Shown here: positions 1 through 58,037 of the stretch, one piece after another
Position numbering within the stretch: the stretch's first letter is position 1
Layout: each line of letters starts with the position of its first letter
Notes under the pieces: generated by a model
What the model was told of the DNA's origin: nothing
The model's input: only the letters and a program-made list of their open reading frames with translations
Database searches by the model: none
Made by a program: the position numbers and the translations under genes
NCBI GenBank assembly: GCA_001941045.1
Contig: MSHD01000044.1
Coordinates: 1 to 58,037 of the forward strand
Origin: Lachnospiraceae bacterium Zagget2
GTDB taxonomy: Bacteria > Bacillota > Clostridia > Lachnospirales > Lachnospiraceae
Length of the DNA: 58,037 nt
Direction of reading: 5' to 3'

Positions 1-1131
1 TACACCGTCTACATATACCTCGACATCATATTTACTAAATAGCCAGTTTTCCTCACATTCCACTTCAATAGAGACATCAAATTCAGGCTCCTGTAAAGAA
101 ATATAGATAACATTGCCCCCTTTGTATGATACTTCAAGCCTGTACCCTTCGCTATCTTCAGCGAAATAATCCTTTTCACTCTCAGAAGCCTCATTCACAA
201 AGCCACTGTCAGCACAAGCGCTAACATATTCTTGAAAGTCCTCTATTGGCGTGTTGTCTACATACGCACAAAATCCAGACTCATCATTCTGGCTGACTTC
301 GCCTATATCGGATTTTGGAACAGGCAACATACTGGCAAAACCGCTTTCCGGCCAATCAAGCGTACCATATTGTTTTGCTTTCGTTACGCTTATACGCATC
401 ATTCTGTTGTCCTCTTCGTAATCAAGAGAAAGCTTATTACCTTCAGAATCGTATGCATAAAAATAATATGTCAACTCTTCTGTATCTTGGATAAATCCAT
501 ACTCTTTGCAAACTTCAATATAATCGTCATATTGTGTCTGATTTGTTTTGTACAAGTCAATCATCAGGCTACTTTCCGAATTTACATGGATTTCGCCAAA
601 ATTAGATTTGGGTTCTGGAATCATTTCTCCAAGTACAATATCAGACCATTTAAACTTCTCCGCATTTCCATAATTGACGCTGTATATACTGCTATAAGGA
701 AATATTAAAAGAATTGCCAGAATCAGTGGTATTATATTCAGCCACTTCATTGGTATCTTAATAATTTCCTTTTCCATTAATACCGCAATGATTATTAATA
801 GAATCTGCACAATAGCTATTACACTGGCAATTATTTTTCCATTAAGGAAAGCAATAACAAACATAATAACAAAAACAATAAATGCCACCAGTGCAATTTT
901 CTCAAAAATGCTTAATTTATCCCAAATGGACTTGCCTTTCTTCGCTTTTTGAGACTTGGACTCTTCCCATTTCGAGGTATCAAAATCAATAACAGGTTCC
1001 GTTTCGTCAAAATCTTCACCAACATAAGCGTTATGGTCATCCTGCCTTTCAGTCACTTCGATTTTTTGACCACAGTATGAACAAAATTTTGTATCCTCTG
1101 TTAATTTGGCACCACATTTTGGACATATCAT
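1..1131 (-). CDS. Zinc-ribbon membrane protein with duplicated extracellular domain (C-terminus outside window)
   Basis: Incomplete: the frame is open from an ATG at 1131 to the window edge (377 codons), with GGGAG just upstream. Residues 1-25 form a zinc ribbon (CPKCG and CSYCG knuckles). After a charged linker, three hydrophobic stretches (about residues 75-145) look like membrane helices. Two similar domains of about 85 residues follow (about 157-245 and 252-340), each starting with a P-x-P-K-S-x-x-G-E motif and containing a YV/YI-x-x-C-x-x-x-GF motif. This resembles the Lachnospiraceae DUF6591 type as I remember it. It is the last visible gene of the XRE/zinc-ribbon/SPFH operon, 20 bases after the SPFH gene. 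Function unknown; an envelope-sensing role is only inference. Confidence 0.8.
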   Translation of the reverse strand, partial: MICPKCGAKLTEDTKFCSYCGQKIEVTERQDDHNAYVGEDFDETEPVIDFDTSKWEESKSQKAKKGKSIWDKLSIFEKIALVAFIVFVIMFVIAFLNGKIIASVIAIVQILLIIIAVLMEKEIIKIPMKWLNIIPLILAILLIFPYSSIYSVNYGNAEKFKWSDIVLGEMIPEPKSNFGEIHVNSESSLMIDLYKTNQTQYDDYIEVCKEYGFIQDTEELTYYFYAYDSEGNKLSLDYEEDNRMMRISVTKAKQYGTLDWPESGFASMLPVPKSDIGEVSQNDESGFCAYVDNTPIEDFQEYVSACADSGFVNEASESEKDYFAEDSEGYRLEVSYKGGNVIYISLQEPEFDVSIEVECEENWLFSKYDVEVYVDGV

Positions 1132-1151
1132 CTGTTTCACTCCCTCTCTTC

Positions 1152-2531
1152 TCATGTCTCCGTCGGAATCGGCGGCATGCTGACAATTATATCTTTCAAT
1201 TCCTCTATGGTTGATGCTTTTTCCCACGAAGTCATGCCATTCTTCCATATCAGGCTCTCTGTTGTGACCTGACCATCAAGTGACATTTTTGATAGTGTAT
1301 CCTTGTTATATGGACCAGAAGCCTGTCCATTCACAGCGACATAATACTGTATTTTCGGAATCGGCGGCGGTGTCGAATCTGATTGAGGAGTCTGATTCAT
1401 ACCTCCCATCATGTTATTCATAGCACCGGCAATATTCTGACCTACTGCTCCTCCGACAGCCATACTGGCCATCATAGCTGCCATATTGAATCCTCCGCCA
1501 TCTCCAGAATTACCTAAATTTATGTCTCCGGCCCCATTGGCGCCCATCTGCCCAAGCGCTTTTGCGCCCGCTATTCCGACTTCAGCCTGTTTCTCGGTCT
1601 GGAACGCACCAATATTAGCTGTCTGTGTAGCTTTATGCTGCGCGTATTGTCCCTCTTCCCGCTGAATACGGAGTGATTCTTCATAATGCTCGGCTTCAAT
1701 TCGCTGTTTTGCGGCAATGTCTTTGATTTTCGCCTCTGTCTCAGCCTTTACAGTTGCTCCGGCAAGATCTTTTGTTACACTCATAAGCTGCTGGTAACTT
1801 TCACTGAATTTATCAATCTCAATCGCTCCAATATCAACGCCTGATACAGAGACACCAAAATTTTCTTTCAAACGCTTACTCAAATCATATTCAATCACAT
1901 CATTCATCTGAGCCGTTTTGCTCTCAATCTGGACAACCGGAATATTATGTGCAGCCGGAGCGTTGGCAACCGTATCTTTTACATAACGAATGACTGCATC
2001 TTTAATTTCTTTTTGAAAAGTCTCCAAATGAAAGCTGCTAAGCCTGTGAAGCTTAATAAATTCCCTGTAATCATTTATGCGAAAACTCACCGTACCCCTG
2101 ACAGCGACGGGCACTCCGAAATCCTCAAATCTCGGATCAAATACATCAAAGAAAGGAACGCCAAATTTTACCTGCACAATTTGCGCAAGATTGATAAAAT
2201 ACACCTCTGCCTGAAACGGCGTACCACCTTCATATGCCAGTCCGACAATACTTGCCAATACAGGAAGATTATCCGTTTTAAGTATCATATCGCGGGGACC
2301 TTCTATGTACTCCTGAAATATTCCATTCTGTCGCGAATAAACAAAGACCGCAACTTCCCCATCTTTCACACGCAGAGAAGAACCCCATCTTATAGAATTT
2401 TCTCGGTTTCCCTCTCCGGTACGCACCCCTGACGGATGCCATTTCCATATCAGATATGACGGTTCATCACATCTGATCTCGTCCATAAATCCACCTGTTC
2501 TTTTACGCCTGTCAAACAAAGCCATATCCAC
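1152..2531 (-). CDS. SPFH/Band-7 domain protein with C-terminal GYF-type domain (YdjI-like)
   Basis: 459 residues. The N-terminal two thirds (about 30-290) match the SPFH/Band-7 fold of the YdjI 'virion core protein' type, ending in a glutamate/alanine-rich helical stretch. A Gly/Met/Ala-rich low-complexity segment covers about 320-385. The last 60 residues (YYVAVNGQASGPYNKDTL onward, with a conserved W-K-x-G-M) match a GYF_2/DUF4339 domain. SPFH proteins form oligomeric scaffolds on membranes; in B. subtilis, YdjI is encoded with zinc-ribbon proteins YdjG/H in an envelope-stress operon. Here too it lies between two zinc-ribbon membrane genes, 10 bases from the upstream one. Family assignment is strong; the biological role is inferred. 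Confidence 0.88.
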   Translation of the reverse strand: MDMALFDRRKRTGGFMDEIRCDEPSYLIWKWHPSGVRTGEGNRENSIRWGSSLRVKDGEVAVFVYSRQNGIFQEYIEGPRDMILKTDNLPVLASIVGLAYEGGTPFQAEVYFINLAQIVQVKFGVPFFDVFDPRFEDFGVPVAVRGTVSFRINDYREFIKLHRLSSFHLETFQKEIKDAVIRYVKDTVANAPAAHNIPVVQIESKTAQMNDVIEYDLSKRLKENFGVSVSGVDIGAIEIDKFSESYQQLMSVTKDLAGATVKAETEAKIKDIAAKQRIEAEHYEESLRIQREEGQYAQHKATQTANIGAFQTEKQAEVGIAGAKALGQMGANGAGDINLGNSGDGGGFNMAAMMASMAVGGAVGQNIAGAMNNMMGGMNQTPQSDSTPPPIPKIQYYVAVNGQASGPYNKDTLSKMSLDGQVTTESLIWKNGMTSWEKASTIEELKDIIVSMPPIPTET

Positions 2532-2541
2532 ATCCCCCTTT

Positions 2542-3372
2542 TCACGTTCTTTTGAATAGGATAATTCCTATGAGTATTAAGAACACTACAAAAATCGCTA
2601 TGATAATAGTAACCTTTGGATTCCAGAGCAAGCCAAGTAAAAAGAACCATCCAGCAATAAGCCCCACCCATTTCAGTACGTTTCGTATTTTACTATTCTT
2701 GATTTCCCTCATCTTACGATTATAAATAGCTTCTATCTGCGCAAAGTCCTGATGATCGCTCATTGATATTTCTGCCCTTTGATACACCTGCTCCAGTTTC
2801 GAAAGCCAGGCTTTCGAAACTACATCATCAGTCCCCCGCTTTACATCAATATTAGAGGCTGCCAAAATCATAAATTCCAGCATGTCCTCTTTAGTGTTTG
2901 GAACAGAAAAATTTATAATAAGAGAGGCCTCCTCTTTCTCTTTTTGATATTCAAAGTTTCTTCTTTCCTTATCAGCCGCTTCTTTGTCCTTTAAATCTGT
3001 ACCAAACACCTTCTTCATTACAGATTCATCTTCATCATGAGTCGGCATTTTTTGCGCTGATATCTTTTCAAGTTTAAAGGCAAGTTCCCTTACAGAGGTT
3101 GCCGACTTTGTATCACGGATTTCATATCCACAGGACGGGCAATGGGTAACAAAGGCTTCTATAACCTCCCCACAGTTTGGACACTTATGTATATATCCCT
3201 CATAAACAGATTTTCGCTGAGAAGGATTTTCCTCTGCTGAATCCTCTTGCTTTGACCCATATTCTTTTTGGGCATTCACTGAAACTGGCTCTCCACAATT
3301 TTTACAGAATCTCGCACCATCATCCAACTTGCTCCCACAATAAGAACAGAATTGAATTTTCCTGTTTTCCAT
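2542..3372 (-). CDS. Membrane-anchored protein with two zinc ribbons
   Basis: 276 residues from the ATG at 3372, chosen because GGAGGAAAAA lies at ideal spacing; the frame extends further upstream without a ribosome site. The first zinc ribbon (CSYCG...CKNCG) is at about residues 8-27, the second (CPNCG...CPSCG) at about 66-85. A charged, probably helical region follows (about 110-230), and the C-terminus has two hydrophobic segments (about 237-275), so it is a tail-anchored cytoplasmic protein. It lies between the XRE regulator and the SPFH gene. Comparable to B. subtilis YdjG/YdjH by position and architecture; the zinc ribbons could mediate protein contacts with the SPFH scaffold (inference). 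Confidence 0.82.
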   Translation of the reverse strand: MENRKIQFCSYCGSKLDDGARFCKNCGEPVSVNAQKEYGSKQEDSAEENPSQRKSVYEGYIHKCPNCGEVIEAFVTHCPSCGYEIRDTKSATSVRELAFKLEKISAQKMPTHDEDESVMKKVFGTDLKDKEAADKERRNFEYQKEKEEASLIINFSVPNTKEDMLEFMILAASNIDVKRGTDDVVSKAWLSKLEQVYQRAEISMSDHQDFAQIEAIYNRKMREIKNSKIRNVLKWVGLIAGWFFLLGLLWNPKVTIIIAIFVVFLILIGIILFKRT

Positions 3373-3397
3373 CACTTTTTCCTCCCTGAAAAATTTA

Positions 3398-3619
3398 TCA
3401 GTCAGTATATTCAACCCGGACTGCATCACAAACATCTCCTATATTGCAATCCAAATATTCACAAATACGAAGAAGTACTGATAATGCGACTTCTTCATTA
3501 CGTCTCATTTTTGTCATGGTTCCCGATGCTATATTCAAATCTTTTCTAAGAGTAGCCTGACTTATTTCCCTTTCTACAAGCAATATCCATAATTTTTTAT
3601 AGCTAATTTTCACAGCCAT
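3398..3619 (-). CDS. Small XRE/Cro-type HTH regulator
   Basis: About 70 residues, essentially one helix-turn-helix domain of the short Cro/CI type (SYKKLWILL..., then IASGTMTKMRRNE as recognition region, and ICEYLDCNIGDVCD), like YozG-type regulators. Start is uncertain: GTG at 3622, ATG at 3619 or GTG at 3613. The last is best spaced behind AGGTG and matches the usual family N-terminus. First gene after a consensus promoter and ahead of the zinc-ribbon/SPFH genes, so it is probably the operon's own regulator (inference). Confidence 0.8.
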   Translation of the reverse strand: MAVKISYKKLWILLVEREISQATLRKDLNIASGTMTKMRRNEEVALSVLLRICEYLDCNIGDVCDAVRVEYTD

Positions 3620-3668
3620 CACCTATTGGAATTCAATATCCATCCTAACCAAGCGCTAGTATAAACCA

Positions 3669-3697
3669 ATTATAAAAAATACTCTGTTTCATGTCAA
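3669..3697 (-). promoter_or_regulatory. Sigma-A promoter of the XRE/zinc-ribbon/SPFH operon
   Basis: On the minus strand TTGACA (3692-3697), a 17-base spacer, then TATAAT (3669-3674): a perfect consensus. It points at the XRE gene starting about 50 bases downstream. The surrounding 3623-3804 stretch is AT-rich and shows no gene. Confidence 0.85.
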
Positions 3698-3803
3698 TAA
3701 AATTTGTAATTTTCTTGGCGAAAAGTATCAACTTCTTGACGTTTGCATTCTCATATTGGTAAATTGAGCAAAAAGATTGGTGCTAAATTTAAAAACTAAC
3801 GCC

Positions 3804-3834
3804 TAAAAAACAAAGGGACGGCTGATGCCGCCCC
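3804..3834 (-). terminator. Rho-independent terminator of the DUF975 gene
   Basis: GGGACGGC/GCCGCCCC (3815-3822 with 3827-3834) forms an 8-pair stem with one mismatch and a TGAT loop. Read on the minus strand it is followed by a T-rich run (complement of 3804-3814). It ends transcription of the DUF975 gene. Confidence 0.75.
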
Positions 3835-3914
3835 CGTTCGTTTCCAACATTATAATTGCCCTGCCGTCCAAACACCTGAACTACATAATACCAGTTTCCA
3901 CTGCAATATCATTT

Positions 3915-4676
3915 TTAAAAGACGAGCGGTTCATCCGGATTCTGTGTCCACTCCGTATCCACATGCGGGCGGCTGTAGCGCTGCTCCGAAATCTCCCGGT
4001 AGAACGCGGCTCTCGCAGCCTCCTGATACGGGCCGACCCAGAGGGAGGCGACGCCCCACGTAAGGTCTGATAACAGAATCCAGCCTATAAAGCTGACGTC
4101 CAGCGTGAACAGCTCCCATTTATTGCCGCGCATCAGGCGCTTGGACTCTGAGATCGCCTCCATCACGGAGAGGTCGTAATTTTCCGCGAGAATATAGGGC
4201 GTCATCGCGTAGCGGTAGCTCGCGATGATACCGGGGATTATAAAGAGCATCGACCAGAGCAGGATCATCATGCCGCGGAAGAACTGCATGCAGAAGCCCT
4301 CCCACTTACGATTGATATGGCTGAACAGGTCGCTGAAGCGCGGGTCCCTGTCATCCGCAAGATTCAGGTTGAACTGCGCGTAGCCGAGAGACACCGCGCC
4401 GCCGATGACCAGCACAATCAGCAGATAGATACACAGTACAATGAGGGCACCGATCAGCGCCGGCAAAATCGTCTGGAACAGATCACTCTCCAGAAACTCC
4501 TGCACCTGCAGCATAAGCATGTCGAATTCTTCATCGCTGATCGTCGCCACAACATCAAAATTATTGCGGATCGCAGCACCCAGCAGCCCGGCCACGAGTC
4601 CCGTGCCGACGCCGAGCTTCCAGCGACCCCGCAGATTTTCCTTTGCAATTATTTTATAATCTCTCGATAAAAGCAT
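3915..4676 (-). CDS. DUF975 family integral membrane protein
   Basis: 253 residues, starting at the ATG at 4676 (MLLSRDYKIIAKENL) behind GGGAG. The longer reading to 4751 is excluded because a promoter (4723-4751) overlaps it. Opening residues match the DUF975 pattern (K-x-x-A-K-x-x-L-x-G-x-W). There are about five hydrophobic segments: near 28-45, 80-110, 140-165 and 205-225. The family typically has a glycine/proline-rich IPGIIASYRYAMTPYIL segment and a 'D-x-S' helix, both visible here. Function unknown. Transcribed alone, with its own promoter and terminator. Confidence 0.85.
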   Translation of the reverse strand: MLLSRDYKIIAKENLRGRWKLGVGTGLVAGLLGAAIRNNFDVVATISDEEFDMLMLQVQEFLESDLFQTILPALIGALIVLCIYLLIVLVIGGAVSLGYAQFNLNLADDRDPRFSDLFSHINRKWEGFCMQFFRGMMILLWSMLFIIPGIIASYRYAMTPYILAENYDLSVMEAISESKRLMRGNKWELFTLDVSFIGWILLSDLTWGVASLWVGPYQEAARAAFYREISEQRYSRPHVDTEWTQNPDEPLVF

Positions 4677-4722
4677 CTCATTATCTCCCGTAAAATCTTC
4701 TATGATGTACACTGACGAGGAT

Positions 4723-4751
4723 ATTGTAGCATTAAGCACTGCATTCTTCAA
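4723..4751 (-). promoter_or_regulatory. Promoter of the DUF975 gene
   Basis: Minus strand TTGAAG (4746-4751), 17 bases, TACAAT (4723-4728). It would start transcription near 4716, giving a leader of about 40 bases before the ATG at 4676. Confidence 0.7.
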
Positions 4752-4757
4752 GACGTT

Positions 4758-5237
4758 TCATTTGTGGTAAGGCTCATGATTCCGAATCCGGAAGCTGCGG
4801 TAAATCTGTTCCAGCAAAATGACTCGCATAAGCTGATGCGGAAAGGTCATACGGGAAAAGCTGAGCTGATAGTCCGCACGCGCCAGCACCTCATTTGAGA
4901 GTCCCAGAGAGCCGCCAATCACGAAAACCATATGACTGACGCCGCCCACGTTCCAGCGCTCCATCTGCCTTGCCAACTCCACCGAGTCCGGCGTATGTCC
5001 ATCGATCGCGAGTGCGATCATATATACGCCCTCCGGGATTTTCTGAAGAATGCGTTCACCCTCCCGTTCCCGGATCTTAGCTTCCACCGCTTCCGAAGCG
5101 CCGTCCGGCGTCCGTTCATCTGGCACCTCAACGATCTCCAGCCTGCAGTAGCGTCCAAGGCGCTTCGCATATTCTGCCACTGCGTCTGTCAGATATTTTT
5201 CTTTTATTCTGCCGACTGCAACGATCGTGATCTTCAT
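4758..5237 (-). CDS. rlmH: 23S rRNA (pseudouridine1915-N3)-methyltransferase RlmH
   Basis: 159 residues, the normal length for RlmH, starting MKITIVAVGRIKEKYL at 5237; the frame is open further upstream, but that part overlaps the divergent promoter. SPOUT-class features are visible: VFVIGGSLGLS (SAM-binding knot glycines) and the C-terminal LSFSRMTFPHQLMRVILLEQIYR...YHK signature. It methylates pseudouridine 1915 in helix 69 of 23S rRNA, acting on 70S ribosomes. Divergent from the zinc-ribbon gene at 5329. Very secure. Confidence 0.97.
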   Translation of the reverse strand: MKITIVAVGRIKEKYLTDAVAEYAKRLGRYCRLEIVEVPDERTPDGASEAVEAKIREREGERILQKIPEGVYMIALAIDGHTPDSVELARQMERWNVGGVSHMVFVIGGSLGLSNEVLARADYQLSFSRMTFPHQLMRVILLEQIYRSFRIRNHEPYHK

Positions 5238-5267
5238 ACAGGCTCTCCGGATTCCGTCAGTTTTCGA

Positions 5268-5299
5268 TTGATTATACCACAAAAAGCACTTATAATAAA
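5268..5299 (+). promoter_or_regulatory. Divergent promoters between rlmH and the 5329 gene
   Basis: Plus strand: TTGATT (5268-5273), 17 bases, TATAAT (5291-5296), aimed at the ATG at 5329. Minus strand on the same DNA: TTTATT (complement of 5294-5299), 17 bases, TATAAT (complement of 5271-5276), aimed at rlmH. The two promoters overlap almost completely, so they probably compete. Confidence 0.75.
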
Positions 5300-5328
5300 T
5301 ATATATGTGAAAAAAGGAGAGACTGATT

Positions 5329-5958
5329 ATGCCATGGTGTCCTGTCTGTAAAAGTGAATATGTAGAGGGGAAAACGCACTGCCCTGACTGTGATGTAGAT
5401 CTGGTGGACGAGCTGCCCGCTGAGCAGCCGGAGGAGGAAGAAGTTCCCACGCTGACTGAGGAGGAACGGGCGGATATTCTCGCACGTCGTGCCGCCGCTT
5501 CCCAGGCACGCACCTATACCTCCGCCAGGGAGAAGCAGTCGGAAAACCGCTCCTCCGCCTGGACTTTTCTGCTTGTGGGCGGCATCGGGCTTGTGGTGAT
5601 CACGCTGGCACTGCTCGGCATTGTAAAGCTTCCGCTGAATACCTTCTCTCTCGCCGTGATGGAAGTGATCTTTGTCATCTTCCTGATTATCGCCGCACAG
5701 TCCTTCCGAAAGGTCATGCGTCTCATGGACGATATCGCCCGCGAGGACACGCTGGACGAGAAGGTTCATACCTGGATGCAGGAGAACCTGACAAAGGAGG
5801 AGCTGCTCGCAGACATCGATGCGGATACCACGGAAGAGCTGCAGTACTTTATGGTTTCGGAGAAAATCCGCAGACGGCTCATGCTGCAGTTTCCCGAGAT
5901 TGAAGATGCTTACGCAGAGGAAGTGACGGAGAGTTTTTATAACGAATTATTTCAATAG
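5329..5958 (+). CDS. Zinc-ribbon protein with two membrane segments, function unknown
   Basis: 209 residues behind AAAAGGAGAG. Residues 1-22 carry CPVCKSEY...HCPDCD, a single zinc knuckle pair. An acidic linker follows (EQPEEEEVP), then membrane segments near 75-97 and 103-122, and a cytoplasmic tail rich in Glu/Asp that ends in a helical region. The N-terminal 'MPWCPVCKSEYVEG' pattern recurs in Lachnospiraceae hypothetical proteins with a short zinc ribbon and two helices. No catalytic motif seen. It has its own promoter and a terminator 18 bases after the stop. Confidence 0.75.
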   Translation: MPWCPVCKSEYVEGKTHCPDCDVDLVDELPAEQPEEEEVPTLTEEERADILARRAAASQARTYTSAREKQSENRSSAWTFLLVGGIGLVVITLALLGIVKLPLNTFSLAVMEVIFVIFLIIAAQSFRKVMRLMDDIAREDTLDEKVHTWMQENLTKEELLADIDADTTEELQYFMVSEKIRRRLMLQFPEIEDAYAEEVTESFYNELFQ

Positions 5959-5973
5959 AAAACCAGACATAAA

Positions 5974-6008
5974 ATGGCCGGGAACCCTATAGCTCCCGGC
6001 CGTTTTGT
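5974..6008. terminator. Bidirectional terminator between the 5329 gene and nfnB
   Basis: GGCCGGGA (5976-5983) pairs perfectly with TCCCGGCC (5994-6001). The stem is followed by GTTTTG on the plus strand and by ATTTTAT on the minus strand, so it can serve both converging genes. Confidence 0.85.
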
Positions 6009-6017
6009 CGTGAAAAA

Positions 6018-7406
6018 TTATTTGTTGCTCAGATACTCATGAATGCCCTTTGCGGCCGTCTTGCCAGCGCCCATGGCGAGGATAACGGTGGCCGCGCCGG
6101 TCACGGCATCGCCGCCGGCGTAGACGCCCTCTTTCGAGGTCGCGCCGGTCTCCTCCGTCACGACGATGCACTGCCTGCGGTTGATCTCCAGGCCTTTCGT
6201 CGTCGAGGAGATCAGCGGATTCGGCGAGGTGCCGAGCGACATGATGACCGTATCACAGTCAATGTCGAACTCAGAACCCGGAATCTCTACCGGACGGCGT
6301 CTGCCGGAAGCATCCGGCTCGCCGAGCTCCATGCGGATGCACTTCACACCCTTAACCGCATCATTCTCGTCGACCAGGATTTCCACCGGATTTGTCAGGA
6401 GATCAAAGATGATGCCCTCCTCCTTCGCGTGATGGACTTCCTCCGCACGGGCGGGGAGCTCCTCCTCGCTGCGGCGGTAGACGATGTGTGTCTCCGCACC
6501 GAGACGAAGCGCGGTACGCGCCGCGTCCATCGCCACGTTGCCGCCACCTACGACGACGACTTTCTTGCCATGGACGATCGGTGTATCATACTCCGGATTG
6601 AATGCCTTCATCAGGTTATTTCGGGTCAGGTACTCGTTCGCAGAGAGCACACCGCAGGCGGTCTCTCCCGGGATACCCATGAACTTCGGAAGTCCCGCGC
6701 CGGAGCCGATGAACACAGCGTCAAAGCCCTCGTCCTCAATCAGCTCGTCCAGCTTTACGGTTCTGCCGATGATGACGTCAGTCTCAATCTCAACGCCGAG
6801 CGACTTCACATTCTCTACCTCAGGAGCAACCACACGATCCTTCGGCAGACGGAACTCCGGAATACCGTAGACCAGCACGCCGCCCGCTTTGTGCAGAGCC
6901 TCGAAGATCTTGACCTCGTAGCCAAGCTTCGCAAGGTCACCCGCGCAGGTCAGGCCTGCAGGGCCGGAGCCGATGACAGCGACCTTCTTGCCATTCTTCT
7001 CGGCAGCGGGCGTTGGCTTGATGCCGTTCTCCCGCGCCCAGTCCGCAACGAAACGCTCCAGCTTGCCGATGGAAACCGGATCGCCCTTCTTTCCGCGGAT
7101 GCAGACGCCCTCGCACTGGCTCTCCTGGGGACAGACACGCCCGCAGACGGCCGGAAGTGAGGAAGACTCGCTGATAATATGAAACGCGTCTTCAAAGCGC
7201 TCCTCCTTGACTGCGGCGATAAATCCCGGGATGTTGATCGATACCGGGCATCCTTCCATGCATTTTGCCTTCTTGCAGCCAAGACAGCGCTGCGACTCCT
7301 CTACTGCCTCTTCTTTATTATAGCCATAGCAGACCTCTTCGAAATTCGTCGCACGAACCTTCGGCTGCTGCTCCCTTACCGGTACTCTTGTCAATCCTGC
7401 TGCCAT
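6018..7406 (-). CDS. nfnB: NADH-dependent reduced ferredoxin:NADP+ oxidoreductase, large subunit
   Basis: 462 residues. The N-terminal part has the ferredoxin-like cysteine clusters of the glutamate-synthase small-subunit family (CLGCKKAKCMEGCP near 40-55 and CGRVCPQESQCEGVC near 90-105). An FAD dinucleotide fold follows (GSGPAGLTCAGDLAKLGYEV near 148) and an NADP(H) fold (VVGGGNVAMDAARTALRLGA near 288, then YRRSEEELPARAEE). Alone it could be called GltD-like, but the adjoining FAD/[2Fe-2S] partner (stop/start overlap TAATG) identifies the NfnAB pair. That pair couples ferredoxin, NADH and NADP+ by flavin-based electron bifurcation in the cytoplasm of anaerobes. Confidence 0.93.
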   Translation of the reverse strand: MAAGLTRVPVREQQPKVRATNFEEVCYGYNKEEAVEESQRCLGCKKAKCMEGCPVSINIPGFIAAVKEERFEDAFHIISESSSLPAVCGRVCPQESQCEGVCIRGKKGDPVSIGKLERFVADWARENGIKPTPAAEKNGKKVAVIGSGPAGLTCAGDLAKLGYEVKIFEALHKAGGVLVYGIPEFRLPKDRVVAPEVENVKSLGVEIETDVIIGRTVKLDELIEDEGFDAVFIGSGAGLPKFMGIPGETACGVLSANEYLTRNNLMKAFNPEYDTPIVHGKKVVVVGGGNVAMDAARTALRLGAETHIVYRRSEEELPARAEEVHHAKEEGIIFDLLTNPVEILVDENDAVKGVKCIRMELGEPDASGRRRPVEIPGSEFDIDCDTVIMSLGTSPNPLISSTTKGLEINRRQCIVVTEETGATSKEGVYAGGDAVTGAATVILAMGAGKTAAKGIHEYLSNK

Positions 7407-8290
7407 TATTTGTCACCTCCGCAATTTCCGCATCCTCCGTGATGGGTCTCACCTTCCTGGTATTTCAGAAGTCTGCGGCCTTCCTCTGTCTTGTACATGG
7501 CGGCGCGCTTCATCGCCTGGTCAAAGTCAATCTTGTGACCGTCAAATTCCGGCCCGTCTACGCACGCGAATTTCACCTCGTCGCCGACCATCACACGACA
7601 GGCGCCGCACATGCCGGTGCCGTCCACCATGATCGGGTTCATGCTGACCACAGTCGGGATGCCGAGCTTCTTCGTTGTGAGACAGGCAAACTTCATCATG
7701 ATCATCGGCCCGATCGCGACGCAGTGATCAAACTCTCTGCCCTCGCTCACAAGCTTCTCCAGCATGGCGGTGCCGACGCCCTTGAAACCATAACTGCCGT
7801 CATCTGTGCAAAGATGAAGGTTGCCGACGGAACTCATCTCCTTCTCGAGAATCAGCAGATCTTTTGTCCTTGCGCCTACAATAATATCACATTCAATACC
7901 GTGCTCATGCAGCCATTTGGCCTGCGGATAGACCGGAGCAGTGCCCACGCCGCCCGCTATGAAGACGATCTTTTTCTTCTTCACTTCTTCGAAATCGTCC
8001 GTGACCAGATCGGACGGGCGTCCCAGCGGACCTACAAAGTCCAGGATCGAATCTCCGGCCTTCAGCTTCACCAGCTTGTAGGTCGATACACCGATAGGCT
8101 GGAATACGATCGTAATGGTACCCGCTTCCCTGTCATAATCACAGATTGTCAGCGGAATACGCTCCGCGGTCTCGTCCACGCGTACGATGACAAACTGCCC
8201 GGGTTCGCAGGATTTCGCGACACGCGGGGCGAGAATCACCTGTTTGTAGACATTTGCAGAGAGCTGCTCTGCCTCCAGAATTTTAAACAT
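7406..8290 (-). CDS. nfnA: NADH-dependent reduced ferredoxin:NADP+ oxidoreductase, small subunit
   Basis: 294 residues from the ATG at 8290 (MFKILEAEQLSANVYK), preceded by AAAGGAGG. An FAD-binding ferredoxin-reductase-like barrel (about 1-100) precedes an NAD-binding domain (IAGGVGTAPVYPQAKWL near 110). The C-terminal cysteine cluster MCGACRVMVGDEVKFACVDGPEFDGHKIDF ligates a [2Fe-2S] centre, as in the dihydroorotate/sulfide dehydrogenase electron-transfer subunit family. The tail GGCGNCGG is an extra Cys/Gly-rich extension. Forms the bifurcating complex with NfnB, whose start overlaps this stop by one base. Confidence 0.93.
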   Translation of the reverse strand: MFKILEAEQLSANVYKQVILAPRVAKSCEPGQFVIVRVDETAERIPLTICDYDREAGTITIVFQPIGVSTYKLVKLKAGDSILDFVGPLGRPSDLVTDDFEEVKKKKIVFIAGGVGTAPVYPQAKWLHEHGIECDIIVGARTKDLLILEKEMSSVGNLHLCTDDGSYGFKGVGTAMLEKLVSEGREFDHCVAIGPMIMMKFACLTTKKLGIPTVVSMNPIMVDGTGMCGACRVMVGDEVKFACVDGPEFDGHKIDFDQAMKRAAMYKTEEGRRLLKYQEGETHHGGCGNCGGDK

Positions 8291-8322
8291 ACTTGTCCTC
8301 CTTTGACAAATCATTAACTATT

Positions 8323-8351
8323 ATCATAATCCATCTTCCCGGATATTTCAA
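8323..8351 (-). promoter_or_regulatory. Promoter of nfnAB
   Basis: Minus strand TTGAAA (8346-8351), 17 bases, TATGAT (8323-8328). It lies about 33 bases before the nfnA start, in the gap after the zinc-ribbon gene. Confidence 0.7.
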
Positions 8352-8381
8352 CAAATTCCGTGAATTCCTTTTAAAAAATAT

Positions 8382-9224
8382 TTACCAGGTCACCTCCTCC
8401 TCCGATTCGACCGGTTCGGTTACGTGATAGATAACCTCCTCAATCCCGCTTTCCCGGTTTTCTTCATCAATTGCGATCGCCTGCAGGACGGTCAGACCTG
8501 GATTGATCAGAATGGCGCCCGTGTAGAGATTGGAATAGCGATCCGGTTCCTGGCCATCTGTCGTGTAATAAATCTTACTGTCCTCTCCTGCAGAGATAGT
8601 CACATAAAAGCTTTCCGCATATTCCCCGGAAGGCATACTGAAGACCGGTTCATCCGGATAGGTAAAGACAACCTCATAGGTGCCGTCCGCTTCCATGCTC
8701 TGTATTCCATCGTTACGAATGAAAACTGCGCGGAGCACGGTCGTCCCCTCATCTATGTAAACCTTCCGGTTATAAAGAGTGCTTTCGGCATCCGGCGTTG
8801 TTCCATCCGTTGTGTAATAAATATGACCATCCGCAATCTCCTCGTGAGAAATCAGGACCTGCAACGTGTGACTGTAGGTGCCGGGAGCGATGCTGAATGT
8901 CGGCTCCGCAAGAAGGAGAATCTCCTGCACCTCATCATCCTCTGCCGCATTTGCGCGGTTCCCAATCAGGCTGTAAGCCGCCTGGAAAGCGAGAAAACCG
9001 GCTGCGAGCAGCAAAAATGCGCAAAGAATATATCTGCGCTTCTTCCCTTTTGACTGCTCGGGCGTAACGGTCGACGCAGGCTCTTCTTTCGTTTCTTCTT
9101 TTTCGGTGCCGATCTCTATATCGTCGTCAGGACTATAGTCCGGCACCATCTGAATTGCGGCGCCGCACTGTTCACAGTAAATCTTTCCCTCCGGAATATC
9201 GGCTCCGCATTTCTGGCACTTCAT
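8382..9224 (-). CDS. Membrane-anchored zinc-ribbon protein with two chitobiase C-terminal-like repeats
   Basis: 280 residues. A zinc ribbon is at residues 1-20 (CQKCGADIP...CEQCGA). An acidic linker and one membrane helix near 65-85 follow, then two extracellular repeats of about 80 residues: PTFSIAPGTYSHTLQV...IYYTTDGTTPD and PVFSMPSGEYAESFYV...IYYTTDGQEPD. The P-x-x-G-x-Y and IYYTTDG-x-x-P motifs are those of the CHB_HEX_C (chitobiase/beta-hexosaminidase C-terminal) beta-sandwich. Such repeats bind surfaces or carbohydrates elsewhere; here no catalytic domain is attached. Lies 20 bases downstream of ftsK. Function unknown. Confidence 0.82.
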   Translation of the reverse strand: MKCQKCGADIPEGKIYCEQCGAAIQMVPDYSPDDDIEIGTEKEETKEEPASTVTPEQSKGKKRRYILCAFLLLAAGFLAFQAAYSLIGNRANAAEDDEVQEILLLAEPTFSIAPGTYSHTLQVLISHEEIADGHIYYTTDGTTPDAESTLYNRKVYIDEGTTVLRAVFIRNDGIQSMEADGTYEVVFTYPDEPVFSMPSGEYAESFYVTISAGEDSKIYYTTDGQEPDRYSNLYTGAILINPGLTVLQAIAIDEENRESGIEEVIYHVTEPVESEEEVTW

Positions 9225-9244
9225 AATGAAAATGCGTCCTTTCG

Positions 9245-11824
9245 TTAAACGTACTCGTCTATGTACTGTTCGAACTGTTCCATGGACATCAGAATCTTCC
9301 GGGGCTTTGTGCCCTCCTCCTCGCCTACGACGCCGGCATCAGCCAGCTGGTCCATGATGCGCGCCGCCCGGTTAAATCCGATCTTGAACCAGCGCTGCAG
9401 CATACCGATAGACGCCTTGTCCTTTTCAATGATGAATTTCCCGGCTTCCGCAAACAGCACATCTCTGCTGCTTCCGCCTCCTGCCGCAGTTCCTGGCTCT
9501 GATGCAGTATTCTCCGCCGCGGTCTGCATCTGCTGAATCTGTTCGGCAATCGCGGCGTCAGCCTCCGTCGTCTCCTGTTTCTGGCGGCTTAAAAACTCCA
9601 CCACCGCACCGACTTCTGTGTCGGTCACAAGTGCTCCCTGTACACGCAGCGGCTTGGGAATGCCGGACGGGGCAAACAGCATATCGCCCTTGCCAAGCAG
9701 CTTCTCCGCGCCGTTCATATCCAGAATGGTCCGGGAATCCACACCGGATGACACCGCAAACGCAATTCTCGAAGGCATATTCGCCTTGATAAGTCCCGTG
9801 ATAACATTGACGGAGGGGCGCTGCGTCGCGATGACCAGATGAATGCCGGCCGCACGGGCAAGCTGTGCCAGACGGCAGATCACATCCTCGACTTCCCCGG
9901 GCGCAACCATCATCAGGTCAGCCAGCTCATCGACGATAATGACGATCTGCGGCATCTTCTCCGGCTTCTCTCCTTCAATATTCGCGAGCGACTCTATCTT
10001 GCTGTTGTAGCCCTCGATGTTCCGCACGTTCGTCTCTGCAAACCGGTTATATCGTCCCATCATCTCATTGACGGCCCAGTTCAGCGCACCGGCCGCTTTC
10101 TTCGGGTCGGTCACAACCGGAGTCAGAAGATGCGGAATGCCGTTATAAGCGCTGAGCTCCACGACCTTTGGGTCAATCATGATCAGGCGCACCTCGTCCG
10201 GTCTCGCCTTATAGAGAATGCTCATAATCAAAGTATTGATGCAGACCGATTTTCCGGAACCGGTGGCTCCGGCGATCAGAAGATGCGGCATCTTTGCAAT
10301 ATCCGAGACCATGATATTTCCGCCGATATCCTTGCCGACTGCAAAGGCAATCTTTGAAGGATTCTTTTTAAACTCCTCCGACTCGATCAGTTCGCGTAAA
10401 GGAACGGCTGAATTTTCCCGGTTCGGCACCTCGATGCCGACCGCCGCCTTTCCGGGAATCGGCGCCTCGATGCGCACGTCCGGAACCGCGAGATTCAGCT
10501 TGATATCATCTGCGAGCGATACGATCTTGCTGACTTTCACGCCATGGGCCGGCTGTACTTCGAAACGGGTCACCGCCGGTCCGCAGCTCACATTCGTCAC
10601 GGTAGCGTTCACACCGAAATCTTCCATGACCTGCTGGAGATGTCCGGCTGTCTCCTGGAGCTCTGCGGCCGTATTCCGCTGACCGGAACTTCTCTTTGGC
10701 ATCTTGAGCAGCGAGAGCGGCGGGAACTGGTAACTCTGCTTCGCAGGCTGCGCCTTAGCGGCTGTCTTTGCGTCTTTTTCCGGCATCGCCGTCGGTATCT
10801 CCTCCGTAACCTTCGGTTCAGGCTGAGGTTCTTTCTTTGAGACAGTCTCCTTCTGTATCTGCTCTCTTTTCTGCTCCTGCTCAAATTCCTTTTTGTTCAG
10901 CGCATTTCTCATCAGATCAACTTCGCTGAAACCAATCTCCTGCACGCCGCCGGTCAGACTTTCCTCTTCTTCATAGTGTTTCGGTTCCGGACGATGAATC
11001 GTGATAATGGGCTTGCGCGGCAATGTCCCCTCTTCCTTCGCAGCAGGTGTTTTTGCTGTCTCAGGCTCTTCTTCCTTCGTTCCGCCAAGTTCAACCAGGC
11101 CATCGCCCGTCGGCTTCGGAATCGTCAGATCAGGTGTGACGCCGCTTGCCTTCTGTCCGCGTCGGCTCTCTTTTCGCTGTTCAGAGAGTTCTTTCCGGCG
11201 CTCCATATTTTCTCTTGTAGATTCATAGACTTTGCGGCTGCCGTCCGACATGCCTCTCACGAAAGACCGGCCGGTGATGATGACCGTGCAGATGATCAGT
11301 ATGCCGAGCAGAATAAGACCGGCTCCGATCGCGCCAAAAGCACTGTGCAGCAGCGTCCAGATACCGCCGCCGACAATGCCGCCGCCGGTGTGATACTCCC
11401 GGCACCACACAAAGATTTCGCCGATTCCTTCCACGTCCGCCTTGCCCATCGTGAAACAATGCAGCAGCGCATCGATCGCAATTCCGCCCAGGACCATACC
11501 TGCGACTTTCAGCTTTGCAGCCAGATTCTCCCGGTTTGCCAGGGAAAACAGAATGACCAGCAAAAGCAGTAACGGAAAAAGATAGGCGAGCAGGCCAAAA
11601 CATCCGAACAGAAGACCGCTCAGGAACTCTCCCACTGCACCGCCGACTCCAAAGTTACTGACAAATAAGAAAATGGCAAAAATGATAAACAGTACAAGGA
11701 GAACTTCATCCCAGATTCCGTTACCGGACTCCGTGAAAGTCGTTTTCTTTACACTGTTTTGTGTATTTTTTTTCTTTGTTCCTGTTGTCTGTTTCCTGCT
11801 TCCGCCAGTTTTCGTTCCACTCAT
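9245..11824 (-). CDS. ftsK: FtsK/SpoIIIE-family DNA translocase
   Basis: 859 residues from the ATG at 11824 behind GGGAG; the longer frame to 11878 lacks a ribosome site and runs into the promoter. A basic N-terminus is followed by four membrane helices (about 30-180), then a long Glu/Lys/Pro-rich linker. The motor domain has Walker A GATGSGKS (about 520) and Walker B IVIIVDELADLMM (about 630), followed by ATQRPSVNVITGLIKANMPSRIAF. The C-terminal winged-helix gamma domain (about 795-859, SIGMLQRWFKIGFNRAARIMDQL) reads polarity sequences. It pumps chromosomal DNA through the division or sporulation septum. Length and order fit SpoIIIE/FtsK of Firmicutes. Confidence 0.97.
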   Translation of the reverse strand: MSGTKTGGSRKQTTGTKKKNTQNSVKKTTFTESGNGIWDEVLLVLFIIFAIFLFVSNFGVGGAVGEFLSGLLFGCFGLLAYLFPLLLLLVILFSLANRENLAAKLKVAGMVLGGIAIDALLHCFTMGKADVEGIGEIFVWCREYHTGGGIVGGGIWTLLHSAFGAIGAGLILLGILIICTVIITGRSFVRGMSDGSRKVYESTRENMERRKELSEQRKESRRGQKASGVTPDLTIPKPTGDGLVELGGTKEEEPETAKTPAAKEEGTLPRKPIITIHRPEPKHYEEEESLTGGVQEIGFSEVDLMRNALNKKEFEQEQKREQIQKETVSKKEPQPEPKVTEEIPTAMPEKDAKTAAKAQPAKQSYQFPPLSLLKMPKRSSGQRNTAAELQETAGHLQQVMEDFGVNATVTNVSCGPAVTRFEVQPAHGVKVSKIVSLADDIKLNLAVPDVRIEAPIPGKAAVGIEVPNRENSAVPLRELIESEEFKKNPSKIAFAVGKDIGGNIMVSDIAKMPHLLIAGATGSGKSVCINTLIMSILYKARPDEVRLIMIDPKVVELSAYNGIPHLLTPVVTDPKKAAGALNWAVNEMMGRYNRFAETNVRNIEGYNSKIESLANIEGEKPEKMPQIVIIVDELADLMMVAPGEVEDVICRLAQLARAAGIHLVIATQRPSVNVITGLIKANMPSRIAFAVSSGVDSRTILDMNGAEKLLGKGDMLFAPSGIPKPLRVQGALVTDTEVGAVVEFLSRQKQETTEADAAIAEQIQQMQTAAENTASEPGTAAGGGSSRDVLFAEAGKFIIEKDKASIGMLQRWFKIGFNRAARIMDQLADAGVVGEEEGTKPRKILMSMEQFEQYIDEYV

Positions 11825-11886
11825 GCTTTTTCTCCCATCTGGAAAAAAGGACTCGCCCCGGCGGACCAGCCCTTTCAACGTTCTGT

Positions 11887-11915
11887 ATTATAGCATAGAG
11901 GAAAAAGCTTGTCAA
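11887..11915 (-). promoter_or_regulatory. Consensus promoter of ftsK
   Basis: Minus strand TTGACA (11910-11915), 17 bases, TATAAT (11887-11892): a perfect sigma-A consensus between yitT and ftsK. Confidence 0.88.
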
Positions 11916-11927
11916 AGTATCCGGAAC

Positions 11928-12770
11928 TTACAGGGATTCCTCGAACAGATTCTTGTAGCCTTCCCCATAGATTTCGCTTGCACTTGTGATAATCAGGAAA
12001 GCTTCCGGATCTTCCGCTTTTACAAGCTCCTGTACCTGCGGACCCTGTGTGCGGCGAACGACACAGAGAATGACCTGCCTTTCACGTCCTGTCCAGCCGC
12101 CTGAGCCATGCAGGTAAGTGATACCCACCTCCAGCTCCAGCAGGAGCCGTCTGCCGATGTCATCCGGTTTTTCTGTAATAATGTAGATCAGCTTCGCCTC
12201 ATCTCCGCCATAGATCACATAGTCGAGCGCGCGTCCGCTGATGAGTACGGCAATCATCGCGTAGAGTGCAATGTTCAGATCACGAAATACCAGTCCGGAT
12301 ATTGCCACAATGATCATATCTGTACACTGGAAAAGGAAACCGGTTTTTAAATAACGGTATTTCTGCCTCAGAATTTTGATAATGATATCGGTGCCGCCGG
12401 TCGTCGCTCCGGCCTTGAAGATCAGGCCAATCCCCAGGGCAATGAGCACGCTGCCCGCCAGCGCCGCGAGGAGCAGATCATCCGTAACCGCGCCAAAAGC
12501 AGCCAGAAGATTTGTGAAAGTGGACGTCAGAGCGACAGCATAGGCCGTCTTCCCCATGAAACGCCAGCCGAATTTCCATACGCCAAGGAGAACAATCGGT
12601 ATATTCAGCAGAAAGTAAAGGGTACCTGTATCAACGCCGGAAAGCCGGTTCAGAATGACAGAGATCCCCGTCACACCGCCCGGTGCGAGATTGTTCGGGT
12701 CGAGGAACAGGCTGATACCTGCAGCATAAATAAAGGCTGCGACAGTGATAATCAGAAGATCTTTTTTCAT
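11928..12770 (-). CDS. YitT family membrane protein (DUF161 + DUF2179)
   Basis: 280 residues. Five or six membrane helices span about 5-170, with the family motif LFLDPNNLAPGGVTGISVILN near 22-42 and GATTGGTDIIIKILRQKY near 125. A cytoplasmic DUF2179 domain follows (about 215-275: EKPDDIGRRLLLELEVGITYLHGSGGWTG). YitT proteins are abundant in Firmicutes but lack a well-defined function; the C-terminal domain resembles ligand-binding folds. It starts two bases after the miaB stop, so it is co-transcribed with miaB. Confidence 0.93.
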   Translation of the reverse strand: MKKDLLIITVAAFIYAAGISLFLDPNNLAPGGVTGISVILNRLSGVDTGTLYFLLNIPIVLLGVWKFGWRFMGKTAYAVALTSTFTNLLAAFGAVTDDLLLAALAGSVLIALGIGLIFKAGATTGGTDIIIKILRQKYRYLKTGFLFQCTDMIIVAISGLVFRDLNIALYAMIAVLISGRALDYVIYGGDEAKLIYIITEKPDDIGRRLLLELEVGITYLHGSGGWTGRERQVILCVVRRTQGPQVQELVKAEDPEAFLIITSASEIYGEGYKNLFEESL

Positions 12771-12772
12771 AT

Positions 12773-14191
12773 TCAGTCAACAATGCTTCCCATATAATAG
12801 AATCCCTTACATTCTTCCAGGCGAACCCTGACGATCTTCCCGATAAGGTCCGTTCCACCCGGAAAGTGTACAACATGATTATTGCCCAGCCGTCCGGTCA
12901 TATAGCCGTCAAGCTGTTCATTCGGCTCCTCCACAAGCGCTTCCTGTACATTTCCGGTAAAGCGATCTGCCATTTCCCGGGAAATGTCCTGTACGGCAGT
13001 CAGAAGCCGGTCAAAGCGGTCCTTCACGATCTCGTCCGGCACCTGATTTTCCATGGCGGCCGCCGGAGTGCCTGTCCTTTTGCTGTAGATAAAGGTGAAG
13101 GCGCTGTCATAGCGCACGGTTTTCACCACGTCGAGCGTCTCCAGAAAATCTTCCTCCGTCTCGCCCGGAAAGCCGACAATAATATCCGTGGAGAGCGCGA
13201 TGTCAGGCATTGCGGTGCGTATTTTCTGCGCAAGCTCCACGTACTGTTCCTTCGTGTAGCGGCGGTTCATCACTTTCAGGATACGGCTGCTGCCCGACTG
13301 CAACGGCAGATGCAGATGCCGACAGATCTTCTCTGACTGCGCCATAACCTCGATGAGCTCGTCCGACAGATCCTTCGGATGCGAGGTCATGAAGCGGATG
13401 CTCTTAAGGCCGTCGATCTGTTCCACTTCCTTCAGAAGCTGTGCGAAGCTTACGGGCTGCGGGAGCGTCTTGCCGTAGGAATTGACATTCTGCCCGAGCA
13501 GCATAACCTCGCGCACACCGTCGCTTACCAGTGCCTCGATCTCGCGGATAATATCCTGCGGCTCACGGCTTCTCTCCCGTCCCCGCACATAGGGCACGAT
13601 ACAGTAGCTGCAGAAATTATTGCAGCCAAACATAATGTTCACGCCGGACTTGAAGGGATATTTGCGCTCCGTCGGCAGATCCTCAACAATCTGATCCGTA
13701 TCTTTCCAGATATCGATGATCATCCGGTCAGAGCTGAGCGTTTGTACCAGAAGCTCCGCAAATTTGAAAATATTGTGCGTTCCGAAAATCAGATCGACAA
13801 AGCGGTAGCTTTTTTTCAGCTTCTCGACCACGGTCGGCTCCTGCATCATACAGCCGCAGAGCGCAATCTTCATATGCGGATTCTTCTTTTTATAGCCGTG
13901 CAGCACGCCAAGGCGTCCGTAGACGCGCTGATTCGCATTTTCCCGCACGGTACAGGTGTTGTAGATGACGAAGTCGGCCTCCTCGCTTTCTGTCTCCACA
14001 TAACCCGCCTCGCGCAGGATACCGGAAAGCTTCTCCGAGTCGCGGGCGTTCATCTGACAACCAAAGGTGGTGATATTTGCAGTCAGCGGTCTGCCCAGGC
14101 GCGCAGACTCCTCCTCTACGAGACGCCTTGCCTCCTGCATGTACGCATACTGCCGATCCGTCTCTGTTCCTATCTTGTCCAGTTTATCCAT
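12773..14191 (-). CDS. miaB: tRNA-2-methylthio-N6-dimethylallyladenosine synthase MiaB
   Basis: 472 residues. An UPF0004 domain carries three cluster cysteines (TFGCQMN near 44, NTCTVRENA near 79, CGCMMQ near 113). The radical-SAM motif CNNFCSYC (near 188) is followed by IVPYVRGRERSR. A C-terminal TRAM domain ends the protein (about 405-470). MiaB adds the methylthio group to i6A37 of tRNAs reading UNN codons, using two 4Fe-4S clusters. The N-terminal extension before LGRPLTANITTFG is usual for clostridial MiaB. Translationally coupled to yitT downstream. Confidence 0.97.
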   Translation of the reverse strand: MDKLDKIGTETDRQYAYMQEARRLVEEESARLGRPLTANITTFGCQMNARDSEKLSGILREAGYVETESEEADFVIYNTCTVRENANQRVYGRLGVLHGYKKKNPHMKIALCGCMMQEPTVVEKLKKSYRFVDLIFGTHNIFKFAELLVQTLSSDRMIIDIWKDTDQIVEDLPTERKYPFKSGVNIMFGCNNFCSYCIVPYVRGRERSREPQDIIREIEALVSDGVREVMLLGQNVNSYGKTLPQPVSFAQLLKEVEQIDGLKSIRFMTSHPKDLSDELIEVMAQSEKICRHLHLPLQSGSSRILKVMNRRYTKEQYVELAQKIRTAMPDIALSTDIIVGFPGETEEDFLETLDVVKTVRYDSAFTFIYSKRTGTPAAAMENQVPDEIVKDRFDRLLTAVQDISREMADRFTGNVQEALVEEPNEQLDGYMTGRLGNNHVVHFPGGTDLIGKIVRVRLEECKGFYYMGSIVD

Positions 14192-14216
14192 ATTTCAAAC
14201 ATTCCTTTAAAATCTC

Positions 14217-14486
14217 TCACTGCACCAGCCCGGACAGTTCCGCCTGTATCGTCTCATAAAAGCTCTCGTCCGTAACTGCTCCCACGACCTGCTCCGCCGT
14301 GACACCGAAAAAACTCGTCCCGGTCAGGCTCATATAGGAAAAGCCCCCGAAAAGAATCAGGCAGATCATGAAACGTATCTTGAATACAGTCAGAAATCCG
14401 GATGGCTCCGCGCAGGTTTCTCCCATGAGCTCGGCCCTCCGGCTTCCGTAAGTCTCTTTTAAAAGCTGATCGCGGTATGCGCCCAT
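14217..14486 (-). CDS. Small single-pass membrane protein, unknown
   Basis: 89 residues: a charged N-terminus (MGAYRDQLLKETYGSRR), one membrane helix at about 35-53 (FMICLILFGGFSYMSLTG) and a short extracytoplasmic tail with no cysteines or catalytic motif. It lies between the end of the his operon (46 bases away) and miaB (25 bases), in the same direction, so it is probably read through from one of them. No family recognised. Confidence 0.6.
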   Translation of the reverse strand: MGAYRDQLLKETYGSRRAELMGETCAEPSGFLTVFKIRFMICLILFGGFSYMSLTGTSFFGVTAEQVVGAVTDESFYETIQAELSGLVQ

Positions 14487-14532
14487 CTTCTCACCCCGCT
14501 GCTAGGATATGCGGCGAAAGGCTCCGGCATAC

Positions 14533-15774
14533 CTATCTTTTCGAGAGTTCCTCCGTGATATCCTCCCAGGTGACGCCGCGCTCGACCATCAGCACCATCG
14601 CATGATACAGAAGATCGCTCATCTCGTACTTAATCTCCTCCGGGTCCGGATTCTTGGCCGCGATGACGAGCTCCGTTGCCTCCTCACCGACTTTCTTCAG
14701 GATCTTGTCAATTCCCTTGTCGAAGAGGTAATTCGTGTAGGATCCTTCCTTCGGGTTCGCCTTCCGGTCTTTGATCACGTCATAGACCTCCTCAAAGACC
14801 CGCAGCGGATTCGAAGTATCGTATTCTTTTTTCAGAATATCCCGGTAGAAGCAGCTGTAATTGCCGGTATGGTAGGCCGCACCCACCTGGCTCACCTTTG
14901 CGAGAAGGGTGTCGTTATCGCAGTCGACGGACAGCGCCTTCACATACTGGAAATGTCCGCTCGTCATCCCCTTGACCCAGAGCTCCTGACGACTGCGGCT
15001 CCAGTAGGTCATCTTACCGGTCTCGAGCGTCGCATAAAACGACTTCTCGTTCATATAAGCAACCATCAATACTTCCAGCGTACGGTAATCCTGCACGACG
15101 ACAGGAACAAGCCCGTCAGAGTTCGGACGCAGCTCCTCCCACTCCATCTCGCTCGTCAGGACATGCATCTGAAGCCCGCGCTCAGCTGCCGCTGCCTTAA
15201 GACCCATGAAGTCCGCTACCTCGGAGGAGAAATAAGCGGTCGCAATGCCGTCCGCCCACTTGTTGGACAACACATTGATCACTGCCTCCTCAGTCGCAGC
15301 GCCGCTGACGCTGATGACCGGCAGCTTTCCGCCAAAGGGACAGTATTCATCGGAGCCGGACCAGAATGTCAGGCTCCCCAGTTCCGGAAAATTCGCGGCA
15401 TACTGCGATTCATCGGAAATGCTGAAGGCAATTTTATCTCTGCCAAAACGCTTTGAGACCTCTTCCAGCATTTCCACGTTGCTCGCCCTTCCACAGTTCA
15501 GCACGGCTTTGTGACAGCCCGCATACAGAATCTTTTTTACGTCCTCCACACGGCGGATGTGGCCGCCCGCGTAGACCGGAATCTCGACCCGGCGCACAAG
15601 CTCGCGCAGCATGCCGATATTCTGTTCGTGCTCCTCATCGGACTCGGACAGATCAAAAATCAGGATCGCATCCGCGCCGTTATCACTGTAGAAGGAGGCA
15701 AGCTCTACACCGTCCCGTCCACCGGCCATTCCCTTTCGCACCGGCATAACCGGTACCAGGTATTTTTTCTTCAT
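14533..15774 (-). CDS. hisIE: HisA-like/HisI/HisE fusion: phosphoribosyl-AMP cyclohydrolase and phosphoribosyl-ATP pyrophosphatase
   Basis: 413 residues, about double a normal HisIE. Residues 1-195 form a HisA/HisF-like TIM barrel ([33 protein letters not shown]). Where HisA/HisF have the catalytic Asp near residue 8-11 (PAIDL, PCLDV), this one reads PVMPV, so the barrel is probably not an active isomerase. The HisI domain (about 225-315) keeps [13 protein letters not shown] and DCDNDTLL but reads [10 protein letters not shown] where most HisI have A-C-H-T-G: one zinc-ligand cysteine appears to be Tyr. The HisE domain follows (about 330-413, [15 protein letters not shown] and E-x-x-D-LLYH). 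Last gene of the his operon; steps 2 and 3 of histidine synthesis. Confidence 0.92.
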
Positions 15775-15775
15775 A

Positions 15776-16363
15776 TCAGAGGCTTCCCTTCGTTGATAAA
15801 ACGTCCGTAATTCGCGGATCCTGTGAGGTCGCCATATCGAGCGCCTTTGCGAAGGCTTTGAACATCGCCTCGCAGAGATGATGGCTGTTTCCGCCTGCGA
15901 GCACCTTAAAATGCAGGTTCATCGCCGCGCTGTAACTGACTGCATAGAAAAACTCACCGATCGTCTCCGTATCAAGCTCTCCAATCATCGGCGCGCTGAA
16001 AGTAGCGTCCGATACATAAGAGGGGCGTCCGCAGAGATCGACTGCACAGAGCACCAGCACCTCATCCATCGGCAGGATGCAGCTGCCATAACGCCGGATT
16101 CCTTTCTTATCGCCTGCCGCCTCGCGGATCGCAGTACCAAGCACAATGCCCGTATCCTCCACCGTGTGGTGACAGTCTACATGCAGGTCGCCGTCCACCT
16201 TGAGGTCAAGGTCAAAAAGACCATGACGCGCAAAGCCATCCAGCATGTGGTCAAAAAATCCGACAAACGTGGATACATTTGCCTTTCCGCTTCCATCAAG
16301 CTCCAATGTAAGCTGGATCTTTGTCTCCTTCGTCTCTCTCTCTACTGTAGCCGTTCTGCTCAT
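15776..16363 (-). CDS. hisB: Imidazoleglycerol-phosphate dehydratase
   Basis: 195 residues, the standard monofunctional length. Diagnostic metal-binding motifs are present: [27 protein letters not shown] and the C-terminal [17 protein letters not shown]. It dehydrates imidazoleglycerol phosphate to imidazoleacetol phosphate (step 6 of histidine synthesis). The ATG overlaps the hisD stop by four bases (ATGA), and its own stop is one base before the hisIE start, so translation is coupled. Confidence 0.97.
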
Positions 16364-17661
16364 AATTTATCCTCCTTTTCAAAACGCACCGCGATCGAAT
16401 TCGCGTGCGCAGTTAACTGTTCTGCTTTTGCAAAATATTCAATATCATCATGCGCTTTCTCAAGCGCTTCCTTCGAGTAATAAATAATACTTGATTTCTT
16501 GATAAAATCATCAACTGAAACCGGGGAGAAGAAACGCGCCGTGCCGTTCGTCGGCAGGATGTGATTCGGCCCTGCGAAATAGTCTCCGAGCGGTTCGCTG
16601 CTGTAGGGTCCGAGGAAAATCGCCCCCGCATTGTGCACTTTCGTCATGACCTCGAAGGGGTTCTCCGTCACAATCTCAAGATGCTCAGACGCAATCTCAT
16701 CGACGGTCTCAATCGCCTGCTGCATCGATTCTGCCACCAGAATATAACCGTAATGGTCGAGCGATTTCTGTATGATTTCTCTTCGCGACAAATGCTTCAC
16801 AAACTCATCGACCTCGGCGGATACCTCCTCCGCCAGTTTCCGGCTCGTTGTCACCAGAATCGCGCTCGCCATCTCGTCGTGTTCGGCCTGCGAGAGCAGG
16901 TCCGCAGCCACATAGCGGGCGTTCGCGCTCCCATCCGCCAGAACGAGGATTTCGCTCGGACCGGCGATCGAGTCAATGCCGACGATACCGGAGACCGCCT
17001 TCTTTGCCAGCGCGACGAATATGTTACCGGGACCGGTGATCTTATCCACCTTCGGGATCGTCTCCGTCCCGTAGGCCATCGCCGCAATCGCCTGCGCGCC
17101 GCCTATGCGATAAACCTCGTCTACGCCTGCTTCTTTCGCCGCGACGAGCACCGCCGGATCAATCTTTCCGTTCTTGCAGGGCGTACACATGATCACGCGC
17201 CCAACGCCGGCGACACGGGCCGGCACAATGTTCATCAGCACCGATGAGGGATAGACCGCCTTGCCGCCCGGCACATAGACGCCTGCGGTGCGCAGAGGCG
17301 TAATCTTCTGCCCAAGGAGCGTGCCTTCGTCCGTCGTGTCAAACCAGCTGCTGCGCTTCTGTTTTTCATGATAGCTGCGAATATTATGCAGGGATTTGCG
17401 GATCGTTGCTAGAAGTCTGTCATCGATCTCTTCATAGGCCTCCTGCATCTCCTCTTCCGATACGCGCAGATTGTCCGCACATATGCCATCCCAGTCAAAG
17501 CGTGCCGTCAGCTCGATCAGCGCCTTATCCCCGGCCGTGCGCACCTGATCGAGGATGTCCTGCACGGTGTCTGCGTAGTCCCCATAGTCTGAGGTACTTC
17601 TCTTCAGGAGCTTTCGCAGCAGATCCTGCCGGGACTCCTGATTCAGTGTCACAATTCTCAC
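16360..17661 (-). CDS. hisD: Histidinol dehydrogenase
   Basis: 433 residues. Typical motifs: VYVPGGKAVYPSSVLMNIVPA, PKVDKITGPGNIFVALAKK, GIDSIAGPSEILVLAD, QAEHDEMA and the C-terminal GPNHILPT stretch; the zinc-binding Gln/His/Asp residues lie within these. It oxidises histidinol to histidine in two NAD+-dependent steps. Start is the GTG at 17661 behind AAGGAGG inside the hisG tail; a GTG three codons later is also possible. Operon position between hisG and hisB. Confidence 0.96.
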   Translation of the reverse strand: MRIVTLNQESRQDLLRKLLKRSTSDYGDYADTVQDILDQVRTAGDKALIELTARFDWDGICADNLRVSEEEMQEAYEEIDDRLLATIRKSLHNIRSYHEKQKRSSWFDTTDEGTLLGQKITPLRTAGVYVPGGKAVYPSSVLMNIVPARVAGVGRVIMCTPCKNGKIDPAVLVAAKEAGVDEVYRIGGAQAIAAMAYGTETIPKVDKITGPGNIFVALAKKAVSGIVGIDSIAGPSEILVLADGSANARYVAADLLSQAEHDEMASAILVTTSRKLAEEVSAEVDEFVKHLSRREIIQKSLDHYGYILVAESMQQAIETVDEIASEHLEIVTENPFEVMTKVHNAGAIFLGPYSSEPLGDYFAGPNHILPTNGTARFFSPVSVDDFIKKSSIIYYSKEALEKAHDDIEYFAKAEQLTAHANSIAVRFEKEDKL

Positions 17662-17666
17662 CTTTC

Positions 17667-18311
17667 TTATGCCTCCTTCAGCGCGGCTTTCAGATCGCCG
17701 ATGATCTTTCCGATCCGCTCCTGTTCCATCTTCATGCTGACCTGATTCACAACCATACGCGCCGATAGCGGACAGACCTCCTCGAGCACGGTGAGACCAT
17801 TTTCCCGCAGGGTCGAGCCTGTCTCAACGATATCTACGATCACCTCGGAGAGCCCGACGATCGGCGCCAGTTCGATCGAGCCGTTCAGCTTGATGATTTC
17901 AACAGTCTGATGCCTGCGGTTATAGAAATAATCCCGCGCGATATTCGGATATTTGGTCGCCACCCGGATCAGTTCCTGATGCTGCAGGTATTCCCGCGCG
18001 GATTCCGGACCGCAGACGCACATCCGGCATTTTCCGAAACCAAGATCAAGCACCTCGTACATGCGCCGTCCCTCTTCCAGAATCGTATCCTTGCCCACAA
18101 CGCCGATATCCGCCGCGCCGTATTCCACATAGGTCGGCACATCAGGCCCCTTCGCGAGAAAAAAGCGCAGTCCATGCTCCTCATTGACAAAAATCAGCTT
18201 CCGGCTGTCCGGATCCTTCATCTCCTCACAGAAGATGCCCGCCCGCTCAAAGAGCTCCATCGTCTTTTTTGCAAGGCGCCCCTTCGTGAGCGCCACTGTC
18301 AGATATCTCAT
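17667..18311 (-). CDS. hisG: ATP phosphoribosyltransferase, short form
   Basis: 214 residues from the ATG at 18311 ([17 protein letters not shown]) behind GGAGGAGCTGTG; the longer open frame overlaps hisZ. This is the short HisG that lacks the C-terminal histidine-binding regulatory domain and needs HisZ, encoded immediately upstream. PRPP-binding and core motifs are visible: [16 protein letters not shown] and the [14 protein letters not shown] loop. It catalyses the first, feedback-regulated step of histidine synthesis. One base separates it from the hisZ stop. Confidence 0.96.
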
Positions 18312-18312
18312 A

Positions 18313-19524
18313 TCACAGCTCCTCCTTGGCGGCTTTGCCATCCTCAAAATACAGGAAGCGTCCCGCGCCCGTCCGTCCCGCATAGGCACGATAGTCATCC
18401 AGGCTTTTTCCTTCTGCAGCGCAGAGCAGTTCCACCTCTCCTCCCTGTCCGCGCAGCTCCTTCGCAAGCGCCAGAGCTGCGGCGCGATCTTCCTCCTGAT
18501 AAACAATGAGGATGCCTGTGCGACTGCTCCGGGACACAAGTTCCTGCCGTGTAATCGCACTTAAGAGCTGGTCGGTGACAACCGCAAAGCCAACTGCCGG
18601 GGATTTCTTTCCAAAATGCTCGAGCAGCGTGTCATAGCGTCCCCCCTTTACAACCGGCTCGCCGGTTCCGTAGGTGTAGGCCTGGAACAAAATGCCCGTG
18701 TAATACTTGTATTTGCTGACAATGCCAAGGTCGAAGGACACATAGCGCTCGTAGCCGTAAAGCTTCAGAATTTCGTAAAGCTCCGCAAGACGGTCTACCG
18801 CCTGCGCACCGGCCATATTGACGGCAAGCGATTTCGCCTCCTCAAAGACTTCCGAGGTCCCGTAGAGATAAGGCAGCCGGATGAAAGCGCGCCTCACCGC
18901 GTCGTCGAGATCAAGGTTCGCCACAAATTCCTCCACGCCAAAATAGTTTTTATTGGAAATGAGTTCCCGCAGGGCAAGCTCGTCTTCTTGCCCAATACCC
19001 GCTTCCATGAGAAAACTCTTGAAATATGCGATATGCCCGACGCTCACCTGAAATTCTGTAAGCCCCGCGCTCAGCAGGGACTCAATCACAAGCGCGATGA
19101 TCTCTGCATCCGCGTCGATCGAGGCGTCGCCCATCAATTCTGCGCCCAGCTGCGTGGTCTCCTTGAGGCGCCCGCGGTAGCTCGCGCTGTTGATGAAGGT
19201 ATTTCCCATATAGCAAAGTCGGATCGGCAGATCCTCCTCGAGAAAATACTTGGACGCGGCGCGCGCGATCGACGGGGTAAAGTCCGGCCGCAGCACGAGC
19301 GTATTGCCCCCACGGTCAAAGAATTTATAAAGCTCCCTGGAAGGAACAGTGCCGACCTCGCGGCTGAACACGTCGAAAAACTCGAAAGTCGGCGTCTCAA
19401 TATCGCGATAGCCGTAACGCCGCAGCGTGTCGTGAAGCTGCTGCTGCAGGCGCAGCTTGCGGCTGCACTCTTCATTGTAAATATCGCGGACACCCTCGGG
19501 CGTATGTAAAATCTGCTGATTCAT
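18313..19524 (-). CDS. hisZ: ATP phosphoribosyltransferase regulatory subunit HisZ
   Basis: 403 residues; a catalytically inactive paralogue of histidyl-tRNA synthetase. Class II synthetase-like motifs remain ([61 protein letters not shown]), and a C-terminal HisZ-type extension follows. HisZ forms a hetero-octamer with short HisG and confers histidine feedback. First gene of the his operon, behind GAGGAG and about 70 bases from the predicted transcription start. Confidence 0.95.
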
Positions 19525-19600
19525 AATGTGACTCCTCTTTTAAGCAGGATGTGAAAGCGGATTGCTGCATGTATGTGCACAGACACAATCACCGCTCAAT

Positions 19601-19630
19601 ATTATAAGCTATCCGCTCCTCCCATGTCAA
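19601..19630 (-). promoter_or_regulatory. Promoter of the his operon
   Basis: Minus strand TTGACA (19625-19630), an 18-base spacer, TATAAT (19601-19606). The -35 lies inside the last codons of recU and the recU stop overlaps the -10 region. The 70-base leader holds an imperfect hairpin, but no T-box features are seen. Confidence 0.75.
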
Positions 19631-20165
19631 CCTGCGCCTCGGTTTCCAGGTCATAGCTGAGCGGCTTCAGATACGGCACAAGATAGCCGTCAGAACTTTC
19701 AAAAAAATACGCCGGGTCAAGTTCCTCATAAAGGAAACTCTTTCTGCCACCCTCCTGTGCACGCTTCCAGAAGATCATGAGCTGGCGGATATGGAGATAG
19801 TAAAATTTCTGTTCGGAAGTAAAATGAATGATCAGGAAAGCCTTACCGCCCTGCCGCTCAAAGTCCTCCATAAACTGAACCTGATGCTCGTGCACATTAT
19901 GCAGCGGAAAGGTGCGGACATGGCACTCCTTCGCGTCAAAACAGACCGGTATCCCCTGCACGGCTCCGATATAGTCGACCGTGCTCTTCTGGTCAAAATA
20001 AGCCAGCGTGATATGACGCTCTTCCTTATCGAAGCGGATCGGCGTGATCGGGGTCGGCACCTTCTGGATCAGCGCGAGTCCCTTCTGCCGATAACGCTCG
20101 TTTGTACGGTTGATGAGTTCCTCCAGGGCGGAGCCGCGGAGCCCTCTCGAATTCCAAGTAGCCAT
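19602..20165 (-). CDS. recU: Holliday junction resolvase RecU
   Basis: 187 residues. Starts MATWNSRGLRGSALEELINRTNERY, the RecU N-terminal signature; it has the nuclease core acidic/lysine residues (STVDYIGAVQGIPVCFDAKEC) and the characteristic HEHQVQFMEDFERQGGKAFLII block. It cleaves Holliday junctions and modulates RecA during recombination and segregation in Firmicutes. Seven bases after the pseudouridine synthase gene, probably co-transcribed; its 3' end carries the his promoter. Confidence 0.95.
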   Translation of the reverse strand: MATWNSRGLRGSALEELINRTNERYRQKGLALIQKVPTPITPIRFDKEERHITLAYFDQKSTVDYIGAVQGIPVCFDAKECHVRTFPLHNVHEHQVQFMEDFERQGGKAFLIIHFTSEQKFYYLHIRQLMIFWKRAQEGGRKSFLYEELDPAYFFESSDGYLVPYLKPLSYDLETEAQVDMGGADSL

Positions 20166-20172
20166 AATGTTT

Positions 20173-21147
20173 TTATGTCACCTTTCCGTGCATCTTCTGT
20201 AAGACTTTCCGAAAATCATGCGGAAGATCCGCCTCGAAGCTTTTCCCGGAAAGATTCTCCAAAGGCGGCTCCATCTGCGGAAATTCGATACGCCAGGCGT
20301 GGAGCAGCTGACACTTTGTGCCGTACTCTCTGTGAAATGATTCGTTTACCGCTTGATCTCCGTATTTCCCATCTCCAATGACCGGATGACCGATGGAGGC
20401 AAGATGTGCGCGGATCTGGTGCGAACGCCCTGTAACGAGATGAACCTTCAGAAGTGTCGCCCGCTCAGATACGTTCAGCGGCTCGAATTCCGTGATGATC
20501 GGAAGCGCACCATCCTGCTCTTCTGTGAAAATCTCCACGCGGTTGGAGGAGGCGTCTTTTTTCAGCCAGCCTTCCAGGCGCTGTGGGCTCTCCACTCTTC
20601 CACTCACAAGACAGAGATAATATTTTTTCAGCTCGCGGCTGCGCAGCAGCTCCGCCATGCGTTGCAGCGCAGACATCGTCTTGCCGCAGACGACGAGGCC
20701 GCTTGTGTTCCGGTCGAGACGGCTGCAGACGGAAGGACGAAAGGCCTGCTCTCCTGGACTCCACTGCCCGCTGCGGACGAGATAGCCGAGCATATACTCG
20801 TTCAGCGAGACATCCCGCGGGGAGGACTTCTGGCTCAGCATCCCGGCGGGCTTGTTGACGATGAGAATCTGCGTATCCTCATATATGATGTCCAGATGCG
20901 CTTCCGGAAAGTGTTCTTCCTCTTCGCGGCTCGCAAATTTCTCATAAGTTTCCTCCGACAGGAAGATACGTATCTCGTCGCCTGCACAGAGCCGCTCGCT
21001 GCCGTCAGCCTTCTTTCCATTCAGTGTAATATTCTTTTTGCGAAGCATTTTGTAGAGGAAGCCGGTGGATGCGCCGCCCAGACGGCTTCCGAGCAGCTTC
21101 GTGAGACGCTGCCCTGCTTCCTGTTCCTGCACAATGATCATTCTCAT
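20173..21147 (-). CDS. RluA/RluD-family 23S rRNA pseudouridine synthase
   Basis: 324 residues. An N-terminal S4-like RNA-binding domain (about 12-75, LTKLLGSRLGGASTGFLYKMLRKKNITLNG) precedes the catalytic domain. The active site SRLDRNTSGLVVCGKT contains the nucleophilic Asp; downstream LVTGRSHQIRAHLASIGHPVIGDGKYG is the family's second signature. It isomerises uridines in rRNA (RluC/D type). Exact target is uncertain from sequence alone. Upstream of recU in the same direction. Confidence 0.92.
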   Translation of the reverse strand: MRMIIVQEQEAGQRLTKLLGSRLGGASTGFLYKMLRKKNITLNGKKADGSERLCAGDEIRIFLSEETYEKFASREEEEHFPEAHLDIIYEDTQILIVNKPAGMLSQKSSPRDVSLNEYMLGYLVRSGQWSPGEQAFRPSVCSRLDRNTSGLVVCGKTMSALQRMAELLRSRELKKYYLCLVSGRVESPQRLEGWLKKDASSNRVEIFTEEQDGALPIITEFEPLNVSERATLLKVHLVTGRSHQIRAHLASIGHPVIGDGKYGDQAVNESFHREYGTKCQLLHAWRIEFPQMEPPLENLSGKSFEADLPHDFRKVLQKMHGKVT

Positions 21148-21239
21148 ACTTTACTATACCAGTCAGTCAATTATAACGATTCCATCTTCTTTGGAGGCTA
21201 TATGCCACTTGCCGGTCAGTGCACAACAAATTTCACTCT

Positions 21240-21839
21240 CTACAGCGAGATAGAGTTCAGCACCTCGCGAATGACCTCCTCCCGGCTCAATCCCGGATAA
21301 CGGTCGTCTCCCCTGAACGGCACCTCCTCCGGCATGCGCTGCGCGAGATCCCGCGCCCGCGACAGGAACGCCTTCCGATCCGTGATAATCTTCACATTCT
21401 GCTTATAGGAATTCTGTCGCAATATTTTTGTCAGATGCTCCGCGGCTGCAACCGTATCCAGCTTCGCGTCGCTGCTGTATCCGGCCAGCTCGCGCCCGGA
21501 AATAATGATGCTGTCTATATAGTAATTCTTCTCATAGGTTGTGAACACATATTCATAGACGGCGAGCCGTTCGCCTTTGGCCTCCTCCACTTCTTCGTAG
21601 AGCGTCCGGTCAATCGAGTGATAGCGCGTCGCGAGAATCGCGTGCACGGTCTGATTGCAGCCGGGGATACAGCCCACGAGAACCATCACCGTGATAATCG
21701 TGATCTGCTCACCGTTGATCAGCAGCACGGCGATATAGACCGCGATCGGGATCGACAAATAGAGCAGCGCCTTAAGCCACTCGTGCACCTTCAGTTTATT
21801 CAGATAGCCAAAGCTACCTTTCTGCAACGTATTTTTCAT
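21240..21839 (-). CDS. Conserved two-helix membrane protein, unknown
   Basis: 199 residues. Two adjacent hydrophobic segments near 22-60 (LLYLSIPIAVYIAVLL, ITIITVMVLVGCIPGCNQTV) are followed by a soluble domain of about 130 residues containing IIISGRELAGYSS and a Lys/Arg-rich tail. The soluble part has an alternating beta/helix look, reminiscent of a small nucleotide-binding or restriction-like fold, but no catalytic motif could be assigned. It follows ygiQ by three bases, so it shares its transcript. No family recognised. Confidence 0.65.
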   Translation of the reverse strand: MKNTLQKGSFGYLNKLKVHEWLKALLYLSIPIAVYIAVLLINGEQITIITVMVLVGCIPGCNQTVHAILATRYHSIDRTLYEEVEEAKGERLAVYEYVFTTYEKNYYIDSIIISGRELAGYSSDAKLDTVAAAEHLTKILRQNSYKQNVKIITDRKAFLSRARDLAQRMPEEVPFRGDDRYPGLSREEVIREVLNSISL

Positions 21840-21842
21840 TGG

Positions 21843-23720
21843 TTATTTTCGCTTCCTTCCCTGTGACACTTCCCTCCTGTTTGAAGAGTGTGAAGAACTC
21901 TGCTTCTTTTCATGCGGCCTTCCCGTCTCCGGGCGAATCAGACATTTCGGGCCGTAGCCGATCAGATCCTCGCGTCCGGCTTTTTTCAGTGCCTCCACGA
22001 CAAGCGCGCGGTTTTTCGGATTCCGGTACTGGATCAGCGCGCGCTGCATTTCCTTCTCATGCGGATCCTTCGGCACATAGACCGGCTGCATGGAGCGCGG
22101 ATCGAGCCCGGTGTAATACATGCAGGTCGAGATCGTCGAAGGCGTCGGATAGAAATCCTGCACCTGCTCCGGCATGTACCCCAGGTCGCGGCAATACTCG
22201 GCGAGCTCGACGGCCTCCTGCATGGTGCTGCCCGGATGCGAGGACATGAGATACGGCACGAGGTACTGTTTCAGGCCGAGCTTCTCGTTCATCTTCCGAT
22301 AACGGCTGCTGAACTCGCGATAGATGGACGCGGGCGGTTTGCCCAGACAGCGCAGTACCGGATCCGACACATGCTCCGGCGCAACCTTCAGCTGTCCGCT
22401 CACGTGATAGCGGCAGAGCTCCTCGAGAAAATTGCTCTTCGTATCCGCCAGTACATAGTCAAAGCGCACGCCCGAGCGGATAAAGACCCTTTTCACGCGC
22501 GGCAGGGCGCGCAGCTTTCTGAGAAGCGCGATGTAATCGCTGTGGTCGGCGATCAGATTTTTGCAGGGCTTCGGGAACAGACACTGCCGGTCCGGACAGA
22601 CCCCCTTTGTCAGCTGCTTCTCACAGGCCGGCGTGCGAAAATCCGCAGTCGGGCCACCGACATCGTGAATATAACCCTTGAAGTCTTTTTCCTGTGTCAT
22701 CCGCTCCGCCTCGCGCAGAATCGACGCATGGCTCCGCGTCTGGACGATACGCCCCTGATGAAAGGTCAGCGCACAGAAGGAACAGCCGCCGAAGCAGCCG
22801 CGGCAGCTCACGAGGCTGAACTTTACCTCGGAGAGCGCCGGTATCCCGCCTGCGGCGTCGTACATCGGATGCCACCGGCGCGTGTAGGGGAGATCATAGA
22901 CCTCGTCCATCTCCTCCTGACTCAGAGGCTCCGAGGCCGGGTTCTGCACAACGAAACAGCTTTTCGAATAGGGTTCGACCAGACGCTTCCCGCTGAAAGG
23001 ATCGGTATTGCGATACTGCGTGGCAAAGCTCTCCGCATATTTTCGCTTATCCGCATGTATTGTATCATAATCCGGGAGCAGTGAAAAGTCGCTGATTTCC
23101 TCCAACGAACGCACTTTACAGACAGTACCCGATATCCAGGTGATATCCCGCACAGGCATACCCGCGTCGAGAGCCTCCGCAATCGCTGCGATCGAGCGCT
23201 CTCCCATCCCATAGGAAATAAGATCCGCGCCGCTCTCGAGCAGGATCGATCGCCGCACGCTGTCCGACCAGTAGTCGTAGTGGGCAAGCCGCCTAAGCGA
23301 GGCCTCGACGCCGCCGATGATGATTGGTATATGCTTATATTTCTGCCGGATCAGGTTGCAGTAGACGATGACCGCGCGGTCCGGCCGCCTTCCCATCTCA
23401 CCGCCCGGCGAGTAGGCGTCCGTCTTTCGATGATGCTTCGCAACCGTATAATGGTTCACCATCGAGTCCATATTTCCGGAGCTGACGAGGAAGGCCAGCC
23501 GCGGCTCTCCAAGCTCTGTGATGCTCTCCGCACTGTGAAAATCCGGCTGTGCGAGAATACCGACCGTGTAGCCGCGCGCTTCCAGCAGACGGCTGATGAT
23601 CGCCGTGCCGAAGGAGGGATGATCCACGTAGGCGTCGCCGCTGATATAGACAAAATCAAGCTGCGCAATCCCCCGCACCGCCATATCCGCCCGGTTCACC
23701 GGAAGAAATTCAGTTTGCAT
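21843..23720 (-). CDS. YgiQ-family radical SAM protein
   Basis: 625 residues from the ATG at 23720, preferred over the ATG at 23732 because GGAGCAGGCG sits directly before it. An N-terminal cobalamin-binding-like domain (about 1-280) contains DYWSDSVRRSILLESGADLISYGMGE. The radical-SAM cluster CFGGCSFC (about 305) is followed by LTFHQGRIVQTRS, and the UPF0313 C-terminal block (YFTP-type FYPTPSTISTCMYYTGLDP) is present. Members are common but functionally unassigned. The start overlaps the RsuA-type gene by 11 bases. The last 40 residues are Lys/Arg/Ser-rich. Confidence 0.93.
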   Translation of the reverse strand: MQTEFLPVNRADMAVRGIAQLDFVYISGDAYVDHPSFGTAIISRLLEARGYTVGILAQPDFHSAESITELGEPRLAFLVSSGNMDSMVNHYTVAKHHRKTDAYSPGGEMGRRPDRAVIVYCNLIRQKYKHIPIIIGGVEASLRRLAHYDYWSDSVRRSILLESGADLISYGMGERSIAAIAEALDAGMPVRDITWISGTVCKVRSLEEISDFSLLPDYDTIHADKRKYAESFATQYRNTDPFSGKRLVEPYSKSCFVVQNPASEPLSQEEMDEVYDLPYTRRWHPMYDAAGGIPALSEVKFSLVSCRGCFGGCSFCALTFHQGRIVQTRSHASILREAERMTQEKDFKGYIHDVGGPTADFRTPACEKQLTKGVCPDRQCLFPKPCKNLIADHSDYIALLRKLRALPRVKRVFIRSGVRFDYVLADTKSNFLEELCRYHVSGQLKVAPEHVSDPVLRCLGKPPASIYREFSSRYRKMNEKLGLKQYLVPYLMSSHPGSTMQEAVELAEYCRDLGYMPEQVQDFYPTPSTISTCMYYTGLDPRSMQPVYVPKDPHEKEMQRALIQYRNPKNRALVVEALKKAGREDLIGYGPKCLIRPETGRPHEKKQSSSHSSNRREVSQGRKRK

Positions 23721-24453
23721 CGCCTGCTCCATCCCGCGTTCCTTCTTCCTTCTTTAATAGTGTGATTTCTTCTTCGCTCAGCCTGCGCCACTCTCCGGGC
23801 GCAAGGCTTTCATCCAGCGCGAGACTCCCCATCGAGAGCCGCTTGAGATAGAGTACCTCGCAGCCAAGCGCCTGGAACATTCGCTTCACCTGATGATAAC
23901 GGCCCTCGTGCAGCGTAACGAGCGCTTCGCTCTGCGCGCCGCTTTTCTGTATCTCAAGTTTCGCCGTAAGCGTCATTCGCTCGTCGCCGATGTCCAGGCC
24001 CTCCTGAAAACGCAGGATATCTGCTTCCCGCAATGTTCCCCGCACCCGCGCAAAATAGCGTTTATCCACATGGTGACGCGGAGATAAGAGGTGATGCGCG
24101 AGCGCCCCGTTGTCGGTCAGCAGAAGCAGGCCTTCTGTATCCTTGTCCAGCCTGCCGACCGGGGAAAGCTCCCGCCGCAGCTCCGCAGGGATAAGATCGA
24201 ACACCGTCCGCTCCCGCCGGTCCGACCGGGCTGTCAGCACGCCTGCGGGTTTATATAACATAAGATAGGTAAACTCCCTGTAAACGGCCTCTTTTCCACC
24301 ACAAAAAACCGTGTCGGCGTACTCGTCCACCTTCCGCTCCGGCCGCTTCTCCGGCTCGCCGTTCACGCTCACGAGTCCTTTTTTCAGGAGAGCTTTCACC
24401 TGACTGCGCGTGCCGAAGCCGGTTTCGCTTAAGAATTTATCCAGTCGCATCAT
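23710..24453 (-). CDS. RsuA-family 16S/23S rRNA pseudouridine synthase
   Basis: 247 residues. The N-terminal S4 domain (RLDKFLSETGFGTRSQVKALLKKG) is followed by the catalytic domain with KPAGVLTA and the RsuA-family active site VGRLDKDTEGLLLLTDNG. Near the end EGRYHQVKRMFQALGCEV is the second signature. Modifies a single uridine in rRNA; RsuA or RluB/E specificity cannot be decided. The start overlaps the upstream methyltransferase stop (ATGA) and the end overlaps ygiQ, so the three genes form one tightly packed operon. Confidence 0.93.
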   Translation of the reverse strand: MMRLDKFLSETGFGTRSQVKALLKKGLVSVNGEPEKRPERKVDEYADTVFCGGKEAVYREFTYLMLYKPAGVLTARSDRRERTVFDLIPAELRRELSPVGRLDKDTEGLLLLTDNGALAHHLLSPRHHVDKRYFARVRGTLREADILRFQEGLDIGDERMTLTAKLEIQKSGAQSEALVTLHEGRYHQVKRMFQALGCEVLYLKRLSMGSLALDESLAPGEWRRLSEEEITLLKKEEGTRDGAGDAN

Positions 24454-25826
24454 GCGTTCATCCTCCAGCCGGAGAAATATTTATTCCGCAGCGTACCGCG
24501 GATGAGCTTGCCCCACCCGAGCGGGTAGCCGTCCACGCAGACGAGCTGCCAGCCCTCCGGGTGCGTACTCTCATGCTCCGCGATCTCGATCGTCTCGCCC
24601 TTCAGGTAGCGGAAAATCCGCTCATCTGTTGCGGGCAGATCGATCGTGGAAGCATACTCTTCCTTCTTCAGCACCATCGCAAGCGCCTGACTCGGCTCAA
24701 AGCGCTTCTTTAAGTTCTCTCCCATGTAGAGTCCCGCGCGCAGAAAGCGCAGGCCCGGATAAGCGCCCACGCCCTCCGGCATCAGAAAGACCTTCGTGCC
24801 GCGGATCTGCAGGCGCGCGCGGTCGACCGGCATCGACACATCCTGGAGAAAATCTTCCAACTCGGCAGGCAGCTTCACCGGACGACTCTTCGGCAAGACC
24901 GCTTCCGCCCGACCCTCTCCGTCCTTTTGCAGAAGTGCCAGAAAATGTCCCTCTCCGTCGATCCGGTGCGGGAAGAGGCGGACACATTTCTCCAGCGGAT
25001 GACGGCTGTCCACCAGCGCAGGCTGCCCCGGACAGAAACCCTCGCAGGACGGGATGTCCTCCAGATGGAAATCCGGATGCCGCGTAAGGAAGCCGTCGAC
25101 GCTTCCCTCGTCCTCAAGCTGTGAGAAAGTACAGGTCGAATAGAGCATCATCCCGCCCGGGCGCAGGAGCTCCGCTGCCTGGTCGAGAATCTCGCGCTGC
25201 ATCTTCGCAAAGACCTCCGGTCCCTGCTTCTCCCAGGCCGCGATCATATGTGACTGCCTGCGGAACATGCCCTCGCCGGAGCAGGGCGCGTCGATCAGAA
25301 TCTTGTCAAAATATTCATGAAAATAGCGGTCCAGCTTATCTCCCATCTCGCTTGTCACGAGGATGTTCGGCAGGCCGAAGACCTCGAGATTCTTGAGCAG
25401 CGCCTTCGTGCGGGAGGCGCTCGCGTCGTTCGCGACGAGCAGCCCCGTATGGTTCAGCTTCGCGCCGAGCTCCGTCGCCTTTCCTCCCGGCGCCGCACAG
25501 AGGTCGAGCACGCGCTCCCCTTCCTCGACCGGCAGCACGCTGGCCGGCGTCATCGCGCTCGGTTCCTGAATGTAATAAAGTCCGGCGTAATAGTAGGGAT
25601 GCCGGGTCGGCTCGTCCTCCTCCGTGTAGTAAAAGCCATTCGGCGTCCAGGGCACCCTTTTTAAGCTGCGAAAGGGGCTGATCCGCAGGAATTCCTCTAC
25701 AGAAATCTTCGAGGTGTTGACGCGCAGGCCTCGGAAGCCCGGCTTTCCGAAGCTCGCGAGGTAATCGTCGAGCTCCGGGCCAAGGATCGTTTTCATATTT
25801 TCGATAAAACGCTGTGGCAGTTTCAT
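24450..25826 (-). CDS. RsmF/NOL1-NOP2-Sun family RNA (cytosine-5) methyltransferase
   Basis: 458 residues. N-terminal RNA-binding region; then SAM-binding DLCAAPGGKATELG (about 108), the DAPCSGEGMFRR motif (about 178, first catalytic Cys) and STCTFSQLEDE (about 240, nucleophile Cys), followed by the RsmF-type C-terminal extension with FRYLKGETI and GYPLGWGKLIRGTLRNKYF (PUA-like). It methylates cytosines in 16S rRNA or tRNA. First gene of the rsmF-rsuA-ygiQ group, with a weakly spaced AAGGA before the ATG. Confidence 0.93.
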   Translation of the reverse strand: MKLPQRFIENMKTILGPELDDYLASFGKPGFRGLRVNTSKISVEEFLRISPFRSLKRVPWTPNGFYYTEEDEPTRHPYYYAGLYYIQEPSAMTPASVLPVEEGERVLDLCAAPGGKATELGAKLNHTGLLVANDASASRTKALLKNLEVFGLPNILVTSEMGDKLDRYFHEYFDKILIDAPCSGEGMFRRQSHMIAAWEKQGPEVFAKMQREILDQAAELLRPGGMMLYSTCTFSQLEDEGSVDGFLTRHPDFHLEDIPSCEGFCPGQPALVDSRHPLEKCVRLFPHRIDGEGHFLALLQKDGEGRAEAVLPKSRPVKLPAELEDFLQDVSMPVDRARLQIRGTKVFLMPEGVGAYPGLRFLRAGLYMGENLKKRFEPSQALAMVLKKEEYASTIDLPATDERIFRYLKGETIEIAEHESTHPEGWQLVCVDGYPLGWGKLIRGTLRNKYFSGWRMNA

Positions 25827-25924
25827 TTAATTTCGTCCTTCGTATTTATTTAGTTTTTACAAAACTCTCTGCTTGACAAACACAGACAAAACCCATAAAA
25901 TAAGCTAAAAGGAAGCGGGTTCTC

Positions 25925-26463
25925 TTACTGAGTAAAGTCTTCGGACTGGAAAAGGTTTCTCGTTTCTTTTTTTATTTCCATAATATCATACAAATAAAGT
26001 TTTCCATCCTTTGCATGGCGCATCAACATTAATGCATGGAACACGTTATATCGCTCTACTTCCCCAGATTCATCATAAACCGGAAGTGCAAAACGTGAAT
26101 CATAACGATACCATCCCAATTTTGCATCCTTATTATGTTTATCTTTTTGATTTTCCTCAAATCGTTTCCCATTAGCAATTTCAATCATTTCGGGAAGTCC
26201 CTGCGATGCGTTAGCCTTTGCTTTTGCACTTCCACCTTTCAGTCTGGCTGTATAATTTGATCTGGTATATTCATCTGGCAGATCAGATCCTATGTATACA
26301 ATTTCACCTGTTTCTGCGATAGAATAAAAATCGCCAACGTACTTTTTCAGATAATTTCTACATCTTCCCAGTTTACTTTTCTTTTCCCTTTAAATAGTAT
26401 ATCATTTATCAGTACAATTTGATTACCGTTTAAATCCTTGATAATGCTCACATTTCTATCCAC
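25925..26463 (-). pseudogene. LPD3-like/MuF-C-type small protein, broken by a one-base frameshift
   Basis: An AGGAGG site precedes a GTG at 26463 that opens a frame of 39 codons (MDRNVSIIKDLNGNQIVLIN...KVNWEDVEI) ending in TGA near 26350. One missing A in the run around 26352 restores a continuous protein: the shifted frame continues LKKYVGDFYSIAETGEI, then AKAKANASQGLPEMIEIANGKRF, YRYDSRFALPVYDESGE and HALMLMRHAKDGKLYLYDIMEIKKET. The repaired product would be about 178 residues. The pattern matches the C-terminal polyvalent-protein domain LPD3 of mobile elements and phage, here as a stand-alone gene (from memory, not searched). A programmed shift or sequencing error cannot be excluded. Confidence 0.72.
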
Positions 26464-26523
26464 GGGTTCCTCCTCTCTAAACAGAAATATCCATTATACA
26501 GATGTCACATAGAAAAATGTTGG

Positions 26524-26988
26524 CTATAGATCTTCTCCGTTTTTTCTTTTCTGGTAACGCACGATGATAAACGAGAGGCCAAAAATCAAGACCAGCGCGA
26601 ATATAACCGCGAACAGGGAGACGAGCCACCCGCCGCCGGTAAGCCCTGCCGCCACGGGCATTGACAGACAGGTGAGAATGATGTCTCCGATCAGGCAGCC
26701 CATGATCAGATTACTGTCCTTCGCTCTTCCGATCAGGTTCAGAAAGACACCGATCAGCACCACGGAAAGGATGACCCATATATACAAGGGCGCGGCCATT
26801 TTCCCTGTGAACGACATGCCATGAACTTCCTCATAATCTCCGGTCATGCAGTAGATGCACAGATAGAGGTAGAGGAAGATATAAAGGAGGATGCAGAGCG
26901 CGGCCAGGATTTTATTTCGGCGTTTGAGGCCGGTTGCGGTGGCGTTCTCCTTTGAAGGGCTCTTCGCTTTTTCTGTAAATTTGCTCAT
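26524..26988 (-). CDS. Four-helix membrane protein, unknown
   Basis: 154 residues behind GAGGGAAAC. A basic N-terminus (residues 1-26) is followed by four hydrophobic segments at about 27-48, 65-86, 95-116 and 120-142, with Arg/Lys at the end. No charged residues inside the helices suggest transport. It lies at the downstream end of the defence genes, 46 bases after the DUF3791 gene. Higher GC than its neighbours, so it may belong to the chromosome rather than the island. No family recognised. Confidence 0.6.
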   Translation of the reverse strand: MSKFTEKAKSPSKENATATGLKRRNKILAALCILLYIFLYLYLCIYCMTGDYEEVHGMSFTGKMAAPLYIWVILSVVLIGVFLNLIGRAKDSNLIMGCLIGDIILTCLSMPVAAGLTGGGWLVSLFAVIFALVLIFGLSFIIVRYQKRKNGEDL

Positions 26989-27034
26989 CTATGTTTCCCT
27001 CATGTTACTCATTCTTTTTTGATATTTTGTGCTT

Positions 27035-27259
27035 TTATAAGAACCCGTTATTGTTTTCCAGATATTCGTCCTTCAGATCCTCAGCCAGATATGCGTCGCT
27101 CATACAGTGCATATCGGAAACACCGTCTTTGACAAGCTGATATACCTCCGAATGATAGAAGAAATCCAACGCCTTGTCCAGTGTCAGATCCGAAATCTCT
27201 GCAAAACGGGCGACGACCCGTGCATATTTCATCTGTAATAAAATGGGATTTGCATTCAT
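27035..27259 (-). CDS. DUF3791 protein, second copy
   Basis: 74 residues from the ATG at 27259, which overlaps the stop of the DUF3990 gene (ATGA); GGGAGCAGG precedes it, so it is preferred to the ATG 30 bases upstream. All-helical, with the DUF3791 pattern: a long first helix (LLQMKYARVVARFAEISDLTLDKALDFF) and Y-x-L-V-x-DG-V/I-SDMHCMSD. DUF3791 genes usually accompany DUF3990 genes. The first copy (27726-27965) differs substantially, so the two probably have different roles. Confidence 0.8.
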   Translation of the reverse strand: MNANPILLQMKYARVVARFAEISDLTLDKALDFFYHSEVYQLVKDGVSDMHCMSDAYLAEDLKDEYLENNNGFL

Positions 27260-27729
27260 AGCGTCCTGCTCCCTTCGAATTTTAAGCATCCTTCTATGGT
27301 TTTCTGGGTTCGAAAAGCGATCTGTGCGTTTGGCTTCTCATCCCGGAGTCGCTTGATTGCTTCTGCTTTATCGATTAACTCGTCATTATACAATTCGACG
27401 GTATTAAACACCTTATCATTTGCGACTCCACCCATCACAATGTCATACTCCGTTTTATCTCTTCCTCTTCTACAATTCACAATAAAATCAAGCCAGTCCT
27501 CAGAATAAGAATCAAAACGCAGCACACGGCACTTTTTCAGAGCCTCCTCGTTAAAATTATATTGATTTAAAATCGCAGCTTTTCCCTTCTTTCGGAACTT
27601 CTCACACCATTTCTCCGCCTGTCCAATGAGCGGCGTCGTATAGAATCCTCGCCCAAAATCCACCTCCACTCTGGAGTGCAAAATATCCGGCTTTGTAATT
27701 TCTACATAGGATGCGTGAAATAAAATCAT
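27256..27729 (-). CDS. DUF3990 protein, ADP-ribosyltransferase-like toxin candidate
   Basis: 157 residues. Conserved family blocks: an N-terminal FHASYVEI, SRVEVDFGRGFYTTPLIGQAEKW, RFDSYSEDWLDFIVNCRRG, YDIVMGGVANDKVFNTVELY and the C-terminal QIAFRTQKTIE. The His in the first strand, the Tyr of RGFYTT and the Glu of NTVELY are placed as in an H-Y-E ADP-ribosyltransferase site; this is inference from pattern. It overlaps both flanking DUF3791 genes by four bases, so all three are translated together. Predicted as a toxin held by DUF3791 partners. Confidence 0.8.
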   Translation of the reverse strand: MILFHASYVEITKPDILHSRVEVDFGRGFYTTPLIGQAEKWCEKFRKKGKAAILNQYNFNEEALKKCRVLRFDSYSEDWLDFIVNCRRGRDKTEYDIVMGGVANDKVFNTVELYNDELIDKAEAIKRLRDEKPNAQIAFRTQKTIEGCLKFEGSRTL

Positions 27730-27965
27730 AGCGTCACCCCCTGCTCTCTCATCATGTCAAGAATATCATTGATGATATAGTCCTTTCCCTGCGTGTGAAG
27801 CACATCATAGCATGGAACAATATAGTCATACAAGATATCACTTTTTTTCGTCAGCGCATCATAAACCTGTTCTGCACCGACTCCCAGCCTGTCTGCAACA
27901 TTCTCAATACAGAAGATGGCAAATTCCAGTTCGTTCTGGTTTTGAAGTTTTATATTATTAAGCAT
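27726..27965 (-). CDS. DUF3791 protein, first copy
   Basis: 79 residues, predicted all-helical (LNNIKLQNQNELEFAIFCIENVADRLGVGAEQVYDALTKKSDILYDYIVPCYDVLHTQ). The conserved F-A-I-F-x-I-E-x-V/A-A and Y-D-x-L pattern is that of DUF3791. It lies 25 bases behind McrC and overlaps the DUF3990 start by four bases. Usual gene order in Clostridia pairs one such gene with DUF3990; the family is thought to act as partner or antitoxin (inference). Confidence 0.82.
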   Translation of the reverse strand: MLNNIKLQNQNELEFAIFCIENVADRLGVGAEQVYDALTKKSDILYDYIVPCYDVLHTQGKDYIINDILDMMREQGVTL

Positions 27966-27990
27966 TTAATAAGCCTCCAATGTTTCCTCT

Positions 27991-29052
27991 TCATTTTAAA
28001 ATCCCAAAGAACTCGAAAACGATCTGATCTAGCTGTTCAGCAATAACCGAGAACTCCTGGTTTAAATCCAGCGTCTTTACAGCAATCCGGTTCCCACTCA
28101 TCTGATACGACTGATCCGGCTGAATGCCTTCGTCCGTGCGAGCGTACAGCAACATTCCCGAAACAGTGTGCGGTCTGTCCGCAAACTCCGCATCTTTGTT
28201 TTTGACATAAGTGAAAATCTGATACAGATTGCTTGAGTGCAGGGTATGGACACCATACTGCTCCTGCGTAGTGCGGGAGTAATACTTGGCATCTATAATC
28301 AACACCGTGTTCTGACAGGAAAGCATGATATCGCTCTGCATAACAGGCAGCATCGTTCCGATGCCGTCATCCAGCGCCCAGCTAATCCGGGATGCGGAAA
28401 CGTGTAATCGCGGAAACTCTTTGCTGTAATATTCAAGGATAAATTTCTCGTACAGCCGGCACATCCGCTGCTCATCCACAAAGGACGCAAGTCTGTGTTC
28501 TCCATGCTCTGTTGTCAGCAGCATTCCCTGCAGAATAAGCTGGCACAGGCTGATGAGCATCTGATAGGTCTGGTTGTTCCGATGAAACCGAACCTGATCC
28601 CATTGGATAGAGGATGGCTCAATCAAATCAATATCCGAGAAGTACAGCATTTCCTTTTTCAGAATATCCTTATATTCTGTGTCAACATCACAACTCCTGA
28701 GCAAAAGCATGGCCGTCGTCTTCAAAATCTGATTCAGAAAATTGTTCTCTGACAGCTCATCATATTCGCAGGTCAGTACCTGCTCGTGGGCAATCTTGTG
28801 TCTTATAGTTCCAGACATATCAATCCTGCCTCGCAATGTCGGAAAGTCGTCCGTTTTATTCTGATACTCCCGATATAGCCCTTGCTTTAACTGCTGCCCG
28901 ATTCCTTTGCTCAGGATGGACGCAAACAGATTTTGTGCATTATCAAATTCCTCGGTAGCCATGTCGTCGAAGTTTGACTGCCACAAAATCTGAAATGCAT
29001 AGGACAGCATATAATATATATTTTTTATCAGAATGTTCTGATTCTGCTTCAT
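27991..29052 (-). CDS. mcrC: McrC, nuclease subunit of the McrBC restriction system
   Basis: 353 residues. The N-terminal helical part opens with IKNIYYMLSYAFQILWQ, typical of clostridial McrC. A central LRGRIDMSGTI segment follows. The C-terminal PD-(D/E)xK core has QSDIMLSCQNTVLIIDAKYYS, giving the Asp and the D-x-K pair. McrC cuts DNA when driven by the McrB motor at modified cytosines. Overlaps the mcrB end by four bases. Intact, unlike mcrB. Confidence 0.93.
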   Translation of the reverse strand: MKQNQNILIKNIYYMLSYAFQILWQSNFDDMATEEFDNAQNLFASILSKGIGQQLKQGLYREYQNKTDDFPTLRGRIDMSGTIRHKIAHEQVLTCEYDELSENNFLNQILKTTAMLLLRSCDVDTEYKDILKKEMLYFSDIDLIEPSSIQWDQVRFHRNNQTYQMLISLCQLILQGMLLTTEHGEHRLASFVDEQRMCRLYEKFILEYYSKEFPRLHVSASRISWALDDGIGTMLPVMQSDIMLSCQNTVLIIDAKYYSRTTQEQYGVHTLHSSNLYQIFTYVKNKDAEFADRPHTVSGMLLYARTDEGIQPDQSYQMSGNRIAVKTLDLNQEFSVIAEQLDQIVFEFFGILK

Positions 29053-31436
29053 TGAAATACCTCGTGCAGGATATTACTCCAGCGCTGCAACTTTGCTGTG
29101 TCGTCAAACCAGTATTCATCCAGCATCGGAAGAATATCAAAGTCGAGGGCAGCCTGCATCTTTTCATCTGTACTTTCCTTCCAGTTGCTGAAATAGCTGT
29201 GACCAATGCAGAAGCCCCTCCCCAGAGACCGGTCGCTTGCAATCTCTTTATTCAGCTCTTTGATTTTCTCAATGAGCTGATTGAAGGTTTCATTATTCAA
29301 CTCATTCTGATACCGGACAAATCCCTCCGAATCAAAACCCGGCTCCATCTCAAAAAAACTGAATCTACGACGGAGAGCATAGTCGATCATGGCAAGGCTT
29401 CTGTCGGCTGTGTTCATCATGCCGATGATATAGAGGTTTGCAGGCACAGAAAATGAAATTCCGTTATAAGCCAGCGTTGTCTTTGTGCCGCGATAGTCTT
29501 TTTCAATCAACATCAGAAGTTCGCCGAAAATCCTGCTCATATTCCCGCGATTGATCTCATCTATGATAAAAAAGAAATCTTTTTCCGGCTGATTTGCAGC
29601 CTTCTGGCAAAAACGATAGAAAATGCCCATTTTCAGCTCAAAACCATTCTCTGACGGCTTATAGCCCATCATGAAATCTTCATAGGAATAATTCTGGTGA
29701 AACTGGACGAACTCAATGCGAGTATCATCCTTTTCGCCCATGATGGAGTAAGCCAGCCTCTTAGCTGCGAACGTCTTGCCGACGCCGGGCGCGCCCTGCA
29801 GGATGATATTCTTCTTATTTTTCAACACAGCTACAAGCGTATCATATCGCTGAGCGGACATAAAGACCTGACTCAGAAAGTCTGTTTTTTCATATTTTTC
29901 TGTATTTTGTTTAACAACCAACGGATTTTTATCACGAATCAAATCCATAAGGAAATTATATTCACCTCTTGTAAGCTTAAATAAGCTCCCCTGCTGCATA
30001 CTGAAATATTCCATATGCGCTAATTCCGGACAAGCCTTTAAGGTTGCATAGTCTATAGGGATACTGAGCCCCTCTGTCTTTTCAAAATATATCTTTTCTC
30101 CGTCCTGTTCTGCGCTGATTTTGGCAAGCGCCACAATTTGCTTCACCGGAGTGGACTCGTAACCGATGACCATATCCCCCGCTCTGGCGTCAAGAAAATT
30201 CTGAAATATGCGTCGCTTATTCCCATTTTCATTATAGAGCGTATATGACTGAACTGCACCAACTTCAATCCCTGAAAAACTCCAGATTTTCGGACTTGCA
30301 TTGAGCATCCAGTATCCGTGCTCCGAATCGTCTGCCATATGAACATACAACTCAACTCCAGACAAATCAAATCTGTCCAGTGCGGCTGCCAGTTCGTCGC
30401 GCAACTTCCAGATATACACACCTTCATCGTCCTTGCCCGCTTTTCGCCCAACGTACAGAATCGGCCACCACTTAATACTGTCATCCTCCGCAGGCATAAC
30501 TGGGCAACCTGTTTTGTCTGCCACACGACGAGCCAGCGCCGTAGACCCACTATTGTAGAAATTATGAGACTCTCCATACTTCGTAGCGAGCTGACTTCAG
30601 GTAGCCTGTCCCCCATAATCCTTCATACGTTTCATAATTTCCAGACTGCTGTCCGTGAACACTTCGGAATCATGCAAAAGCTCCATCCAGATATCCGTTG
30701 TGATTTCCGGAGAATAATCTTTCGGGACCCACTCCTGCAGTGTAGCGGATTCTTTCTGCGAATAGTTACGGCTGATATAAAATCCCACATCAGCGGTTAA
30801 AGTCTTATACTCAGGATCCGGATAACAACTATCCGTAAGCTGCGCCTGAAAAAGGTCGAGTAATTCTGCATCGGTACGTATGTAATCACAGATTTCATCA
30901 TAAAAACTATAGAAATTCCGGAGGTTCTCGGTATAAGCGCCTTTCTTGAAATGATAATCACTGCCAAGTTCATCCGCGACCGTTTTTACTTCGCTGTATT
31001 TGTAAATATAGTACTTATCAGGATAGCGAAGCCATAAATAGACACTGATTGCATTCTCATACTGATAGTGCTGGGCCGCACCATTCCCGTATTTTTCAAG
31101 AAGAATGGAGGAATGATTCTTAAACGTCATGATGCGTTCAATCACATCCACGCTTTCATCGAACAAGGCAATAAACATCGCCCGAACTTCTTCTGGCGCT
31201 GTCTTTGCGAATCCAATGATCATCCTTGCAGGGAAGTTGTTAACAGATGCCAGCAGATTATATGTCCTGGACAATGACTGTGAAAGCATATCCGCAAAAT
31301 CCGCGGCATTGACGTCCCAGTTATCCTGAAAGGCCTTAATTGCCTCCCATTTATACTGTTCTTTTTTCCACTGTATGGAGACAAAATCCTTCTTGTATTC
31401 TACTAATACATCTTTCAAACGAAACTCGTCAAACAT
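29049..31436 (-). pseudogene. mcrB: McrB-type AAA+ GTPase interrupted by one in-frame TGA
   Basis: 795 codons in one frame from an ATG at 31436, broken by a TGA at 30597-30599 (codon 280). The frame stays homologous on both sides: DYGGQAT, stop, SQLATKYGE...RRVADKTGCPVM. Related McrB proteins, as I remember them, have Cys at this position. The first 279 codons encode a helical DNA-recognition-type region. After the stop come an EVE-like domain (YWMLNASPKIWSF, about codons 375-470) and the motor, with Walker A GAPGVGKT (about 549), IIDEINRG (about 622) and NTADRS. A restart at GTG 30524 could yield an EVE-AAA protein, but no good ribosome site is visible. Eleven bases after hsdR. Confidence 0.85.
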
Positions 31437-31447
31437 CGTGTTCCTCC

Positions 31448-34400
31448 TTATGCTTCGCGCAGGCTCTTGTAGATCTCGTCCGTAAAGATTCCAAGAACCT
31501 GACGTTTCAACTCATTATTATCAAGCAACAGTGTGAAAAAATCTTGATTCTGCGACAATCCCTCTACCAGGGCTTCATCAATATCGTCAAAGTAGGAAAG
31601 TTCAAAGTCCTGAACCGTATTGCTTCTCGCACTGGTTCTGAGCCGTTCCGATTTCATCAGAATATCTTTAATTTGCAGCATTGCTTTCACCGCGATATCA
31701 TTGTCATAAGCCTTTCCGGTGCGGGAGTTGATTCCCGCGATAATCTGAGAGAGCCGTTCTTCTTTCGCCTCGGTAAGTTCAAAGCTCTCAGCCGTCGGCA
31801 ATTTTGTGATCGGCTGTGCTACCAGTTTGTTTTTTGTATGTTCCTCGGCCTTCTTCTGGACAAAATTCGTCGCTCGGATTTTTCCATCCAGATCATAGCC
31901 GCCGCCAGGATGCCTGATATTTATGTAAGAGAGCAGGTAAGTCATAAAATTATATTTTTTATGCAGATCCACATCCTCAAAACAGGACGCCTGCAGCAAA
32001 AACTCATAGAAACGAATGAAGCTGCGCATGAGAGACACAAACTCCATCTGTATTTTCACATCATAAGTTTCGATCATATTCTTTGCCCGTCTGAAGTAGA
32101 AGGTCATTTTCTGCTTATCCTTGGAAGAAATTGTTCCTTTGCGAAGCAGCTCACTTACCTTATCCACATCGTCCGGGTCGATCACGGTATAAGCATCGAT
32201 TTTTGCTTCGAGGTCATAAATGGCAGTCGGCGTGACCGAGTTTGACAGCAGGGTCGTCGTGTAAAATTTAGAGAATGCGCCTGTTATTTCTTTGTAATCA
32301 TTCACAAAATCCAACACAAAGGTTCTTTTCTCAAACGGCGGACAGATACGGTTCAACCGGGACAATGTCTGTACGGCAGAAACGTCTTTCAGCTTTTTTA
32401 GCACATATATCGCACAAAGCTTCGGCTGGTCAAATCCTGTCTGATATTTATTAGCCACAAACAAGATATTATAATCATCCTTATCAAACTCTTTCGGCAG
32501 TCTGTTTTCCGGAAAGCCGTTCATTCCGACCTCGGTATACTCTGTCTCATCACCGGACAGTTTCACTTTCCCTGAGAAGGCCACCAGTGCATGAACATCC
32601 GAATAGCCCTTCCTCGTAATATAGTTCTCAAAAGCCATACGGTATTTCACAGCTGCCTGTCTGGATGCCGTCACCACCATGGCCTTGGCATTCCCGCCGA
32701 GTTCATTCATTACACTGCTGCGGAAATGTTCCACGATCACCTCAAGGCGCTGCGAAATATTTGTATCGTGCAGATCGACAAATCTGGCAATCTGCCGCTT
32801 GGCGTCGGAAGTTTTGCAACGGGGATCTTCCTCGATTTCCTTGTTAATCTGATAAAAGGTCTTATAGGTCGTATAATTCTCCAGCACATCCAGAATAAAG
32901 CCCTCTTCAATGGCCTGCTTCATGGAGTAGAGATGGAATGCCTCCCGCTGTCCCCTGGTGTTCAGACGTCCAAAGAGCTGCAAAGTTGTCGGCTTCGGCG
33001 TAGCTGTGAAAGCGAACATCGAAACATTTGCCTGCTTTCCATTGCGGCGGATTTCGTCCGTGATCATATCCTCCGCGTCCATCTCCACCTGCTCCCCAAT
33101 CCCAAGTGCCTGTGTGACAGCCGCCATGTCTTTGCCGGATGTGGAAGAATGTGCTTCATCAATAATCACGGCAAAATGCTTCTCCTTTAGTCCCTTGGCG
33201 CTGTCCACGATAAACGGGAACTTCTGAATCGTAGTGGCGATAATCTTTGTATTTCCCTTCAGTGCGGCGGCAAGATCAGCAGAATTACATTTTTCATCCA
33301 TCACGCGAATCAGACCTGCTTTATGTTCCAGCCCCATAACGGCCTTCTGAAGCTGCCGGTCAACCACCACTCGATCCGTCACAATAATCACATTGTCAAA
33401 AATAATTTTATTGTCCGCATCGTGCAGAGAAGTCAGGCGGTGCGCCAGCCACGCAATGGAATTGGTTTTGCCAGAACCTGCACTGTGCTGAATCAGGTAG
33501 TTCTGCGCAGTCCTGTTTTCCTGCACATCCGCCAATAGCTTACGGATGACATCTAGCTGGTGATAGCGTGGAAAGATCATGTTTTCGGACCGTTTTATTT
33601 TTCCTGTCACCTCATCTGCTTTTTCCTTCGTCTCGATAAAGATAAATCTGGAGATCAGGTCCAGTATCGTGTCCTTAGCGAGAATATCTTCCCACATATA
33701 CGACACACTGTATTTATCCTTGTAAGTTGGATTGCCAGCCCCGGCGTCAATACCCTCCCCATTGCCCTTATTGAATGGGAGGAAGAAGGTGGCGTTCCCC
33801 GCCAATCTGGTCGTCATATAGACTTCTTCCAGATCCATCGCAAAATTTACAAGCACTCCGGCCTTAAAAAGGAACAGGCGGGTCTTCGGATTCCGCTCCG
33901 TGCGATACTGGTAAATCGCATCCTGATAGGACTGCCCCGCCATATTGCATTTCAGTTCAAAGCTCATGATCGCCAGTCCATTCAGGAAAATGACCAGATC
34001 AATACACTCATCATCGCTGGCCCACACCTCCTCCATGACAGAGAAAATGTTCTTCTCGTACTTCGCAAGCAAATCCTTGTTGAAGGTGGTGGCAGGTCTG
34101 GTGTACATCAGCTTCAGCGTCAGATTGGAAATCTCAATACCATGTTTTAACACATTTAAAAGGCTACCTCGCGCCTTTGTCACTTCTGCTCCTATAAAGC
34201 TGACGATCGTGTCCTTCAGATCCTCCTTGTAGATTTTCCGCAGAGTCGCCATCTCGTCCGGCTGGGTGTCGTTCAGAAAACGGAACAGGAGTTCCCGGTC
34301 GCAGGCAAAATAACGGTCATAAGAAGAGGCCTTGCGGATCTCATAACCATTGTCCTCTCTCAGCCGTTCCATGATAAAATGCTGATATTCCTTTTCGGAC

Positions 34401-34489
34401 AGAATCGAGCCATGCCCGGAAACTTCTCTCGAATAATTTGCCAGACGCTCTACCTGCTCCGGGCGCAGTTTTGCTTCCTCAATCATCAA
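31448..34489 (-). CDS. hsdR: Type I restriction enzyme R subunit HsdR
   Basis: 1013 residues, full length. Nuclease PD-(D/E)xK region at about 160-200 (DLVIFLNGLAIMSFELKC...YQDAIYQYRTER). SF2 motor: Walker A QHSAGSGKT (about 336), DEAHSS (about 443), motif III-like FAFTATPKPT, and motif VI VQTLSRLNRICPP. The C-terminal region binds HsdM/S. HsdR translocates DNA and cuts at random sites away from the recognition sequence. It overlaps the upstream 132-residue gene by 11 bases. Remains intact although hsdM is interrupted. Confidence 0.95.
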   Translation of the reverse strand: MMIEEAKLRPEQVERLANYSREVSGHGSILSEKEYQHFIMERLREDNGYEIRKASSYDRYFACDRELLFRFLNDTQPDEMATLRKIYKEDLKDTIVSFIGAEVTKARGSLLNVLKHGIEISNLTLKLMYTRPATTFNKDLLAKYEKNIFSVMEEVWASDDECIDLVIFLNGLAIMSFELKCNMAGQSYQDAIYQYRTERNPKTRLFLFKAGVLVNFAMDLEEVYMTTRLAGNATFFLPFNKGNGEGIDAGAGNPTYKDKYSVSYMWEDILAKDTILDLISRFIFIETKEKADEVTGKIKRSENMIFPRYHQLDVIRKLLADVQENRTAQNYLIQHSAGSGKTNSIAWLAHRLTSLHDADNKIIFDNVIIVTDRVVVDRQLQKAVMGLEHKAGLIRVMDEKCNSADLAAALKGNTKIIATTIQKFPFIVDSAKGLKEKHFAVIIDEAHSSTSGKDMAAVTQALGIGEQVEMDAEDMITDEIRRNGKQANVSMFAFTATPKPTTLQLFGRLNTRGQREAFHLYSMKQAIEEGFILDVLENYTTYKTFYQINKEIEEDPRCKTSDAKRQIARFVDLHDTNISQRLEVIVEHFRSSVMNELGGNAKAMVVTASRQAAVKYRMAFENYITRKGYSDVHALVAFSGKVKLSGDETEYTEVGMNGFPENRLPKEFDKDDYNILFVANKYQTGFDQPKLCAIYVLKKLKDVSAVQTLSRLNRICPPFEKRTFVLDFVNDYKEITGAFSKFYTTTLLSNSVTPTAIYDLEAKIDAYTVIDPDDVDKVSELLRKGTISSKDKQKMTFYFRRAKNMIETYDVKIQMEFVSLMRSFIRFYEFLLQASCFEDVDLHKKYNFMTYLLSYINIRHPGGGYDLDGKIRATNFVQKKAEEHTKNKLVAQPITKLPTAESFELTEAKEERLSQIIAGINSRTGKAYDNDIAVKAMLQIKDILMKSERLRTSARSNTVQDFELSYFDDIDEALVEGLSQNQDFFTLLLDNNELKRQVLGIFTDEIYKSLREA

Positions 34490-34877
34490 TCTGCCCTCTT
34501 TCTTGGTTTATTCGATTCATCTGGCGGGATGTCTTGCTTGAATAATTAATATCGAAATCGTATCCATCTTTGCTTGTAACTACAGGAATGATCTCACCCT
34601 CCGTAATTGCATATACTTCACACCATGAAGCCTCCTCATTAATTTGGGTTACAAGCGCAATAGTGCCAGCTTTCTTAATGTGGCGAAATGCTTCTTCCAA
34701 GTCCCTGTTACTGATGTGTTTTGTACATTGGTTTTCTCTGACATAGGCCCGTACAGCAAAAAGCAGATTTAAGCGGTCGTTTCCACAAGCTTCATAATTA
34801 ACATGTTTATATTCGGCAGAAGAAATGTGAAATTCAATTCCTGCTCCTAGAGAAGAAGTTATATATTCAACTTTCAT
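34479..34877 (-). CDS. Unknown 132-residue protein inside the type I RM operon
   Basis: Overlaps hsdS upstream by four bases and hsdR downstream by 11, so it is translationally coupled to both. Contains an alpha/beta N-terminal part (EYITSSLGAGIEFHISSAEY), a helix with HISNRDLEEAFRHIKKAG and a beta-rich C-terminal half ending in polar residues. No signal peptide or membrane segment. No family recognised; possible roles include an accessory or anti-restriction control factor, but nothing in the sequence shows this. Confidence 0.72.
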   Translation of the reverse strand: MKVEYITSSLGAGIEFHISSAEYKHVNYEACGNDRLNLLFAVRAYVRENQCTKHISNRDLEEAFRHIKKAGTIALVTQINEEASWCEVYAITEGEIIPVVTSKDGYDFDINYSSKTSRQMNRINQERGQIDD

Positions 34878-36139
34878 GACAAAGGAACCTCCTTCTTTCC
34901 GGTCACATATTCGTAGATGAGCGACTTCTTGTATTCAGCCAACGTATCGAGCAGAGCTTTTTTTCCAGAAATAATCGATTCAACACCTGAACACTTGTAA
35001 TCCAAATAGTCGCAAATCTCGTGTTGTTCTTCTATAGAGGGGAGCGGAATATAAATATCTTTAACTTTCTCCCAACTACGAAAATCGCTGGTATTGCCTC
35101 TTACACCGTTGGAAATTAGTTTATAGACCCCTTGATAGGCGAGACTTTGTAAATAATAAGTTATAAAGCGCTTATCTTCGGAGCTATCACACACATGAAC
35201 GACTCGTGTTATTTTCCCATCATAATCCGAAATTGCTATTGCTCCATGCCATGTGTCCATACCATGAATCGCTATATCACCCTTATTGATACCCTGCATG
35301 GCATTATCATCACTTACCATTAAGCCAACAGCATTATCATCGCGAACAAGCACCTTCCCTTTATTTGAACAAATAAGAGCTGTATCTCCAGGTTCAAAAT
35401 TGCGTGATAGTTTACTGCACACATAACCGATTTCAGAAATTGACCATGTGGCTTTTATTGGGCCAAGATAAAAGACTCCGCTGTCCTTCATCTCTGCATC
35501 AGGATTCAACCCCTTCGTGACTGTCTCAGTGATAACACTCCTCTTATACTGCTCAAGTGTCTCAATCTGTTTTTCTACATCAGCGGTGAGAGCATCAATT
35601 TCAGCGCACTTGCGGTCGAGGAAGGACACAATAACAACTTGCTCATCTTTCGAAGGAATCAAAACATAATATCTTTGGAATTCGGAAAAATTGAGAATTT
35701 TACGAACTCCTCCGCCCATGTTATGCAATGCCTTACAACCATCGTATCCTTTGAATAAATAGGTGGCATATTCTGGGAGCATATAAGCAGCATCTTTCAC
35801 CTTAAAAGCCATATACGCCGACGTAATTACGCCTTTTTCTTTTACTAAGCCTATCCTTTGACTTCCAAAGTCAAAGTTCAGATTAAGACCATTGAGCATA
35901 ATGGTTCCTGGTTCTACAATGGTGTAGTTAAGAATAGTGTTCGCGACATAAATATCATCGTCAGCATCAAAATTTTCTTTTCTGACAATATCCCCATATG
36001 TAAATTTCAACGCCGTTCTGACATCACCTCTTTGGTTCTTTTCGACTACTTCCTCAAACACGGCTCGAATTGGCTTCACATCCCATTCGCACGGAATATA
36101 ACCAACCCACTCAATTCCACTGTCTTTCATTTCGCGCAT
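34874..36139 (-). CDS. hsdS: Type I restriction-modification specificity subunit HsdS
   Basis: 421 residues with the usual two half-domains. The first starts MKDSGIEWVGYIPCEWDVKPI, has a target-recognition domain (about 25-165) and a helical spacer (LDRKCAEIDALTADVEKQIETLEQYKRSVITETVTKGL). The second begins MKDSGVFYLGPIKATWSIS, with a second target domain and a closing helix (LDYKCSGVESIISGKKALLDTLAEYKKSLI). The duplicated opening MKDSG and the paired helices are classic. It decides the recognition sequence of HsdM/HsdR. GGTGG precedes the start. Confidence 0.94.
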   Translation of the reverse strand: MREMKDSGIEWVGYIPCEWDVKPIRAVFEEVVEKNQRGDVRTALKFTYGDIVRKENFDADDDIYVANTILNYTIVEPGTIMLNGLNLNFDFGSQRIGLVKEKGVITSAYMAFKVKDAAYMLPEYATYLFKGYDGCKALHNMGGGVRKILNFSEFQRYYVLIPSKDEQVVIVSFLDRKCAEIDALTADVEKQIETLEQYKRSVITETVTKGLNPDAEMKDSGVFYLGPIKATWSISEIGYVCSKLSRNFEPGDTALICSNKGKVLVRDDNAVGLMVSDDNAMQGINKGDIAIHGMDTWHGAIAISDYDGKITRVVHVCDSSEDKRFITYYLQSLAYQGVYKLISNGVRGNTSDFRSWEKVKDIYIPLPSIEEQHEICDYLDYKCSGVESIISGKKALLDTLAEYKKSLIYEYVTGKKEVPLS

Positions 36140-36151
36140 GCCGACGCCACC

Positions 36152-36241
36152 TCACTCATTCGCCTTCGTCTCGAATAGTTTCCAAATACGTGTAAAGGAA
36201 TCTTTGACAACTGATTTACAATTCGCAGCTACGGTAATCAT
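36152..36241 (-). CDS. Possible 29-residue leader ORF before hsdS
   Basis: ATG at 36241 overlapping the PIN gene stop (TGATG), stop TGA at 36152-36154, followed 12 bases later by the hsdS ATG. Product MITVAANCKSVVKDSFTRIW plus nine residues: amphipathic with an aromatic segment. Could be translationally coupled to the PIN gene and reach into the hsdS ribosome site, or be a remnant of an earlier gene end. No family support. Confidence 0.25.
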   Translation of the reverse strand: MITVAANCKSVVKDSFTRIWKLFETKANE

Positions 36242-36756
36242 CACTTCATCCGCTTCTGAAGCTCCGCCATCGGCAGCCTGACCTTTCCACCGTTATGCTT
36301 CATCAGCTCCCCAATGCAATGATGAAACTCTGCCTCCTCAATATAGTTTTCCTCATAGAGCCGGTCAAGAATCCCGATGGTTCCCATCACTTCCACGCCC
36401 TCCGCGGCTGCCGCTTTCCTTAAGGGACCATCCCCGGTCAGCAGAGTAATTCCTCTCGTCTTCGCCACCGCGAGCGCAATACAATCATATAAAGACGGTT
36501 TTGCATATCTGGCAACATACTCCTCCGCCAGATAAAATTCCTCCTCCATCAGTTCTATCTTTTGTAACCCGTACCTTACCAGATCCTCGCTCAGTCCAGG
36601 CGGGTTCAGCAGTTCATCCTCCGCCGCCTCCTCATTCATCAGATAAGTGAATGGCAGCCTAAAGGGCAGCTCCAGACGGTCAATCGTCGCGAAATCCAGC
36701 CAGACGTTTGTATCGCTGCTGATATCCACAAGGGACGCCCTTCGGGTGTATTCCAT
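36241..36756 (-). CDS. PIN-domain ribonuclease, likely toxin of the XRE-ImmA pair
   Basis: 171 residues. PIN acidic residues are visible: DTNVWLDF near 15, a central Glu-rich helix (SEDLVRYGLQKIELMEEEFY) and YDCIALAVAKTRGITLLTGDGPLRKAA near 110-130, which gives the D-C and T-G-D positions of the active site. The family cleaves RNA with Mg2+. It lies three bases behind the XRE-ImmA gene, a pairing common in Firmicutes mobile regions. It is therefore a probable toxin, embedded between hsdM and hsdS. Confidence 0.85.
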   Translation of the reverse strand: MEYTRRASLVDISSDTNVWLDFATIDRLELPFRLPFTYLMNEEAAEDELLNPPGLSEDLVRYGLQKIELMEEEFYLAEEYVARYAKPSLYDCIALAVAKTRGITLLTGDGPLRKAAAAEGVEVMGTIGILDRLYEENYIEEAEFHHCIGELMKHNGGKVRLPMAELQKRMK

Positions 36757-36759
36757 CTA

Positions 36760-37800
36760 TCAGCCCTCCGCGGCAAAGCATTGATCCGCCACAAATGTGT
36801 ACGACTGTTTCAGAAGCTCTGCACCTTTCTGGACAGAGATTTCACTCTCACTCACCGCGCGCAGGACCAACTGCAGAAACAGCGTCGGCTCTTCCTTTTC
36901 GATACGCACCGGCTCATTCTTTTTCCATCCGCATTTGTTCGCTTTGATATAAAAGTCTTTTTCCACACTGCTGTTAATAATACCGCAGAGGGCGGCGCGC
37001 TTCACCAGCAGATACATGGAGATGCCGTACTCCTTACAGATCAGTGTCATATCCTTCGTGACCGCGCTCCTGCGGATTCCCAGTTCACGCTTCGCATCCT
37101 TTTCCGGGAATAAAAATGCGCCGCTGATTGCCGTAGCCATCGTCTCGATATCCTTCGCTGCCAGATCCTCCGGCCAGACAAAAATAAAATGAGCCATCTC
37201 ATGCGCGATCGTAGAACGGATCCGCTCCGGCGTCATATTCTGATTGATGATCATATACGGCCTGTCATTCACCAGCCCGTTCATCCCTGAAAAAGCGTCA
37301 TTATCAATGTCGCAGAAATACACCAGAATCCCTTTATTCTCCAGCAGTTCCACCAGATTCCCCACCGGACCGAATTCCGCGATTCCAAGATACCTTCGCA
37401 TGGCAACGGCGTCCTGCTCCGGATCCTCATGCAGCTCCACCCTGTGGCTCTTCGGCGCGTCCGGCAGCACCTCACCCCCAAGGATATCCACCGTCTGATA
37501 AAAACGATTCAGATATTCCTCCACGGAGGCCTTAATGTATTCCTGCTGCTTCTCCGACAGCTTACTGTTCTTTCGGAACTCCCCATGCGTAAATACCAGG
37601 TTCTCATCCCGGTTCACGAGGAAATCTGAAACCCGCACATCAAGAGCCCTGGCCAGGGATTTGATCACGTCCATCCCCGGCTTCCTCTCGCCCTCCTCAT
37701 AATAGGTAATTGACATCGGACTGACTCCCACCAAAGAGGCCAGCTCCTTCTTCGTCATGTTCTTTTTCAGACGATAATATTTCAAATTCTTATGAAACAT
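36760..37800 (-). CDS. XRE regulator fused to ImmA/IrrE metallopeptidase domain
   Basis: 346 residues from the ATG at 37800 behind GGGGAGTGG; the longer frame to 37875 has no ribosome site. Residues 3-60 form an XRE helix-turn-helix (LKYYRLKKNMTKKELASLVGVSPMSITYYEEG). The ImmA/IrrE domain spans about 110-250 with the zinc motif HEMAH at about 199-203 and FLFPEKDAKRE beyond it. ImmA-type proteases cleave partner repressors. Here the fusion resembles COG2856 antitoxin-like regulators with a PIN partner directly downstream. Probably represses its own transcript and the PIN gene (inference). Confidence 0.9.
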   Translation of the reverse strand: MFHKNLKYYRLKKNMTKKELASLVGVSPMSITYYEEGERKPGMDVIKSLARALDVRVSDFLVNRDENLVFTHGEFRKNSKLSEKQQEYIKASVEEYLNRFYQTVDILGGEVLPDAPKSHRVELHEDPEQDAVAMRRYLGIAEFGPVGNLVELLENKGILVYFCDIDNDAFSGMNGLVNDRPYMIINQNMTPERIRSTIAHEMAHFIFVWPEDLAAKDIETMATAISGAFLFPEKDAKRELGIRRSAVTKDMTLICKEYGISMYLLVKRAALCGIINSSVEKDFYIKANKCGWKKNEPVRIEKEEPTLFLQLVLRAVSESEISVQKGAELLKQSYTFVADQCFAAEG

Positions 37801-37895
37801 CTCACCACTCCCCTTCTGTTTATATTTTATCATTTTTTCAAAGAAAGTAAACAGTTTTGGGGAATTTTGAGGCAACCACTTGAGCTGCTGCCCGC

Positions 37896-39998
37896 CTACT
37901 CAAACAGCCTTGCTACACGCTCGGACACCGACTTCTCCAGTTCCAGGAACCGGCGTTCCAGTTCTTCACTGGGTATCGGCTGCTGATATTTATAGAAATA
38001 CCGCGTGAACGGAATCTCTGCGCCGGTGCGGATGACCGGCGTCTTTTTGGACAAATCCTCCTCAAAAAATGCCTTTGCGTCGGGGATGTGGGGCAGGACT
38101 TCCCGTGCCATATAGTCGTCGATGCTCTCTTCAAACTTTACGATTTCTATATCCTTTGTTTCCTTATCATAGAGAATATTGCCCTTTTTATCCCGCTGGA
38201 TTTCCGCCGTCTTATCCATCACGGAAAGCCCGTCTGCAATCCTGGCAAGCAGCTTTTTATCTGTGGTCACATCTTTCAGAGTCGCAGCCAGCACAGGCTC
38301 AAATGTACCGGGAGCTCGATACACAGTATCGGAAACCGCTACTGTCAGTGTTTCCACGATGGAATCGTATAGCAGTTTATTCTTCTCATAATTTTCCAGC
38401 TTTTTCTGTTCCTTGCCGGTCAATTCCTCAGCATTTTCCAGCTCTGCCACCTTCGCCTCATCATAAAGTCCGGACAGCGCGCCCTTTGATAGCATGGCAG
38501 CGATTCGCTCTTCCGTAATGGCATAGCTGCGCTGAAGCGGCTGCATTACCACATACTCCCGATACAGGAACTCCGTATTGTTATAAATCTTGCTGTATTC
38601 ATTCTCGTCGAAATCAGAATACAGCTTTGTGATGGCAGACCGGTCTTCCGGAGAAATCTCGTTTTTCTTGTTGCCAAGCGCCTTGCGAAGCTTATGGTAA
38701 ATATTTGACGCGTCGATCAGCTGAACTTTTCCCTTACGTTTTTGCTCCTTATTTTTAGACAGAACCCAGATATAAGTGGCAATACCCGTATTGTAAAACA
38801 AATCGGTGGGCAGAGCGATGATGGCTTCAATCAGGTCACTTTCCAGCAGCCAGCGCCGTATCTGACTCTCACCGGAAGCCGTCCCGCCGGAAAACAGTGG
38901 AGAACCATTTTCAATGATCGCGCAGCGACCGTAATTGTCATCCATCTTGTCGACTGCCGACTGTAAAAACAGCATCTGCATATCGCCGGAGCCTGGCAGA
39001 CCGGCGCCCCAACGGCCATCCAGCCCCTTAGCATATTCCGCCTTTACAGCATCCTCGACTCCCTCAGCCGCGTCCTTGCCTCCCCAGGCAGTCCCAAAAG
39101 GTGGATTCTCCAGAACAAAGCGCATCTTTACATTCTTGAAGCAGTCAGCTTTCATAGTATCCTGATAACAGATATGATCAGCATTCTGGCCTTTGATCAG
39201 CATTTCTGCGAGGCACATGGCGTAAGATTCCGGATTGATTTCCTGACCAAACAAGTGCACATCTGCCGTCGCGTTTTGACGCTTCACGAAAGTGTATCCC
39301 GTGGAGAGCATCCCGCCTGTGCCTCAGGCCTGATCCAAAATTGTGATGACCTTGCCCGGATCATAGATATCGTCACAACCTTCTGCCAGCAAAATATTGA
39401 CCATCAGCTTGATGATATCCCTGCCGGTATAGTGATCGCCAGCCTCGGCATTTTCAGAAAATTTCCGAATCAGCTCTTCAAATATGTAGCCCATCTTCAC
39501 ATTGTCGATAGTGCGAGGGTCTAAATCCAGTTCTGAGAACGCCTTCACTACAGACAACAGCCGATTGTTCTTATCCATCTTGTCTATCTGCTTGAAGAAG
39601 TCCAGGCCCTTCTCCGCGGAGATCAGAATTTCTCTCACATTTGGGGAAAAGCCTGAAATATAATTTTTGAAATTTTCCGCAAGGAGTTCGGATTCGTTGC
39701 ACAATTCCGCCAGATCATATTTGCTGATATTGTAAAACTGAAAACCGGAGATACGATACATCGCTTTGGGCGGAAAATGGGGATTTTCACTATATTTATC
39801 CACAACGGCCTGTTTTGTCGGTGCAAGAGCGCACTCGAAACGCCGGATGATGACCATCGGTATGATAACGTCCTTATACTTGTCACTCTGATATGTCCCT
39901 CGCAGCTTATTTGCGATAGACCAGATAAAATTTACCTCTGTGGATACATCAACGGGTGCATCATCCCACATTGCATCAATTCCTATATCTCCAACCAT
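37896..39998 (-). pseudogene. hsdM: Type I methyltransferase HsdM interrupted by one in-frame TGA
   Basis: 701 codons in one frame starting MVGDIGIDAMWDDAPVDVST at 39998, behind GAGGT. A TGA at 39324-39326 (codon 225) falls inside the SAM-binding motif: the sequence reads ILDQA, stop, GTGGMLSTGY, where HsdM proteins have D-x-A-C-G-T-G-G. Only the cysteine is replaced. The remainder is intact: VLENPPFGT (NPPF catalytic motif, about codon 297), SGESQIRRWLLESDLIEAIIALPTDLFYNTGI and the C-terminal HsdS-contact helix. The N-terminal piece has the HsdM_N helical domain. Without HsdM, HsdS and HsdR would be inactive. Alternatives are read-through or recoding of UGA, or an assembly error. Confidence 0.88.
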
Positions 39999-40024
39999 TT
40001 TTATACCTCGCTTATTCTTTCATC

Positions 40025-40053
40025 ATCATAACATACCAAAATCAGATTTACAA
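40025..40053 (-). promoter_or_regulatory. Promoter of hsdM
   Basis: Minus strand TTGTAA (40048-40053), 17 bases, TATGAT (40025-40030), about 27 bases before the hsdM ATG. It reads into hsdM and probably through the island. Confidence 0.6.
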
Positions 40054-40091
40054 TTGAGGAATCCCATGGATGGGCTGATGAAGCAAAAAAA

Positions 40092-40490
40092 CAAATGCAG
40101 CCTGATGGGCGTTCTGGCACAGCAGGCACTGAAACACGGCACGGAAGTCATCGGCGTCGAGCCGGTATTTTTTGTCGAGCAGGAAATTCAGCTGAAAGGT
40201 CTGACGCAGCTCATCGTGGCCGCCGATATGAGAGAGCGGAAAGCCCGGATGATGGAGCTTTCCGACGCCTTCATTGCCTTTTCCGGCGGGACGGGGACGG
40301 CGGCGGAGATCGCCGAGGTGATCAGCGCCTGGTCGCCATTACCGGGGCGGGCATCTATGGTTATTATAATGTGGACGGCTATTATGAGTTTGCCCGAAGC
40401 GGCTATAATCAGATGGTCTCGCAGGGTTTTCAGTCCCCGGATAACAGGGGAAAGAACAGATTCTGGAATTCCATCGATGAGATTGCGGAG
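40092..40490 (+). pseudogene. Decayed LOG-family copy
   Basis: Starts abruptly at a sequence equal to codon 38 onward of the intact LOG gene (CSLMGVLAQQALKHGTEVIGVEP) and lacks the first third of the protein. The PGGTGT motif is altered to SGGTGTAAE. Near 40335 one base fewer than in the intact copy shifts the frame (ISAW instead of ISAGS), and the reading then continues in the next frame (GIYGYYNVDGYYEFARSGYNQMVSQGF) to about 40490. There is no start codon context. DNA similarity to 41188-41590 is very high by eye, so it is a recent duplication or recombination scar. Confidence 0.85.
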
Positions 40491-40575
40491 CGTTTTGTCT
40501 TTAATCAGACTGCTCCTGACAAACGGACACATAAGCGGATTCAAACATACACGGTCGAGAGACTCATCTGTGTCA

Positions 40576-40848
40576 TCAATCAGCGCAGCAGTGGCACTTG
40601 GCAAGGAAAGAATGCCCTTCCACCGGCTGTGCGCCTGCATCAATTTCATCCAGAGCTTCGTTGACGAGCGTTGCTGCCTGTGCTTCCGCCATTGTTTTTT
40701 CATAAAGCGGAATGCTCATGAGAACCATTTCTCCATATCCGTTTTTCGTAACGATGATAGGAACATCACTCTCCTTGCAGGTCTGGGTGATCTGCGCTGT
40801 GTTTTTGAGTTCATTGATCGGTATTACTTTTGGTAACTGCTGCATCAT
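40576..40848 (-). CDS. Phd/YefM-family antitoxin, orphan with altered C-terminus
   Basis: 90 residues (or 89 from the second ATG) behind GGAGG. The Phd/YefM DNA-binding domain is clear: VIPINELKNTAQITQTCKES...PIIVTKNGYGEMVLMSIPLYEKT. The toxin-binding C-terminus ends unusually in FLAKCHCCAD, where relatives continue with a basic/aromatic helix. No RelE/ParE toxin gene follows; the decayed LOG copy lies there instead. It therefore looks truncated by the rearrangement that produced that copy. Its promoter carries a perfect inverted repeat (40869-40910), fitting autoregulation. Confidence 0.85.
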   Translation of the reverse strand: MMQQLPKVIPINELKNTAQITQTCKESDVPIIVTKNGYGEMVLMSIPLYEKTMAEAQAATLVNEALDEIDAGAQPVEGHSFLAKCHCCAD

Positions 40849-40868
40849 AGCTATACGCCTCCGAAAAT

Positions 40869-40916
40869 TCTGTGCTAATTATATTCTTATTGTACCGTAA
40901 TTAGCACAGAAGTCAA
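40869..40916 (-). promoter_or_regulatory. Promoter and operator of the Phd/YefM gene
   Basis: A perfect 13-base inverted repeat, TCTGTGCTAATTA (40869-40881) with its complement at 40898-40910, is separated by 16 bases. On the minus strand TTGACT (40911-40916), 16 bases and TACAAT (40889-40894) place the -10 between the half-sites and one half-site in the spacer. A bound antitoxin dimer on each half would block polymerase. The 160 bases on to the LOG gene (40911-41073) hold another inverted repeat (GTTCCCC...GGGGAAC, near 41000-41025) and no gene. Confidence 0.75.
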
Positions 40917-41073
40917 TAGGCACAGAGGTAACAGAATTCATACTTTTATCGATGATTGGGGAGCAATTGATTCCTCGTATTCAAAAAATGTTCCCCAAAA
41001 AGCATTGACTGCCGGGGAACATTATGGAAAAATAATATTGGTACAACACTTACAAGAGAGGAACCATCCCACG

Positions 41074-41610
41074 ATGAATATCGCAGTCTACTTAGGAGCA
41101 AATGAAGGGAATCTCCCCGTTTACAGGGAGCGCGCCGCCGAGCTGGGGCGCTGGATCGGTGAAAACGGACACCGTCTGATCTACGGCGGGAGTAAATGCG
41201 GCCTGATGGGCGTTCTGGCGCAGCAGGCGCTGAAACACGGCGCGGAGGTCATCGGCGTCGAGCCTGCGTTTTTCGTTGAAGAGGAAATTCAGCTGGAGGG
41301 TCTGACGCAGCTCATCGTGACCGACAATATGAGGGAGAGGAAAGCCCGGATGATGGAGCTTGCCGAAGTCTTCATCGCGTTCCCGGGCGGCACCGGTACC
41401 GCGGAGGAGATCGCTGAGGTGATCAGCGCCGGTTCGCTCGGCCACTTGCATGGTATCTACGGTTATTACAATGTGAATGGCTATTATGAATTTGCGCGAA
41501 ACGGCTATGATCAGATGGTCTCGCAGGGCTTTCTGTCCCCGGAAAACAGGAAAAAAATCAGATTCTGGAATTCCATCAATGAGATCGCGAATGAATGCAC
41601 CCACGGCTGA
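41074..41610 (+). CDS. LOG-family (YvdD-type) protein, cytokinin riboside phosphoribohydrolase-like
   Basis: 178 residues from the ATG at 41074 (MNIAVYLGANEGN) behind AGAGAGGA. It has the Rossmann-like LOG core with GGSKCGLMGVLAQQAL, the R-E-R-K-A-x-M motif (DNMRERKARMMELAE) and the diagnostic PGGTGTAEEI near 103. Family members hydrolyse nucleoside 5'-monophosphates such as cytokinin ribotides and AMP to base and ribose 5-phosphate; in bacteria the real substrate is often unclear. An older copy remnant lies 600 bases upstream. Confidence 0.9.
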   Translation: MNIAVYLGANEGNLPVYRERAAELGRWIGENGHRLIYGGSKCGLMGVLAQQALKHGAEVIGVEPAFFVEEEIQLEGLTQLIVTDNMRERKARMMELAEVFIAFPGGTGTAEEIAEVISAGSLGHLHGIYGYYNVNGYYEFARNGYDQMVSQGFLSPENRKKIRFWNSINEIANECTHG

Positions 41611-41683
41611 CCATTATCAGGAGAACCATTCCGGATAAAGGAAAGCCGCGGGCACTTCGTTGTCAAACTTTCACATTCGTTAC

Positions 41684-42673
41684 TCAGAACATGATCTTGC
41701 TCATGTTGTCGATCTCCTCCGAGAGCGCCTCATACACGCCCGGGAAGGTGCTCATGGCGAGTCCCTGAGAAGCATTGGGAATGAAGTACAGCTTTCCGCA
41801 CTCGCGGCAGGCTCTCTCGACTTCCCGCCTCACAACGTCCTGCGTCCATCCCTCATAATCTACCGAAGCGCTGTCAATACCTCCCATGAAGGAAATCTGT
41901 CCGCCATATTTCTGGATCAGCTCCGGAATATTATTCGAAGTCATGACACCCTGCCAGATGTCGATGCCCATATCGATCATATACGGGACCAGCGTCGCCG
42001 CATAGGAATCGGAGTGGTGCACGATCAGTTCCACGCCATGGCTCTTATAATAGCCATACACTTTCTTATATGCCGGCAGGAAAAACTCTTCGAACATATC
42101 CGGCGATATAAACGTGGACTTCTGGCTCCCCCAGTCGTCATGATGGAAAAGTGCATCCGGCTTGATATACTTGCAGATTTCCTCTGCCAGCGCCAGTTCC
42201 CACTCGGTAATATACTCTATCAGCTCCAGCAGGGCTTCCGGCTCCTCGTAGAAGGCGATCAGGCAATTCTGAATCTCCATCAGATAATGGCACTGTTCAA
42301 AGATGCCCGGCGCTATGAATGAGGTCACGAACTGTTCATTCCGGTCCACAGCCTCCGCCTTCGCGATGTACGGCTCCCACGCGGAAGCAGGGAACACCAC
42401 ATTCGGCGCGTGAACATACTCTCTCCAGCGCGTCACATCCTTGCAGACGATGCTCTCCTCGTCATGCACCGGAAACGCTCCCGGTACCCCTTTGGGCCAG
42501 GATCTCTTCACGCCCCAGGCGTTTATGACGTTGAGTTCGCCCGGCTTCGGCGCCGGATTGTGCTCGCTGAACGGGGTACCGACCTGCATGGCAAACGCTT
42601 CATACTGATTGACAAATCGATCCGGCTTGCCTCCGTGAATCGTCTCCAGCAGATTCTGTCTTTTACTTAACAT
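41684..42673 (-). CDS. Uroporphyrinogen decarboxylase-family protein (first)
   Basis: 329 residues. A UroD-type TIM barrel: GKPDRFVNQYEAF at the start, HHDDWGSQKSTFISPDMFEEFFLPAYKK (the strand-helix that binds substrates), HHSDSYAATLVPYMIDMGIDIWQGV and FMGGIDSASVDYEGWT. Methyltransferase relatives (MtaA type) have an H-x-C zinc site; here the equivalent reads HHSDS without cysteine, so the MtaA chemistry is not supported. Such genes in anaerobic Firmicutes often accompany corrinoid proteins, none of which is present here. Substrate unknown. Confidence 0.85.
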   Translation of the reverse strand: MLSKRQNLLETIHGGKPDRFVNQYEAFAMQVGTPFSEHNPAPKPGELNVINAWGVKRSWPKGVPGAFPVHDEESIVCKDVTRWREYVHAPNVVFPASAWEPYIAKAEAVDRNEQFVTSFIAPGIFEQCHYLMEIQNCLIAFYEEPEALLELIEYITEWELALAEEICKYIKPDALFHHDDWGSQKSTFISPDMFEEFFLPAYKKVYGYYKSHGVELIVHHSDSYAATLVPYMIDMGIDIWQGVMTSNNIPELIQKYGGQISFMGGIDSASVDYEGWTQDVVRREVERACRECGKLYFIPNASQGLAMSTFPGVYEALSEEIDNMSKIMF

Positions 42674-42721
42674 TTTCTCTCCCGCCTTTCACTTGTATTT
42701 CTGTCCTGTATATGATCATAC

Positions 42722-43975
42722 TTAATATTTCCCGTATTTGTCAAGCGTCTCGAACATCGCGTCCAGATTCTCCGGCTTGCAGTTCTCCAGCAGCGCATTG
42801 AAATCAAAGATGTAACCGCCGCCCGGCATGCAGTCGTCGAGAAGCTGCCTGGTCTGCCGGATGACTTCTTCCTTCTTGCCGAACTCCATGACGCTGGCGG
42901 AGAGGTTGCCGGAGATGCAGGCGGTGCCGCCGAGAATGCGCTTAGCCTCCTTCATATCCACTTTTTCAAAGTGATACAGGACTTTCCCCTTCGGCACATC
43001 GGTCAGGAACTCGAGCCGCGTGTTGTACGGCCCCTCGGAGTAAATGAAGGGAGTCACGCCCCACTCGATCAGAGCCATCATGATCTTTTTCAGCGGCTTC
43101 CAGTACAGACGCTCATATTGCTCACTGTTCATAAAGCCGTCCATGGCCTTGTGCAGCGGGAATAAGACCCTCTTCACCGGCATGTCGACATATTTCAGAT
43201 ACTGCAGGGCCTGAATCTGCTGTTCCGCAAACATGTCGCAGGCCCGCTCCATGTATTCCTGCATGTCTTCATCAATCAGATCTTCAAAGATACCCATCGT
43301 ACCGCGGAAATAGTCGCCGAGAATGTCGTAGGGAGCCTCCGACATGCCGGAGACATAACCGGGGAAGCCCAGTTCCGTGAGCTTCTGCCTGTATTTGCCT
43401 GTGGCAGCTGCGGCCTCCCGGTCCGCCTCACCGATCTCATTCAGAATCTGATAAGCATTCGCCATATCCTGACTGGTGAACGTCGCCAGCAGGCTGGTGC
43501 TCAGAACAACCGTCGGGCGCAGGTTGATCCCCGAGAAAGCTTTCAGCGACGGGAATGCGCGGGGAATGTACTTGCGCAGCATAAAACCGGTGAAATCATC
43601 CAGCATCTCCGGATACTCTTCCTGGGTCATGAATTCCCGCTCGATGACCTGATGGGAACTGTAATCAGAGACGCAGGTGCCGGGTTTGCCGGGCCAGTCG
43701 ATCATCTGCGAGTCGGCGAGCTCGTTAGCCCGCCCGCTGGTAAATCCGGTAAAGGTTTGCATATCGCACATGGGATGCTCCGCATAGAACTTGACGGCAG
43801 CCTCCCCCGCTTTCTCATAGTCATAGTAAAGATCCCGGTAGCAGGAACCGTTTGCGCGCTGCACATACGAGCTCATAGAGGGAGCGACCGGCACACGGTC
43901 CGGCGTCCCCAGAGCGATCGCTGTCTCTATGCGCTGCCTCCGCTCTTCAAACAATTTTGCATTTTCTTCTGACAT
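42722..43975 (-). CDS. Uroporphyrinogen decarboxylase-family protein (second)
   Basis: 417 residues, longer than the first. Opens with RRQRIETAIALGTPDRVPVAPSMSSY, matching UroD-family methyltransferases. The C-terminal barrel has ALIEWGVTPFIYSEGPYNTRLEFLTDVPKGKVLYHFEKVD and GGTACISGNLSASVMEFG, ending CMPGGGYIFDFNA. It lacks the H-x-C zinc motif. Forms a pair with the first gene (48 bases apart) and is divergent from the PucR-type regulator. Probably acts on the same compound as its neighbour; the compound is not visible from sequence. Confidence 0.85.
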   Translation of the reverse strand: MSEENAKLFEERRQRIETAIALGTPDRVPVAPSMSSYVQRANGSCYRDLYYDYEKAGEAAVKFYAEHPMCDMQTFTGFTSGRANELADSQMIDWPGKPGTCVSDYSSHQVIEREFMTQEEYPEMLDDFTGFMLRKYIPRAFPSLKAFSGINLRPTVVLSTSLLATFTSQDMANAYQILNEIGEADREAAAATGKYRQKLTELGFPGYVSGMSEAPYDILGDYFRGTMGIFEDLIDEDMQEYMERACDMFAEQQIQALQYLKYVDMPVKRVLFPLHKAMDGFMNSEQYERLYWKPLKKIMMALIEWGVTPFIYSEGPYNTRLEFLTDVPKGKVLYHFEKVDMKEAKRILGGTACISGNLSASVMEFGKKEEVIRQTRQLLDDCMPGGGYIFDFNALLENCKPENLDAMFETLDKYGKY

Positions 43976-44053
43976 AAACTTTCCCCTTTCTGACTGAATT
44001 TTCTGATATCTTCATTATAGGATGATTTCAGGAAGATTCACAGCCGTCATTGG

Positions 44054-44082
44054 TTGTTATTTTCTGTCTTAGATGCTACAAT
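44054..44082 (+). promoter_or_regulatory. Promoter of the PucR-type regulator
   Basis: TTGTTA (44054-44059), 17 bases, TACAAT (44077-44082). Transcription would start near 44089, only about 13 bases before the TTG start at 44102. Confidence 0.65.
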
Positions 44083-44101
44083 ATGTAGCGGGGTGAAAAA
44101 T

Positions 44102-45637
44102 TTGAAAATCACGTCAGAAATGCTGTTCTTTCTTCTTTCAGAAAAATACCCGCTCAAAACAGAGCATATCGGGCGGGCGCAGCTTCCGATCAAACGAATT
44201 CTTCCGTGGAAAGAGGAAGAGACTTTACAGGACGATGTTCTTTATCTGGTTCCGGGAGAAGAGACACCCATGGGAAAGTCAAATCGAAAGCCCGGGAATT
44301 TTCTGTTTGCAGGCACTTCCTGTGCAGATATGCCGGAAATTCTTTCGGAGGACAACTGCGCGGTTCTGCATGAGAAAATACAGGCAGCCGAATTTACGCT
44401 GGCCGTGATGGAGCTGTATCAACGGCTGACGCAGTGGGACGCCCGCTTTCTGGAATCGATTCTTTACAGGAAGGATTATCGGGAAGCGATGTCTCTGGGA
44501 ATGGAGGTATTAAGCTGGAAATATGCGGTGATTGATGTGAATATGCAGCTTCTTTATGCCACACCTGACTATATTAAATCGGTTTCAGGAAATCCGGAGC
44601 ATGTCCCGAGGGATACTGTTGGGATGCTGCTGATGAGTCCGGAATTTCACGAAGCGGTGCATTATCATGGATCATTTTATTATTTTGATAAATACAACTC
44701 GGAGAATCTGTTTTGCCGTAATCTGATGCTGGACGGAAAATATTTTGCCAGGCTCGTCATGCACATTGGCAGAAAAGACAGCACGATTCCTCTCGGGGCG
44801 CAGGAAATCTTTGAGACCTTCGCCGTACATCTGGAGGTTTTGATTCGTTCTGATACACATGTTCTCAACGAACGTTTCATGGATCAAATGCATCGGCTGT
44901 TTCAGTCGCTTGCGGCCGGAGAAAAGCCGGATCCCGTTTTTACATCCGCCACGCTGAAAAAGACTGGCTGGAAAGAGCAGGACTCCTATACCGTTGTTAA
45001 GCTGGTTTTTTATGAGGGGAAGGGTTGGAAAACGCAGCTTGAGATCACGCTTCCTTATCTGGCGCGCGAGCTGGAAAACCAATGGCCGCATTCCTGTGCG
45101 GTCGTGGAAGGCTCCTCGATCCTCCTGATCATTAATCGAAGCCTTTCCGGAACGGATGTGGATTCCCATGATTTCCGGCAGCAGGTTGCCTCGTTCGTGC
45201 GGGAGCACGTATGCAGCGCCGGACAAAGCTCCCGTTTTCATGGGCTTTCCAGGATTCCTTCCGCGATACGCGAGGCAGAGGTGGCGCTTCAGATCGGTCA
45301 GATTAAAAACCCACAGTTCTGGCTTTTCCTCTTTGACGATTATCGGCTGGAATACATGCTTGGCAAGATAAGTGAGGAACTGCCGTTCTCCTCACTCTGT
45401 CATCCGGCGATCTCGCAGCTTCTTGCTTATGACCGGGAGCATGGCACCGAACTTAATGAAACACTTCAGGCCTATCTGCAGTCTCACATGAATATGACCG
45501 CAGCGGCGGAGCGCATCTATGTCCACCGAACCACCTTCTGCAGAAGAATGAATCATATCCGCAGCCTGACCGGCCTTGATCTGGATGACCCGGATACTGT
45601 TCTGGAACTGATGCTGTCCTACCGGCTCTCTCCTTAA
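44102..45637 (+). CDS. PucR/CdaR-type transcriptional regulator
   Basis: 511 residues from the TTG at 44102, behind GGGGTG. The longer frame to 44054 overlaps the promoter -35, so it is rejected. An N-terminal sensor region of about 290 residues precedes a GGDEF-like middle (YTVVKLVFYEG...HSCAVVEGSSILLIINRSL) and the C-terminal PucR helix-turn-helix (ETLQAYLQSHMNMTAAAERIYVHRTTFCRRMNHIRSLTGLDLDD). Such proteins control catabolic genes. Divergent from the two UroD-family genes, which it probably activates or represses. The C-terminus overlaps the M23 gene stop. Confidence 0.88.
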   Translation: MKITSEMLFFLLSEKYPLKTEHIGRAQLPIKRILPWKEEETLQDDVLYLVPGEETPMGKSNRKPGNFLFAGTSCADMPEILSEDNCAVLHEKIQAAEFTLAVMELYQRLTQWDARFLESILYRKDYREAMSLGMEVLSWKYAVIDVNMQLLYATPDYIKSVSGNPEHVPRDTVGMLLMSPEFHEAVHYHGSFYYFDKYNSENLFCRNLMLDGKYFARLVMHIGRKDSTIPLGAQEIFETFAVHLEVLIRSDTHVLNERFMDQMHRLFQSLAAGEKPDPVFTSATLKKTGWKEQDSYTVVKLVFYEGKGWKTQLEITLPYLARELENQWPHSCAVVEGSSILLIINRSLSGTDVDSHDFRQQVASFVREHVCSAGQSSRFHGLSRIPSAIREAEVALQIGQIKNPQFWLFLFDDYRLEYMLGKISEELPFSSLCHPAISQLLAYDREHGTELNETLQAYLQSHMNMTAAAERIYVHRTTFCRRMNHIRSLTGLDLDDPDTVLELMLSYRLSP

Positions 45638-46299
45638 AATGAGAAGCTCAGCTTCCGGTTTTCCAGATACCGCAGCATCCAGTAGGGATTTATCGCCATC
45701 TCCTGATCTGCCCCAAGCGGAATATAGATGCCGACATGCAGATGCACGGGGAACTGCCCCGTCGTGCCCTCCTCACCGTAGCCGGAGTCGCCCATGTAGC
45801 CAAGGATTTCCCCGGCGTACACACGGTCCCCTGCCTGCCATTCTTTTCCATAGGAGTGCAGATGCGCGTAGTAGTAATAATTCCCGTTTGCGGAGCGGAT
45901 ACCGATGCGCCAGCCGCCCTTCTCCAGCCATCCCACTTTCTCCACCGTTCCGTCTGTCATGCTGAGCACGGGATAGTAACCGCTCTTATCGAGATCGGCC
46001 ATGATATCGATGCCTTCGTGACTGCGCGTCCCGCCGTAGGTTCGCTCCGCATGCCAGGTATTTTCGAAGGAAACGGTCGCAGATGCGTTCGACTCCGACT
46101 CCGGAACCGGAAAACAGGAAAGCTCTTCCCAGACGCCGTCCAGCAGCATTTCATATGCTTCAAACCCGTCGTTTATATCAGAATCATCCGGCATTCGTTC
46201 TGTCAGAAGTTCGTTCAGCCAGAGAAGTTCTCCTACGATCAGACAGACCAGCAGAAGCACGGCAAGAAGCATACACGCGATTCGTCGGATGGAATTCAT
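45634..46299 (-). CDS. M23-family cell-wall metallopeptidase, membrane-anchored
   Basis: 221 residues from the ATG at 46299 (MNSIRRIACMLLAVLLLVCLIVGELL), whose first 26 residues are an uncleaved signal anchor. The catalytic LytM domain (about 90-205) has HEGIDIMADL (first zinc His and Asp), YYYAHLHS and VHLHVGIYI (second His pair). It hydrolyses peptide bridges in peptidoglycan outside the cell. Its length is short, like the clostridial SpoIIQ-type or lysostaphin-type M23. Convergent with the PucR gene (four-base overlap) and divergent from ylbJ. Confidence 0.9.
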   Translation of the reverse strand: MNSIRRIACMLLAVLLLVCLIVGELLWLNELLTERMPDDSDINDGFEAYEMLLDGVWEELSCFPVPESESNASATVSFENTWHAERTYGGTRSHEGIDIMADLDKSGYYPVLSMTDGTVEKVGWLEKGGWRIGIRSANGNYYYYAHLHSYGKEWQAGDRVYAGEILGYMGDSGYGEEGTTGQFPVHLHVGIYIPLGADQEMAINPYWMLRYLENRKLSFSF

Positions 46300-46355
46300 A
46301 ATTCGCCGCCCGCCCCATAAACTGTACAAAGTCAGTTTACTTATATGGTGGCCGC

Positions 46356-47306
46356 GTGAAAAAAATACTTTATATCCTTTGTTGTATCGCCGTTCTCGTA
46401 CTTTTCTTTACGCATCCGGCTGCGGTCGCGCTCGGCTGCTCTGCAGGCTTAAATCTCTGGTACACGGCGGTTCTGCCCTCTCTGCTGCCCTTCCTGATCG
46501 TGTCGGGTCTGCTCGTCGGCACCGGACTCTTCCGCTATCTGAACCGCTTCTAGGCACCGCTGCTTTCCCGTCTGCTCGGCATTTCGCAGGAGGGCTGCTA
46601 TGCGGTTCTTATGGGCTTTCTCTGCGGCTACCCGATGGGCGCAAAGGTCACGGCGGATCTCGTACGCGAAGATCATATTTCAGCAGATGAGGGAAACTAT
46701 CTCCTGAGCTTCTGCAACAATGTGAGTCCGGCTTTCTTCCTGAATTACATCTGCCTTGCGAAACTCGGCTGCCGATCCGTGCCCTGGCCGCTGGTCGGCG
46801 TCTTCTATGCTGTTCCGCTGCTGTATGGAGTTTTCACAAGGCCGCTGCGGCATTTTCAGAGGGAAACCGGGCAGACAGCAAAACAGGCACCTCTGCATCG
46901 GATTGATTTTCCGATGCTGGATGCCTGTATCATGGACAGTTTCGCGACTGTCACCCGCCTTGGCGGTTACATTATCTTATTTCCCATTCTGACCCGGCTG
47001 AGCACGCTGCTGCCGCTGGGAACGTCTGCCAGCATATTCCTTGGTGCGCTGCTGGAAATCAGCGGCGGCATTGACGGTATCGTCCAGTCAGCTACCGGCA
47101 TTTCATCTGTGCTTCGAACTTCTTTCGTCTGTGCCTGCGCGGCCTTCGGCGGCCTCAGCATCTGCGCACAGACCAGAAGCGTCATCGCGGATACTCCGCT
47201 TCGTCTGCGCAGCTATCTCACGGGGCGGATCGTGGTCACTCTTCTGACGCTTCTGTCGGTGCTGCTTCTGCCGACTGCGGCGCCAGCTCTGCGCGATTGC
47301 TGGTGA
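46356..47306 (+). pseudogene. ylbJ: YlbJ-type sporulation membrane protein, broken by an amber codon
   Basis: Frame of 316 codons from the GTG at 46356 (MKKILYILCCIAVL) with one TAG at 46551-46553 (codon 66), a single-base change from TTG. Flanking homology is continuous: FLIVSGLLVGTGLFRYLNRF, stop, APLLSRLLGISQEG, GFLCGYPMGAKVTADLVREDHIS and LLSFCNNVSPAFFLNYI, all YlbJ hallmarks (nucleoside-recognition/Gate domain). It has about eight membrane helices. YlbJ is needed for spore coat or cortex steps, so loss suggests impaired sporulation. The last 71 bases overlap the convergent coiled-coil gene. Confidence 0.85.
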
Positions 47307-47817
47307 TCACATTGTAGAAATCCTGGAAATTGTTCATCATCGCCGTGTAACGGGTGTTCGAGGTCTCGACCACATTGCTGACCATCGTCTGCAGATTCGC
47401 CAGCATGTCGTCCGTGTACTGGATCGCGCCGAGCCGGATCTCATTCGCATCACGTGTCGCATTGTCCAGAATCTCCTGCGCCTGTGCGGTCGCCATCTCG
47501 ATCACCTGGTTCGCCTGCGCGTAAGCCTGCTGCATAATCTCATGCTCATTAACAAGCTCCTGATTCTGGATATTCGCCTGAGCGATGATCGCCTCCGCCT
47601 TCTGCTGCGCGTCGGCCAGAATTGCGTCCTTATTTGCGAGGATCTTCTGGTAGCGCTTGATCTCCTCCGGCGTCTTCATACGAAGCTCACGGAGCAGCTC
47701 CTCCATCCGCTCGCGGTTCACGACAATCTTGTCTCCGGATCCGAGCAGCGGTCCCTTACAGGTATCGATATAATCCTCGATTTCTTCTATAATCTGTTCT
47801 ATCCGACTGTTGGCCAT
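47236..47817 (-). CDS. Coiled-coil protein annotated elsewhere as ATPase/V-type subunit H-like
   Basis: 193 residues with a long amphipathic helix (about 50-165, ELRMKTPEEIKRYQKILANKD...QQKAEAIIAQANIQNQELVNEHEIMQQAY), resembling DivIVA or F0F1 subunit-b coiled coils. The tail is low in structure (AAPTEASEE). No catalytic site. Homologues lie near coaD and ylbJ in Clostridia. Its 3' end overlaps ylbJ by 71 bases on the opposite strand. Promoter candidate at 47877-47905. Confidence 0.8.
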   Translation of the reverse strand: MANSRIEQIIEEIEDYIDTCKGPLLGSGDKIVVNRERMEELLRELRMKTPEEIKRYQKILANKDAILADAQQKAEAIIAQANIQNQELVNEHEIMQQAYAQANQVIEMATAQAQEILDNATRDANEIRLGAIQYTDDMLANLQTMVSNVVETSNTRYTAMMNNFQDFYNVITSNRAELAPQSAEAAPTEASEE

Positions 47818-47876
47818 AGTCTCATTCCCCTTATAATTAAATTCAGGTTTCCCTGTTCTTTGCCATTATTATGCTA

Positions 47877-47905
47877 AGTATACCCCACGAAAATCAATTC
47901 CGCAA
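47877..47905 (-). promoter_or_regulatory. Possible promoter of the coiled-coil gene
   Basis: Minus strand TTGCGG (47900-47905), 17 bases, TATACT (47877-47882), about 60 bases before the start. The -35 is weak. The other 47818-47996 bases hold the Rrf2 promoter and no gene. Confidence 0.5.
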
Positions 47906-47936
47906 GAGGCGGGCGTATGAATATTTCCATTTCTCC

Positions 47937-47965
47937 TTGAATTCCTACTATTCACATAGTATAAT
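47937..47965 (+). promoter_or_regulatory. Promoter and operator of the Rrf2 gene
   Basis: TTGAAT (47937-47942), 17 bases, TATAAT (47960-47965). A perfect inverted repeat TACTAT-TCAC-ATAGTA (47946-47961) sits in the spacer and -10, where a dimeric regulator such as Rrf2 itself could bind. Confidence 0.75.
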
Positions 47966-47996
47966 AGGCTCATCTTTTGAAACAGAGGATCCCATT

Positions 47997-48428
47997 ATGA
48001 TGATTTCAACGAGAGGTCGCTACGCGCTTCGCCTTCTGGTCGACATGGCGGAGCACCAGGGCGACGACTATATGCCGCTTCGCGAAATTGCAGAGAGGCA
48101 GGATATTTCCGAAAAATATCTGGAGAGTATTGTCAATCTTCTGGTTAAGGGAAAGGTACTGACCGCCCTTCGCGGAAAGAAGGGCGGATATCGCCTGCGC
48201 AAATCTCCCGATCAGTACACAGTACGCAGCATTCTGGAGCTGACGGAAGGCTCTCTCGCCCCCGTCACCTGTCTGGACAGCGGGCAGAAGACCTGCAGTC
48301 GGCTGGCAGACTGCCGCACGCTGCCGCTCTGGCAGGGGCTTGACCGTGTGATTTCTGAATATCTGGACAGCTACACGATCGAAGATCTGATGCGGCGGGA
48401 AAGTTCAGGAGACAATTACGTCATCTGA
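47997..48428 (+). CDS. Rrf2/IscR-family regulator with cysteine cluster
   Basis: 143 residues from the ATG at 47997 (MMISTRGRYALRLLVDM), behind GAGGATCC. Winged helix at about 1-75 with ISEKYLESIVNLLVKGKVLTALRGKKGGYRL. Three cysteines, C-x7-C-x5-C (TCLDSGQKTCSRLADC, about 97-112), are spaced almost like IscR [2Fe-2S] ligands (C-x5-C-x5-C). It probably senses iron-sulfur or redox status. Its target is not evident; the convergent MATE gene overlaps its end by 13 bases. Confidence 0.9.
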   Translation: MMISTRGRYALRLLVDMAEHQGDDYMPLREIAERQDISEKYLESIVNLLVKGKVLTALRGKKGGYRLRKSPDQYTVRSILELTEGSLAPVTCLDSGQKTCSRLADCRTLPLWQGLDRVISEYLDSYTIEDLMRRESSGDNYVI

Positions 48429-49702
48429 CGCTGCATCCGCCTGTAGAACACCAGACAAATCACAATCCCGCATACGGTAGCGGTCGGTGCGGCGAGCCCA
48501 ATCCACGTCAGCGAGGCATTTGGCTGAATACTCATGAACCAGGACATCGGAAGCCGGATCAGGAAAGACTGGATCAGTCCCTGGATCATGACCAGCATCG
48601 AACGGGAATGCCCGTTAAAGTAGCCATAAAAGCTGAACAGGATGCTCGTGACGACCGCCTCCGGCGCAAATCCCTTCAGATACTCCGCAGCTCTTAAGAT
48701 AACCGCTTCGTCTGTTGTGAATATTCCGGCCAGCAGATCTCCATGGAAAAATGTCATATAGCAGATAAAGACGCCGATGCCCGCGCCGATTGCCATACCG
48801 CATTTCATCGCATCCCTTGCGCGGTCTTCCTTTCCGGCCCCCACATTCTGCGCGACAAATGAGGCCATCGACTGCATGATGGACGACGGAATCAACATGA
48901 CAAAGGATTGAATCTTCTGTCCGACGCCGTAGCCGGATGAAGCGTCCAGGCCAAGGCGATTGATAAATGCGCAAAGCGCGAGGAAAGTAATATTTGTCAG
49001 CAGCTCCTGCAGTGCCAGAGGCGCGCCGAGTGAGACGAAACGTCTGATCTCAGCGTTAAAGTGAATGTCTTTTACGGTCATACGGAATGGCAGTTCCTGC
49101 CGCCGGATGATGACAAGCGACATCACAACGCTGACCGCCTGTGCGCCGATCGTGGCGATCGCAGCTCCGGCAACATTCATATGAAATCCGGCTACCAGTA
49201 TCAGATCTCCTACAATATTTACGACACAGGCAATCGCAACAAAGATCAGCGGAAGTCTCGAATTACCAAGGCCACGGAAAATACTGCTGATTACATTGTA
49301 GGCGACCACGAATACGATACCGCCTCCGCAGATGCGTATGTACAGGACCGTCAGGTCCATTGCTTCTTCCGGCGCCTGCATCAGCACCGCGATCGGACGC
49401 GCAAATACGAGGAGCAGAATGGTCAGGACGACGGACAATGCAAGGAAGAAACAGATAACTCCGCCAATCACCTGTCCAACCTTTTCCTGCCTTCCTTCTC
49501 CCAGATACCTGCCGATCAGCACCGTCACGCCCATGGCAAGGCCCCCGACGCTGAAGGTAACGAGATTGATAATATTACTGCCGGTGGAAACGCCGGAGAT
49601 TCCCGCCGTCGTCCCGAATCTTCCCACAATCATCAGGTCGACGGCACTGTACATCGCCTGCAGAATCAAAGCTCCCAGTATCGGGAACATAAAACTGATC
49701 AA
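48416..49702 (-). CDS. MATE-family multidrug/Na+ efflux transporter
   Basis: 428 residues from a TTG at 49702, with about twelve hydrophobic helices, two symmetric six-helix halves and the MATE opening block LGALILQAMYSAVDLMIVGRFG. The same frame extends upstream through [15 protein letters not shown], which also fits family N-termini, but contains no ATG, GTG or TTG before an in-frame stop. The true start may be a non-standard codon (ATA near 49745) or the N-terminus is damaged. Downstream of coaD, so coupling is possible. Substrate unknown. Confidence 0.85.
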   Translation of the reverse strand: MISFMFPILGALILQAMYSAVDLMIVGRFGTTAGISGVSTGSNIINLVTFSVGGLAMGVTVLIGRYLGEGRQEKVGQVIGGVICFFLALSVVLTILLLVFARPIAVLMQAPEEAMDLTVLYIRICGGGIVFVVAYNVISSIFRGLGNSRLPLIFVAIACVVNIVGDLILVAGFHMNVAGAAIATIGAQAVSVVMSLVIIRRQELPFRMTVKDIHFNAEIRRFVSLGAPLALQELLTNITFLALCAFINRLGLDASSGYGVGQKIQSFVMLIPSSIMQSMASFVAQNVGAGKEDRARDAMKCGMAIGAGIGVFICYMTFFHGDLLAGIFTTDEAVILRAAEYLKGFAPEAVVTSILFSFYGYFNGHSRSMLVMIQGLIQSFLIRLPMSWFMSIQPNASLTWIGLAAPTATVCGIVICLVFYRRMQRQMT

Positions 49703-49736
49703 TCGGACAGGGATACTTCCCTGTGTAAAATCCTGT

Positions 49737-50231
49737 TTATTTTTTATATCTTTTCTCTCTCATCTTACTATGTACTGCTTCCGCCACATTCGGCGGAATA
49801 AACTGACTGATATCTCCGTCAAAATACGCGACTTCGCGCACGGTCGTGGAGCTCAGGTACGCATACTCCAGACTTGTGGTCAGGAACATGGTGTCAAGCG
49901 CCGGGTACATCTTCCGGTTCGTCTGCGCCATCTGCAGCTCGTATTCGAAATCTGAGATCGCACGCAGGCCGCGGACGACCACCGTCGAATCGGTCTGTCT
50001 GGCAAAATCAACCAGAAGGCCGGAAAATGACTGTACGCTCACATTCGGCAGTTTTGCGGTCACTTCCTTCAACATTGCCACGCGTTCTTCAATTGTAAAA
50101 AGCGGCGTTTTTCCGCCATTGTTCAGGACGCCGACGATCAGCTCATCGACCATGCGCGATGCACGTTTCATAATATCCAGGTGTCCGTATGTTACCGGGT
50201 CAAAGCTGCCCGGATAGATCGCTCGAATCAT
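49737..50231 (-). CDS. coaD: Phosphopantetheine adenylyltransferase
   Basis: 164 residues from the ATG at 50231 ([20 protein letters not shown]) behind GGGAG. The nucleotidyltransferase T-x-GH site (TYGHLDI), [16 protein letters not shown] and the LSSTTVRE motif are all present. It makes dephospho-CoA from 4'-phosphopantetheine and ATP. The start lies inside the 3' end of rsmD (32-base overlap), a common arrangement in Firmicutes. The longer open reading frame to 50366 is excluded. Confidence 0.97.
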
Positions 50232-50802
50232 TCTCTTCTCCCTCTTCGTCACTGTCTTTCGCAATAAATACATGTTGACTTGTCTTGTATTTCTTATATT
50301 TATATGCCCGATAGCCCAGTTCTTCCAGATATGTAAAATCGGTTCGCAGGGAAGCCTCCACCACAATCATCGTTTCTTCATCTGCCAGCGTGCTCTTCGT
50401 CAGATATGTGAGTACCTGCCGCTCCAGATCCTGATTGTATGGCGGATCCATAAAAATAATATCAAAGGGCTTCTGCCCCTCCATCCTCTGCAGAGCCGTC
50501 AGCACACTGCATTTCTGCAGTTCTCCCCGCTCAATGAGTTTTGTAAAGCGAAGATTTTCCAGGATACAGGCACAGGCCCGTGAATCCTGTTCCACCAGCA
50601 CCGCGTGCTCAGCGCCGCGGCTCAGCGCCTCGATCGCAATCGAGCCGCTCCCGCTGAAGAGGTCCAGGAAATGGCAGCCCGGTATATCGGGCTGCAGAAT
50701 ATTGAACAGGGTCTCTTTTGTCTTATCCGTGGTCGGCCTGGTATCCAGTCCCTTCACCGTCCGAAGCGGCATGCTGCGTGCCGTCCCTGCGATTACTCTC
50801 AT
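50200..50802 (-). CDS. rsmD: 16S rRNA (guanine966-N2)-methyltransferase RsmD
   Basis: 200 residues. Begins [24 protein letters not shown], the RsmD hallmark; SAM-binding [19 protein letters not shown] (about 47) and the catalytic MDPPYNQD (about 118). The C-terminal tail ([18 protein letters not shown]) is acidic and encoded in the part overlapping coaD. It methylates G966 of 16S rRNA. AGGAG precedes the ATG; nine bases separate it from the upstream cyclo-ligase. Confidence 0.97.
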
Positions 50803-50811
50803 TTTGATCTC

Positions 50812-51366
50812 CTATGGTGTCAGTATCCGGTCTTCCGTCACAATCATCTGCGGCAGAATGTCGTGTTTCTCAAAAGGAACCTCCGGAAAAATCTGAAATT
50901 CAAAGGCAAGTGCAATATGTACCAACTCCGGATGCGATTCCAGATAGCGATCATAATAACCACCGCCGTAGCCCACCCGGTGACAGTGCTCATCGAAGGC
51001 GACTCCCGGCATCAGCATCAGCCCCTTCCCAGTCTCGCATAAGGGACAGTTGCTTGTGGGTTCCAGAATGCCGAAACTTCCAGGCTCCAGATCATGAAGA
51101 CTTTCAATATTATAATAGTGCATGATCCCTTCGCCGTCCACGCGGGGCGCTGCAACCTTTTTTCCATCCTGCCAGGCTTTGAGCATCAATGGCCTGGTCT
51201 CCACTTCCCTCTTTGCATCCACATAAGCCAGCAGCAGAGAAGTCTCCCTGTACGCTGCGAGCGAGGTAAATTGATCAAGAATGTGCGCACTGTCTGTGTG
51301 TAATGTCTCCGGCTCCGCCTGCGCTCTGCGTCGTTTCACCTCTGCACGAATCTCTTTTTTTGTCAT
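50812..51366 (-). CDS. 5-formyltetrahydrofolate cyclo-ligase
   Basis: 184 residues from the ATG at 51366 (MTKKEIRAEVKRRR) behind GGAGG. Signature LMLMPGVAFDEHCHRVGYGGGYYDRYL (about 110-135) is the phosphate/ATP-binding loop of the family, and the opening K-x-x-I/L-R pattern is typical. It converts 5-formyl-THF to 5,10-methenyl-THF with ATP. Same direction as rsmD and coaD; ends nine bases before rsmD. Confidence 0.94.
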   Translation of the reverse strand: MTKKEIRAEVKRRRAQAEPETLHTDSAHILDQFTSLAAYRETSLLLAYVDAKREVETRPLMLKAWQDGKKVAAPRVDGEGIMHYYNIESLHDLEPGSFGILEPTSNCPLCETGKGLMLMPGVAFDEHCHRVGYGGGYYDRYLESHPELVHIALAFEFQIFPEVPFEKHDILPQMIVTEDRILTP

Positions 51367-51456
51367 GCTTATCCTCCTGTGACGTTGCATCCCAGATATG
51401 GGAAGCTGGCGATCCGTCCATGACAACTTTACATCATATTTTCGTCTGTGGCAATC

Positions 51457-51873
51457 CTAACTTGTATAATTTTCAAGAAAATTATAGAGCTCTTCTTCGC
51501 TTTTTAAATACTTGCCCTGCTGAATTTCATTGCGCAGGGACTCCGGCAGGGCTTCAAAATTTACATCCGTATATTCAAAGAGCTCCTTCCCCGGGAGCTC
51601 ATAGACAATCACCGCGTCATTGCTCTCAAGGAGCAGAAAACGGAAGACGGACTCCTGTTCCGCCTCCGCTTCCGTGCTGGTCTCTGTCATGTCGGTTTCT
51701 TCTGTCTGAGCAGTCTCCGGCTGCTCCTGTACAGGAAGCAGTTCCACCAGCTCTGTCCCGCTCTGCTGCTCCGGCTGCGCCTCCATATTTTTCCTGAAAA
51801 GCATCACGATGAGAGCCGCTGTAATCACGACTGCCGCGCCGCACAGTGCGATCCCCAGAATTTTCCTTGTCAT
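51457..51873 (-). CDS. Single-pass membrane protein with BofC-like C-terminal domain
   Basis: 138 residues. One helix near 6-25 (LGIALCGAAVVITAALIVMLF), then an acidic Glu/Thr/Pro-rich stalk (about 30-72) and a compact C-terminal domain: SVFRFLLLESNDAVIVYELPG...VNFEALPESLRNEIQQGKYLKSEEELYNFLENYTS. The last block resembles the C-terminal domain of BofC and related clostridial proteins. Function unknown; a role at the envelope or forespore interface is only inference. Confidence 0.65.
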   Translation of the reverse strand: MTRKILGIALCGAAVVITAALIVMLFRKNMEAQPEQQSGTELVELLPVQEQPETAQTEETDMTETSTEAEAEQESVFRFLLLESNDAVIVYELPGKELFEYTDVNFEALPESLRNEIQQGKYLKSEEELYNFLENYTS

Positions 51874-51960
51874 AAGCCCGTCTTCCTCCTTTTTCTTCAG
51901 TATGAACCGAGAAGGAGATTTTTATACTTTTTTTGTATGTTCATTTCACTTTTTCGGTAT

Positions 51961-52024
51961 TTTAAACAAAATTGTGCGAGTAGTATAATAGGTGAGTAAA
52001 AAAGAATTGGAGCTGATAAGCTCC
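51961..52024 (+). promoter_or_regulatory. Promoter and hairpin leader of cstA
   Basis: TTTAAA (51961-51966), 17 bases, TATAAT (51984-51989). The leader then contains a perfect GGAGCT-GATA-AGCTCC hairpin (52009-52024) ahead of the AAAGGAGGG ribosome site. The hairpin sits about ten bases from that site, so it could stabilise or modulate the message. Confidence 0.6.
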
Positions 52025-52050
52025 GCAGATTACAAAAGGAGGGTAAATGA

Positions 52051-53514
52051 ATGATTAGCTTTTTCCTATGTCTGCTCCTGCTGATCGGCGGGTATTTCGT
52101 CTACGGCAAAATAGTCGAAAACACCTTCGCGCCTGATGACAGGGAGACTCCCGCCGTACGTATCAACGACGGCGTGGACTACGTGGTGATGCCGCAGTGG
52201 AAGCTGTTTCTCGTGCAGCTGCTGAACATCGCCGGACTTGGTCCGATCTTCGGCGCGCTGGGCGGCGCGCAGTGGGGACCCATCGTCTTTCTCTGGATCA
52301 CCTTCGGCACGATTTTCGCCGGCGGCGTCCACGACTATTTCTCCGGCATGATGTCCGCGAGGCATGACGGCGCATCGATCGCTGAGGTCTGCGGTATCTA
52401 TCTCGGACCGGTCATGCAGAATGTCATGCGTGTGTTCTGTGTCGTGCTGCTGATCATGGTCGGAACCGTGTTCGCAGTCGGACCGGCAGGCCTTATGAAG
52501 GTGCTGATGGCCAACAACGGTATGGGCGGCGTCCTGGCAAACCAGATGTTCTGGCTGATTCTGTTCCTGGTCTACTACTTCATCGCAACCTTTATCTCGA
52601 TTGATAAGATTATCGGTAAGGTCTATCCGATCTTCGGCATCTGCCTGATCATCATGGCAATCGGTGTTATTATCGGTATCCTGACCAATCCGGCTTACAC
52701 GATCCCCGAGATCTGGAATAATTTCCACAACATGCATTCCAGCGGCACGCCGATCTGGTCCGTCATGTTCATCACGGTAGCCTGCGGCGCGATCTCCGGT
52801 TTCCACTCCACGCAGAGTCCTGTCATGGCGCGCTGCCTCAAGAGTGAGAAGCAGGGGCATTTCGTATTCTATGGCGCGATGGTCGCCGAGGGCGTCATCG
52901 CTCTGGTGTGGGCGGCAGCGGGCTGCTCGCTCTATGAGATCAGCGGCGGTCTCACGACCGGCCTCGCGGAAATCTACGCGCAGGGCCAGTCAGTCGCGAT
53001 CTACGACGTCTGCCAGAAGACCATGGGCGGCATCGGTATCGCGCTCGCCATGCTCGGCGTCGTCGTCTGCCCGGTGACTTCCGCGGATACCGCTTTCCGA
53101 AGCGCCCGTCTGACCGTCGCGGACTGGTTCAAGATTGACCAGACCAAATGGCAGAATCGTCTGAAGATCTGTATCCCGGTGCTCGGCGCAGGCGCAATCC
53201 TCGGCATCGGCAACACGCTCGGCTACATCAACTACACGGTGATCTGGCGCTACTTTAGCTGGACGAACCAGACGCTCGCAATGATCGTTCTGTGGACCGC
53301 CAGCATGTACCTGTTCCGTGATAAGAAGAATTACTGGCTCACCGCCGTACCGGCGACCTTCATGAGCGCGGTCTCCATGACCTACTTCTTCTATGCAGGC
53401 GAGTGCCTGAACCTCGGCACGACGATCGCCTACCCGGCCGGCATCATCCTCGCGGTGGTCTTCCTTGCAATCTTCATCCGTGCAACGAAGAAACCGGCTC
53501 CGACAGCTGCGTAA
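52051..53514 (+). CDS. cstA: Carbon starvation protein CstA-type peptide/pyruvate transporter
   Basis: 487 residues, shorter than E. coli CstA (about 700). Around twelve to thirteen membrane helices. Family motifs: VYGKIVENTFAPDD, PQWKLFLVQLLNIAGLGPIFGALGGAQWGP, FGTIFAGGVHDYFSGMMSARHDG, STQSPVMARCLKSE and SADTAFRSARLTVADWF. CstA-type proteins import peptides or pyruvate during carbon limitation. It has its own promoter and leader hairpin. The next gene is separated by a GC-rich stem. Confidence 0.95.
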   Translation: MISFFLCLLLLIGGYFVYGKIVENTFAPDDRETPAVRINDGVDYVVMPQWKLFLVQLLNIAGLGPIFGALGGAQWGPIVFLWITFGTIFAGGVHDYFSGMMSARHDGASIAEVCGIYLGPVMQNVMRVFCVVLLIMVGTVFAVGPAGLMKVLMANNGMGGVLANQMFWLILFLVYYFIATFISIDKIIGKVYPIFGICLIIMAIGVIIGILTNPAYTIPEIWNNFHNMHSSGTPIWSVMFITVACGAISGFHSTQSPVMARCLKSEKQGHFVFYGAMVAEGVIALVWAAAGCSLYEISGGLTTGLAEIYAQGQSVAIYDVCQKTMGGIGIALAMLGVVVCPVTSADTAFRSARLTVADWFKIDQTKWQNRLKICIPVLGAGAILGIGNTLGYINYTVIWRYFSWTNQTLAMIVLWTASMYLFRDKKNYWLTAVPATFMSAVSMTYFFYAGECLNLGTTIAYPAGIILAVVFLAIFIRATKKPAPTAA

Positions 53515-53527
53515 GTACAAATATCTG

Positions 53528-53565
53528 CCGCCGCGGATTCATCCTCCGCGGCGGTGCTTTCCTAA
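53528..53565 (+). terminator. GC-rich terminator-like hairpin after cstA
   Basis: CCGCCGCGGA (53528-53537) pairs perfectly with TCCGCGGCGG (53545-53554), seven-base loop, then TGCTTTCC. The T-run is weak, so partial read-through into the next gene is likely. Confidence 0.65.
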
Positions 53566-53577
53566 GGGGGATTTCCT

Positions 53578-54585
53578 ATGTTTCCGACAAAAGCACTGAG
53601 CACAAAAACGCTGGAGAAAGAAGAGCTTCGCAAGGATAAGGGCGAATGCCTGCGCTTCGGCCCCTGCGGCGTGGGCCGCAAGGCGCTGTATCTGAACAGC
53701 TTCTATATTGACCGGCACTACTACGTTCCCTACAGCGCCGTCTCGCGCGTATTCAAGCGCGTTGCAATGAGCAAGGGCGGATTCACAGGAAAAGGTATGT
53801 TCGCCACGCTTGCCTACCTGGTTGTGCTCTACGACAATGGGCAGGAAAAGCAGTGTCTGTTCAAGATTGAGGAAACTGTGGATGAGATGCTCGACGCGAT
53901 CCGCGCGGAGCACCCCGAAATCAAAACGCTCAGCGCCGCCGCGGAACAGAAGCTCAAAAAAAAACGCGCTGAGGAAGCCGCAAGACCGCGCCCAAAGCTC
54001 AGCCCCGAGGCGGAGGAGACAGCAAAGAAGCTGGACCGCGCCATCGACTACCTCGAAAAGCGGCCCGCGCTCTCCCGCTCTCTGAGTTACTCTGCAAAGG
54101 CGAAACGCGTCAATGAGCGTTCAAACCCCGCCTACCGCTGGGTAGCGCTCTTCATCGTGCTCATCGGCGCGGCGATGGCCGTCTACGGCGTCTGGGCAAT
54201 CCTCACCAGCGCGGGCTTCGGCATCTATTTCACGCTATTCGGCCTCGCAGCGGTCTTCCTCTTCGCCGGAGCAAACGTACTGCCGACACGCAACAACAAT
54301 AAAAAATATATCGACACACAGCTTGCGGACGCCTGCGCCGATATGGAACGTTATCTGAATTCCTATGAGGGAAACTTCCCCGTACCCGCCTGCTATGCCC
54401 ATCCCATCACGCTAAGAAGGATGAAGCGGCTCGTGCTGGAGGGAAAGGCTGAAAAGATGGACGAAGCCTTTGAGAAAATGAAAGAGGAGCTGAAGGCGCT
54501 GAACTCTGATGTAAAGGTCGAGCAGGAAGAGTACGACGAGGTCGTCACGATCAAGCCGATGTTCCTGGTAAAAAATTATGAGTGA
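53578..54585 (+). CDS. Conserved membrane protein with two helices, unknown
   Basis: 335 residues. A beta-rich N-terminal region, about 20-105 (CLRFGPCGVGRKALYLNSFYIDRHYYVPYSAVSRVFKRV), resembles a PH-like fold. A basic helical linker follows, two helices lie near 185-232 (WVALFIVLIGAAMAVYGVWAIL, GIYFTLFGLAAVFLFAGANVL), and the C-terminal cytoplasmic part has long helices (MDEAFEKMKEELKALN). No catalytic motif. The stop codon lies inside the terminator stem. Confidence 0.7.
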   Translation: MFPTKALSTKTLEKEELRKDKGECLRFGPCGVGRKALYLNSFYIDRHYYVPYSAVSRVFKRVAMSKGGFTGKGMFATLAYLVVLYDNGQEKQCLFKIEETVDEMLDAIRAEHPEIKTLSAAAEQKLKKKRAEEAARPRPKLSPEAEETAKKLDRAIDYLEKRPALSRSLSYSAKAKRVNERSNPAYRWVALFIVLIGAAMAVYGVWAILTSAGFGIYFTLFGLAAVFLFAGANVLPTRNNNKKYIDTQLADACADMERYLNSYEGNFPVPACYAHPITLRRMKRLVLEGKAEKMDEAFEKMKEELKALNSDVKVEQEEYDEVVTIKPMFLVKNYE

Positions 54586-54609
54586 CAGGAAAAATCCTGT
54601 CACTCTTTT
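54580..54609 (+). terminator. Rho-independent terminator after the 53578 gene
   Basis: GAGTGACAGGA (54580-54590) pairs perfectly with TCCTGTCACTC (54595-54605), loop AAAA, then TTTTGTG. The stem includes the gene's stop codon. Confidence 0.88.
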
Positions 54610-54659
54610 GTGACATCTATTGCGACTTTCTTTGTGACATCCTGTTCATTATAAGAATA

Positions 54660-54707
54660 TCTGTCACCCTTTCTGTAACCATATCTGTAACCTTTTCTGT
54701 AACCTTT
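54660..54707. repeat. 12-base tandem repeat array, four copies
   Basis: TCTGTCACCCTT, TCTGTAACCATA, TCTGTAACCTTT and TCTGTAACCTTT follow head to tail, then a decayed copy (CGTGTAAATCAG). The array lies between the terminator and the end of the convergent flippase gene. No ORF is claimed for it. Confidence 0.85.
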
Positions 54708-54722
54708 CGTGTAAATCAGTTC

Positions 54723-56381
54723 TCACATCAGGTGCAGCTTCTTCACCACCCGCAGCAGCATTCTCCCCTTCGGGAAAGCCAGAATCTCCTCTTCTTTCAA
54801 TCCCTTCAACAACAGCAGCGCGACCGCGTAGACCGGCACTGCAGCGACGATGGCCACGAGCGTCGCGAGCGTGTTGCTGCCAAGCGCGGCGTAAAGACCA
54901 TGGTAAACGCCCCAGGCCACAAGTCCCATGACCGCGGAGGCGGCGATCGGGACGAGGAAGGTGCGCAGAAATTCCTGCCGGTAGCGCATGTATTTTGCGA
55001 TCGAGCGGGAGTTCAGCACACACATCAGGAAGGCGAAGAAAATATTCGCCCAGACAACCGTGTGAATATTCAGATCGGTCAGCATGATCAGTCCCACGAG
55101 CAGGCCGACGTGCAGCGCCAGAGAGATCGCCGCATGAATAACCGGCAGACGCATCTTGTCCATACCCTGCAGGATGCCGTTCGTCAGCGTCGACATGCCA
55201 TAGAGCACGACGGAAATACTTCCCGTCTGCAGGAGCAGCGCGGAAGTCGCCGTATACTCCTCCTGCCCGAAGAGCAGCGTGAGGATCGGCGCAGCGAGAA
55301 CAGAAAGCCCGACCGCGCAGGGAATGCAGATTACCATGACGAAGCGGACTGCGTTCCCGGTCTTGCGCCGCATTTCCCTGCGGTCGCGCGCCACACGGGC
55401 TCTCGTAAGCGCCGGAATCGTCGAGGAGGCCATCGCCGAGGCCACCGCGATCGGCACGTTAGTCAGCAGCTTGTACTCTCCGCTGTAAATACCCCAGAGT
55501 TCGTCGATCTTCATGCCGTCGACGCCCTTATATTCCATCAGATGTTTGAAAATACCCTGATCAATAATGCCGCTCAAATTGTAGACCGCTGTGCTGAGAA
55601 TCACCGGCACGATCGTGACAAGCAGAAGCCAGTAGATCTGCGCCGTCGATTCCTCGCGCTCCCGTCTGTCAGATTTCATCCTGCTGCGCATCGTGCGCCG
55701 GTAAGCAAGAATCAGGAAAACGAGCAGGAGCAGTCCCGCCAGCGCGCCCATGCCGGTGCCGAGCGTGCTGCCCGCCGCCCCGTAGGCGTAGGCTGCCGTC
55801 TCGGTGCCGAGCAGATTGTCCAGCTTCGTCCCGTAGCTGAACAGCAGATAGGCCGCGCCGATACTGACCGCCGCGTTGACGATCTGCTCGACGATCTGCG
55901 AGACCGCAGTCGGCACCATCGTGCCCATACCCTGGAAAAAGCCGCGCAGACAGCCCATGATCGCCACAATCAGAATCGTCGGCGCGAGCACCTGCAACGC
56001 GAGCTTACTCTGCGGCGTGTTTACAAGCGTCTCGCTGAAAAATCCGGCGCCGAAGAAGATCAGCAGCGCCGCAATCCCGCCCGAGACGAGCGCAAAGACC
56101 AGAGTACAGCGAAAAATCTTGTACGCACTCTTCACCTGTCCCTTTGCCATGCGCGCGGACACCAGCTTCGACACCGCGAGCGGCAGACTGAAGGACGAGA
56201 TCAGCAGCATCATCGAGTAGACCTCATAGGCCGCCGAGTAATAGCTGTTTCCTATCGGACCGATGATGCGGGTGACAGGAACGCGATAAAGCATCCCGAT
56301 GACGCGCACGATGACCGATGCCGCCGCCAGGATGCCTCCCTGCACGATATAGTTGGAATTGTCCTTTTTCTTATTGCCCAT
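54723..56381 (-). CDS. SpoVB/MurJ-type oligosaccharide flippase
   Basis: 552 residues, about fourteen membrane helices in the MOP (MVF) superfamily layout. Starts NYIVQGGILAAASVIVRVIGMLYRVPVTRIIGPIGNSYYSAAYEVYSMM, the SpoVB/YtgP opening block; internal landmarks YNLSGIIDQGIFKHLM and MSTLTNGILQGMDKMRLPVIHA. It flips lipid-linked sugars across the membrane, possibly lipid II or a spore-cortex precursor. Same direction as ybeY; overlaps its 3' end by 11 bases. Confidence 0.9.
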   Translation of the reverse strand: MGNKKKDNSNYIVQGGILAAASVIVRVIGMLYRVPVTRIIGPIGNSYYSAAYEVYSMMLLISSFSLPLAVSKLVSARMAKGQVKSAYKIFRCTLVFALVSGGIAALLIFFGAGFFSETLVNTPQSKLALQVLAPTILIVAIMGCLRGFFQGMGTMVPTAVSQIVEQIVNAAVSIGAAYLLFSYGTKLDNLLGTETAAYAYGAAGSTLGTGMGALAGLLLLVFLILAYRRTMRSRMKSDRREREESTAQIYWLLLVTIVPVILSTAVYNLSGIIDQGIFKHLMEYKGVDGMKIDELWGIYSGEYKLLTNVPIAVASAMASSTIPALTRARVARDRREMRRKTGNAVRFVMVICIPCAVGLSVLAAPILTLLFGQEEYTATSALLLQTGSISVVLYGMSTLTNGILQGMDKMRLPVIHAAISLALHVGLLVGLIMLTDLNIHTVVWANIFFAFLMCVLNSRSIAKYMRYRQEFLRTFLVPIAASAVMGLVAWGVYHGLYAALGSNTLATLVAIVAAVPVYAVALLLLKGLKEEEILAFPKGRMLLRVVKKLHLM

Positions 56382-56892
56382 TCGACGACTGATCCTCTCG
56401 TGTAATGTGAAGCTGCTCCAGCACCGCGCTTTGTCTGCGTTCCATGTCCGCGGCCTCTTCCTCTGTCATGTGATCATAGCCCAGCAGATGGAGCATGCTG
56501 TGAGCAATCAGAAAAGCAAATTCACGGCGGACGGAATGTCCGTAGAGCCTCGCCTGCTCTGCCGTCCGGTCCAGGGAAATCACGATGTCGCCGAGCAGCA
56601 GCTCGCCGGAATCCGGATCAAAGCAATCCGCCTCGTGCGCCTCCGCCCAGGAAAAATCTGCCGGTCTCTCATACTCCGTCTGCGGAAAGGACAGAACGTC
56701 CGTGGGCCTGTCCACATCCCGGAATTCCCGGTTCAGGCGGTGGATCTCCTCGTCCGAAGTCAGGAGGACGTTAACCTGCGCCTCGTAGGGGCAGCCCTCC
56801 GTCTCCAGCACGCGCTCCGCCACCAGGCGGACCGTTTCCTCGCAGTCAATCTCCAGATCAAGACCGTACTCGTCTTCCAGATTTACCGTCAT
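56371..56892 (-). CDS. ybeY: Endoribonuclease YbeY
   Basis: 173 residues from the ATG at 56892 behind AAGGAGG. Zinc-site motif HSMLHLLGYDH (about 131-141) is diagnostic, and FRDVDRPTDVLSFP precedes it. YbeY matures 16S rRNA 3' ends and does ribosome quality control. Overlaps phoH by 35 bases and the flippase by 11, so the yqfD-phoH-ybeY order seen in Firmicutes is kept. Confidence 0.97.
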   Translation of the reverse strand: MTVNLEDEYGLDLEIDCEETVRLVAERVLETEGCPYEAQVNVLLTSDEEIHRLNREFRDVDRPTDVLSFPQTEYERPADFSWAEAHEADCFDPDSGELLLGDIVISLDRTAEQARLYGHSVRREFAFLIAHSMLHLLGYDHMTEEEAADMERRQSAVLEQLHITREDQSSNGQ

Positions 56893-57871
56893 AACGCCCC
56901 TCCTTCCCGCGTGCCATCTTCTTTTCGTATTCTTCATAGGCAGTCACGATCTGCTGCACCAGCGGGTGGCGCACCACGTCATGACTCGTCAGCCTGCAGA
57001 AGGAAATACCCTCTACCTTGCCGAGCACCTTTTCCGCCACCTCGAGACCCGATTTCACATTGGGGGCAAGATCCTTCTGCGTCTCGTCACCCGTGACAAC
57101 GACCTTTGAGCCGAAGCCCACACGTGTCAGAAACATCTTCATCTGTGCCTGCGTCGTGTTCTGCGCCTCGTCGAGGATGATAAAGGCATTGTCAAGGGTC
57201 CGCCCTCTCATGTACGCGAGCGGCGCAACCTCGATCAGGCCCTTCTCCATATTTTTCTGAAAGCTGTCCGCGCCCATGATCTGGTAGAGCGCGTCATAGA
57301 GCGGCCGCAGGTAGGGATCAACCTTGCTCTGCAGATCCCCCGGCAGAAATCCGAGCTTCTCCCCCGCCTCGATCGCGGGTCTCGTCAAAATGATGCGCTC
57401 CACCTCGTCCGCCTTGAATGCCGTGATCGCCATCGCCATCGCGAGATACGTCTTGCCCGTGCCCGCCGGGCCGATGCCGAAGGTAATCATGTCCCTGCGG
57501 ATCGCGTCCACATACTGCTTCTGCCCGAGCGTCTTCGGCTTGATCAGCTTGCCGCCGATCGTATGGCAGATGAGCTCGCTGTCGGCCTCGAGCAGCGCGC
57601 CGCTCTTCTTCTCCATCGCCATCGCGAGCGCGTAATTTACATTCTGCTCGGTGATCTGATTTCCCCTCGCGGAGAGCTCCAGTAATTCTTCCAGTACTGC
57701 GCGTGCCCGCTCCACCTGCGCCGCGCCGCCGATGAGCTTCACACCCCCGTCGCGTGCGACCATTGTCACGCCAGTCGTCTTTTCTATCTTCTTTAAATAC
57801 GTATCAAACTGTCCGAATACGTTCTGCGCGTGTTCGGACGGAATATCCAGCAATTGATCCTGCAATGCCAC
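56858..57871 (-). CDS. phoH: PhoH-family ATPase
   Basis: 337 residues from the GTG at 57871, directly adjacent to the yqfD stop. N-terminal KH-like segment (about 25-75), then Walker A GPAGTGKTYLAMAMAI (about 135), LTRPAIEAGEKLGFLPGDLQSKVDPYLRPLYDAL, Walker B AFIILDEAQNTTQAQMKMFLTR and VVTGDETQKD. PhoH proteins are RNA-associated ATPases, probably helicases. The ybeY start lies within its 3' end. Confidence 0.96.
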   Translation of the reverse strand: MALQDQLLDIPSEHAQNVFGQFDTYLKKIEKTTGVTMVARDGGVKLIGGAAQVERARAVLEELLELSARGNQITEQNVNYALAMAMEKKSGALLEADSELICHTIGGKLIKPKTLGQKQYVDAIRRDMITFGIGPAGTGKTYLAMAMAITAFKADEVERIILTRPAIEAGEKLGFLPGDLQSKVDPYLRPLYDALYQIMGADSFQKNMEKGLIEVAPLAYMRGRTLDNAFIILDEAQNTTQAQMKMFLTRVGFGSKVVVTGDETQKDLAPNVKSGLEVAEKVLGKVEGISFCRLTSHDVVRHPLVQQIVTAYEEYEKKMARGKEGRYDGKSGRRVRS

Positions 57872-58037
57872 CTATGTCCCGTTTCCTTCCTCTTCCGAAT
57901 CGTCCTGCGTCTGCAGGCTCATGTCCGGGGCGCTCTCCTGCACAGCCTCTTCGTCGATCACATACGTTCCCGAAGCGGTGCACTGCTCCCCGTCCGTATC
58001 TATTTTAACATTATTTTCAATAATTTGAAGTCCCTTT
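57872..58037 (-). CDS. yqfD: YqfD sporulation protein, C-terminal end only
   Basis: Partial: the frame enters from the right edge and reaches TAG at 57872-57874, 54 codons. The segment starts KGLQIIENNVKIDTDGEQCT and runs into an acidic tail (SLQTQDDSEEEGNGT), as in the last residues of YqfD, whose domain ends L/I-x-x-G-V-x-I-x-x-x-D-V-x-I. YqfD is a membrane protein of the sporulation lineage and is typically followed by phoH, as here. Identification is from this tail and gene order. Confidence 0.7.
   Translation of the reverse strand, partial: KGLQIIENNVKIDTDGEQCTASGTYVIDEEAVQESAPDMSLQTQDDSEEEGNGT

Follow-up and report, generated by a model that had tools for sequence, protein, structure and literature searches.

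The specificity and restriction subunits of type I restriction-modification systems, HsdS and HsdR, function only when they are complexed with the methyltransferase subunit HsdM. Nonsense-inactivated loci of this type are on record; in pneumococci, premature stops are reported in 7 of 87 hsdS target domains (PMC7557576). The locus described here lies in a window of 58,037 nucleotides (the whole stretch of DNA that was analysed, contig MSHD01000044.1) from Lachnospiraceae bacterium Zagget2, and it shares with those cases a premature stop in one gene and uninterrupted reading frames in the others, but its stop is a TGA that falls in motif I of hsdM at a conserved Cys and resembles a recoding site. 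Selenoproteins that have Cys homologues likewise show UGA at the position of a conserved Cys; in contrast to them, hsdM is accompanied by no selenocysteine machinery above cut-off and has no second UGA-bearing member, and its Cys occupies a position in the S-adenosylmethionine-binding loop that also accepts Ala rather than a redox site.

The intact HsdM of the same genus that we used for comparison (L014, JAJBTX010000048.1) aligns with 7vru_A over the methylase domain, including ACGTGGML, but it is longer (700 aa) than the solved HsdM proteins (7vru, EcoR124II 7bst and EcoKI 2y7c) and distant from them (E = 6.5e-26 with 7vru_A), and against the NCBIfam hsdM profile TIGR00497 it scores 105.8, below the cut-off of 242.75. 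Two other described arrangements are relevant. The protease-type RmrA antitoxins of RosmerTA pair with varied toxins (PMC10440598), and serine-integrase elements that use hsdM as their target have been published for streptococci, where serine-integrase triplets insert in the gene (PMC4701971) and one such case is given for S. salivarius (PMC7563491).

Organization of the hsdM operon

The features of the operon are listed in Table 1. The hsdM gene runs from 39998 to 37896 on the minus strand, 701 codons including the final stop, which is a TAG, and its lone internal TGA (39326..39324) is codon 225, within the motif I sequence D-Q-A-stop-G-T-G-G. The reading frame is identical on either side of the TGA, with no second stop and no frameshift in the gene, and a profile search over the genome's own assembly likewise reports one TGA for hsdM. 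The HsdM_N and N6_Mtase domains are both detected and are divided by the stop; positions 6-214 of the PADLOC profile MTase_I (PDLC03029) are covered by the N-terminal piece and 220-659 by the C-terminal piece. Motif I, which binds S-adenosylmethionine, is continuous in neither product because the TGA interrupts it, and the sequence ENPPFG, whose NPPF we take to be the catalytic motif, is present downstream. The first ATG past the TGA is at 39311, 12 bases on and beyond the G-T-G-G of motif I, so that neither piece would carry the whole S-adenosylmethionine-binding motif.

Table 1. Features of the interrupted type I operon in the window
Feature	Position	Strand	Description
Promoter-like site	40025..40053	-	TTGTAA, 17, TATGAT; upstream of hsdM; match to consensus alone
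hsdM, piece before the stop	39327..39998	-	224 aa; Pfam HsdM_N (2.8e-21) and start of N6_Mtase (1e-05)
hsdM, piece after the stop	37896..39323	-	Remainder of motif I, NPPF motif and C-terminal region; rest of N6_Mtase (1e-42)
RmrA-like HTH and ImmA/IrrE peptidase gene	36760..37875	-	Pfam HTH_3 and Peptidase_M78; PADLOC RmrA 5.9e-44; directly after hsdM
PIN-domain gene	36241..36756	-	Pfam PIN 5.2e-06; weak PADLOC PDC-S70 1.3e-4
hsdS	34874..36139	-	Uninterrupted, 421 aa; PADLOC Specificity_I 2.4e-104, residues 2-418; relative L065 matches residues 1-418
hsdR	31448..34489	-	Uninterrupted, 1013 aa; residues 28-1013 match relative L016, 86%, without stops

The segment 39900-41100 has three promoter-like sites, where shuffled sequences have 1.8 (sd 1.5), and hexamers identical to those upstream of hsdM stand upstream of the intact hsdM of L014. 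Directly upstream of the promoter-like site, about 0.9 kb of the window (40059-40954) is absent from L014. Part of this segment (40093-40486) aligns at 82% with the region of the LOG-family gene of L014 and thus duplicates sequence next to the window's LOG-family gene (41005-41610); a frame of 189 aa within the segment has no Pfam match. Searches of the window with Rfam and, for tRNAs, with ARAGORN gave no matches.

The gene directly after hsdM shares 96% identity over 331 aa with the gene in the same place in L014, whose contig ends inside that gene; its match to the NCBIfam antitoxin spr1629 is below the cut-off. In the loci searched at E 1e-10, this gene has relatives only in L014 and L132, which are two names for one contig, and the PIN-domain gene has none. 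The position of the PIN-domain gene suggests that it may be the partner toxin of the RmrA-like gene, and the two genes (36241-37875), a match to the RmrA models and its PIN neighbour, are a candidate RosmerTA-like pair lodged between hsdM and hsdS.

Beyond hsdR, the window has genes for McrB (EVE and AAA_5) and McrC (27991-31436). A 279-aa gene stands between hsdR and the McrB gene; it has relatives in 6 loci, and they stand directly after hsdR in all three loci in which the end of hsdR is shown (L041, L045 and L046). Elsewhere in the genome there are four N6_Mtase matches besides hsdM, none of them with a stop. That another methyltransferase gene stands in for HsdM is unlikely; the two of these genes that were also found in a search with the intact relative (C13 and C58) are 27% identical to it.

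Codon 225 among HsdM relatives

We scanned the genome contigs with the C-terminal piece and found 104 relatives, 80 of which were kept. Codon 225 is readable in 79 of them, a number that includes two relatives from one contig (L084 and L085) and two whose N half is missing beside the site (L015 and L055); the unreadable one, L092, starts downstream of the codon. The residue is Cys in 65 and Ala in 14, and no relative has a stop or a Trp. The Ala-bearing relatives show that Ala is accepted at codon 225 and that Cys is not essential. Among N-half relatives on viral contigs, 15 of 16 reach codon 225 (L197 is too short), and all 15 have Cys and read on. The preliminary description had placed a single TGA in an otherwise open hsdM frame of 701 codons at 39324..39326, and its coordinates, frame and motif are correct; its statement that HsdM proteins normally have Cys at this point, to be confirmed by alignment with close relatives, holds for 65 of the 79 and not for the 14 with Ala.

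The Gln that precedes codon 225 in D-Q-A is usual among HsdM relatives, so that one codon alone departs from the common form. We had considered this Gln as a second change, from D-P-A, and dropped the idea on finding it normal in the hsdM relatives. Within the genus, hsdM has a match of some kind in 12 of 17 genomes, and a full-length match was found only in the genome of the window and in one other (G005). The hsdM of L014 is intact and differs from the window by one base at codon 225. Of the 31 single-base changes that would create a TGA in the hsdM of the intact relative, 9 affect a Cys codon (9 of 255 when changes to any stop are counted), which makes a change from Cys to UGA unremarkable.

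Stops were also seen in other matches; among those listed, G289, G383 and G119 have one TAG each, and we examined two of these three, L166 (with a frame of 439 aa) and L167. The exact site pattern of 26 bases with one free base had no match in viral contigs. Phage records searched with the intact HsdM gave 42 records, one of which, MT836684.1, matches over most of the length at 81% and is unannotated.

Selection on hsdM and age of the stop

Over 2103 bases, 96 differences separate the hsdM of the window from that of L014. The N-terminal pieces are 100% identical (224 aa) and the C-terminal pieces (471 aa) are 97% identical. When codon 225 is set aside, the differences amount to 79 synonymous and 16 amino-acid substitutions (15 and 0 before the stop, 64 and 16 after it), with a dN/dS of 0.051; for the shared part of the gene next to hsdM the dN/dS is 0.095. 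Amino-acid changes were polarised with an outgroup of 14 sequences, among which L017 is cut short, and 6 fell on the side of the window, 5 on the side of L014 and 3 were undecided, with no excess on the side of the window. These substitution patterns indicate that hsdM has been under purifying selection until the recent past. As in a nonsense pseudogene, there is an in-frame stop in a gene that has intact orthologues; the relaxed selection or further decay expected of such a pseudogene was not found, as would be the case with a stop of recent origin. Because hsdM has no other decay, the stop is either young or a base error.

Capacity of the genome to decode UGA

The assembly comprises 66 contigs and is 98.38% complete by the genome table. 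SelA has no match in it, with a profile that as a control matches 2 of 14 genomes, E. coli included, and SelB reaches 188 bits at best against a cut-off of 242.25. For tRNA-Sec, the search scored 150 of its 265 first-look candidates and gave 11 matches, none of which reaches the cut-off of 47 bits (the best has 41.5); ARAGORN finds a tRNA with a sense anticodon at each of these places. The search for tRNAs gave 49 matches, a number that stayed the same at a looser limit of E = 10, and with each place compared with the ARAGORN lists none of the 49 has a UCA anticodon. They include one tRNA-Cys (GCA) and one tRNA-Trp (CCA), the anticodon stem of the latter having 5 pairs in the minimum-energy fold and 4 in the centroid.

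The RF2 gene is present above the cut-off with the usual programmed frameshift site, CTT TGA C. A broken RF2, which a report of two TGA inside the gene had seemed to indicate, was dropped, since both precede the frameshift and had been read in the post-shift frame. TGA ends 8 of 14 Pfam-supported genes of the window, TAA ends 5 and TAG ends one (hsdM); the count covers 14 genes picked from the part of the window that was scanned, with 26524-26988, whose match is below the cut-off, omitted. The fold that starts from the TGA is no stronger than those of shuffled sequences (z -0.71 for 61 bases and 0.67 for 41 bases). None of the marks of a genome-wide reassignment of UGA, namely a UCA tRNA, the loss of RF2 and the disuse of TGA as a stop, was found, and the assembly lends no support to UGA being read as an amino acid. 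Because the genome is 98.38% complete, a recoding gene could lie on an unassembled stretch.

Three weak-scoring tRNA genes (Glu, Tyr and Arg) form a tight cluster at L130:12904-13142 (G000:C20:31904-32137), perhaps on a mobile element.

Proposed explanation and alternatives

We propose, with a probability of roughly two in three, that hsdM is a recent one-base nonsense allele and that it silences a type I restriction-modification operon which is complete in all other respects; we infer that living cells carry the stop and that the system is inactive in them. Translation would end after 224 residues, inside motif I, and no complete S-adenosylmethionine-binding methyltransferase would be produced, while a restart at the ATG at 39311 would yield a C-terminal protein without motif I. 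Methylation and restriction by the operon would then vanish together and the cell's own DNA would stay uncut; since the restriction and specificity subunits need HsdM, the operon would be silent without toxicity. The preliminary description had offered two readings, a very recent loss and the translation of UGA as an amino acid. The former fits the one-base difference from L014, the lack of other damage, the purifying selection and the uninterrupted partner genes. The latter, for which it had proposed a search for a UCA tRNA-Cys or selC, selA and selB, found no support: none of these is above cut-off in the assembly, RF2 is present, TGA is the commonest stop in the window count and no readable relative has a stop at the site. 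If correct, our reading makes the locus a clean example of the silencing of a whole restriction-modification operon by a single base, and it cautions that UGA at a conserved Cys is by itself not evidence of recoding.

The TGA could be a base error of the assembly, or a base of a minority strain that entered the consensus, the gene of the living organism being intact. The change of a single base in an otherwise undamaged hsdM, the intact copy in the same genus and the draft state of the genome, in 66 contigs, all suit this account, which we hold to be unlikely and still worth serious consideration; against it, the stretch does not look rich in errors, since synonymous changes far outnumber amino-acid changes among the remaining differences from L014 (79 against 16). 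A stop that is real but leaky seems improbable to us. Near-cognate tRNA-Trp would read a few percent of the UGA codons, and the little full-length HsdM that resulted would let the system work at a low level; a UGA readthrough of 6% is quoted for a B. subtilis strain with wild-type prfB (PMC7918605). The same source argues that readthrough or a function is possible for in-frame stops where dN/dS is less than 1, and the dN/dS of 0.05 at a single stop under purifying selection would also suit a tolerated, partly read-through stop, but the case made there relies on stops at the same position in orthologues, and here none of the 79 has one. The Ala of 14 of the 79 relatives marks the Cys as dispensable, but none of the 79 has Trp there. 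A tRNA-Trp with a 4-pair anticodon stem is described as reading UGA (PMC13092985), and the centroid of the tRNA-Trp of this genome has just 4 pairs, but unlike those UGA readers it has 5 in its minimum-energy fold, and the fold downstream of the TGA is no stronger than in shuffles. That a leaky UGA sets a low dose of HsdM and so throttles a defence operon that includes the RmrA-like and PIN pair is more doubtful still.

The conserved Cys in whose place the UGA stands gives some ground for decoding as selenocysteine or cysteine through a dedicated pathway, and selC* tRNA-Cys, some with a UCA anticodon, are described in anaerobes from several phyla, including Firmicutes (PMC7609411). SelA has no match in the assembly, none of the 49 tRNAs has a UCA anticodon, tRNA-Sec and SelB stay below their cut-offs, RF2 has its normal frameshift site and none of the 79 relatives has UGA at the site, and we hold this pathway to be very improbable; in the 61 and 41 bases from the TGA, no SECIS-like fold exceeds the shuffles. 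We give equally little credence to the stop being the footprint of an excised serine-recombinase element. This idea draws on a related genome whose hsdM is split just 5' of the motif I codons, at a TGGAC common to the two junctions L055 and L199, and on a similar junction in L015, but the TGA is not part of the 5-base repeat and stands six bases beyond it. Because serine integrases swap half-sites at the core and nowhere else, the original site should re-form on excision; codons 189-247 moreover match L014 except for the stop, so that no remnant of an element is left.

Split hsdM genes in relatives

In L055 the homology to hsdM starts exactly at the codons of motif I, with the junction near 5976-5985, and two large serine recombinases are encoded in the 6 kb before it (354-3685). 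L199, which is on a different contig (G413:C22) of that genome, is the missing N half and ends at the same place, near 2130. The TGGAC that L055 and L199 have in common has CCCTTTTG on one flank and CAAAAGGG on the opposite flank; TTGTATCA, or its complement, occurs at each of the two ends. Since the two ends are on separate contigs, we infer a single element between them. Searching plasmids with the recombinase at L055:2111-3685 returned 711 records, all with less than 60% identity. L015 has a like junction near 4330-4340 with the same TTGTATCA; no recombinase was found within 4 kb before this junction and no N half of hsdM in its genome. The splitting of hsdM at motif I would carry more weight if it proved common, since insertion and excision could toggle the system off and on.
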